Assembly: GCA_900317025.1 (NCBI GenBank)
Contig: ONFG01000025.1
Coordinates: forward strand, 1-34,563
Source: an uncultured Eubacteriales bacterium
GTDB taxonomy: Bacteria > Bacillota > Clostridia > Oscillospirales > Acutalibacteraceae
Length of the DNA stretch: 34,563 nucleotides
Direction: 5' to 3'
The position numbers were made by a program, and so were the translations under genes. Of this stretch, positions 1 through 34,563 are shown one piece after another. Below the pieces are notes generated by a model. It did not search any database. It was given only the letters and a program-made list of their open reading frames with translations, and had not been told where the DNA came from. Position 1 is the first letter of the stretch. Each line of letters starts with the position of its first letter.

Positions 1-1325
1 TGCTGGGTTCTCGGGAACATATCGACCGGGGTCGCTTCGACTAGGCGATACCCCTGCTTGTCAAACGCCGCAAGATCTCGTGCGAGCGTTTCGGGGTCGC
101 AGGAAACGTAAACGACGCGCTGCGGGCTCATCGTGCATATTGATGAGATAACCGAAGCATCGCAGCCCTTTCTCGGCGGGTCGATCACGACGACATCGGG
201 TCGTGTTCCCCGCTTTGCAAGCTCCTGCGCCGCCTCCGCTGCGTCCATACAGAGAAATTCAGCGTTGCCGATACCGTTGCGGCGGGCGTTTTCCTTGGCG
301 TTTTCGATCGCCTGAGGGATTACCTCTACGCCGATAAGGCGCTTTGCCTTGTCTGCCATCGAAAGCCCGATAGTGCCGGCGCCGCAGTAGAGATCGATAA
401 GAAATTCATCGCCCGTGAGTGCCGCGTACTTCGCTGCAAGCGCGTAAAGGCTCTGCGTCTGGTCGTGGTTTATCTGGTAGAACGAAAGCGGAGAAATGCG
501 AAATTCAAGCCCGCAAAGCTCGTCGGTTATGCTGTCCTTTCCGTAAAGAGTGCGGCACGTTTTGCCGAGGATCACATTCGTCTTCTCACGGTTGACGTTC
601 ACAACGATGCTGACGATATCCTTGCAGCACTCGCGAAGCCGCTTTACAAGTTCCTCCTCATCGGGGAGCTTTTCGCCGTTTATAACGAGGCAGACCATAA
701 CCTCGCCGCTTGAAAAACCCTTTCGCATATAGAGGTGGCGGATAAGCCCCGTGTGGGTCTGCTCATTGTAAACGCTCGCTCCCGTCTCGTCTATCCAGCG
801 CTTTACGGCACGGGCGATCTCGTCAAACTCGGTCGGCTGGAGCATACATTCGCCCGTGCCGACGATGCGGTGGCTGTGGCTGCCGAAAAAGCCCATCTCA
901 ACCTCCCCTTTTTTGCCAGCGCCTACCGGGATCTGCGACTTGTTGCGGTAGCGGTCGGGGGCTTCCGCGCCGAGGATCTCGTTCATGGTAAAATCGGTTA
1001 TCCCGCCGATGCGCGTTATCGCGTCGAAAACACGGCGGAGCTTGATCTTAAGCTCCTCTTCATACGGAAGATGGCGGAACACGCAGCCTCCGCACTTTGA
1101 GTAGCACGGGCAATCCGGCTCGATACGCAGCCCTGACGGCGAGGTCACGCGCTCCGTCTTCGCGAAGGCGTAGTTTTTCTTTACCTTGAGGATATGCGCG
1201 TCAATCTTGTCGCCGACCGCCGTCATCGGGACGAAGACCGCCATTCCGTCAACTCGCCCGATGCCGCTGCCCTGCCCGGTGATATCTGTTATTTCAAGTG
1301 GTATGATGTCGTTTTTTTTAAGCAT
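1..1325 (-). CDS. rlmD: 23S rRNA (uracil-C5)-methyltransferase, RlmD/RumA type, 3' end off the window
   Basis: SAM-dependent enzyme that methylates a uracil of 23S rRNA at C5. I translated it directly from the minus strand; about 441 codons are visible and only a short C-terminal tail is missing at the left edge. In order: an N-terminal TRAM-like RNA-binding domain (about residues 1-65), a 4Fe-4S cysteine motif C-X5-C-X2-C near residue 75, the SAM motif DLYCGAGTIGL, the motif DPPRKGC, and the catalytic-Cys motif VYVSCDPETLARD. The start at 1325 is chosen because GGAGA lies 6 nt upstream; an in-frame ATG at 1331 has no room for a ribosome site. It is transcribed divergently from murC. A second family member without TRAM lies at 5196-6353. 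The family is certain; the exact uridine modified is inferred from the family. Confidence 0.93.
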   Translation of the reverse strand, partial: MLKKNDIIPLEITDITGQGSGIGRVDGMAVFVPMTAVGDKIDAHILKVKKNYAFAKTERVTSPSGLRIEPDCPCYSKCGGCVFRHLPYEEELKIKLRRVFDAITRIGGITDFTMNEILGAEAPDRYRNKSQIPVGAGKKGEVEMGFFGSHSHRIVGTGECMLQPTEFDEIARAVKRWIDETGASVYNEQTHTGLIRHLYMRKGFSSGEVMVCLVINGEKLPDEEELVKRLRECCKDIVSIVVNVNREKTNVILGKTCRTLYGKDSITDELCGLEFRISPLSFYQINHDQTQSLYALAAKYAALTGDEFLIDLYCGAGTIGLSMADKAKRLIGVEVIPQAIENAKENARRNGIGNAEFLCMDAAEAAQELAKRGTRPDVVVIDPPRKGCDASVISSICTMSPQRVVYVSCDPETLARDLAAFDKQGYRLVEATPVDMFPRTQ

Positions 1326-1364
1326 AATCATTCTCCATGCTCTGTGTTGATAAGTGTTAACACC

Positions 1365-1393
1365 ATGATAGCACAAAAAACTGCCCGATTCAA
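1365..1393 (-). promoter_or_regulatory. Predicted sigma-A promoter of the left-edge rRNA methyltransferase
   Basis: On the minus strand TTGAAT (1388-1393) and TATCAT (1365-1370) are separated by exactly 17 bp, about 40 nt upstream of the start codon at 1325. Prediction from sequence only. Confidence 0.5.
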
Positions 1394-1438
1394 CTAAAAT
1401 GTTATGGGCGGCAGGCAAATTGTCTGATAATATTTCTG

Positions 1439-1467
1439 TTGCCATTTCGGTCAAATTGGTATATAAT
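1439..1467 (+). promoter_or_regulatory. Predicted sigma-A promoter of murC
   Basis: TTGCCA (1439-1444), a 17-bp spacer, then TATAAT (1462-1467), placing transcription start about 38 nt upstream of the murC start codon. It is back to back with the promoter of the divergent methyltransferase. Confidence 0.6.
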
Positions 1468-1511
1468 TGGAATACGGAACATAAAACTACGATACATAGA
1501 GGTGTATTGAT

Positions 1512-2918
1512 TTGTATATTGATAAAAAGTGTGACAGATCGTATGACGACATTCTCGACAGAATCAAGAGAGTTCATTTTATAGGCATCGGCGGCTCGGG
1601 TATGTGTCCGCTCGCCGAGATACTCATCTCGAAGGGCTACGAGGTCAGCGGTTCGGACATGAGCGACGGCGACACGCTCCAGCGCCTTATCGCAAACGGC
1701 GTGCCTGTAAAGATGGGTCACAGCGCCGAAAACATCGAGGGTGCGGAGCTTGTCGTTTACACGGCGGCAGTAAAGCAGGATAACCCCGAGCTTGTCGCCG
1801 CAAGAGAAAACGGTATCCCGGCGATAGAGCGCTCGGTAATGCTCGGCATTCTCTCAAGACGCTATAAAAACGCCGTTGCCGTTGCCGGAACTCACGGCAA
1901 AACGACGACCACGGCTATGATCTCGCAGGTGCTCATCGGCAGCGGCTTCGAGCCGACAGCCGTTATCGGAGGAAAGCTCCCGAGCATCGGCGGCAACAGC
2001 TATGTCGGCTCTTCGGAGACGATGGTGTGCGAGGCGTGCGAATACGTCGATTCGTTTTTGCAGATCACGCCCGCTGTTGCCGTAATTCTCAACGTTGACG
2101 CAGACCATCTCGACTACTTTGAAAACATGGAGAACATAAAGAAATCGTTCCGCAAGTTCCTCACTCAGACGAGCGGCTGCGCCATTGTCAACGGCGACGA
2201 CAAGAACACGCTTGACTGCACAAACGAGTCGCCCGTTGAGGTCGTGACCTTCGGCTTCAACGAAGAAAACGACTACCGTGCCGTTATGACCAGCCCCGAA
2301 ACAACCGTTTACGACGCCTTTGACTTTTACTTCAAGGGTGAAAAGCTCTGCTATGTCGAGCTTTCCGTGCCGGGCAAGCACAACGTTTACAACGCCCTCG
2401 CCGCTGCCGCCACGGCTCACAGGCTCGGCGTAAAGGCTGAGGACATAGCTAAAAACCTCCACGAATTCAAGGGCGTTCACCGCCGCTTCGAGGTCCTCGG
2501 CAAGCACGGCGGCGTTACCGTAGCCGACGACTTCGCCCACCACCCCACCGAGATTAAGGCGACGCTCACGGCGGCTATGAATATGGGCTTCCGCAAGGTG
2601 TGGAACGTCTTCCAGCCGCACACCTTCTCCCGTACGGCGATGCTTCTCGACGACTTTGCCGAGGCACTCTCGATCGTCGACGAGGCGGTCATTCTCGAGA
2701 TACTGCCCGTCCGCGAGGTCAACACATACAACATCTACAACACCGACCTCGGCAAAAAGGTAGCCGGCTCGAAGTGCATCGACACATTTGAAGACGCCGC
2801 AAATTACGTCTGCGAAAACGCTCAGGACGGCGACCTTATCCTCACGATGGGCGGCGGCAACGTTTATATGTGCGCAAACATGATAAACCAGATGCTCGCC
2901 GACAAGTACGATAAATAG
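1512..2918 (+). CDS. murC: UDP-N-acetylmuramate--L-alanine ligase MurC
   Basis: Cytoplasmic ATP-dependent ligase that adds L-alanine to UDP-MurNAc, the first amino-acid step of peptidoglycan precursor synthesis. The 468-residue protein has the usual family length. Visible are the N-terminal Rossmann motif IGIGGSGM (about residues 24-31), the ATP-binding P-loop GTHGKTTT (126-133), the central region around NVDADHLDYF, and the C-terminal substrate region FQPHTFSRT. The start is a TTG at 1512 preceded by AGAGGTG at a spacing of about 7 nt; no ATG or GTG start with a ribosome site is available. It stands alone, with its own promoter and a terminator 16 nt after the stop. A long antisense open frame across it is a codon-bias shadow. 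Confidence 0.97.
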   Translation: MYIDKKCDRSYDDILDRIKRVHFIGIGGSGMCPLAEILISKGYEVSGSDMSDGDTLQRLIANGVPVKMGHSAENIEGAELVVYTAAVKQDNPELVAARENGIPAIERSVMLGILSRRYKNAVAVAGTHGKTTTTAMISQVLIGSGFEPTAVIGGKLPSIGGNSYVGSSETMVCEACEYVDSFLQITPAVAVILNVDADHLDYFENMENIKKSFRKFLTQTSGCAIVNGDDKNTLDCTNESPVEVVTFGFNEENDYRAVMTSPETTVYDAFDFYFKGEKLCYVELSVPGKHNVYNALAAAATAHRLGVKAEDIAKNLHEFKGVHRRFEVLGKHGGVTVADDFAHHPTEIKATLTAAMNMGFRKVWNVFQPHTFSRTAMLLDDFAEALSIVDEAVILEILPVREVNTYNIYNTDLGKKVAGSKCIDTFEDAANYVCENAQDGDLILTMGGGNVYMCANMINQMLADKYDK

Positions 2919-2933
2919 CAAGAATCTTATACA

Positions 2934-2963
2934 CCGCTCCCGAAGCTTCGGGGGCGGCTTTTC
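2934..2963 (+). terminator. Rho-independent terminator after murC
   Basis: An 11-bp GC-rich inverted repeat (left arm 2934-2944, right arm 2947-2957, one T-G wobble) is followed by CTTTTC. It lies 16 nt beyond the murC stop codon. Confidence 0.75.
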
Positions 2964-3036
2964 GTTCCTAAATATCAATTCTTGCAGATGGACAAAAGGC
3001 ACAATACGACCTATTTAATTTTGTCGTTTTGCAGTA

Positions 3037-3065
3037 TTGAATTGAACTTTTTGAAATGGTACAAT
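3037..3065 (+). promoter_or_regulatory. Predicted promoter of the CotH-dockerin gene
   Basis: TTGAAT (3037-3042) and TACAAT (3060-3065) are 17 bp apart and lie about 45 nt upstream of the start codon. A second phase (TTGAAC with TAATCT) overlaps and is weaker. Confidence 0.45.
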
Positions 3066-3108
3066 AATCTCAGCGTTTTTATAAATATAATTTCAGGGGG
3101 TCATATTC

Positions 3109-5124
3109 ATGAAAAAAGCAGCGGCGGTCTTTTTAGCGGCCGCAATACCGCTCAGCCTTTTTCTGCCGGCTTGCGCGGCGGAAAACCAAACCACGCCCGG
3201 AGCGGGCGCGGTATCATTCAAAGCCGAAAATGCGCTCTACGCCCACGGCACTCCGTCAAAGGACGATAATGAGGCGTGGACGATGTGGCAGTGTGAGCAC
3301 AACGACGATCTCGTCGAGGTGAACACGAACAAGAAATACTTTTTCCTACCATCGGGCGCGTCCGACAAGGAGATTGAGCTTTACAACGGCGGCAGCGGCA
3401 TCGCTGAGATCGGCGGGCAGGAGATCGCTGCGGGAGAGACCGCGACCTTCTCTTACGAAGAGGGCAAAACCTATGACGTTGACTTCGGCGGCAAAAAGCT
3501 GGAGCTTACTTTCCTGCGCTCCACTGCCGAGGCGGCGATTTACGTGAACAGTTCCGACGCCGACGGCAGAGGCACCGACCTTATGACGTATCTCTTCGCG
3601 GCAAAAAGCAACACCGCCGCCGCGACCGGCGCGATCGTTGATAAAGACGGCAGCGTCGACAACACGGCGATCAAGAAGATCAAGGGCAGGGGCAACACGA
3701 CATGGGGCAAGAGCAAAAAGCCCTTCAACATCACATACGATTCCAAGGTGTCGATCGCGGGCATGACGAAGAGCAAGAAGTACTCGATGCTCGCCAATTA
3801 CCAGGACGACTCACTCTCGAGAAACCGCTTCCTCTACGACCTTTCCGACGCGGTTGGTATGCCCTACGCTTCTGATTCGCGCTATGTTGACTTCTACGTA
3901 AACGGCTACTACTGGGGCTCTTATCAGCTAACAGAAAAGATAGAGGTCGGCTCGTCGAACGTTGTAAACGATTTTGAAGAGACTGATTATCTGAACAACG
4001 ACCTCACCGTCAAAGAGGATTTCCCGTTCGTTTGCGAGATCGACCCGAGCGCCGGCAGCGACGACTTCACCGTTAACTGCTCCAACAATATCCAGCTTAC
4101 GATCAAAAGCCCCGACCTCGCATCCGACGATCCCGGCTACAGCGAGGTCAAGAAATATGTAAAGAATAAGTTCAACGAATTCATCATCGCCTGCACACCT
4201 CAGAACAACAAGGTCCTGTCGGACTACGCCGACATTGATTCTCTGACGAAGATATACCTCATAAACGAGCTTGGCAAGAACTGGGATGCAGGTGTTTCGA
4301 GCCTCTACTTTACCTACAAGCAAAGCCCCGATGGCATTTACCGCTTCTACGGCTCGCCCGTATGGGACTACGACAACTCACTCGGCAACGCTAACGGTGT
4401 TGAGGGCGACCTCAGGAACTTCGGCGTTACCGACTACACAAAATACACCGGCTGGTGGTGTATGTATAAAGGCAGGCGCAAGGGCGCTTCGATGAGCAAC
4501 AACATCATGAGCTGCCTTGCGACGAACGACTACGTTCTCGAAGCAGCGCCGAAGATCTGGTTTGAAGATTTCGTTCCGGCGCTTCGCCACTTCTCCGGAG
4601 AGCAATACAGCGAAGAGATCGACAAGGAGCTTTACACTGCCGAAGAATACCGCGAGATCGTGAAGGGCAGCGCCGAAATGAACTACAGGAGCGGCTGGCT
4701 GCTCAACACCGGCTCCTGGATCGCCGATCACTCGAAGCTCGAAAAAGCAAGCTTTGACTACGCATCCGGCAAATACTCGACCGACGGAAAAAACACCTCT
4801 TACGCTCAGACGTTTGACGGAATGTACGACTACAGCGTCGACTGGATGAACAGCCGCGCGGCGTGGCTCTCGGCTCAGATGTACGAAGACTACAATAAAA
4901 GCGGCGGGTTAATTGGCGACGTAAACGACGACGGCTTTGTCGACTCGCAGGACGCGCTAGAGCTGCTCAGAAGCTCGCTCGACCTTTCCGAGCTTCCCGA
5001 GTACGTTCTCCCCCGCGCCGACGTAAACAGCGACGGGGCGATCGACAGCCTTGACGCGCTTGCCGTTCTTCGCCACTCAGTGGGGATCGTCGACGAAGGC
5101 TCCGTTGTCGGCAAGGAAGTATAA
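3109..5124 (+). CDS. Secreted CotH kinase-family protein with C-terminal dockerin
   Basis: Exported 671-residue protein. It starts with a signal peptide (residues 1-24: KK, a hydrophobic core, then LPACAA, which could be a weak lipobox). A small beta-rich region follows (about 70-145), then the CotH kinase domain (about 150-570) with KGRGNTTW near residue 192, YFV-type core strands around VDFYVNGYYWGSYQL, and the acidic motif PVWDYDNSLGN near 416, where the metal- or ATP-binding Asp residues of the family lie. The C-terminus (about 602-663) is a type I dockerin with two calcium-binding repeats beginning DVNDDGFVDSQDALELLR and DVNSDGAIDSLDALAVLR. Dockerins anchor proteins to cohesins, so attachment to a cellulosome-like scaffold is expected; no cohesin lies in this window. 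The true substrate is unknown. Ribosome site AGGGGGT precedes the ATG. Confidence 0.92.
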   Translation: MKKAAAVFLAAAIPLSLFLPACAAENQTTPGAGAVSFKAENALYAHGTPSKDDNEAWTMWQCEHNDDLVEVNTNKKYFFLPSGASDKEIELYNGGSGIAEIGGQEIAAGETATFSYEEGKTYDVDFGGKKLELTFLRSTAEAAIYVNSSDADGRGTDLMTYLFAAKSNTAAATGAIVDKDGSVDNTAIKKIKGRGNTTWGKSKKPFNITYDSKVSIAGMTKSKKYSMLANYQDDSLSRNRFLYDLSDAVGMPYASDSRYVDFYVNGYYWGSYQLTEKIEVGSSNVVNDFEETDYLNNDLTVKEDFPFVCEIDPSAGSDDFTVNCSNNIQLTIKSPDLASDDPGYSEVKKYVKNKFNEFIIACTPQNNKVLSDYADIDSLTKIYLINELGKNWDAGVSSLYFTYKQSPDGIYRFYGSPVWDYDNSLGNANGVEGDLRNFGVTDYTKYTGWWCMYKGRRKGASMSNNIMSCLATNDYVLEAAPKIWFEDFVPALRHFSGEQYSEEIDKELYTAEEYREIVKGSAEMNYRSGWLLNTGSWIADHSKLEKASFDYASGKYSTDGKNTSYAQTFDGMYDYSVDWMNSRAAWLSAQMYEDYNKSGGLIGDVNDDGFVDSQDALELLRSSLDLSELPEYVLPRADVNSDGAIDSLDALAVLRHSVGIVDEGSVVGKEV

Positions 5125-5148
5125 ATAATCATAACAATGAATAAATCA

Positions 5149-5187
5149 CGCCCGGCAGAACTTCATTAAGCTCTGCCGGGCGATTTT
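5149..5187 (+). terminator. Terminator between the CotH gene and the convergent methyltransferase
   Basis: A perfect 11-bp stem (5149-5159 with 5172-5182) carries an inner CTT/AAG extension around a CATT loop and is followed by ATTTTTG. The T-run is on the plus side, so it chiefly serves the CotH gene. Confidence 0.85.
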
Positions 5188-5195
5188 TGTATCAT

Positions 5196-6353
5196 CTATG
5201 TTTTTGGGGCATACGAGAGCAGGGCGACCGTCTCCACATGCCTCGTATTCGGAAACATATCGACCGGCTGAACGCGGCGGACCTTGTATCCGTTTTTTGT
5301 AAGGGAGTAAAGATCACGAGCTAAAGTCTCCGGGTCGCACGAAACGTAAACGATCTTTTTCGGGGAAAGCTGTACGAGCGACGAGAGAAAGATCCTGCTG
5401 CAGCCGGCGCGCGGCGGGTCGGTAAATACAACGTCGAAGCGTTCGCCGTTCTGCGCCGCCTCGCGCATATAGTCCGCGGCGTCAGCGTTTATGTAGACAG
5501 CATTTTCCACGCCATTCAGACGGGCGTTTTCTTTTGCGTCCTTCACAGCCTCGCCATTTATCTCCACTCCCACAACGCTGCCCGCTGCGCCTGACGCGCA
5601 GATACCTATCGTTCCCACGCCACAGTAAGCGTCGAGAATGCGCTCTCTGCCCGTAAGACCGGCGTATCCTATCGCCGTTTTGTAAAGCTTTTCGGTCTGT
5701 GTCGGGTTGATCTGGTAAAACGACCGCGGAGAAATGCGAAAGCGCTTACCGCACAGCACATCTTCGATATATCCGCTGCCGAAAAGCACGCGCTCCCTTG
5801 CGCCGAGAGTCATCTTCGCGCTGCGGCTGACGTTCAGAACGACCGTCTTTATCTCGGGGAAGCGTTCGCAAAGGCGGCGGGTAAGCTCGGCTTCGTGCTT
5901 GAGATCATCGTCAAAGCAGACAAAAACGACCATGTACTCCCCTGTCGAGCGGCTGCACCGCACGAGAATATGGCGCAAAACGCCCTTGCCGCCCTTCTCA
6001 GAGTAGGGCAAAATGTGCAACTCGTTCATCAAACCGCGGATAAAGCGGACGATCTCGTTGCTCCTCTCGTCGTTTAAAAAGCAACTGTCGGTCACGGCGA
6101 CGCTTCCCGTCGCGGACTGATAAATGCCCGTAACTACTCGTCCGTTACCGGCGCGCCTCACGGCGTACTGCGCCTTGTTGCGGTAGCAGTTCGGCTGCTC
6201 CATCCCGATTATCTCGCAGACGCGGCAAAACCGCCCCAGCAGCTTAACAACGCCCGCCTGCTTAAAGCGAAGCTGCCTCTCGTAGTCCATATTTGTAAGC
6301 TGACAGGCGCCGCACTTCTTAGCAACGCCGCACGCCTCGTTCTTTTTCGTCAT
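5196..6353 (-). CDS. RlmD/RumA-like RNA (uracil-C5)-methyltransferase lacking the TRAM domain
   Basis: SAM-dependent RNA m5U methyltransferase of 385 residues. It begins directly at the iron-sulfur cysteine motif C-X5-C-X2-C (C8, C14, C17), with a likely fourth ligand in TDSCFLND, so the N-terminal TRAM domain seen in the paralogue at 1-1325 is absent. The SAM motif DAYCGVGTIGICA, the motif TDPPRAGC and the catalytic-Cys motif VYVSCDPETLARDL are all intact, so it should be active. GGGGAG lies 7 nt upstream of the ATG, which supports this short start. It is a single-gene unit convergent with the CotH gene. Whether it modifies the same uridine as its neighbour, another 23S position or a different RNA cannot be told from sequence. 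Confidence 0.92.
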   Translation of the reverse strand: MTKKNEACGVAKKCGACQLTNMDYERQLRFKQAGVVKLLGRFCRVCEIIGMEQPNCYRNKAQYAVRRAGNGRVVTGIYQSATGSVAVTDSCFLNDERSNEIVRFIRGLMNELHILPYSEKGGKGVLRHILVRCSRSTGEYMVVFVCFDDDLKHEAELTRRLCERFPEIKTVVLNVSRSAKMTLGARERVLFGSGYIEDVLCGKRFRISPRSFYQINPTQTEKLYKTAIGYAGLTGRERILDAYCGVGTIGICASGAAGSVVGVEINGEAVKDAKENARLNGVENAVYINADAADYMREAAQNGERFDVVFTDPPRAGCSRIFLSSLVQLSPKKIVYVSCDPETLARDLYSLTKNGYKVRRVQPVDMFPNTRHVETVALLSYAPKT

Positions 6354-6463
6354 AGCAAACTCCCCGTTGAGTATTAGTTTAATTCTATGAACATTGTACC
6401 ACAGATCCGGTCAAAAAGCTACCGGTTTTTAAGGTCGGCAGGCGGTTACGATTTTGCTTTTTG

Positions 6464-6595
6464 TTAAGGAGACACTGATTAAAGCGAGTGCTCATATTGC
6501 GCCGTCAGATTTTTAGGCAAATTGTTTGAAAAAACCGAAGTAATACTGACGTATTTCAAGGTCCGAAGGACGTGATTTAATCAGTGGCTCCTTAA
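6464..6595. repeat. 132-bp MITE-like element with 20-bp terminal inverted repeats
   Basis: Left end TTAAGGAGACACTGATTAAA (6464-6483) and right end (6576-6595) are reverse complements with one mismatch in 20. The interior has no coding potential and contains a nested CGTCAG/CTGACG pair and a small GTCC/GGAC hairpin. It lies between the methyltransferase and nadE. It resembles a miniature inverted-repeat element mobilised in trans; no transposase is nearby. If TTAA is the target site, it is included in the repeat ends. Confidence 0.65.
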
Positions 6596-6641
6596 GCTTA
6601 GCCGAGCCGCGCGCGGAGAGCAGGCGAAGAATATGACAAAC

Positions 6642-6688
6642 TAATACCAATTTCAAATTAAATGCTTTAATTTGAAATGCGCGTACTG
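6642..6688. repeat. Intergenic palindromic repeat, copy A (matches 23072-23118)
   Basis: A 47-nt block identical at 44 of 47 positions to 23072-23118. It contains a perfect 13-bp inverted repeat (ATTTCAAATTAAA and its complement) around a TGC loop, followed by GCGCGT. It lies about 30 nt upstream of the nadE promoter. The downstream half of copy B is not conserved here. Confidence 0.75.
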
Positions 6689-6717
6689 CCTGAGGCCGCT
6701 TTGCCGCGCCGGCACTG

Positions 6718-6746
6718 TTGCAAATATGACGGAAATGTATTATAAT
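6718..6746 (+). promoter_or_regulatory. Predicted sigma-A promoter of nadE
   Basis: TTGCAA (6718-6723), 17 bp, TATAAT (6741-6746). It gives a leader of about 25 nt before the ATG at 6777, so the damaged nadE gene still has transcription signals. Confidence 0.6.
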
Positions 6747-6776
6747 TTAATTATCATCTGTTATGGAGCTGATATA

Positions 6777-8616
6777 ATGAACGAACCATTTTTCAGGATC
6801 GCCGCCGCAAGCTTAAAGCTGAAGGTTGCAGATCCGTCATACAATGCCGAAGAGATATTGAAGGTCGTAAAGAAAGCGAAGGCACCTGTTTTTCAACTCC
6901 GCCCTGCTGAACGCGGCAGAAGCTGCACTGAAAAGGATACTCCTTGAAACAAAGGATATCGATATGACGATCATTCTCGGAATGCCCGTCGCGCTCGGCA
7001 GCAGCCTTTACAACTGCGCTGTGGTGATAAACAAAGGCGTGATCGTTGGAGCCGCTGCGAAGACGTATATAGCCAATTATCATGAATTCTACGAAAAGCG
7101 GTGGTTCGCTCCCGCACCGAAGGATAACAGGATCGTGACCTCCCTTGCAGATCAGCAGGTCGTTATGGGGAACAATCTGTTCGATCTCGGCGGCGGCGCT
7201 GTGCTCGGAATAGAGATCTGCGAAGACTTGTGGGCTCCCGTGCCGCCCGGCAGCGAGCTTGCTCTCTGCGGGGCAAACGTGATCTGCAATCTTTCGGCAA
7301 GCGACGAGTACGTTTCAAAGGCGGAATACCGCGAATCGCTGGTCGCTAACCAGTCGGCACGCTGCATCTGCGCCTACGCCTACGCCGGAGCTTCCGTTTT
7401 TGAAAGTACAACCGATCTCGTCTTTTCCGGCGCGACGATCATCGCCGAAAACGGAGCCGTCTGCGCTAAGGGGGAGCGTTTCAGCCGTGAAAGCGTTCTC
7501 ACGATATTTGACGCCGATATCGAAAAGCTCAATTCGCTTCGCCGCGAGAATATCACCTTCGGCGACTGCTCTGCGGGACATGAGCGCACAATGCACAAAA
7601 GTCTGACAGAAAACGAAGAAAACGATCTTACTTACAGATATATCGACCCGCACCCGTTTGTGCCGTCGGACAAAGACAGCCGCGCGGAGCGCTGCCGCGA
7701 GATACTCTCGATACAGGCGAGCGGCCTTGCAAAGCGCATCGAGCACGTCGGCGTAAAGGGCTGCGTTATAGGCATAAGCGGCGGTCTCGACTCGACGCTT
7801 GCGCTGCTTGTCGCAGTTCGCGCGATGAAGCTGCTGGGCAAGCCTGTCAGCGACATCATCGGCGTTACGATGCCGGGCTTCGGTACTACTGACAGGACGT
7901 ACACAAACGCGCTCGAACTTATGCGCGAGCTTGGCGTGACGATCCGTGAGATCAGCATAAAAGAGGCGTGCCTGCTGCACATGAGCGACATTGGTCACGA
8001 CCCCTCGATAAAGGACATCACATACGAAAACACCCAGGCGCGGGAACGCACACAGGTGCTATTTGACCTCGCGAACAAGGAAAACTGCCTGCTCGTCGGA
8101 ACGGGAGACCTTTCGGAGCTTGCAATGGGTTGGTGTACATACAACGGAGACCACATGAGTATGTACGGAGTAAACGCAAGCGTACCGAAAACGCTCGTTA
8201 AGTATATCGTCGCGTATGAAGCGTCTATCGGCAGCGAAAAGGTCGGTGCAACGCTTATGGATATTCTCGACACGCCCGTCTCACCCGAGCTGCTGCCGCC
8301 CGACGAAAACGGCAGGATCGCTCAGAAGACGGAGGACAACATCGGCCCCTACGAGCTGCACGATTTCTTCCTCTACCACTTCGTCCGCTTCGGCTCATCG
8401 AAGGAAAAGCTGAAGCGCATGGCGCTCAAGGCGTTCGACGGCGTTTACAATGAAGAGGTCATCGACAAGTGGCTTACCGTGTTTATCCGCCGCTTCTTCA
8501 TCAGCCAGTTCAAGAGGAGCTGTATTCCCGACTCTCCGAAGGTCGGTTCCGTATCGTTAAGCCCCCGAGGCGACTGGCGTATGCCCTCCGACGCATCATT
8601 CAACGCATTCATATAG
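6777..8616 (+). pseudogene. nadE: NAD+ synthetase gene with internal deletion and frameshift in the glutaminase domain
   Basis: Glutamine-dependent NAD+ synthetase amidates nicotinic acid adenine dinucleotide. The normal start (ATG 6777, GGAG 8 nt upstream) reads MNEPFFRIAAASLKLKVADP as expected, but near 6878-6886 roughly 60 nt, not a multiple of three, are missing compared with the family. The lost part covers the strand carrying the FPEL motif, whose Glu belongs to the glutaminase Glu-Lys-Cys triad. Frame 1 then resumes as LFFNSALLNAAEAALKRIL. From ATG 6964 an intact 550-codon frame continues. It keeps the Lys (AAKTYIANYHEFYE) and Cys (EICEDLWAP) regions and the complete synthetase domain with P-loop GISGGLDST. 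AAAGGA sits 5 nt before ATG 6964, so an ammonia-dependent synthetase could still be made from there. A sequencing or assembly error cannot be excluded. Confidence 0.85.
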
Positions 8617-8789
8617 CGGCCAAGCGGCGTGTCACCGCTGATAGTTACGATTTCACTTTTTTGTAAAGTTTAGCCGGTCTCCGCGCCGAGGGTCGGTTGC
8701 CATCTGTTTATTTTACTCTTACCGTACGGCGTATCGCCGACAGAACGCGCACTGCCCGCAGGCGCACGCCTGCCGCGCCGAAAAAATGC

Positions 8790-8818
8790 TTTACTTTTTG
8801 GCGGTTTCATATTATAAT
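8790..8818 (+). promoter_or_regulatory. Predicted sigma-A promoter of prfB-nrdR
   Basis: TTTACT (8790-8795), 17 bp, TATAAT (8813-8818), about 38 nt before the prfB start. The rest of 8617-8856 holds a GCAGGC/GCCTGC hairpin near 8756-8772 without a T-run and nothing else that I can support. Confidence 0.6.
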
Positions 8819-8856
8819 AAGGGATAGACATAAAATTTACGATACGAGGTAATGGT

Positions 8857-9981
8857 ATGGTACAGTTTGAAGAATTGAAGCTTGCCCTTGAAGAGCTGGA
8901 ACCGGAGATCACCGATCTCGCGGACGCGCTCGGATTGAAGGCGTGCCTTTCCGAAATAGAGCAGCTTGAATATAAGGCTGCCGAGCCGGGCTTCTGGGAC
9001 GACACCGAGAACTCGCAGAAGATCCTCCAGAGGACCGGTCTCCTCAAGAACAAGGTAGAGAATTACAACAACCTCAAAAGTGCCTATGAAGATACGCTAG
9101 CACTTATTGAACTTGGCAATGAGGAGGAGGATATCTCCATTCTCGACGAAGCTAAAGAGGAGTATGAGAAGGTCAAGGCAGACCTCGAAGCGCAGCGCCT
9201 TTCAACGCTTCTCACCGGCGAGTACGACAAGAACAACGCTATTCTTACGTTCCACGCGGGAAGCGGCGGCACCGAGGCTCAGGACTGGGCAGAGATGCTT
9301 TACAGAATGTACGGCCGCTGGGCTGAACGCCACAACTTCAAGGTAAAGACTGTCGACTATCTCGACGGCGACACGGCAGGTCTTAAAAGCGCCGTTATCG
9401 TCGTTGAGGGTGAGAACGCTTACGGCTACTTGAAGAGTGAGGCAGGCGTTCACCGCCTCGTCAGGATCTCCCCCTTCGACAGCTCGGGCAGACGTCAGAC
9501 GTCATTCGCTTCTCTTGAGGTAATGCCCGAGATCGAAAAGGATACTAGTATCGTTATCCCCGACGAAGACATCGAGATGCAGGTTTACCGTTCAAGTGGC
9601 GCCGGCGGTCAGAAGGTCAACAAGACGTCCTCTGCCGTAAGACTTACGCATAAACCGACGGGTATCGTCGTTGCATCACAGATCGAGCGCAATCAGTTCC
9701 AGAACAGAGCAATCGCTATGCAGATGCTTATCTCAAAGCTCGTTGAGATAAAGGAAAAAGAACACCTCGAGAAGATTGAGGACATCAAGGGCGTTCAGAA
9801 GGAGATCTCCTGGGGCAGCCAGATCCGCTCCTACGTCTTCATGCCCTACACGCTCGTTAAGGATCACCGCACAAAGTTTGAGACGGCGAACGTCTCCGCC
9901 GTTATGGACGGCGAGATCGACGGCTTCATCAACGCTTACCTTAAGGCAGAGAGCCAAGGATCGCTCGAAAGCGACGAGTGA
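8857..9981 (+). CDS. prfB: Peptide chain release factor 2
   Basis: Releases nascent peptides at UGA and UAA codons. It has 374 residues, with an N-terminal helical domain (about 1-110), the stop-codon recognition tripeptide SPF at residues 205-207 that marks RF2 rather than RF1, and the catalytic GGQ motif at 250-252 inside SSGAGGQKVNKTSSAV. The gene is read in a single frame from ATG 8857 (GAGG about 7 nt upstream). The autoregulatory in-frame UGA with +1 frameshift found near codon 26 in many bacteria is absent; the equivalent stretch reads ALGLKACLSE without interruption. It is followed after 40 nt by nrdR, probably on the same transcript. Confidence 0.97.
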   Translation: MVQFEELKLALEELEPEITDLADALGLKACLSEIEQLEYKAAEPGFWDDTENSQKILQRTGLLKNKVENYNNLKSAYEDTLALIELGNEEEDISILDEAKEEYEKVKADLEAQRLSTLLTGEYDKNNAILTFHAGSGGTEAQDWAEMLYRMYGRWAERHNFKVKTVDYLDGDTAGLKSAVIVVEGENAYGYLKSEAGVHRLVRISPFDSSGRRQTSFASLEVMPEIEKDTSIVIPDEDIEMQVYRSSGAGGQKVNKTSSAVRLTHKPTGIVVASQIERNQFQNRAIAMQMLISKLVEIKEKEHLEKIEDIKGVQKEISWGSQIRSYVFMPYTLVKDHRTKFETANVSAVMDGEIDGFINAYLKAESQGSLESDE

Positions 9982-10021
9982 TATCGTATCATGAAATAAG
10001 ACAGATCCGGAGGCGGTCAAA

Positions 10022-10477
10022 ATGAAATGTCCTTACTGTTCATATGAAGAAAGCAAGGTGGTCGATTCCCGCTCGTCCGACGACAACGAGAGGATCAGAC
10101 GCCGCCGTGAGTGCTGCCGCTGCGGCAAGCGCTTCACAACGTATGAGACTGTCGAACTAATCCCCGTGATCGTTGTCAAGCGCGACAATTCAAGGGAGAC
10201 CTTCGACAAAAACAAGCTGCTCTCCGGTCTTTTAAAAGCCTGCGAGAAACGCCCCGTTCCGCTTGAAACGATAGAGGGCATCGCGGACAGCATCGAAGGT
10301 CAGCTTCAAAGCTCCGTCGATCACGAGATAACGTCTACGCGTATCGGCGAGATGGCAATGGCGGCGTTGCGTACCGTCGACGAGGTCGCATACGTTCGCT
10401 TCGCGTCCGTTTACCGCCAGTTCAAAGACATAAACACGTTCATGGAAGAGCTGAACAAGCTACTTTCGGAACGCTGA
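10022..10477 (+). CDS. nrdR: Transcriptional repressor NrdR
   Basis: Zinc-finger and ATP-cone repressor of ribonucleotide reductase genes. The 151-residue protein matches the family length. The zinc ribbon uses CPYC (residues 3-6) and the CRCG cluster near residues 31-34 inside [16 protein letters not shown]; the ATP-cone domain spans about 49-139. GGAGG precedes the ATG by about 8 nt. It lies 40 nt after prfB and is closed by a strong terminator, so prfB-nrdR look like a two-gene unit. NrdR boxes and nrd genes are not in this window. Confidence 0.97.
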
Positions 10478-10489
10478 TAAGATCCTCAT

Positions 10490-10534
10490 GCCATAGTATC
10501 TCTGACCTAGTGTCAGACTGCTATGGCTTTTTTA
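10490..10534 (+). terminator. Terminator after nrdR
   Basis: GCCATAG (10490-10496) pairs with CTATGGC (10521-10527), with an inner TCTGAC/GTCAGA stem, followed by a run of seven T. It lies 13 nt after the nrdR stop. Confidence 0.9.
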
Positions 10535-10594
10535 TTGGCATAATCCGAGCTGCTGCGGAATAAACTAAACAAAAAGCTCTTCTGAGGTGATCGT

Positions 10595-11005
10595 TTGAAC
10601 AACTATACGAGCATGAAAAAAACAACCTCCTCCGCCCTGCCTGCTCTGCTGCTCGGCTCTGCGGCAGGGGCTTTGGCAAGCTCGGCGCTGCTTTGCGCCG
10701 CGGCACTGATCTGTGTAAAGCTCGGCAGCCCGCCCGTATCTGCCGCGCCGCTCATCACGACCGTTATCGGGGCAGTGGGCGCATTTCTCGCGGGCTACAT
10801 CGCCGTCAGGATCTTCGGCAGCCGCGGGCTTCTGATAGGCGCTCTGGCGGGGCTTTTGCTTTTTGGCGCGGTGCTGATCTCCGGCTCTGCCGCCGGCGAG
10901 GCATCGCTCTCCCCTATGGCTGTAAAATGCGCTGTTTTTACGGTCTGCGGCGCATTCGGCGGCGTACTGCGGGTAAATAAGCGCGTCAAGGTAAAACGTA
11001 TATAA
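10595..11005 (+). CDS. Small four-helix membrane protein, YrzE/TIGR04086 family
   Basis: 136-residue integral membrane protein of unknown function. Four hydrophobic segments are visible (about 13-40, 49-73, 76-97 and 106-125), ending in a basic tail (VNKRVKVKRI). Length, four-helix pattern and Gly/Ala-rich helices fit the Firmicutes YrzE/TIGR04086 family. The start is a TTG at 10595 with GAGGTG about 7 nt upstream; the first ATG at 10613 lacks a ribosome site. It is a monocistronic unit between two terminators. I do not recognise a biochemical role. Confidence 0.75.
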   Translation: MNNYTSMKKTTSSALPALLLGSAAGALASSALLCAAALICVKLGSPPVSAAPLITTVIGAVGAFLAGYIAVRIFGSRGLLIGALAGLLLFGAVLISGSAAGEASLSPMAVKCAVFTVCGAFGGVLRVNKRVKVKRI

Positions 11006-11011
11006 AAAAAG

Positions 11012-11048
11012 AAGGACCCGAAGGCTTGTATGCTTCGGATCCTTTTTA
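11012..11048. terminator. Bidirectional terminator between the small membrane protein gene and rfbB
   Basis: The inverted repeat AAGGACCCGAAG / CTTCGGATCCTT has one mismatched pair, is preceded by an A-run and followed by a T-run, and so works for the plus-strand gene and as the end of the long minus-strand operon. Confidence 0.85.
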
Positions 11049-11066
11049 TTATTTCGGCGCAAAGTC

Positions 11067-12119
11067 TTACGACTGAGCGTACATTCTGTTGTAGTAGGAA
11101 AGGTAGTCGCCGGAGATGATCTTGTTCATCCAATCCTGATGAGCGAGGAACCACTCGATCGTTTCCGCGATGCCCTTCTCAAAGGTGTAAGAGGGCGCCC
11201 AGCCAAGTTCGCTTGTGATCTTAGTGTTGTCGATAGCGTAGCGGCGGTCGTGACCGGGACGATCCTTTACATAAGTAATGAGATCCTCGGATTTGCCCAT
11301 CGTTGAGATGATGAGCTTAACGATCTCGACGTTAGCCTTCTCGTTGTTGCCGCCTACGTTGTAGACCTCGCCGATCCTGCCCTTTTCGAGGACGGTCGCG
11401 ATAGCGCTGCAGTGATCCTTTACGTGGAGCCAATCGCGGATCTGCATACCGTCGCCGTAAACAGGGAGCGACTTGTCGTTCATGCAGTTGTTGATCATAA
11501 GAGGGATAAGCTTCTCGGGGAACTGGTACGGACCGTAGTTGTTCGAGCAGCGTGTGATAACGACGGGGAGCCCGAACGTATTGTTGTATGCGCGGACGAG
11601 CATATCTGCGCTTGCCTTGGAGACGGAGTACGGAGAGTTAGGTGAAAGCGGAGTTGTCTCTGTGAACATACCGGTCTTGCCGAGAGCGCCGTAAACCTCG
11701 TCTGTTGAAACCTGGAGGTATCTTACGCCCTCTTTGTACTCTCTCGAATACTTATCGTCGGGAGCGAGGTTCCAGTGGCGCTTTGCAGCGTCGAGAAGCA
11801 CCTGTGTACCGATAACGTTGGTCGTGAGAAAAATCTCAGGCTCGACGATGCTTCTGTCAACGTGGGATTCAGCCGCAAAATTGACTACCGTGTCGATGTC
11901 GTAATCGTTAAAGATCTGCTCAACAAGCTTCTTATCGCGGATATCGCCCTTTACGAAGCGGTAATTCTTGTTGTCCTTGATGTCCTCGAGGTTTTCAAGG
12001 TTGCCGGCGTAGGTGAGAGCGTCGAGGTTGACGATCAGCGCGTCGGAGTTCTCAAGCATATAGTGAACGAAATTCGAGCCGATAAAGCCGGCGCCGCCTG
12101 TTACCAAAACATTCTTCAT
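11067..12119 (-). CDS. rfbB: dTDP-glucose 4,6-dehydratase
   Basis: NAD-dependent short-chain dehydratase converting dTDP-glucose to dTDP-4-keto-6-deoxyglucose. It has 350 residues. The nucleotide-binding motif GGAGFIGS is at about residues 8-15, the dehydratase signature STDEVYG follows at mid-protein, and the catalytic YSVSK lies further on. It is the last gene of the operon that starts at wecE, 21 nt after rfbA. There are no rfbC (epimerase) or rfbD (reductase) genes in the window, which suggests that the keto-sugar is drawn off by the WecE-type aminotransferase upstream rather than being made only into dTDP-rhamnose. A complete rhamnose set elsewhere in the genome is possible. Confidence 0.97.
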   Translation of the reverse strand: MKNVLVTGGAGFIGSNFVHYMLENSDALIVNLDALTYAGNLENLEDIKDNKNYRFVKGDIRDKKLVEQIFNDYDIDTVVNFAAESHVDRSIVEPEIFLTTNVIGTQVLLDAAKRHWNLAPDDKYSREYKEGVRYLQVSTDEVYGALGKTGMFTETTPLSPNSPYSVSKASADMLVRAYNNTFGLPVVITRCSNNYGPYQFPEKLIPLMINNCMNDKSLPVYGDGMQIRDWLHVKDHCSAIATVLEKGRIGEVYNVGGNNEKANVEIVKLIISTMGKSEDLITYVKDRPGHDRRYAIDNTKITSELGWAPSYTFEKGIAETIEWFLAHQDWMNKIISGDYLSYYNRMYAQS

Positions 12120-12140
12120 TTTATTTACTCCTTATTTCTT

Positions 12141-13013
12141 TTAGATGATCTCTTCGGGAAGCGAGAGAAGATACTGACCGTAATCGGTCATTGAAAGCTC
12201 GTTGCCGATCTTGATAAGCTGATCGGTGGTGATAAAGCCGCGTCTCCACGCGATCTCTTCGGGACAGCAAACGTAGAAGCCCTGTCTCGACTGAACGTTC
12301 TCAACGAACTGAGAAGCCTTCATCATGCCCGAGGGCGTTCCCGTGTCGAGCCAAGCCATTCCTCTGCCGAGAAGCGAGACCTTGAGCTGCCCCTTCTCGA
12401 GGTAGGCGTTATTGACCGCTGTGATCTCAAGCTCACCTCTTGCGGAAGGCTCGATCGTCTTGGCGATCTCGACTACCTGGTTGTCGTAGAAGTAAAGACC
12501 GGGTACAGCGAAGTTTGACTTCGGCTTCTTCGGCTTCTCTTCGATAGAGATAACGTTGTTGTCCTTGTCGAATTCAACGATACCAAAATCCTTGGGGTTC
12601 TTTACGGCATAACCGAAGATAGCGGCGCCGTTGAGCTCCGCCTTTGTCTTTTCGAGGATATCGGTAAAATACTGACCGAAGAACACGTTATCGCCAAGAA
12701 TAAGACAAACGGAGTCGTCGCCGATGAAATCCTCGCCGATGATGAACGCTTCGGCAAGTCCCTTCGGCTCCTGCTGAACGGCGTAGCTGATAGAAAGGCC
12801 GAGCTTACTGCCGTCTTCAAACAGCCTCTCATACATCGGGATATCGGCAGGGGTCGAGATTATAAGTATCTCCCTTATGCCGGCAAGCATCAGCACCGAT
12901 AGCGGATAATAGATAAGCGGTTTGTCATAGATCGGAAGGAGCTGCTTTGACACGACCTTTGTCATAGGATAAAGACGAGTGCCTTTGCCTCCTGCCAGAA
13001 TAATACCTTTCAT
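12141..13013 (-). CDS. rfbA: Glucose-1-phosphate thymidylyltransferase
   Basis: Makes dTDP-glucose from glucose-1-phosphate and dTTP, the first step of the dTDP-sugar branch. The 290-residue length is typical. The nucleotidyltransferase signature GGKGTRLYP is at residues 8-16, [10 protein letters not shown] follows, and the dinucleotide-metal motif [10 protein letters not shown] lies near residue 110. The ATG overlaps the stop of the preceding GT-C gene by 4 nt (ATGA), so translation is probably coupled. Its first 18 codons are part of a 99-bp block repeated exactly at 16330-16428. Confidence 0.97.
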
Positions 13014-13058
13014 AGCTGCAATACATCCTCTCTGTTAAAAAATATCTCAGCGCCGTCA
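12960..13058 (-). repeat. 99-bp direct repeat, copy 1 (native GT-C/rfbA junction)
   Basis: Identical base for base to 16330-16428. Read on the minus strand it holds the last 15 codons and stop of the GT-C gene 13010-14497 and the first 18 codons of rfbA. Both genes run through it intact, so this is the source copy. Confidence 0.97.
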
Positions 13059-14497
13059 AAATAGAGCTTAAACAAAACAAGCAGAAACGGAAGGAATACG
13101 AGCGAATTGATCATCAGCAGACCGTGGTCGTACTTCTCAAACTCTGCCTTCTCCCCCATATCGAATTTATGCTTGAATCTCGGGTAGTTGAGAACCAGGA
13201 TCAATACGATCGCCACTATAACTGCTCCGGAGCAAGCATTTATCAAGAACTTGCTGATATAACCGTTTGGATCCATTCCGAGAACGAAATCCCTGAAGGT
13301 ATTGTCTTTATGCTGCGAGAACTCCCTTGGCTTGATGAATTTCTCCAAAAAAGAGTCGACTGTATATCTGCCCGACAAAGACTCCTTTACTCCGGCAAAT
13401 ATCTCCATGGAATGGAAGAACTGGTAGCAAAACATTAAAACAAGATCCAGTCTGAACAAATGAGTATTTATTACTATCAACACCGGAAGATACGGCATTA
13501 TCATAATGCCGCTGTAGTAATCGGCTTTACCGAGAGAACACATCATCATGAATACGCCTGCGGGGATATAGATCAGGAACTTGTTCCTTTCGTCATCCGA
13601 CTCCGGCTTTGTAAAGCAGAAGATAAAGCAAAATGCCAAAACTCCAAAAACGAAAAGCGACGACTTTCCGTACGGAGCTTCGATACCGACGTTAAACAGA
13701 TCGTAGAAAAGCTTAAACGGCGGATTCGCCGCAACAGACTCCTTGTAAAGCGGAAGGAAGCGTCCGATGAGGTGGTCGAGCCCCAAAAGCGAAAACGATA
13801 TAATGTATTGGAGCAGCGCTATAAGCAGATTCTTTTCAACAAGCAGAAGTATCGGCAGGAAAGCAAAAGCAAATAATGGCTTCACTGCGATAGAGAGCGC
13901 CGCAAAGAGTATCGAAAGCTTTCTCTTTCCCTTCATCATAAAGTATACGCACAATGCTGCATATACGGCTGCAAAGACGTCGATCTGCCCGACTACGCCA
14001 ACGCATATCAGGCAGGCACTTGACCCGACTGTCATTATAGAAGCCCATGCGGAACGTTCCTTATCCTTTGTGATGAGGAAGCTCATCTTGTATGCAAGAA
14101 AAGCAAGAACTAGATTGCACAGCTCCAGCCCCAACTTTGACCATGCCAGCAATCCCGCGCTGTAAGCTATATCCTTACCTGTCGTGTGCTGGATGATCCA
14201 GATAGGAAGATTCCAAAGCCATAACGGCAGGATAGCAAAAATGTCAAGCCCCATATACTGCGGAGCAACGAGATGCTCATTCTTTGCAGTGTACTCGTAA
14301 AACGAAAATGGCTTGCCTTCGGCGATCACATCCCAAAGGTTCGTGCTCCATATCGTTACCGTTTTGATGTCAATGTGTGAAAAAGATAGCATCGTAAGGA
14401 GAACAACGGCTGCGACAGCCAGCCATTCCCATAAATATATCTTTGATGAATAGTACTTTTTTAAAAAGAGTTTTTGATTTCTGCTGTTTGAAGCCAT
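13010..14497 (-). CDS. GT-C-like multispanning membrane glycosyltransferase, paralogue C
   Basis: 495-residue integral membrane protein with about ten or more hydrophobic helices. Near the N-terminus, after the first helix, is a loop [12 protein letters not shown] with Asp57, in the position where GT-C enzymes carry a catalytic acid. In mid-protein [19 protein letters not shown] followed by a conserved lysine ([14 protein letters not shown]) resembles GT39/GT87-type transferases that use polyprenyl-phosphate sugars on the outer face. The C-terminus ends with a conserved [11 protein letters not shown] helix region. It is one of three complete tandem paralogues with a fourth stump. AAGGGGT precedes the ATG; the stop overlaps rfbA. 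The glycosyltransferase role is inferred from fold pattern and operon context; the acceptor is unknown. A polysaccharide-modifying membrane protein without transferase activity remains possible. Confidence 0.8.
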
Positions 14498-14553
14498 ATT
14501 TTCTGTTACCCCTTCCTTTTGTATGCATGGTTTCTAGTTCTAGAGACTATTAC

Positions 14554-16017
14554 TCAATGAGGTGTGTAAAAATAAATCGAATACATTATAATAAGGAACG
14601 GGAGATAAACTAATGAATTCAGCATCAGCAATCCGTGGTCATAATTCTTCTCTGAACCGTTTTCTTCGATCATCAGCTTACGGGATAACCTTGGATGATT
14701 TATAATAAAGAGAGCCACGGCAGCTATCGTCATAACAGCACATACAATGCTGAGAAGGAATAACCTCAGTTTTCCGTCCTCCATTGAGTTAGCCAGAATT
14801 GTACGCACACTTGCCTCGGGTCGATTGGCATACTCGCTCTGAGGGAATATCTTTGAGACAAACGTACCTCCTACGTAGTAAGCGGAAACCGTTTTTGCAC
14901 TGCCCATCGCTCTGGAAGCTCCATGGGCAAGCTGGAACAAGAAGGATAAAAGCAAGTTTAGTCTCAGCCTGCTTTTATCTGAGATGACAAGCACCGAAAA
15001 GTACGGCATTATCGTTAGGCTTCTGTAAAACTCGGTTTTGGAGAACAGACTGGTCATAACAAAAACCCCTGCCGCGATATAAACAAGGTACTTATACCTC
15101 TCCTCCTTTGAAGAGGGCTTTGTCATATAACTCATAAAGCAAAGCAGCATCAGCCCGATCATAAAAGCGGAGGCTTTACCGTAAGGCGCATCTATTCCAA
15201 CGTCAAAAATATTTACAAGGACTTCTTTTGTCGGTCCTACCGTCATGGATTCCTTGTACAAAGGAAAGACGTTGCCGAGAAGCCTGTTAAAGCCCATCAG
15301 CGACATCGCGCCTATGCAGTCGGCCGCTGCTATGAGAATGTTTTTCTCGACCAGCAGAATAAGCGGGAGAAAGGCAAATATAAAGAAGGGCTTAACGGCA
15401 ACGGAACACGCCGCAAAAATAATAGACAGCTTTGTTTTGCCCTTCATCATGAAGTAAACGGACAAAGCTCCGTATAGGATAAAGAAAACATCGTTCTGAC
15501 CGGCAACTCCGACTCCAATCGCGGCAACTGCCGAACCGATCGTGATGATCGCAGACCAGAGCGAGCGCTGTTTATCGCCGGTGACAAGAAGCGCTATCTT
15601 GTATCCGACGTATGCTATCGCACAATTGCAGAATTCCAGACCCAGCTTTGACCAAAGGAGCATTCCCGGGCTTTGAGCTATGTCCTTATCAAAGAACCTC
15701 TGCACTATCCATATGGGGAAGTTCCATATTGAAAGAGGAATAATCGCAAACAGGTCGCAGCCCATGTATTGATGAACCAGATGGTGGTAGTTCTGCGACG
15801 TATATACATAGAAGTTCTGAAACTGACCATCAGCGATCACGTCCCAGAGATTTATGCTCCATATCGTAAGACTTACCGTATCCATGTAAAGCGAGGATAT
15901 GAGCGAAATCAACACAACGACGCCGACCGCGGCCCATTCCCACCAATATATTCTCGGAGAGTAGAATATAGCACGCAGCTTACTTTTCTGATCGTTTCTA
16001 TCCAAATTTTTCTTCAT
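14554..16017 (-). CDS. GT-C-like multispanning membrane glycosyltransferase, paralogue B
   Basis: 487-residue multispanning membrane protein, paralogous along its whole length to the genes on both sides. It has the same landmarks: the N-terminal sequence YSPRIYWWEWAAV, loop WSINLWDVIADG (Asp59), GQNDVFFILYGALSVYFMMK, the lysine in SVAVKPFFIFAFLP, and the C-terminal YDHGLLMLNSLVYLPF. AGGGGAT lies 6 nt before the ATG. It is separated from paralogue C by 56 nt, well within operon spacing. Divergence from C and A in the soluble loops suggests that each copy may recognise a different acceptor or linkage (inference). Its upstream side is the disrupted 16018-16461 region. Confidence 0.8.
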   Translation of the reverse strand: MKKNLDRNDQKSKLRAIFYSPRIYWWEWAAVGVVVLISLISSLYMDTVSLTIWSINLWDVIADGQFQNFYVYTSQNYHHLVHQYMGCDLFAIIPLSIWNFPIWIVQRFFDKDIAQSPGMLLWSKLGLEFCNCAIAYVGYKIALLVTGDKQRSLWSAIITIGSAVAAIGVGVAGQNDVFFILYGALSVYFMMKGKTKLSIIFAACSVAVKPFFIFAFLPLILLVEKNILIAAADCIGAMSLMGFNRLLGNVFPLYKESMTVGPTKEVLVNIFDVGIDAPYGKASAFMIGLMLLCFMSYMTKPSSKEERYKYLVYIAAGVFVMTSLFSKTEFYRSLTIMPYFSVLVISDKSRLRLNLLLSFLFQLAHGASRAMGSAKTVSAYYVGGTFVSKIFPQSEYANRPEASVRTILANSMEDGKLRLFLLSIVCAVMTIAAVALFIINHPRLSRKLMIEENGSEKNYDHGLLMLNSLVYLPFLIIMYSIYFYTPH

Positions 16018-16091
16018 AAAAAGATCCCCTGCTTTAACCTAAAAGCCTTCAAAGACGCCACAGCCCGAAACAGGTATTGCGCCGTCCTGCA

Positions 16092-16329
16092 TCACCAAGT
16101 CAGACTAGACATCTCTGCTATTTTCGGCAAATAAAAATACAATCCGTACATCATCATCAAGAATGGAACATAGACAATCAGATTAAGAAGCAGAAGACCA
16201 TGGTCAAACTTCTTAAATACGCCCTTCTTTTCCAGATCAAACTCGTGTTTGAATCTTGGGTAATTGATCACCAAAAGGCTGAATATCGCCACCGTAACTA
16301 CCGCGGCCGTAAGGTGTATAAACATCGAA
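16092..16329 (-). pseudogene. C-terminal stump of a fourth GT-C-like paralogue (D)
   Basis: Only the last ~77 residues remain (MFIHLTAAVVTVAIF..., then NYPRFKHEFD, FDHGLLLLNLIVY and MMMYGLYFYLP). They align with the C-termini of paralogues A, B and C but are not identical to any. The frame ends upstream exactly where the 99-bp repeat copy 2 begins, and the rfbA fragment in that repeat is out of frame with the stump. The missing N-terminal ~400 codons were replaced or deleted. No ribosome site precedes the stump, so it is unlikely to be translated usefully. Confidence 0.85.
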
Positions 16330-16428
16330 TGTCATAGGATAAAGACGAGTGCCTTTGCCTCCTGCCAGAATAATACCTTTCATAGCTGCAATACATCCTC
16401 TCTGTTAAAAAATATCTCAGCGCCGTCA
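16330..16428 (-). repeat. 99-bp direct repeat, copy 2 (rearrangement scar)
   Basis: Exact copy of 12960-13058, 3370 bp away in the same orientation. It carries the 3' end of paralogue C and the first 18 codons of rfbA, here orphaned: on one side it abuts the stump of paralogue D, on the other the 33-nt tail after paralogue A. Identity breaks sharply at both ends. Confidence 0.97.
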
Positions 16429-16461
16429 TATCACAAGCTATTAACGCGTTTAAAAGCTTAT

Positions 16462-17937
16462 TTAGCTCGCTGCAGGGAAAAACGCTGACAAATGGAAATA
16501 CATGATATACATCGCCAAAAGGAACGGTAAAAATGAGCATCCGTTCAGAAGCAGAAGACCATGGTCGTACTTTTCAAATATGCCGAGTCTTTCCATATCA
16601 AATTTATGCTTATATCTCGGAAAATTGAGAACAAGGATCAATATAACGGCTGCTATCGATATTGCCGTAGTAAGATACAAAATAAAACCCAGGAAATTGT
16701 GCTTTTCATCAATAGCGTTTACGACTGCTCTTATGTTCGCCGCTTTTCTTTCGTTCACCATATCGTCAGGTTGGAAGAATAAAGATACGACCGATCCTCT
16801 CATAAAGTACGCCGACACTGTATTCCAATTGCCGAGAGCATTGCACATCGTAACAAAGAATTGAAAAACAAAAGACAGGAACAGGTTAAACCTGAGCATA
16901 GAAGATCTCAATACTACAAGTACAGAAAGGAACGGCATAGTGAGAATGAATCTGTAGAATTCTGTTTTCGAGAATACGGACATTAACAGATATACTGCCA
17001 CAACAATGTATAGATAGTATTCGTTCCTCTCTTGGTCAGATTTAGGATTCGTCATATAGCTTATCAGATAGATCACTAATAGTCCTATCAAAAACAGCGA
17101 TGCCTGACCGTAGAAGGAGTCGATACCTACGCCAAAAAGATTGACCAAAACAGTTACAGACGGTCCGCTTGACATAGACTCATTGTAAAGAGGGAACATC
17201 TGCCCTATCATTCGGTTTAATCCCATCAAAGAAAAAGAAAGTATAAACTCCAAAGCCGCAATAAAGATGTTCTTCTGCTTTAAAAGAATAAGCGGCAGAT
17301 ACGCGAAAACAAAGAATGGTTTGGCAGCAACAGACATGGCAGCAAAAAGGACCGACCTCTTCTTTTGTCCTTTCATCATGCTGTATACGCTGAGTGCCGT
17401 ATAAACAATAACAAAGACATCAGTTTGTCCGGCTATGCCGATACCTAACGCACCTCCACAAAAGCTCATTGTCAAAAAGGAAGCCCAGAGCGAACGATTT
17501 TTGTCTTTGGTTAAAAGCATAGCCATTTTATAAGCCAAATAAGCGACCAAACCGTTACAAGCCTCAAGACCAAGCTTTGACCATGCAATGAGGATACCGC
17601 TTTCCGGGATCTCTTTTCCAAAAAAACGCTGCGCGATCCAGATGGGAATATTCCAAATTGATAGAGGAATGATTGTAAATAAGTCACATCCCATTTTGTC
17701 ATGTGGAACATGATGGATGTTTTGAGTAGTAAACTTATAAAAATCCGTCAACTTGCCATCAATGATGACATCCCATAGATTCGTACTCCAAACTGTAATA
17801 CTTATGGTATCCTGATATACTACCGATAAAATAGTAATGAGACAAATAGCAACAACTGTCGCCCATTCCCACCAGTAGATTTTCGGCGAATAGTAACCCT
17901 TTAAAAATTTTTTCCATTTTCTGCTTGTTGTAGCCAT
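16462..17937 (-). CDS. GT-C-like multispanning membrane glycosyltransferase, paralogue A
   Basis: 491-residue multispanning membrane protein, the first and apparently most AT-rich of the three complete paralogues. Landmarks are YYSPKIYWWEWATV at the N-terminus, loop [12 protein letters not shown] (Asp57), GQTDVFVIVYTALSVYSMMK, the lysine in SVAAKPFFVFAYLP and YDHGLLLLNGCSFLPF near the end. AAAGGGG lies 5 nt before the ATG. It starts 21 nt after the second small flippase gene, which places it directly after the predicted lipid-linked sugar synthesis and flipping genes. It is the best candidate for the original transferase of the operon (inference). The function is predicted from topology and context, not from a characterised close relative. 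Confidence 0.8.
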   Translation of the reverse strand: MATTSRKWKKFLKGYYSPKIYWWEWATVVAICLITILSVVYQDTISITVWSTNLWDVIIDGKLTDFYKFTTQNIHHVPHDKMGCDLFTIIPLSIWNIPIWIAQRFFGKEIPESGILIAWSKLGLEACNGLVAYLAYKMAMLLTKDKNRSLWASFLTMSFCGGALGIGIAGQTDVFVIVYTALSVYSMMKGQKKRSVLFAAMSVAAKPFFVFAYLPLILLKQKNIFIAALEFILSFSLMGLNRMIGQMFPLYNESMSSGPSVTVLVNLFGVGIDSFYGQASLFLIGLLVIYLISYMTNPKSDQERNEYYLYIVVAVYLLMSVFSKTEFYRFILTMPFLSVLVVLRSSMLRFNLFLSFVFQFFVTMCNALGNWNTVSAYFMRGSVVSLFFQPDDMVNERKAANIRAVVNAIDEKHNFLGFILYLTTAISIAAVILILVLNFPRYKHKFDMERLGIFEKYDHGLLLLNGCSFLPFLLAMYIMYFHLSAFFPAAS

Positions 17938-17958
17938 TTTTACCCCTTTCTGTTCAAA

Positions 17959-18315
17959 TCACACTCTTCCACCGAACGAAACTACCAGCACACCGGCAAT
18001 GATGAGCACCATGCCGATGATCTGCTTTTTCGTCAGCCTTTCCTTGAGGATAAAATAACTCAGCACGGCAACGAAAACGTAGCCCGCCGATTCAAGAACG
18101 GGACCGAGCGAGAGCGGTACGTACTTATACGCAAAGACCGTTATGATCGTAGACGCAAAAAACATCGCGTAGGCGGTTATCACACGGACGTTGAGATATT
18201 CCTTGATAAAGCTTTTGTGTTCCTCGTTTGCGCTCGTTTTGAGAACGACCTGAGAGATCGAGGAAAGCAAAACGGAGCCGAGGAATATAAAGATGAATAA
18301 TACCGAGCGGTTAAT
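17959..18315 (-). CDS. EamA/SMR-type small membrane protein, ArnF-like flippase subunit
   Basis: Four-helix membrane protein of the drug/metabolite-transporter fold. The frame has no ATG or GTG at its head. The only conventional start is TTG at 18270 (103 residues), which has no ribosome site and cuts off half of the first helix (IFIFLGSVLLSSISQVVLK). An ATT at 18315, overlapping the TAA stop of the preceding gene, would give 118 residues, exactly the length of its partner, with the GGTGGTGATGG stretch upstream. I use that extent. Together with the preceding gene it forms a heteromeric pair like ArnE/ArnF, which flips lipid-linked aminoarabinose. The role in flipping the polyprenyl-phosphate sugar made by the GT2 enzyme is inferred from context. 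Confidence 0.75.
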   Translation of the reverse strand: MNRSVLFIFIFLGSVLLSSISQVVLKTSANEEHKSFIKEYLNVRVITAYAMFFASTIITVFAYKYVPLSLGPVLESAGYVFVAVLSYFILKERLTKKQIIGMVLIIAGVLVVSFGGRV

Positions 18316-18667
18316 CGTCCATCACCACCAAACATACTCCGGCGATTATAATCACCGTTCCAACGATCATAAGCCACGAGATCCTCTCGTGCCACATTAT
18401 CGCGCCGATTATCATGCCCCATATCATTACCGCCGATTTGTTCGCAAACGCGACTGTAAGCGGGAGCCTTTTGAGCACCTGCTGCCACAATACGGCATAG
18501 ACCATGAGCAACACCACCACGCCGCCGTAAAGCATTATAAACTTAGGCGACAAAAACTCCTGCCCGGAGGCAAGCTTGGACATAACGCTGCTGCCCACGT
18601 AGATAAGTAGTATCACATGGAGAAAGATGAGGCTTCTGGCATTCGCCTTTTTTGAGGGTTCACTCAT
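18311..18667 (-). CDS. EamA/SMR-type small membrane protein, ArnE-like flippase subunit
   Basis: 118-residue four-helix membrane protein of the SMR/EamA fold. Visible are a first helix (about 11-32), a Glu in a short loop (MWHERISW) that matches the conserved position before the last helix in this family, and a last helix ending VCLVVMDD. Its ATG overlaps the TGA of the GT2 gene by 4 nt, and its own stop overlaps the proposed start of the next small protein, so the three are translationally linked. The pairing of two small DMT proteins right behind an ArnC/GtrB-like enzyme is the arrangement of lipid-linked sugar flippases. A multidrug exporter is a less likely alternative here. Confidence 0.8.
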   Translation of the reverse strand: MSEPSKKANARSLIFLHVILLIYVGSSVMSKLASGQEFLSPKFIMLYGGVVVLLMVYAVLWQQVLKRLPLTVAFANKSAVMIWGMIIGAIMWHERISWLMIVGTVIIIAGVCLVVMDD

Positions 18668-19632
18668 TGTTCCTTCTCTCCTTTTTTGCCGGAAGACGCA
18701 TCATATGACACCTTTCTGCGCACCACGTACTGCGGCGCTTCGTTGAGGCTGATATATATCCTGCCTACGTACTCGCCGATAATGCCGAGCATTATCATCA
18801 TAACGCCGCCGATAAACAGGAACGCTGCCATCATCGAACTGTAGCCGAGCGGCGTTGCGGGATTGATAAGCTTGTTTATGATTATATAAATTCCGTAGAT
18901 AAAGCCGACTACCGAGCTGGTGCAGCCGATAAACGTCGCTGCGCGCAGCGGCTTGACCGAGAACGAAGTGAAGCCGTTGACCCAGAGCGACAAGAGCTTG
19001 TTCAGGCTGTAGCCCGACTCACCCTCGAGACGGTCTCTGTGCTCTATCGTTACGTTCTTAATGTTCTTTGTTGCTCTGAGGAGCAGACCCGACATATACG
19101 GGTATGGATTCCTGTAGCGCACGACCTCGTCTGCTACGTATCTCTTACAGGCAAAGTAGCTCATGATCTTAAGCTCCTTCGGCTTGTCGATAAGGTAACG
19201 CGCCATCAAATCATTGATGTAGCTGCCGAAATTTCTGAAAAGCGAATGCTTCTTGCTCTCGTAGCGCGCGAACACAACGTCGCACTCGTCGTCGAGGCAG
19301 TCGATCAGCTTGAACATCTGATTCGCCGGGGTCTGTCCGTCGTCATCGAGACATACGACGATATCGCCGGTTATATTGTGGAATCCGGCGAGAATAGCGG
19401 AATGCTGACCGAAGTTTCTCGCAAGCTCTACGCCGGTTATGTGCTTGTCGTTTTTTGCTAGCTCCTCTATTACGGAAAAAACGTTATCCGGAGAATGGTC
19501 GCTGACTAGAATTATCTCGTAATCGTAGCGGTCTTCTCTCGTCTTAACGGTCGCCTTGATCTCGTCAACAACGCTTGAGATCGTGTGCTCGGAGCCGTAG
19601 CAGGGGATCACAAAAGAAAGCTTTGTCTTCAT
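18664..19632 (-). CDS. Polyprenyl-phosphate glycosyltransferase, GT2 family, ArnC/GtrB/DPM1-like
   Basis: Transfers a sugar from its nucleotide carrier to undecaprenyl phosphate on the inner face of the membrane. The 322-residue protein has an N-terminal GT-A domain (FVIPCYGSE at 7-15, LVSDHSPDN, then the metal-binding DDDGQ at 96-100) and two C-terminal transmembrane hairpin helices (about 235-300), the classic ArnC/GtrB layout. The sequence after the helices is short and basic. It lies 56 nt after the GNAT gene and overlaps the flippase subunit. In this operon the likely donor is the dTDP-4-acylamino sugar made by RfbA, RfbB, WecE and GNAT (inference). The ribosome site is weak (AGGTG 12 nt before the ATG). 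Confidence 0.9.
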   Translation of the reverse strand: MKTKLSFVIPCYGSEHTISSVVDEIKATVKTREDRYDYEIILVSDHSPDNVFSVIEELAKNDKHITGVELARNFGQHSAILAGFHNITGDIVVCLDDDGQTPANQMFKLIDCLDDECDVVFARYESKKHSLFRNFGSYINDLMARYLIDKPKELKIMSYFACKRYVADEVVRYRNPYPYMSGLLLRATKNIKNVTIEHRDRLEGESGYSLNKLLSLWVNGFTSFSVKPLRAATFIGCTSSVVGFIYGIYIIINKLINPATPLGYSSMMAAFLFIGGVMMIMLGIIGEYVGRIYISLNEAPQYVVRRKVSYDASSGKKGEKEQ

Positions 19633-19688
19633 AGAAAAAATTTCACCTATCCTCCGGACTTGTTGGTAAAACGTCTGCTCTCATCCGA

Positions 19689-20210
19689 TCAGTCCTCATA
19701 GTCTTCTTTTAGTATCGACATGAATACGACGTCTTCTTTAACGCCGTCAACGATAACATCCTGACGGAACAGGCCCTCGTAAACGAAGCCTGCGCTCTTG
19801 TAAGAGTTGATTGCGCGCTCGTTGCGGGCAAAAACTCTGAGGAAGATCCTGTTCAGGTCAAGCTCCTCAAAGCCGTACTTCAGGATAAGCTTTGCCGCTG
19901 CGCCGCCTATTCCGTGACCTCTTGCGCACTCCTCGCCGATGAAGATCCCGAACTCCGCCTTCCGGTAGTCATGGTCGATATCGCGAAGGTATACAGAGCC
20001 GACATCGCGTCCAAGCTCGTCGGAATGAATAATGAACTGCGCTACCTCGCCCGTCTCTACCTTCGTTCTGATCCAGTTGAGATGATCCTCTCTTGTCAGT
20101 GGACGGCGGTAAATGAAGTTGATGTTAACGTCGGGGCTGTTGCGCCATTTTACGATATTGTCGGTGTCTTCGACCGTCATTTTTCTGATGCTTACGCTGT
20201 TATTGCTCAT
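19689..20210 (-). CDS. GNAT-family N-acetyltransferase, likely acting on the 4-amino sugar
   Basis: 173-residue RimJ/RimL-type acetyltransferase. The order of GNAT motifs is visible: KMTVEDTDNIVKWRNS at the start, the acetyl-CoA-binding loop ECARGHGIGGAAAKLILKY at about 95-113, then LRVFARNERAINSYKSAGF. AAGGAG lies 7 nt before the ATG. The position between the WecE-type aminotransferase and the polyprenyl-phosphate transferase suggests that it N-acetylates dTDP-4-amino-4,6-dideoxyhexose, the job of WecD in enterobacteria, although WecD itself is longer and not closely similar to the eye. A protein acetyltransferase role cannot be excluded from sequence alone. Confidence 0.85.
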   Translation of the reverse strand: MSNNSVSIRKMTVEDTDNIVKWRNSPDVNINFIYRRPLTREDHLNWIRTKVETGEVAQFIIHSDELGRDVGSVYLRDIDHDYRKAEFGIFIGEECARGHGIGGAAAKLILKYGFEELDLNRIFLRVFARNERAINSYKSAGFVYEGLFRQDVIVDGVKEDVVFMSILKEDYED

Positions 20211-20276
20211 AATAATCTCCTTTTTCCGGGTCGATCCTGAAAGAGCCGTTTTTTCCGGGCATACGAAAACGAGCCT

Positions 20277-20306
20277 CCGCTCAAGGGGCAGCCCCTATAA
20301 GAGCGG
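20277..20306 (-). promoter_or_regulatory. Strong hairpin in the wecE-acetyltransferase gap
   Basis: CCGCTC/GAGCGG (20277-20282 with 20301-20306) encloses AGGGGC/GCCCCT (20284-20289 with 20291-20296). On the minus strand it is followed by GAGGCTCGTTTTCG. It could be a leaky intra-operon terminator or an mRNA-stability hairpin; the T-run is too short for a confident terminator call. Confidence 0.5.
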
Positions 20307-20326
20307 CGACACGCTTTTGTCATATA

Positions 20327-21457
20327 TTACTTTCCAAAGAAGCTCTTGACCTTCTCAACAACGTAGTCCGTCTCATTTTCCGTAAGACCGTAGTACATCG
20401 GGAGACGGAGCAGGCGCTCGCTTTCCTTTGTAGTGTACTTGTCCTCGCCGGAGAATCTGCCGAATTTGAGACCTGCCTCGGAGGAGTGGAGCGGAACGTA
20501 ATGGAATACTGCTGCTACGCCGTTGTCCTTGAGGTAAGAGATCAGATCTGTACGCTGCTCGATATCGCGCACCTTTAGGTAGAACATATGCGCGTTATGG
20601 CTGCACTCTGCAGGAATGATCGGGCGCTCGGCGAAACCAGCCGCCTCAAGCGATGCAAAGCCCTCATAATATCTTCCCCATGAGGCGAGTCTGTTTTCGT
20701 TGATCTCCTCAGCCTTCTCGAGCTGTGCGGAAAGGAATGCGGCGTTGATGTCGCTCGGGAGATAGGAAGAACCCATGTCTACCCATGTGTACTTATCGAC
20801 CTGCCCTCTGAGGAAACGGCTGCGGTTCGTACCCTTTTCGCGGACGATCTCGGAACGCTCGAGCATATTGGGGTTGTTTACGAGAACAGCGCCGCCCTCG
20901 CCCATGCTGTAGTTCTTCGTCTCGTGGAAGGAGTAGCAGCCGAGATCGCCGATCGAACCGAGCGCTCTGCCCTTGTAATAAGCCATAACGCCCTGTGCCG
21001 CGTCTTCAACAACGAGCAGACCGTGCTTCTTTGCGATTTCGAGGATCGTATCCATCTCACAGCCTACACCGGCATAATGAACAGGCACGATCGCCTTCGT
21101 CTTCGGAGTGATAGCCGCTTCGATGAGCTTTTCATCTATATTGTTCGTGTCGGGGCGGATATCTACGAAAACGATCGTAGCGCCTCTGAGCACGAAAGCG
21201 TTTGCTGTCGAAACGAACGTGTAAGAAGGCATGATGACCTCGTCTCCCGGCTTAATATCGGCAAGCAGAGAAGCCATTTCAAGAGCGTGAGTACAGGAGG
21301 TAGTAAGGAGCACCTTGCTGCTCTGCGTCTGCTTTTCAAGCATCTCATGACACTTCTTTGTGAAGGCGCCGTCGCCGCAGATCTTGCCGTTGGCGATAGC
21401 CTGCTGCATATACTCCAGTTCTTTGCCGACAAAGGGTGGTTTATTAAAGGGAATCAT
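20327..21457 (-). CDS. wecE: dTDP-4-amino-4,6-dideoxygalactose transaminase, WecE type
   Basis: PLP-dependent DegT/DnrJ/EryC1 aminotransferase. From the ATG at 21457 it is 376 residues, the same length as enterobacterial WecE, and I recognise long stretches of that protein: MIPFNKPP at the start, PGDEVIMPSYTFVSTANAFV, VPVHYAGVGCEMDTI, VVEDAAQGVM (Asp152 binds the PLP ring nitrogen), FHETKNYS with Lys181 as Schiff-base lysine, REKGTNRS, and TTKESERLLRLP. It converts dTDP-4-keto-6-deoxyglucose to dTDP-4-amino-4,6-dideoxygalactose (dTDP-Fuc4N). The frame is open 22 codons further upstream, but that part is the promoter region, and GGAGA precedes ATG 21457 by about 9 nt. It is the first gene of the operon that ends with rfbB. 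Confidence 0.93.
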   Translation of the reverse strand: MIPFNKPPFVGKELEYMQQAIANGKICGDGAFTKKCHEMLEKQTQSSKVLLTTSCTHALEMASLLADIKPGDEVIMPSYTFVSTANAFVLRGATIVFVDIRPDTNNIDEKLIEAAITPKTKAIVPVHYAGVGCEMDTILEIAKKHGLLVVEDAAQGVMAYYKGRALGSIGDLGCYSFHETKNYSMGEGGAVLVNNPNMLERSEIVREKGTNRSRFLRGQVDKYTWVDMGSSYLPSDINAAFLSAQLEKAEEINENRLASWGRYYEGFASLEAAGFAERPIIPAECSHNAHMFYLKVRDIEQRTDLISYLKDNGVAAVFHYVPLHSSEAGLKFGRFSGEDKYTTKESERLLRLPMYYGLTENETDYVVEKVKSFFGK

Positions 21458-21494
21458 TAAACTGCATCTCCATTTATCTAATTTTTCGAGTATT

Positions 21495-21523
21495 ATTTTA
21501 GCATATGAATTTTTGTTTGTCAA
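21495..21523 (-). promoter_or_regulatory. Consensus sigma-A promoter of the amino-sugar operon
   Basis: On the minus strand a perfect TTGACA (21518-21523) and TAAAAT (21495-21500) are 17 bp apart, giving a leader of about 30 nt before wecE. This is the best-matching minus-strand promoter in the window. Confidence 0.8.
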
Positions 21524-21533
21524 CTTTTTGACA
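21518..21533. promoter_or_regulatory. Palindrome overlapping the -35 box of the wecE operon
   Basis: TGTCAA, 4 nt, TTGACA form a perfect 6-4-6 inverted repeat whose one arm is the -35 element itself. A repressor bound here would block RNA polymerase. The remaining sequence of 21534-21796 is AT-rich and holds nothing else I can support. Confidence 0.45.
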
Positions 21534-21796
21534 GGTACTTGTTTTGCGCGGAATTTTAGTGATACCCCATGAAATTTTTCTGTAACCTTTGTGCAAAAAC
21601 GCCTAATTCAGAGCTAAAAAAATTGATTATCAGAGAAAAATAGTCATACTTTTAAAGCAAACAAAAACCGTCCCCGTCAAAGAGAAGAAAAAGCTTCGTT
21701 TCGGCGCTTGGATCAATCATGATTATTCCATAAAAAAGAATCCAAAAAAGCCTTTATTTTCTCCATTAATTCTACATATTTTTTTACAAATCATCA

Positions 21797-21836
21797 CAAA
21801 AACAAAACGGCACCGGACACATAAGCTCCGATGCCG
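21797..21836 (-). terminator. Terminator of the perR-rubrerythrin operon
   Basis: A 10-bp stem (21827-21836 with 21808-21817, one G-T pair) is followed on the minus strand by TTTTGTTTTTG. It lies about 20 nt after the rubrerythrin stop. Confidence 0.85.
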
Positions 21837-21857
21837 ATAGTTTCTATGCTGTTGTTA

Positions 21858-22409
21858 TCACTCGCCAAAGTATCTCTTGAGAAGACCAGCGAAGCCTGCG
21901 CCGTGACGCGCCTCGTCCTTTGCCATCTCATGAACCGTGTCGTGGATAGCGTCGTAGTTGCGAGCCTTTGCTCTCTTTGCAAGATCAAACTTGCCTGCGC
22001 ACGCGCCTGCCTCAGCATCAACGCGTTTCTTGAGATTCTCCTTTGTGGAAGAAGAAACAACCTCGCCGAGAAGCTCCGCGAACTTAGCTGCGTGCTCAGC
22101 CTCTTCAAACGCGTAGCGCTTGAAAGCCTCTGCGATCTCGGGGTAGCCCTCTCTGTCGGCTGCTCTCGACATTGCGAGATACATCCCCACTTCGCTGCAC
22201 TCGCCGTTGAAGTTGCTTACAAGATCGGTGTAGATATCGTCCTCTACCTTACCCTTGGAGCCCTCGCCGATAAGGTGAACGGTCGCATAAGACATCTCAG
22301 TCTCTACTTTGTTGAACTTGGAAGCCGGAGCCTTGCAGATAGGACAGACCTCGGGAGCTGCGTCGCCCTCGTGAATGTAACCGCAGACAGTACATACAAA
22401 TTTTGCCAT
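21858..22409 (-). CDS. Reverse rubrerythrin (N-terminal rubredoxin, C-terminal ferritin-like diiron domain)
   Basis: 183-residue non-haem iron peroxidase that reduces hydrogen peroxide in anaerobes. The rubredoxin domain comes first, with Cys6, Cys9, Cys22 and Cys25 ([21 protein letters not shown], shown here in two parts: CTVCGY and CPICK), the reverse of the classical order. The diiron four-helix domain follows, with ligands in [20 protein letters not shown] and [15 protein letters not shown] precedes the ATG by about 7 nt. It lies 57 nt after a PerR-like regulator gene and ends in a good terminator, so both are one peroxide-responsive operon. Electrons probably come from an NADH-dependent rubredoxin reductase not present here. 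Confidence 0.93.
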
Positions 22410-22466
22410 AGTGAATTACCTCCTGAATATCAGTTATGATAGGTTTTTTATTAAACGAAGTGCCTT

Positions 22467-22847
22467 TCAGCATTCGTTGCAAACACCGTAAAAGATCAGG
22501 TTATATGAATCAACTTTTTTTGCCCCGTCGATGTAAGCCTTCTCAGTAATGTCGTTCATGCTCTCGGTAAAGAACACGTCGAGCACCCTGCCACAGCTTT
22601 TGCAAACAAAGTGCGAATGAGGCGTCATGCGCGCGTCGTAGCGCTCACAGCCGTCGACAACAGCTACCGACTTGACCGAGCCGTTGCTCTCGAGAAGCTT
22701 CAAATTTCTGTAGACCGTTCCAAGACTCAAGTCCGGGTAAGTCGGCTTCAACGAATTGTAAAGCCACTCTGCCGAGGGGTGGGCGTCGGTCGACAAGAGC
22801 AGCTCATAAATAGCCTGCCTTTTTCTTGAATAATTCTGGGTCCTCAT
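22467..22847 (-). CDS. perR: Fur-family peroxide regulator, PerR-like
   Basis: 126-residue metal-dependent repressor. The winged-helix domain covers about residues 1-75, with the recognition-helix sequence LSLGTVYRNLKLLES. The dimer domain contains ERYDARMTPHSHFVCKSCG, shown here as its parts ERYD, PHSHF and CKSC. The His-X-His pair and nearby Asp match the regulatory iron site of PerR, and CKSC with the C-terminal CNEC form the structural zinc site. Location directly before a rubrerythrin gene and an AT-rich palindrome at its own promoter support PerR rather than Fur or Zur. The assignment within the Fur family is inference; the family itself is clear. GGAGAGG precedes the ATG. Confidence 0.88.
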   Translation of the reverse strand: MRTQNYSRKRQAIYELLLSTDAHPSAEWLYNSLKPTYPDLSLGTVYRNLKLLESNGSVKSVAVVDGCERYDARMTPHSHFVCKSCGRVLDVFFTESMNDITEKAYIDGAKKVDSYNLIFYGVCNEC

Positions 22848-22943
22848 AATACCTCTCCGTTTTTAATCAAAACATATTCTGATCGTATAAACCCGCAGAG
22901 CCCTCCGGGAATGTGTTAATTGAACCTTAAACAAATTACAAAA

Positions 22944-22955
22944 TAATAATTATTA
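22944..22955. promoter_or_regulatory. AT-rich palindrome, probable PerR operator
   Basis: TAATAATTATTA is a perfect 12-bp palindrome lying just downstream of the predicted -10 box of perR, where bound repressor would block transcription. It resembles the AT-rich PerR/Fur box type but does not match the 15-bp consensus throughout. Confidence 0.5.
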
Positions 22956-22966
22956 CTCTTTTTAGT

Positions 22967-22995
22967 ATTATATAATAAAATTTTTGATTTGTAAA
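22967..22995 (-). promoter_or_regulatory. Predicted sigma-A promoter of perR-rubrerythrin
   Basis: Minus strand TTTACA (22990-22995), 17 bp, TATAAT (22967-22972). The leader is about 110 nt and starts right at the palindrome at 22944-22955. Confidence 0.65.
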
Positions 22996-23027
22996 GAGGT
23001 AATTTAAATCTTTTTTCGTTTATATAG

Positions 23028-23063
23028 AAAAAACAGATGTAAACTCTTGTTTACATCTGTTTT
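23028..23063 (-). terminator. Terminator of the Stealth-TagF-acyltransferase operon
   Basis: A perfect 15-bp stem (23030-23044 with 23049-23063) around a 4-nt loop, followed on the minus strand by a T-run. It lies about 175 nt after the acyltransferase stop, beyond the inserted repeat at 23071-23223. Confidence 0.8.
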
Positions 23064-23070
23064 GTGATTA

Positions 23071-23223
23071 TTAATACTAATTTCAAATTATATGCTTTAA
23101 TTTGAAATGCGCGTGCTGAGCACGCTGATGCCGCGCAAAGCGCGTAATCCAGTCTCATACGAACTCAAACGCGCCTAGGGCGCTATAAAAGGCTTTTAAC
23201 GCTTTTTAATTGAGTTTAGTATA
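23071..23223. repeat. Intergenic palindromic element, copy B, about 150 bp with imperfect terminal inverted repeats
   Basis: The left end matches copy A at 6642-6688 (44 of 47 positions). The left end (TTAATACTAATTTCAAATTA) and the right end (reverse complement TATACTAAACTCAATTA) are related, suggesting a complete small element. Inside are a 13-bp hairpin with one mismatch, GTGCTGAGCACG and a GCGC-rich second half. It has no coding potential and sits between an operon's last gene and its terminator. Confidence 0.65.
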
Positions 23224-23238
23224 AAAACCTCTTTCGTA

Positions 23239-24300
23239 TTATCTTTTCTTTTGTGATCTCTTTTTATTATCAATAAACTTCATCACATTATCCATAACCA
23301 AAATGCAGACAACAGAGGAGAGTATAACAACAGCGACATAAAATATGGCGTGCGAAGCATAGCCATACTTCCAGTCGATCTGCGAAATGTACTGGCGAAC
23401 GATGATCTGCATAAGATATATCGGAAAGCTTATCTTTCCCAAAAAGTAAACAAAGCCGTTATTCAAAAAGGATAGTGATGCTTTGTCGCTGAACGAAACA
23501 GTGACCGCACAAGCAATGAGAATAACTGCAACATACGGTGAAATGTCACTGAATCTGTTGTCGGCATATAATAGAAGGAAAGCATATACCGCTGTCTCAA
23601 AAGCAATCAGCGCATAACTATTTATCTTTTCAAGCACACCGCTGTTACATATCACATAACAGAAACAGCCCAGACATATTTCGGCAAAAGCCCTGAGCAG
23701 ACCGGCATAAGCAAAGCCTGTATCCGAGAAAACGAGATCAAGATTCCCCTCATATTTTCTCCACAGCCAGCCCAATACAAGCAGAGACGCCACGGGAGCT
23801 GCCAAGCGGGTAAACTTGTCTTTGTACTTTATAACTATCGGAGTTAAAATAAACATCACGATAAGCATGGCAGATATATACCACTCATGCCCGAGCGTAG
23901 AGAACTGCTTTGTAAGCCCCATCTGAATCAACAGAATTTCGGGGATCGAATTGACAACGTTCAGAAAAAGATCTCTGACACTCCAATCTTTGATAAAAAA
24001 CAAGCATCCAAAGGTCACTGCCACCATAAACAGATGATAAGGCATGAATGACCTATACTTTTTAACCATGAAAGCCGTACTGTCAGCGGCAAGGGTATCT
24101 TCACTGTAGCTGATGCGCGACAAAGACGCTGCAAATAAAAATCCGGACACAATAAAAAAGAACTCAACAGCCATATAGCCTCTGTTAAAAAGCTCTCTGT
24201 CATACTTTACGGAATTGCCAAAATGGTACAATATAACTACAATCGAAAAGATGAACTTAAGCAGATCCACTTTTCCGTTACGGACCTTCTTTTTTTCCAT
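23239..24300 (-). CDS. Membrane acyltransferase, acyltransferase-3 (OafA-like) family
   Basis: 353-residue integral membrane protein with about ten hydrophobic helices. The family hallmarks at the N-terminus are present: KVDLLKFIFSIVVILYHF, with the His of the catalytic region, then GYMAVEFFFIVSGFLFA. Such enzymes O-acetylate or otherwise acylate cell-surface sugars. It is the last gene of the operon with the TagF-like fusion (13 nt gap) and Stealth, so it probably acylates the phosphopolymer those enzymes make (inference). The lysine- and arginine-rich C-terminus (NKKRSQKKR) fits a cytoplasmic end. Confidence 0.9.
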   Translation of the reverse strand: MEKKKVRNGKVDLLKFIFSIVVILYHFGNSVKYDRELFNRGYMAVEFFFIVSGFLFAASLSRISYSEDTLAADSTAFMVKKYRSFMPYHLFMVAVTFGCLFFIKDWSVRDLFLNVVNSIPEILLIQMGLTKQFSTLGHEWYISAMLIVMFILTPIVIKYKDKFTRLAAPVASLLVLGWLWRKYEGNLDLVFSDTGFAYAGLLRAFAEICLGCFCYVICNSGVLEKINSYALIAFETAVYAFLLLYADNRFSDISPYVAVILIACAVTVSFSDKASLSFLNNGFVYFLGKISFPIYLMQIIVRQYISQIDWKYGYASHAIFYVAVVILSSVVCILVMDNVMKFIDNKKRSQKKR

Positions 24301-24313
24301 GACTGACCTCCTT

Positions 24314-26605
24314 TCAGCTCATAGCGCCGTCATTGTCAAACAGCGACGATTCCTCGCCAATGTAAGAAAGGAAATTCTCGGCAAGCACCGGACGAGAGTA
24401 GATCTTGGTTATGATATCGTAATTCTCCTGAAGCCTTTCCACTGGGATCTCGGGGAGCGAAAGAAGCTTTTTCGTAAGGTCCTCATGGCTTAAAATGTAA
24501 GCATCGGGGATATCCGCCATGACCTCCCGGGAGCCTACGTTTTCCATGCAGAATACCGGCTTGCCGTTCATAACGCCTTCGATATACGGCATACCAAAGG
24601 AATGGTTAAGCGAGAAATCGACAACGGCGTCGTGATTTCTGATCTCCATCGGGCCGTCGGACGTCGGACCTTTGTAGGAGATGTAGTCGGTAAGCTCCTC
24701 TTCAACGAGAGTGTCAACGAACTCGTCGACAAGGTCGCCTGCACCGTAGACATCGATGATGATGCCTTCAATATCGTTGTCGCGCAGATATCTGCCGTAG
24801 GACAGAAGATTCTCGATATCGGGCTTTCTGTCTTCGCTGACTCTGAGCAAATAGATGCCTCTGTAGACAGGCTTTTCCTCTATCGGAAGGATCTCATCGC
24901 GAGGAACGGAGCGCGAAGACTCCAGGCAGTTACCCAAAACGAGGTGGGACTTGTAGTTAGTGAAGTTCTTATGCTTGATAAAGAGCTGCCTGTTGGATTC
25001 CGTTACGAATACGGCTTTTTCTATATCGCACTTGTTCAGCTCCGGCAGGATATCAGGGAATACGGTATCAAAGATCTCGACCGGGCAGTGGAAGAAATAG
25101 ATCTTGTTCTTGATGCTCTCGGAAGCCGCATCGTTCAGGAAGAGGTGAAGCGACTCTCTGGTCGAAATGACCGTCTCACTGTTGGTCTCATTCATCCACT
25201 TTGTAAGAGCATAGCCGGCGTAAGGCTTGAGATTAACGATATCCTTATCGTATTTCAAGTAAGAAAACAGATTCCTGCGGCGGTAGAAATGGCGCTTGAA
25301 CAGGTTGAGAGGGCTGTTTCTGTTTGCGTCGTAGAACGCGGCGAGGTTAAGAGCATAAGGCATCTTTCTGGGCTTGTAGCTCTTTTTAAGAGAAAGGAGC
25401 TGAACAAGATAGCCTCTCTCCAGCAGTGCCTCGGCCAGCGAACGCGTCGCGAATACCGTTCCGCCGATACCATAGAAGTTGTATCCGACAAACGTTACCT
25501 TATGATGCTGAACCGTGGAATAATGATCGTAGATCCTGTCAATATGCTTGCCGGAAAGAATATAATCAAAGTCGATCGTTTTCGGCATACGGGAGCGAAA
25601 AAACGGGTTTACTCCGTATTTCTCGTTAATGATCGTATCCAGAAGATCCTTCGGGCGCTTGATATTGTGCTCGTTGAGCTCTTCAACTGTGCAGTAAAGC
25701 TCTCTCTTGATGAGGTACTCGTCCATATCCGGCTGGAAAAGGATCACCGGCTTGTTCATCAGCGTGACGTCAAAGCCGACAGAGGAATAATCGGTAATGA
25801 GGACATCGCATCTTGCAAGCTCGTCCATAACGTCGATCTCGGACGCGTGTTCAAAAACAATGTGCGGATTGTCGATCTCGCCCTTCATTTCTTTGATCTT
25901 GTCATCATCAAAAAATTTGTGAACGCAGAGGACAAGATCGGTATTTGTCTTGTCTAGGTATTTAAGAAGCTTCGGATCGGTAATTACCTTTTTGATCTTC
26001 TTCATAAAGATGACGGTGGGGAAGTTTTCGCCAAAGTATTCGCGCCACGTCATGAACCAAAGGATCCTCTTATTCTCTTTTTTGTACTCCTTGAAGCGTT
26101 TGATAAGCTCGATATATCTCGGATGGAATTCTCCGTAATACATCTGATAGGGCTTAAAGTCGTGCTTTTCCTGGAAAATCGGCGCGATATGCTTGTTATA
26201 GTAAAGGAAATTGAAGAAGTTATTGTTGTAAGAAACGCCGGTATATCCGATCACCTTCATTGCAAGGGTACCGTGCTGAAGATAGATGATCGGCTTCTCC
26301 ATGGAAAGATCGAGCTTTTTAAAGCCTATCTGCTCCGGTCGGATATCGCGGTAGCTTTGAGATACAAAGAACATATCCGCCTTTACAAAAAGCTCAAGGT
26401 GCTTGATCGTATTTCTCCATATGACAAACTTTCTGTACGCCTTCGGCAGCGACTTGTAGCACTTCCTGTTAGGCTTATTGTCCTCCATGATAAAATACTT
26501 CTCTATGTCGTCGTCACGCTCTACTACATGACGCCACATATAATAGCTGTTATTGTTTGAGGTTGCTCCGAGATTTTCTCCGAAAAGCCAAATAAATCTA
26601 CCCAT
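24314..26605 (-). CDS. Two-domain enzyme: CDP-glycerol glycerophosphotransferase (TagF/TagB-like) fused to a GT4-like glycosyltransferase
   Basis: 763-residue protein. Residues about 1-365 are a teichoic-acid polymerase-type domain with YLQHGTLAMKVIG (His111) and CDVLITDYSSVGFDVTLMNKPVIL (given here as DYSS at 272-275 with the downstream Pro), the two conserved blocks of this family that bind CDP-glycerol or similar CDP-alditols. Residues about 368-763 resemble a GT-B glycosyltransferase: FVGYNFYGIGGTVFATRSLA at its start and FGMPYIEGVMNGKPV near the end, where GT4 enzymes have the nucleotide-sugar Glu. One chain may thus add both glycerol phosphate and sugar to a growing polymer. The gene follows Stealth by 60 nt. 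The substrates are inferred from the families; no signal peptide is seen, so action at the cytoplasmic membrane face is expected. Confidence 0.85.
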   Translation of the reverse strand: MGRFIWLFGENLGATSNNNSYYMWRHVVERDDDIEKYFIMEDNKPNRKCYKSLPKAYRKFVIWRNTIKHLELFVKADMFFVSQSYRDIRPEQIGFKKLDLSMEKPIIYLQHGTLAMKVIGYTGVSYNNNFFNFLYYNKHIAPIFQEKHDFKPYQMYYGEFHPRYIELIKRFKEYKKENKRILWFMTWREYFGENFPTVIFMKKIKKVITDPKLLKYLDKTNTDLVLCVHKFFDDDKIKEMKGEIDNPHIVFEHASEIDVMDELARCDVLITDYSSVGFDVTLMNKPVILFQPDMDEYLIKRELYCTVEELNEHNIKRPKDLLDTIINEKYGVNPFFRSRMPKTIDFDYILSGKHIDRIYDHYSTVQHHKVTFVGYNFYGIGGTVFATRSLAEALLERGYLVQLLSLKKSYKPRKMPYALNLAAFYDANRNSPLNLFKRHFYRRRNLFSYLKYDKDIVNLKPYAGYALTKWMNETNSETVISTRESLHLFLNDAASESIKNKIYFFHCPVEIFDTVFPDILPELNKCDIEKAVFVTESNRQLFIKHKNFTNYKSHLVLGNCLESSRSVPRDEILPIEEKPVYRGIYLLRVSEDRKPDIENLLSYGRYLRDNDIEGIIIDVYGAGDLVDEFVDTLVEEELTDYISYKGPTSDGPMEIRNHDAVVDFSLNHSFGMPYIEGVMNGKPVFCMENVGSREVMADIPDAYILSHEDLTKKLLSLPEIPVERLQENYDIITKIYSRPVLAENFLSYIGEESSLFDNDGAMS

Positions 26606-26665
26606 TGTATGATCCTTTCTTTTCTTCTGTTACCGAGCGGATCCTTCCGAACGGCGCTTCGTGAT

Positions 26666-27655
26666 TTATCTTTCAAAAGATGATTTTTCGGGAAGAAGAC
26701 GGTCAAAGCTTTCCAAAACCGCGTCCCTTATTTTTTCAAAATCAAAAGTCTTTTCTATATCGTTCAAGCATATCAGCCTGTGCCTTCCCGTTTCAACGGC
26801 TCTGCAGGCTTCGAGGTAATTCTCTTCCTTCAAATGGTAGCAGTTGCCGATCGAGACGCTCCTTGGAATGGCTTTGCCGTCTGCGAGCTGCCAGTATTTC
26901 ATGAGCCATTGGTTGACGTTGAGCTTCGATCTGAAGCGGCAGGAGCACGTTGCGTCGAGCACGTCGTATTCTTTTTCCCACACCGTTTCAAATGTGCTTT
27001 TCAAAAAGTTGCTCGACAGATGGTTGTAATACATTCCCGGGAACCACGGCCACATATTGAGCGCCGCCGTTTTGGTCACGCGCTTTATGCCGTTTGCGGG
27101 GCTGAACCATTTCGTGAAGTCCTTTTTCATGCAGACGTTCTTGTTGAAGTTGCTGTTGATAAGCTCCATGTCGTTGCCGTTGAAGGCGCCTGCACTGTCT
27201 TTGCGGAAGAATATGCAATCCATGGCGTATGTATCCATGGGGCGGCCGTCTTTGAAGAAGTCCCCGGGCTTCACGGGCGCCGTTACGAACATATCGTCGT
27301 TGAAGTAAACGAACTGCTCAGAAAGCCCCTTTATCCTGTGAAGATTAAGCTCGATCGTATGCGAATTGAAGGTCGGCAGGTACTTCTCCGGGATATAGTC
27401 GCGGTGGTTGACTATATTGAGCTTCGGGTTATCGGTATTGAGCCACTCGGGAATATGACCCCATGTGACGAAATGCACCTTGTTGACCCACGGAGCGAAT
27501 TTCTCGACGCCGCGAAACCAGAACTGGAGATTGTCCCAGTCGCGGAAGCGAACTTCCTTGTTATCGCCGGACGAGGGGTCATATTTACTTTTTTCTTCCA
27601 GCCACTTCGGGTCACTGCCGTCGACCCAGATCATGACGAAATCTATCTTTTCCAA
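26666..27655 (-). CDS. Stealth-family sugar-phosphate transferase
   Basis: Stealth proteins transfer hexose-1-phosphate to build phosphodiester-linked capsule or wall polymers. The conserved regions are in order: CR1 IDFVMIWVDGSDPKW (about residues 4-18), CR2 around FRGVEKFAPWVNKVHFVTWG and LPTFNSHTIE, with LSEQFVYFNDDMF (the acidic catalytic pair), then CR3 and CR4 further on, including NMWPWFPGMYYNHL. I choose TTG 27655, with GAGGGTG 6 nt upstream, giving 329 residues; the frame is open 29 codons further but those codons cover the leader region. It is the first gene of a three-gene operon with the TagF-like fusion and the acyltransferase. Confidence 0.9.
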   Translation of the reverse strand: MEKIDFVMIWVDGSDPKWLEEKSKYDPSSGDNKEVRFRDWDNLQFWFRGVEKFAPWVNKVHFVTWGHIPEWLNTDNPKLNIVNHRDYIPEKYLPTFNSHTIELNLHRIKGLSEQFVYFNDDMFVTAPVKPGDFFKDGRPMDTYAMDCIFFRKDSAGAFNGNDMELINSNFNKNVCMKKDFTKWFSPANGIKRVTKTAALNMWPWFPGMYYNHLSSNFLKSTFETVWEKEYDVLDATCSCRFRSKLNVNQWLMKYWQLADGKAIPRSVSIGNCYHLKEENYLEACRAVETGRHRLICLNDIEKTFDFEKIRDAVLESFDRLLPEKSSFER

Positions 27656-27732
27656 AAAACACACCCTCGCTCTCAAAGTAAGGCTCTGCGGATCCGCCTT
27701 GATCCGATACGTATATACTATTCGCTGATCAT

Positions 27733-27761
27733 ATTTTAACATATTGCCGAATCATTAACAA
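27733..27761 (-). promoter_or_regulatory. Predicted promoter of the Stealth operon
   Basis: Minus strand TTGTTA (27756-27761), 17 bp, TAAAAT (27733-27738), about 75 nt before the TTG start. A TTGACA a few bases further upstream is too far from the -10 to pair with it. Confidence 0.5.
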
Positions 27762-27957
27762 GTGTCAAAAACTACAAGAAATTAGCCGTTTTTCACAGAA
27801 ATATCATCTTAAATTCAGCAAAAGCGATAAATGAACGTTGGTCATGCAACACCTTCTGCCCGTCTAACGATAGTGTGCAGCAGTCGGCGCAGAGACCGGC
27901 TGACCTTAACGATAAACTAAAATCGGAACTGCCTTCAGGCGCTTGCCTGCCGCAGGC
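27762..27957. other. Intergenic stretch between divergent operons
   Basis: The gap between the Stealth gene and the DUF218 gene is about 350 bp. Apart from the two promoters it contains a small GCCTG/CAGGC hairpin near 27944-27956 and a T-rich end. I see no reading frame with a ribosome site and no RNA gene. Confidence 0.5.
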
Positions 27958-27985
27958 TTGATTTTTGGGGTGAGTTTGGTATAAT
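27958..27985 (+). promoter_or_regulatory. Predicted promoter of the DUF218 gene
   Basis: TTGATT (27958-27963), 16 bp, TATAAT (27980-27985). The -10 is embedded in GAGTTTGGTATAATA, which resembles the right end of the small element at 23071-23223. Confidence 0.55.
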
Positions 27986-28012
27986 ATAGAAAAAGGATTC
28001 GGAGTGAATATT

Positions 28013-28825
28013 GTGAAAAAGGAAAAAGAGAAGAAACACAAAGAAAAGAACGGAAGGGGGCTGCGTATCATGTATATCGTGCTTGGCTGCGTGTTCGCGG
28101 TACTGTTTGCACTTTTTGCGCTGCCGATACTCGGGTATGTCCTCAATATTGGCAACATTCTCGGCATGGCGTTCTGCGGTATTATGATGTTTTTAACATT
28201 CGGACATAAATATGTGGAAAAGCTTGTCGGCACAATGAAGGAGAACGTTTTCGGAAGGATAGTCGTTTACGCCGTGCCGGTCGTGTTCCTGCTCGGAGTA
28301 GTGTATATCGGGTTTCTTACGTCGCTCATCGTTACCGCCGACAGAAAGCCGCCCGAGGAAGACGCCACCGTTATCGTTCTCGGCTGCCAGGTAAGAGGCG
28401 ACCACCCGTCGCTCATGCTATGGCAGAGAATCTGCACCGCGGCAGACTACCTCGAGGAACACCCCGACGCCGTTTGCATCGTCTCAGGCGGCAAGGGCAA
28501 CGACGAACAGATAAGCGAGGCTCAGTGTATGTTTGACCACCTCACCGCGAAGGGCATCAGCGCCGACCGCGTATATATAGAGGACAGATCGACGAATACC
28601 GTCGAGAACATCGCATTCAGCAAGGAGATAATCGAGCGCGAGGGCATGAGCACAAACACAGCGATCGTGACGGACATCTTCCACGAGTACAGGGCTTCCC
28701 GCATCGTTGAAAACGCAGGGCTTTCGTGCGGCAGCGTGCCGGCGGGCGTTTCGTGGTATCTGCTGCCGACGTTCTATGTAAGGGAGCTAGTGGCGATCAC
28801 GGCAGTGTTTCTGGGCCTTGCGTGA
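28013..28825 (+). CDS. YdcF/SanA-like DUF218 membrane protein
   Basis: About 270 residues. A lysine-rich start is followed by two or three membrane helices (about 17-60 and 84-106), then a DUF218 domain beginning DATVIVLGCQVRGD, with VCIVSGGKGNDEQISEAQCM, IEDRSTNTVENIAFSK and IVTDIFHEYRA, the conserved blocks of the family. DUF218 proteins are linked to envelope barrier function and cell-wall precursors, but their reaction is unknown. Start choice: GTG 28013 has GGAG 8 nt upstream and a leader of about 20 nt; GTG 28004 is an in-frame alternative three codons earlier. The next gene, pncC, begins 27 nt after its stop. Confidence 0.88.
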   Translation: MKKEKEKKHKEKNGRGLRIMYIVLGCVFAVLFALFALPILGYVLNIGNILGMAFCGIMMFLTFGHKYVEKLVGTMKENVFGRIVVYAVPVVFLLGVVYIGFLTSLIVTADRKPPEEDATVIVLGCQVRGDHPSLMLWQRICTAADYLEEHPDAVCIVSGGKGNDEQISEAQCMFDHLTAKGISADRVYIEDRSTNTVENIAFSKEIIEREGMSTNTAIVTDIFHEYRASRIVENAGLSCGSVPAGVSWYLLPTFYVRELVAITAVFLGLA

Positions 28826-28852
28826 ATTTATTACTGAAAGGAAGAATAGAAT

Positions 28853-29338
28853 ATGACCGTTCAGGAAAGGCTTGTCAGGCTGCTTGCGGAGAAAAATATG
28901 ACGATCGCCGCGGCGGAAAGCTGCACGGGCGGAATGATCTCTCAGATGATAACGGACGTTTCGGGAGCAAGCGCCGTTTTTGAGCTTGGCGTCTGCTCTT
29001 ATTCAAACAGGATAAAGATGAGCGTGCTGGGCGTTGCGCCGGAGACTATCGAAAAATTCACCGAGCTGAGCCTTCAAACAGCCGAGGAAATGGCAAAGGG
29101 CGTAAGGGCGATCTCGGGTGCAGACATCGCCGTAAGCACAACGGGCGTTGCGGGTCCGACGGGCGGCTCTGCCGATAACCCCGTAGGTACCGTTTACATC
29201 GCTCTCGCCCAAGCCGGCGGCATTGTTTCCGAGAAGGTGAACTTCAACGAAGACGACATAAACGACCGCGAGCTTATCCGCCGGCGCTGTGCGGAGTATG
29301 TGCTTGAAAAAGCGGCAAAGCTTACAGAAGGCTGCTGA
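28853..29338 (+). CDS. pncC: CinA-family nicotinamide-nucleotide amidohydrolase PncC
   Basis: 161-residue stand-alone C-terminal domain of CinA, which deamidates nicotinamide mononucleotide back to nicotinic acid mononucleotide for NAD recycling. Key motifs are AAAESCTGGMISQMITDVSG (about residues 19-38), GVCSYSNRIKMSVLGV and STTGVAGPTGGSADNPVGTV. The N-terminal CinA domain is absent, as in other PncC proteins. It lies 27 nt after the DUF218 gene and is probably co-transcribed with it. NAD salvage is of interest here because the NAD synthetase gene in this window is damaged. Confidence 0.93.
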   Translation: MTVQERLVRLLAEKNMTIAAAESCTGGMISQMITDVSGASAVFELGVCSYSNRIKMSVLGVAPETIEKFTELSLQTAEEMAKGVRAISGADIAVSTTGVAGPTGGSADNPVGTVYIALAQAGGIVSEKVNFNEDDINDRELIRRRCAEYVLEKAAKLTEGC

Positions 29339-29358
29339 AAATGGTTACAACATTGATG

Positions 29359-29387
29359 TTGAAAATCTCTCGTTTTTTTGGTATATT
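29359..29387 (+). promoter_or_regulatory. Predicted promoter of the CrtO-like gene and rsmE
   Basis: TTGAAA (29359-29364), 17 bp, TATATT (29382-29387), about 43 nt before the GTG at 29430. Confidence 0.55.
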
Positions 29388-29429
29388 AGTATTCGTAAAA
29401 ATATCGGGATCATGAAAGGGGTGAGCGCA

Positions 29430-29969
29430 GTGCTGAGAAGCAGCGGTCTGGGAATATCCTTGTTTATCAACATCATAATAATATGCCTTTGGTACTTCCT
29501 GTCGTATGTCATTTCGGGACACATCGGCTCGAAGCACACCGACTACCGCAAATTCCCCTACCGCATAAAAGGCTTTGAAAAGCGCGGCGGGTTTTACACC
29601 GACAATTTCGCGATCGATTCATGGTATCGCCTACTCCCGACAAAATACAACCGCATTGGCATAACGCCGAACAAGCTAAAGCGTGAAGACTCGCTCACGA
29701 TAAAGGAGTATCTCGGCGTTACGTGCCGCAGCGAGCTGTGGGCGCTCATCAACTGCTTTTATATAGTCTGCGCAGCGATACTCGACGCGCCGTACCTCGC
29801 GTTCATACTCGGTATGCTTGTGATCCTCGCGAACCTGCCGTTTATTGCGGGCAGCCGCTACTGCCGCTGCCTGATCCTCAACGAGCTTGTCAGCAAGCGC
29901 AAGGAGCTTGAAAAGCAGAGCAAGCTCGCGTTCGAGACGCCTAACGTTTTCGAGCTGGATATTTTCTGA
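29430..29969 (+). CDS. Membrane protein resembling glycosyl-4,4'-diaponeurosporenoate acyltransferase (CrtO-like)
   Basis: 179-residue protein from the GTG at 29430, which has AAAGGGG about 8 nt upstream; ATG 29412 is in frame but lacks a good ribosome site. It has an N-terminal helix (LGISLFINIIIICLWYFLSY, about 6-25), a polar middle with WYRLLPTKYNRIG and KLKREDSLTIKEYLGVTCRSEL, and two helices before NLPFIAGSRYCRCLILNEL. The pattern of a Cys-Arg-x-Glu motif followed by membrane helices and NLPFI...RY.R matches the CrtO acyltransferase family. No carotenoid genes are present, so the substrate is probably another lipid or glycolipid. The similarity is by eye and moderate. Confidence 0.65.
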   Translation: MLRSSGLGISLFINIIIICLWYFLSYVISGHIGSKHTDYRKFPYRIKGFEKRGGFYTDNFAIDSWYRLLPTKYNRIGITPNKLKREDSLTIKEYLGVTCRSELWALINCFYIVCAAILDAPYLAFILGMLVILANLPFIAGSRYCRCLILNELVSKRKELEKQSKLAFETPNVFELDIF

Positions 29970-29983
29970 TAAAGGGGCTTTTT

Positions 29984-30748
29984 ATGGCTTGGTTTTTTAC
30001 TGACAGCGTCGATAAACCGCTGCACACGATAACGGGCGAGAACGCCCGCCACATCTCCCGCTCGCTTCGCATGAAGCCCGGAGAGGAGCTGACCATCTGC
30101 GACGGCGATGGAGTTCGCCACGACTGCGCCGTCGAGAGCATCGACTCCGAAAGCGTAACGGTGAGCGTTAAAAGCTCCCGCCCCTGCGAAAACGAACCGG
30201 ACAGGCAGGTAACGCTCTATCAGGCTCTGACGAAGGGCGAAAAGATGGAGTTCATAATCCAGAAGGCAGTTGAGCTGGGAGCTTCGGAGATCGTACCGGT
30301 GCTAAGCGCAAGATGCGTTTCGCGCCCCGACGAGAAGTCGATGAAGAAGAAGCTCGAACGCTGGAACAAGATAGCGCTCCAGGCGGCGATGCAGTCGCGC
30401 AGAGGGATAGTCCCGAAGGTCGTGCCGCTTCTGACGTTTGAACAGGCGGCAAAGAGCGCGGGCAGCAGCGCCGTTATATGCTACGAGCTGGGCGGTTGCC
30501 CGATCGGGGAAGCGCCGCAGCTTGCGAGCGGCGATATCTCGCTCTTTATCGGCAGCGAGGGCGGCTTTGAGCGCTCGGAGGTCGATCTTATTTTTGCCGG
30601 CGGCGGCACCGCCGTAACGCTCGGCAACAGGATACTTCGAGCCGAAACTGCGCCGCTTGCGGCACTCTCGATCATAATGTACGTAACCGGCAACATGAAC
30701 GGCAGCACCAGCCGCCCCGAACCCTCGGGCGGCGACTGGAGAGACTAA
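29984..30748 (+). CDS. rsmE: 16S rRNA (uracil(1498)-N3)-methyltransferase RsmE
   Basis: SPOUT-fold methyltransferase for U1498 of 16S rRNA. The 254-residue protein has an N-terminal PUA-like domain (about 1-75; HISRSLRMKPGEELTICDGDG), then the SPOUT domain with LYQALTKGEKMEFIIQKAVELG, the SAM-knot sequence LFIGSEGGFERSEVDL and the C-terminal TLGNRILRAETAPLAALS. It begins 14 nt after the CrtO-like gene and is closed by a perfect terminator. Confidence 0.97.
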   Translation: MAWFFTDSVDKPLHTITGENARHISRSLRMKPGEELTICDGDGVRHDCAVESIDSESVTVSVKSSRPCENEPDRQVTLYQALTKGEKMEFIIQKAVELGASEIVPVLSARCVSRPDEKSMKKKLERWNKIALQAAMQSRRGIVPKVVPLLTFEQAAKSAGSSAVICYELGGCPIGEAPQLASGDISLFIGSEGGFERSEVDLIFAGGGTAVTLGNRILRAETAPLAALSIIMYVTGNMNGSTSRPEPSGGDWRD

Positions 30749-30754
30749 TAAAAT

Positions 30755-30783
30755 AAAAGGCAGCACGCTTTGTGCTGCCTTTT
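30755..30783. terminator. Bidirectional terminator between rsmE and the VanY-like gene
   Basis: A perfect 12-bp inverted repeat (30755-30766 with 30772-30783) of the form AAAAGGCAGCAC, with an A-run on one side and T-run on the other, serving both convergent genes. Confidence 0.92.
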
Positions 30784-30792
30784 ATTTATGTG

Positions 30793-32127
30793 TTATTCCT
30801 CATAGGAGGAAGCCGTTCCGTCGTTGTACTCGTCGTAGTAGTCTACATAGTCGAAGCGGCTTTCGTAGTTCTCCTCGTCGCTCTCGGAGTCGCCTTCGTC
30901 TTCGTCCCAGAACGGGTCGGACTCCCAGTTGCCGTTGCTGTCGCCGTCGGAAGACGTGTCGGTATCTCTGCCGGGGTCTGTCGTCAGGTCGTAGTCCTTG
31001 AAGTCTGCAATGACGAGCGATGAGTTATCGAAGCTCCAGTCGGTGCGCGCCTTTGTAAGCAGACTGTTGGACGAATCGTTCGTTACGTCTACCGTAACGA
31101 TGAAGCCGTCAATATTGTTTCCCGAAACGGTGTAGGGGCATTTCTTTGAATCGGCGGGAACGGGAACGTCGGTGTTGTTGAAGGCGTCGAGTCTGGGAAT
31201 GTAGAAGACCACCCATTTACCCTTGCTGCCCTTGTCGATAAGCAGCGGACCCTTGTCGAAGGTGTAGTCCTTTATGCCCTCGATGTACTCCTCAAAGCAA
31301 AGCTTGTGATCCTTTATGAACGTCGCGTGAGGAACGCCGACATAGCGGAAATGCCACGCCTCGTAGCCAATGCCGGTGATATTCGTCTTGTCGTCGGGGT
31401 AGCGCAGGATAAAGCCGTAATCCTGGCAGTTGTCAGAGAGCCACGCAAACTGACCCTCGCCGTCAAGCTCGATCATCTCGCCCGAGTAGTTGTATGCTGC
31501 CGTATCGAAGCAGTAGCCCGTCTGGTGCTCAGAGAATCCCGGAACCGCAACGTAATATGCCGTCGACTGCACGCCCGTCGACTTGACCGACTCGTTGTAG
31601 ATCTTAGTCTGGGCGTCCTTGCTTCTGTAGGAGCTGGAGATAAGTATCGAGGTGCTGCCCTCCGATTTCTGGAATGCGTCGAAGAACGAATTGATCGGCT
31701 CTACGATGGACTCGTTTATAAACATATCGTCGTCCTTAACGCCGATAGAGGAGCTTGCGTTGTCGTAGATATTTACGAGATTCTCGCCGTCGATCATCGA
31801 CTGGAACTGATAGTTGACAAGGATCAGCGGACCCTTGAAAACGTCTTCGTTGAGAACGGAGATCAGTCGGTAATCGCTCGGGAGATTGCTCTTTTCCTCA
31901 TACGCGTTCGGGGAAACAGCCCGGGAGCTTAGCCCCGAGGTCGAGCCGCTCGACGAATCGGAAGCCGCCGATGATTCCGTGTCGGTGGTTTTGGCAGGAG
32001 TTTTGCCGCTGCCCGCGTTTATGTTATGCCCGGAAACAAGCATTGTCGCAATGCCCGATATGAATATTATCAGAACGATCAATGCCAGAAAACCGCTCGG
32101 TATCGACACCTTGTCTGCTTTTTTCAT
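30793..32127 (-). CDS. Membrane-anchored D-alanyl-D-alanine carboxypeptidase, VanY/M15B family
   Basis: 444-residue protein with one N-terminal membrane anchor (about 12-33), a Ser/Thr-rich linker (40-75), and a zinc carboxypeptidase domain (about 95-285). The zinc-ligand motif SEHQTGYCFD (His201, Asp208) and ExWHFRYVG (Glu256, His259) are intact. It trims the terminal D-Ala of peptidoglycan stems. A further region (about 285-375) of unknown fold and an extreme acidic tail (about 376-444, nearly all Asp, Glu, Ser, Tyr, Gly) follow. The tail is unusual for the family. It lies 34 nt after tyrS and is probably on its transcript. There are no other van genes nearby, so glycopeptide resistance is not implied. 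Confidence 0.9.
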   Translation of the reverse strand: MKKADKVSIPSGFLALIVLIIFISGIATMLVSGHNINAGSGKTPAKTTDTESSAASDSSSGSTSGLSSRAVSPNAYEEKSNLPSDYRLISVLNEDVFKGPLILVNYQFQSMIDGENLVNIYDNASSSIGVKDDDMFINESIVEPINSFFDAFQKSEGSTSILISSSYRSKDAQTKIYNESVKSTGVQSTAYYVAVPGFSEHQTGYCFDTAAYNYSGEMIELDGEGQFAWLSDNCQDYGFILRYPDDKTNITGIGYEAWHFRYVGVPHATFIKDHKLCFEEYIEGIKDYTFDKGPLLIDKGSKGKWVVFYIPRLDAFNNTDVPVPADSKKCPYTVSGNNIDGFIVTVDVTNDSSNSLLTKARTDWSFDNSSLVIADFKDYDLTTDPGRDTDTSSDGDSNGNWESDPFWDEDEGDSESDEENYESRFDYVDYYDEYNDGTASSYEE

Positions 32128-32161
32128 AGTCGTGCCTCCTTTTGCGTTTGTTGATTATTTA

Positions 32162-33391
32162 TCAGTCGATAACGACCTTTCTGTAAGCCTTTTTGCCTCG
32201 CCTTACCATAACGCCGTCTTTCGCCTTGATGTCGTCTGCCTTGACTGCTGCGGAAACGTCAGTTACCTTTTCGCCGTCTACCGAAACGCCGCCCTGCTGA
32301 ACGTTTCTTCTCGCCTCGCTCTTGGACGGTGCAAGACCCGCCTTAACGAGAAGATCGAGAATGTTAAGCTCGCCGTTGTTAAAATCTGCGTCGGATAGAG
32401 TTACGGTCGGGACGTTAGCGTCGGATGCTCCGCCGCCGAAGAGCGACCTTGCAGCATTCTGAGCCTTGATCGCCTCCTCTTCGCCGTGGACCATCTTTGT
32501 TGTCTCGAACGCGAGGACTTCCTTTGCGCGGTTAAGCTCTGCACCCTCGAGCTTTTCAAGCTCTGCGATCTCTTCAAGCGAGAGGAATGTGAGCATTTTA
32601 AGGCACTTGATAACGTCGGCGTCGCCCGTGTTGCGCCAGTACTGGTAGAACTCAAAGGGCGTCGTCTTGTTGGGATCGAGCCATACTGCGCCCTTTGCCG
32701 TCTTGCCCATCTTCTTGCCCTCGGAGGTGAGAAGCAGTGTGATCGTCATGGCGTAAGCGTCTTTGCCGAGCTTGCGGCGAATAAGCTCCGTGCCGCCGAG
32801 CATATTGCTCCACTGATCGTCGCCGCCGAACTGCATATTGCAGCCGTAATCCTGGTAGAGACGGTAGAAGTCGTAGCTCTGCATTATCATGTAGTTGAAC
32901 TCAAGGAAGCTTAAGCCCTTCTCCCAGCGCTGCTTGTAGCACTCTGCCGCGAGCATTCTGTTCACGGTGAAGTGAGAGCCTACATCGCGGAGAAGCTCGA
33001 TGTAGTTTAAGTCAAGAAGCCAGTCGGCGTTGTTGACCATGAGTGCCTTGCCCTCGGAGAAATCTATAAAGCTGCTCATCTGCTTTTTGAAGCACTCGCA
33101 GTTGTGGTCTATCGTTTCCTTTGTCATCATCTGGCGCATATCGGTCCTGCCTGTCGGATCGCCGATCATGCCCGTGCCGCCGCCAACCAAGGCGATCGGC
33201 TTATTGCCGCCCATCTGCAGCCTTTTCATAAGGCAGAGCGCCATGAAATGACCAATGTGCAGACTGTCTGCCGTCGGGTCGAAGCCGATATAAAAGGTAG
33301 CCTTTCCGTTATTGATAAGCTCCCTGATCTCGTCCTCGTCTGTCACCTGTGCTATAAGGCCTCTTGCCTGTAATTCTTCGTATAATCCCAT
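32162..33391 (-). CDS. tyrS: Tyrosyl-tRNA synthetase
   Basis: Class I aminoacyl-tRNA synthetase charging tRNA-Tyr. The 409-residue protein has the HIGH motif at residues 45-48 ([11 protein letters not shown]), the tyrosine-binding [10 protein letters not shown] region, the KMSKS-equivalent KMGKT at about 229-233, and a C-terminal S4 RNA-binding domain (about 345-405; [19 protein letters not shown]). AAGGAAC precedes the ATG. I looked for a T-box leader upstream and did not find its conserved tRNA-acceptor-binding sequence. A 5' leader hairpin with GGGG/CCCC arms lies near 33420-33447. Confidence 0.97.
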
Positions 33392-33700
33392 CGATCTGTT
33401 CCTTTCAAATCAAAATTCGCGGGGATACCGATAAATACTATTCCCCCAAAATATACAATGCTATTATAACAGATTACAAATTGTAATTTGTTACGAAATT
33501 GTTACGGTAGGCTCAAAAGTATTAAGAAATCGTTAATTTATTACGTTTTTGTAATTTTTGTCAGCTTTTCTACGTCATGCAATGTATTAATGCTATTCCC
33601 CCTTTTCGTTATAATATAATACTATTCCGCCGTAATACACCAAAGAATTAGAAATAAATTAGAAATAAATTAAAATTAAGTTAGAAAGGAATTACAAAGC
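33392..33700. promoter_or_regulatory. Repeat-rich control region between tyrS and the BspA-like gene
   Basis: No gene. It holds three copies of a 12-mer: TACTATTCCCCC (33436-33447), TGCTATTCCCCC (33591-33602) and TACTATTCCGCC (33620-33631). Other features are a perfect TTACAA-A-TTGTAA inverted repeat (near 33474-33486), TTGTTACG direct repeats after it, a tandem 11-bp ATTAGAAATAA duplication (33647-33668), and a minus-strand TATAAT (33463-33468) likely for tyrS. The 12-mers look like binding sites for one regulator. Confidence 0.55.
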
Positions 33701-33729
33701 TTGACAACCGCAAACGTCTTGAATATAAT
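33701..33729 (+). promoter_or_regulatory. Consensus sigma-A promoter of the BspA-like gene
   Basis: Perfect TTGACA (33701-33706), 17 bp, perfect TATAAT (33724-33729), giving a leader of about 43 nt. Such a perfect match predicts strong expression unless repressed. Confidence 0.85.
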
Positions 33730-33778
33730 TACTTTTGGACGCAAAAAAGCGTAACAAATTTTTTGAGGAGATATGAAA

Positions 33779-34563
33779 ATGAAAGCAAAGAAAACGCTCG
33801 CCCTTCTGATCGCGGCAGCTATGCTGACTGCTTCTATGAGCACGGCGCTTAATGCAAGCGCAGCGGCAGCACCCACAGATTCTGCTGCAATTGTTACAGC
33901 TGTAAGCGGCGACGGCGATGTACTCGTTTACGGCGATTTTGAATACGAAGTCGACGGCGACGAGGTAACGATCACAAAGTACACTCAGTCTTCTACGGAA
34001 TTCACCGTTCCCTCCGAGATCGACGGCAAGCCCGTAACGAAGATAGGCGAAAGCGCATTTAAAAAGACTAATGTTCGCACGATCGCCCTTCCCGATACGG
34101 TAACAGAGATCGGAGGCAGCGCCTTTGTGGACTGCGCAAGCCTTACCGAAATAACGCTGTCCAAGGGGCTGACAACGATGGGAAGCAGCGTTTTCAGCGG
34201 CTGCGGAAACCTTCATGAGATCACTATCCCGAAAACGCTTACAAAGTCAAGCTCTTTCAGCGGCTGCGGAAACCTTCATGAGATCACTATCCCGAAAACG
34301 CTTACAAAGTCAAGCTCTTACTTCTCCGGCTCGTTCAACTACTGCACAGGTCTTCAAAAGGCAACATTTGAAGACGGCACAACAACGATTCTGCCTTATA
34401 TTTTTGAGAACTGCGAAAACCTCACCGAGGTAAATATCCCCGATTCCGTTACGAAGGTCGGAGCAAACGCTTTCCAGGGCTGCAAAGCTCTTAAGAGCAT
34501 TACTCTCCCGGATTCTATCACGGAGATCGGCGACGACGCTTTCAGCGAATGCACGAGCCTTAC
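33779..34563 (+). CDS. Secreted BspA-type leucine-rich-repeat protein, 3' end off the window
   Basis: Exported protein, about 261 codons visible and open at the right edge. It starts with a signal peptide (MKAKKTLALLIAAAMLT, cleavage probably after ASA near residue 30). A short beta segment follows (VYGDFEYEVDGDEVTITKY), then LRR_5/BspA repeats of 22-23 residues with the theme LPDTVTEIGGSAFVDCASL. Start choice: GAGGAG ends 8 nt before ATG 33779, whereas ATG 33773 is only 2 nt from it. BspA-like proteins act as surface adhesins or carry other domains at the C-terminus, which is not visible here. One repeat pair is an exact 63-bp tandem duplication. The protein is probably anchored or scaffolded through its missing C-terminus. 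Confidence 0.92.
   Translation, partial: MKAKKTLALLIAAAMLTASMSTALNASAAAAPTDSAAIVTAVSGDGDVLVYGDFEYEVDGDEVTITKYTQSSTEFTVPSEIDGKPVTKIGESAFKKTNVRTIALPDTVTEIGGSAFVDCASLTEITLSKGLTTMGSSVFSGCGNLHEITIPKTLTKSSSFSGCGNLHEITIPKTLTKSSSYFSGSFNYCTGLQKATFEDGTTTILPYIFENCENLTEVNIPDSVTKVGANAFQGCKALKSITLPDSITEIGDDAFSECTSL
34193..34318 (+). repeat. Exact 63-bp tandem duplication inside the BspA-like gene
   Basis: 34193-34255 and 34256-34318 are identical base for base, 21 codons each (FSGCGNLHEITIPKTLTKSS), in frame. Neighbouring LRR units differ from one another, so this pair is a recent duplication. Confidence 0.97.

Follow-up and report, generated by a model that had tools for sequence, protein, structure and literature searches.

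What would be made by an operon in which genes for a nucleotide-linked 4-amino sugar stand together with genes for a lipid-linked sugar? Such an operon lies in the window (the whole stretch of 34,563 nt that was analysed) from a relative of Ruminococcus. As the original prediction had it, ten co-directional genes are all present on the - strand from 21457 to 11067, in the order (5' to 3') wecE, GNAT, GT2, EamA1, EamA2, GT-C1, GT-C2, GT-C3, rfbA and rfbB (Table 1). We consider it likely that the operon makes Fuc4NAc, loads it on undecaprenyl phosphate (Und-P), flips it out and attaches it to a surface molecule. The analysis established the gene content, the families of the first-step enzymes, the co-occurrence and linkage of GT2, wecE and N-acylation genes, a GT-C-like predicted fold and the GT-C turnover; the identity of the sugar, its N-acetylation, the order of the steps, the flipping and the transfer are inferred.

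Table 1. Features of the operon and its surroundings (window positions).
Feature	Coordinates	Strand	Evidence
Promoter candidate	21495..21523	-	TTGACA-17-TAAAAT, 11/12 consensus positions, TG before second hexamer
wecE, dTDP-4-amino-4,6-dideoxygalactose transaminase, 376 aa	20327..21457	-	TIGR02379, NF008687, phmmer
GNAT N-acetyltransferase, PseH-like, 173 aa, putative 4-N-acetylation of dTDP-Fuc4N	19689..20210	-	PF13302 75.5 bits
GT2, ArnC/GtrB type, 322 aa, putative Und-P-Fuc4NAc synthase	18664..19632	-	PF00535
EamA half 1, ArnE-like, 118 aa, putative flippase subunit	18311..18667	-	PF00892 37.9 bits, over cut-off
EamA half 2, ArnF-like, 118 aa, probable AUU start overlapping half 1 stop	17959..18315	-	PF00892 45.6 bits (TTG-started part)
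GT-C1, 491 aa, putative acceptor transferase	16462..17937	-	alignment A4 member; ortholog of G019 GT-C1
Scar part 1, 99-bp exact copy of 13058-12960 (GT-C3 3' end and rfbA start)	16330..16428	-	repeat search
Scar part 2, 3' remnant of fourth GT-C	16092..16331	-	nearest to G016 and G020 GT-C
GT-C2, 487 aa, putative acceptor transferase	14554..16017	-	AlphaFold2 model, Foldseek, hhalign
GT-C3, 495 aa, putative acceptor transferase	13010..14497	-	sequence comparison
rfbA, glucose-1-phosphate thymidylyltransferase	12141..13013	-	TIGR01207 467 bits, cut-off 361
rfbB, dTDP-glucose 4,6-dehydratase	11067..12119	-	TIGR01181 513 bits, cut-off 365
Intrinsic terminator	11005..11052	-	hairpin and U tail 3' of rfbB, -18.6 kcal/mol, z -5.65

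RfbA and RfbB would produce dTDP-4-keto-6-deoxyglucose, which WecE would aminate to dTDP-Fuc4N. All three proteins exceeded the cut-offs of their families, in agreement with the predicted dTDP-Fuc4N synthesis, and no second RfbB of the genome reached the cut-off. WecE scored 653 bits against TIGR02379 (cut-off 435) and 651 bits against NF008687 (cut-off 375). The 4-amino group of dTDP-Fuc4N would be acetylated by the GNAT protein. An N-acylation gene is indeed part of the operon, but the WecD type first assigned to it was ruled out, as none of its 15 NCBIfam matches was a WecD model and the protein was PseH-like instead. Its score against the PseH model TIGR03585 (87.9 bits) was just below the cut-off of 93.1, and the nearest solved sequences were spermidine acetyltransferases (70 bits), with PseH at 43 bits.

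An N-acylation gene adjoined 22 of 31 GT2-subfamily genes, 16 times a GNAT and six times an ATP-grasp gene, never both; three of the six ATP-grasp matches (G202, G422, G461) were weak, with 108-133 bits. At one further GT2 gene (G516), the neighbour was a DegT aminotransferase, with a hexapeptide protein after it. ATP-grasp ligases occupy the GNAT position in some relatives, therefore suggesting aminoacyl groups there. In phmmer comparisons with solved sequences, WecE matched solved WecE over its full length (4piw, 561 bits over 370 aa; 6blg, 553 bits); the next solved protein, QdtB, gave 176 bits, and the PseC, ArnB and DesI models gave 208, 202 and 119 bits, all under cut-off. These values make it unlikely that the same machine handles a different sugar, with Qui4N (gluco) formed by WecE or another acyl group added by the GNAT and Und-P-Qui4NAc or Und-P-Fuc4N-acyl as the donor, although family scores cannot give stereochemistry or acyl specificity, GNAT is replaced by ATP-grasp in those relatives, and TIGR02379 is described as a dTDP-4-amino-4,6-dideoxy-D-glucose transaminase where NF008687 names galactose.

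Fuc4NAc, the preferred sugar, would be moved onto Und-P by the GT2. Its predicted ArnC/GtrB likeness was supported at the level of the Und-P-sugar-synthase type, by PF00535 and by nearly full-length alignments with solved ArnC (9hwj, 142 bits) and the sll0501 glycosyltransferase (5ekp, 125 bits), which we take to be GtrB. Scores were below cut-off for NF007986 ArnC (167 of 529 bits) and PgfS (166 bits). With about two C-terminal TM helices and an LDDDGQTP motif, the sequence fits a GT-A fold C55-P-sugar synthase with a membrane anchor. The two small proteins predicted to be ArnE/F-like both exceeded the PF00892 cut-off and form a candidate flippase next to the GT2, which would flip Und-P-Fuc4NAc outward. 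Numerous small transporters resemble such EamA halves, and the two here stayed under the cut-offs of the curated models (ArnE 28 of 92 bits, ArnF 26 of 99 bits); EamA1 had no match among PDB sequences up to E 0.01. EamA2 probably starts at AUU (ATT 18315): its frame has no ATG, GTG or TTG upstream of the TTG at 18270, which falls inside helix 1, and the in-frame ATT is conserved in all six same-genus loci.

Among 391 genomes of the class, the GT2 subfamily (E<=1e-60) was detected in at least 21, wecE over cut-off in at least 31, and both together in at least 19, spread over eight families; these are lower bounds because only the best four to five candidates per genome were scored. The association was strong (Fisher p about 3e-22, kinship ignored), and only two of the 21 GT2 genomes were without wecE (G422, G516). 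Among 60 relatives, ten had the GT2, 13 had wecE and nine had both, the single GT2 genome without wecE being G001 (77% complete). GT2 and wecE were on one contig within 34 kb in 17 of the 19 class genomes. A GT2 using UDP-glucose only is unlikely because of this linkage with wecE.

The gene order was compared in six same-genus loci, namely G000 (this one), G019, G020, G016, G012 and G021, the order in G016 spanning two contigs. The seven donor-side genes kept their order, whereas the number of GT-C genes varied from three to none. Across related genomes, the donor genes were found together and in linkage, as the original prediction requires. G032 carries wecE-GT2-GT-C with no GNAT or EamA alongside. 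In the gene tree, which left out the fragment of G018, 30 GT2-subfamily rows separated from 20 paralogs with support of 100/100; this separation is partly by construction because the subfamily was cut at E 1e-60, which does not apply to the wecE association. Two paralogs also lie near wecE (par25 of G039, 21 nt away; par28 of G033, at a distance of 1.7 kb and on the opposite strand), and the wecE link with such GT2s is therefore wider than the subfamily.

In Enterobacterales, WecE products go to WecF. In the class, a full-length GT2 of this type was absent from nine of 31 wecE loci up to a distance of 9.5 kb, indicating that WecE also serves other routes. Both points would suit a pathway like that of enterobacterial common antigen (ECA), in which the nucleotide sugar enters a cytoplasmic polymer, while GT2, EamA and GT-C carry another sugar, e.g., glucose. 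We consider this improbable for the present operon, given wecE in 19 of 21 GT2-subfamily genomes, the N-acylation genes adjoining the GT2 and the GT2 as the only glycosyltransferase family identified by Pfam among the ten genes. A WecF-like route was rejected, as a search of this genome (92% complete) for WecF (PF07429) gave nothing; the family was found in two of the 31 wecE genomes, on contigs other than that of wecE.

If Und-P-Fuc4NAc is exported as we propose, up to three GT-C enzymes would transfer Fuc4NAc to surface acceptors; that several acceptors stand behind one lipid donor is a guess. For the GT-C-like proteins, Pfam gave no hit at E 0.01 and NCBIfam none above a cut-off, and their profile matched no PDB sequence up to E 1. 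Acidic columns 46 and 176 were present in 13/13 sequences of alignment A4. A first AlphaFold2 model of GT-C2 from seven sequences (pLDDT 64, weak matches) was remade with 12 sequences, giving pLDDT 83.6 and pTM 0.87. Among the 50 Foldseek matches listed against the PDB, 19 had a probability >=0.85, and 17 of these were titled glycosyltransferase and presumably have the GT-C fold; the other two were 9n9j_I and 8imx_U. ArnT was among the matches (probability 0.96). The best E-value among the matches listed was 3.4e-3, none being <0.001, and TM-scores of the GT-C matches were 0.2-0.5. The hhalign comparison gave 97.5% against a GT87-like set, the members of which had been selected with the same profile. 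Structure prediction thus supported a GT-C-like fold for GT-C2. Known GT-C-type families were found nearby in some relatives, PMT_2 in L106 (over cut-off) and YfhO in L154. Excluding GtrA, GT-C homologs and the PH-domain protein of L042, 14 multi-helix neighbours in relatives were compared with Pfam: one PMT_2 and one YfhO exceeded the cut-off, a further PMT_2 and a Wzy_C did not reach it, and the others were two DUF6020 (function unknown), one Wzx-like protein and seven without family.

The GT-C genes diverge faster than the donor genes and show fast turnover, with 0-3 per locus: three in G000 and G019, one in G020, at least one in G016, and none of this family detected in either G012 or G021. 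Between G000 and G019, GT-C identities were 54-67% and those of donor genes 82-96%. This divergence could not be taken as a mark of selection, since the flanking DUF3792 was also only 62.5% identical. The 444-nt gap between GT-C1 and GT-C2 is not empty and houses a scar. Its 99-bp copy and a tandem near the window end were the only exact direct repeats >=30 bp in the window. Over 46-65 aligned residues, the remnant was 65% identical to the GT-C of G016, 61% to that of G020 and 46-54% to the three of this genome. The genome is a draft with 47 contigs, and the scar may be a false assembly join; however, its remnant resembles GT-Cs from other species more than the genome's own. No match to another contig was found for the contig ends. 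The scar with its GT-C remnant, the two loci where such GT-Cs were not found and an rfbA without first codons in G012 could also point to a decaying operon, its GT-C part being lost or rearranged and the whole no longer working as a unit. This is very improbable, as the genes of this operon have uninterrupted frames of full length, the donor genes are highly similar to those of G019, and all three GT-C paralogs have each been retained since before the G000/G019 split.

The Arn (pmr) pathway, which modifies lipid A with Ara4N, comprises a 4-amino sugar, an ArnC-type GT2, an ArnE/F EamA pair and a terminal GT-C, and the operon resembles it in all four. However, a dTDP-hexose with putative N-acetylation replaces the UDP-pentose with a formyl group that is removed, and the GT-C profile matches GT87-like proteins, ArnT being a Foldseek match. 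The operon was first described as Arn-like, but it is not an Arn pathway because no ArnA- or ArnD-like family was found among its ten proteins (Pfam, NCBIfam); ArnC, ArnE and ArnF also remained under curated cut-offs. The Fuc4NAc branch of ECA consists of RffG/H, WecE, WecD and WecF. It shares RfbA, RfbB, WecE (over cut-off) and an N-acetyltransferase with the operon, and differs in that the GNAT is PseH-like, not WecD, and an ArnC-type GT2 would take the donor in place of WecF.

Gram-positive systems of a GT-A, a flippase and a GT-C are well described, such as GtlA/GtcA/GtlB and CsbB/GtcA/YfhO (PMC8035078); SccN/SccM and SccP/SccQ are also multi-component systems, and S. mutans has more than one GT-C (SccM, SccQ) (PMC11754754). 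These share with the operon a membrane-linked GT-A for a C55-P-sugar, a small flippase and an external GT-C. In the sections of these papers describing them, the sugars are Gal, Glc and GlcNAc and the flippases of GtrA or Wzx type, whereas Fuc4NAc and an EamA pair are proposed here; unlike in those systems as described there, the nucleotide-sugar genes are in the same operon. Calling the joined pathways a new system was therefore too strong, and a known kind of machine with a new sugar describes them better. The layout is also like the three-component pentofuranose addition outlined in PMC11127046, which likewise has an undP-sugar, a small EmrE- and ArnE-related transporter with four helices, and a GT-C, but differs in its pentofuranose donors.

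The separate steps are known in other bacteria; their combination, recurrent in related bacteria, seems undescribed. No paper on Und-P-Fuc4N(Ac) was found by title or abstract start, in a search with most subscription journals outside it. Flagellar and capsule clusters of C. butyricum are predicted to make dTDP-Fuc4N, and the passages on them mention no Und-P monosaccharide step (PMC13317340, PMC12342839). A survey from 2020 that covered 12,939 genomes stated that Fuc4NAc occurs only in Gammaproteobacteria (PMC7725333). Our data suggest a second, Und-P route with a non-orthologous acetyltransferase in this class, where genomes from eight families have both wecE and the GT2. We give about even chances to a broader scheme for Clostridia, a so far undescribed class of modular surface glycosylation on Und-P N-acyl-Fuc4N in which a conserved core of WecE and one GT2 subfamily would be joined by exchangeable modules for N-acylation (acetyl by GNAT, aminoacyl by ATP-grasp, perhaps hexapeptide) and flippases (EamA pair or GtrA), with fast-evolving, gained-and-lost GT-C modules setting the acceptor, like an antigenic or phage-receptor locus. 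What is presented to phages or host immunity may depend on the variable GT-C genes. As a donor is now predicted for the GT2 subfamily, its activity can be tested directly in vitro.

The gaps between the genes are 116 nt (wecE-GNAT), 56 (GNAT-GT2), -4 (GT2-EamA1), -5 (EamA1-EamA2), 21 (EamA2-GT-C1), 56 (GT-C2-GT-C3), -4 (GT-C3-rfbA) and 21 (rfbA-rfbB) besides the scar-bearing one. Two of the predicted 4-nt overlaps were thus found, and one other is of 5 nt. For the single strong promoter, a candidate exists at 21523-21495, but such a match alone proves little because shuffles averaged 17.5 promoter-like sites against 26 here. The single terminator was recovered as a hairpin with a U tail after rfbB that a simple scan had missed; none of 200 shuffles was equally stable. 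Teichoic-acid-like genes, which might point to an acceptor, are located nearby at 24314-27742; the operon is flanked by other genes in G012, G016 and G021, while the contig of G019 stops short of that region and that of G020 is too short.

The ten co-directional genes on the minus strand of the window were borne out and were present as the original prediction had stated. RfbA, RfbB and WecE each scored above the curated NCBIfam cut-off of their family, and no second RfbB over the cut-off was found in the window's genome (92% complete). The closest NCBIfam model for the GNAT was PseH (87.9 bits, cut-off 93.1), while spermidine acetyltransferases ranked first among solved sequences. The GT2 was as close to the ArnC model as to the PgfS model, scoring far under both cut-offs, and its alignments to solved ArnC and to sll0501 spanned almost the full length. 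Both small proteins were identified as EamA halves by Pfam, and no Pfam family was found for the three GT-C-like proteins. A promoter candidate (11/12 consensus match) was located 5' of wecE and a terminator (z -5.65) 3' of rfbB. The host is presumably Gram-positive, and the class of the genome searches presumably Clostridia, judging from its kinship with Ruminococcus, which NCBI assigns to Oscillospiraceae within Clostridia.

Multi-component transmembrane glycosylation is described as established in Gram-positives (PMC8035078), several GT-Cs within one cell have been described in such glycosylation (PMC11754754), and a pentofuranose system of this kind is reported with a transporter related to ArnE/EmrE (PMC11127046). 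A passage in PMC7725333 states that Fuc4NAc is limited to Gammaproteobacteria, and the literature searches turned up no paper on Und-P-Fuc4NAc. Therefore, the operon is most likely of the same, established machine type with a new, predicted donor, and it recurs through the class.

Relatives of the operon's GT2 (E <= 1e-60, the GT2 subfamily) were detected in at least 21 of 391 class genomes, wecE above cut-off in at least 31 and both together in at least 19. In these class-wide searches the best few candidates per genome were scored, and the counts were taken as one set of 391 genomes, as genome handles recur. The 19 genomes with both were spread over 8 families and, because all fall within these, are not 19 independent cases. 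Among 60 relatives, 10 encoded the GT2 subfamily, 13 wecE and nine both. The two genes were on one contig, at most 34 kb apart, in 17 of the 19 genomes, and on separate contigs in G289 and G389. A full-length ArnC/GtrB-type GT2 was located within 9.5 kb of wecE in 22 of 31 wecE loci, namely 19 from the locus survey (including G347, though its GT2 match reached only 43 bits), the window, and G249 and G324, in which the GT2 was clipped by the surveyed stretch and whole in the class-wide GT2 search. The other nine loci (G281, G289, G329, G344, G353, G372, G466, G477 and G481) had no such GT2 within 9.5 kb, therefore WecE serves other routes too.

Directly beside 31 GT2-subfamily genes, a GNAT was found 16 times and an ATP-grasp match six times; the latter were Pfam-confirmed in G448 and G569, reached 363 bits in G044 and were weak (108-133 bits) in G202, G422 and G461. 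In G516, a DegT aminotransferase adjoins the GT2, followed by a hexapeptide protein. Eight genes (G001, G289b, G032, G249, G324, G347, G426 and G539) had no directly adjacent N-acylation gene on the same strand; G001 encodes a Pfam-confirmed ATP-grasp 1.2 kb from the GT2, and for G289b the opposite strand carries an ATP-grasp match that is weak. In loci L105 and L106, which come from another bacterial family, the GNAT's place between wecE and GT2 is taken by ATP-grasp ligases, which are candidates for producing aminoacylated Fuc4N. Around wecE (36 loci and the window), eight GNAT loci (omitting a 44-bit match 5.6 kb off in G389) and 13 ATP-grasp loci (four of them weak, 100-133 bits) showed zero overlap, as did 14 EamA and six GtrA loci (including a 33-bit match in G551). 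The GNAT/ATP-grasp pattern fits an amino sugar N-acylated before or at lipid loading, for which we infer the acyl chemistry. The modularity of the locus is its most interesting aspect.

Two acidic columns were common to all 13 GT-C homologs, one at residue 176 and one at residue 46, which immediately follows helix 1. The AlphaFold2 model of GT-C2, built from 12 sequences, had a pLDDT of 83.6 and a pTM of 0.87. Foldseek of this model against the PDB gave nothing below E 0.001; the top match was ALG12 (E 3.4e-3, probability 1.00), the best entries of EmbB, DPY19, ALG9, ALG3, PimE, ALG6 and ArnT had probabilities of at least 0.96, and the best plainly unlike protein among the 50 matches listed was BetP (0.30). 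Profile comparison of the GT-C profile with six weak genome matches, all picked by that same profile, gave 97.5%. Four of the six were scanned with Pfam: two were above the GT87 cut-off and two below, one of the latter being above the PIG-U cut-off. DUF6020 was not counted as a GT-C family. The close GT-C family is rare, with 5/150 family genomes (two of them weak) and 5/22 genus genomes. In the class, matches occurred in 22/391 genomes and were strong only in the window's genome and in G347, which carries wecE and GT2 too.

Compared with the same chromosomal place in the same-genus genome G019, the donor genes were 82-96% identical and GT-C1, GT-C2 and GT-C3 54%, 67% and 57%, respectively; as a control, the flanking genes were 82-98% identical, with DUF3792 as the exception (62.5%). 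Each GT-C was the ortholog of its positional partner in G019 (support 96/97, 90/100 and 100/99), thus the GT-C duplications are older than the split of the two genomes. Elsewhere in the genus, one GT-C was found in G020, at least one in G016 and one, on another contig, in G018, while the search found none in G012 (89% complete) or G021 (99%). In G012, the end of eamA2 joins rfbA directly with no GT-C between, and rfbA is without its first codons, so the operon there may be impaired. In the window, the stretch listed as a scar begins with 99 bp that repeat the GT-C3/rfbA junction exactly and continues with the 3' remnant of a fourth GT-C, 61-65% identical to the GT-Cs of G020 and G016; it stems either from recombination or from a join made during assembly. 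The GC content of the GT-Cs in the window was 0.40-0.45 vs 0.49-0.53 for the other operon genes, and the contrast was smaller in G019 (0.50-0.54 vs 0.55 for wecE).

In the reading frame of EamA2, no canonical start codon precedes a TTG in the middle of helix 1. An ATT overlapping the EamA1 TAA was present in 6/6 same-genus loci, and an ATG at the corresponding place in 4/4 loci of other families, two exactly placed and two one codon earlier, counted from the conserved SxISQ. Judged from sequence, the start is most likely an AUU in the ATTAA overlap with EamA1. AUU start codons are rare, infC being an example.

Positions of features in the window and in loci of related genomes
Feature	Sequence	Position	Location
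CotH kinase-dockerin protein	window	3109-5124	
Scar	window	16428-16092	within 444 nt between GT-C1 and GT-C2
TTG in EamA2 frame	window	18270	
Most likely EamA2 start	window	18315-18311	
Inverted repeat	window	23030-23063	
Possible acceptor genes	window	23239-27742	upstream, same strand
Tandem copy	window	34192-34319	close to contig end
eamA2-rfbA junction of G012	L040	about 7900-7990	
ATP-grasp ligase	L105	3809-4927	
ATP-grasp ligase	L106	10033-11187	

The possible acceptor genes encode a CDP-glycerol glycerophosphotransferase-like protein (763 aa), a Stealth-type protein and an acyltransferase-3, and from their sequences a teichoic-acid-like polymer could be the acceptor of the operon. A perfect inverted repeat with 15-bp arms (folding z -6.6) is perhaps a two-way terminator. 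A protein with a CotH kinase domain and a C-terminal dockerin is a sign of cellulosome-type proteins. The tandem copy is exact and 65 bp long.
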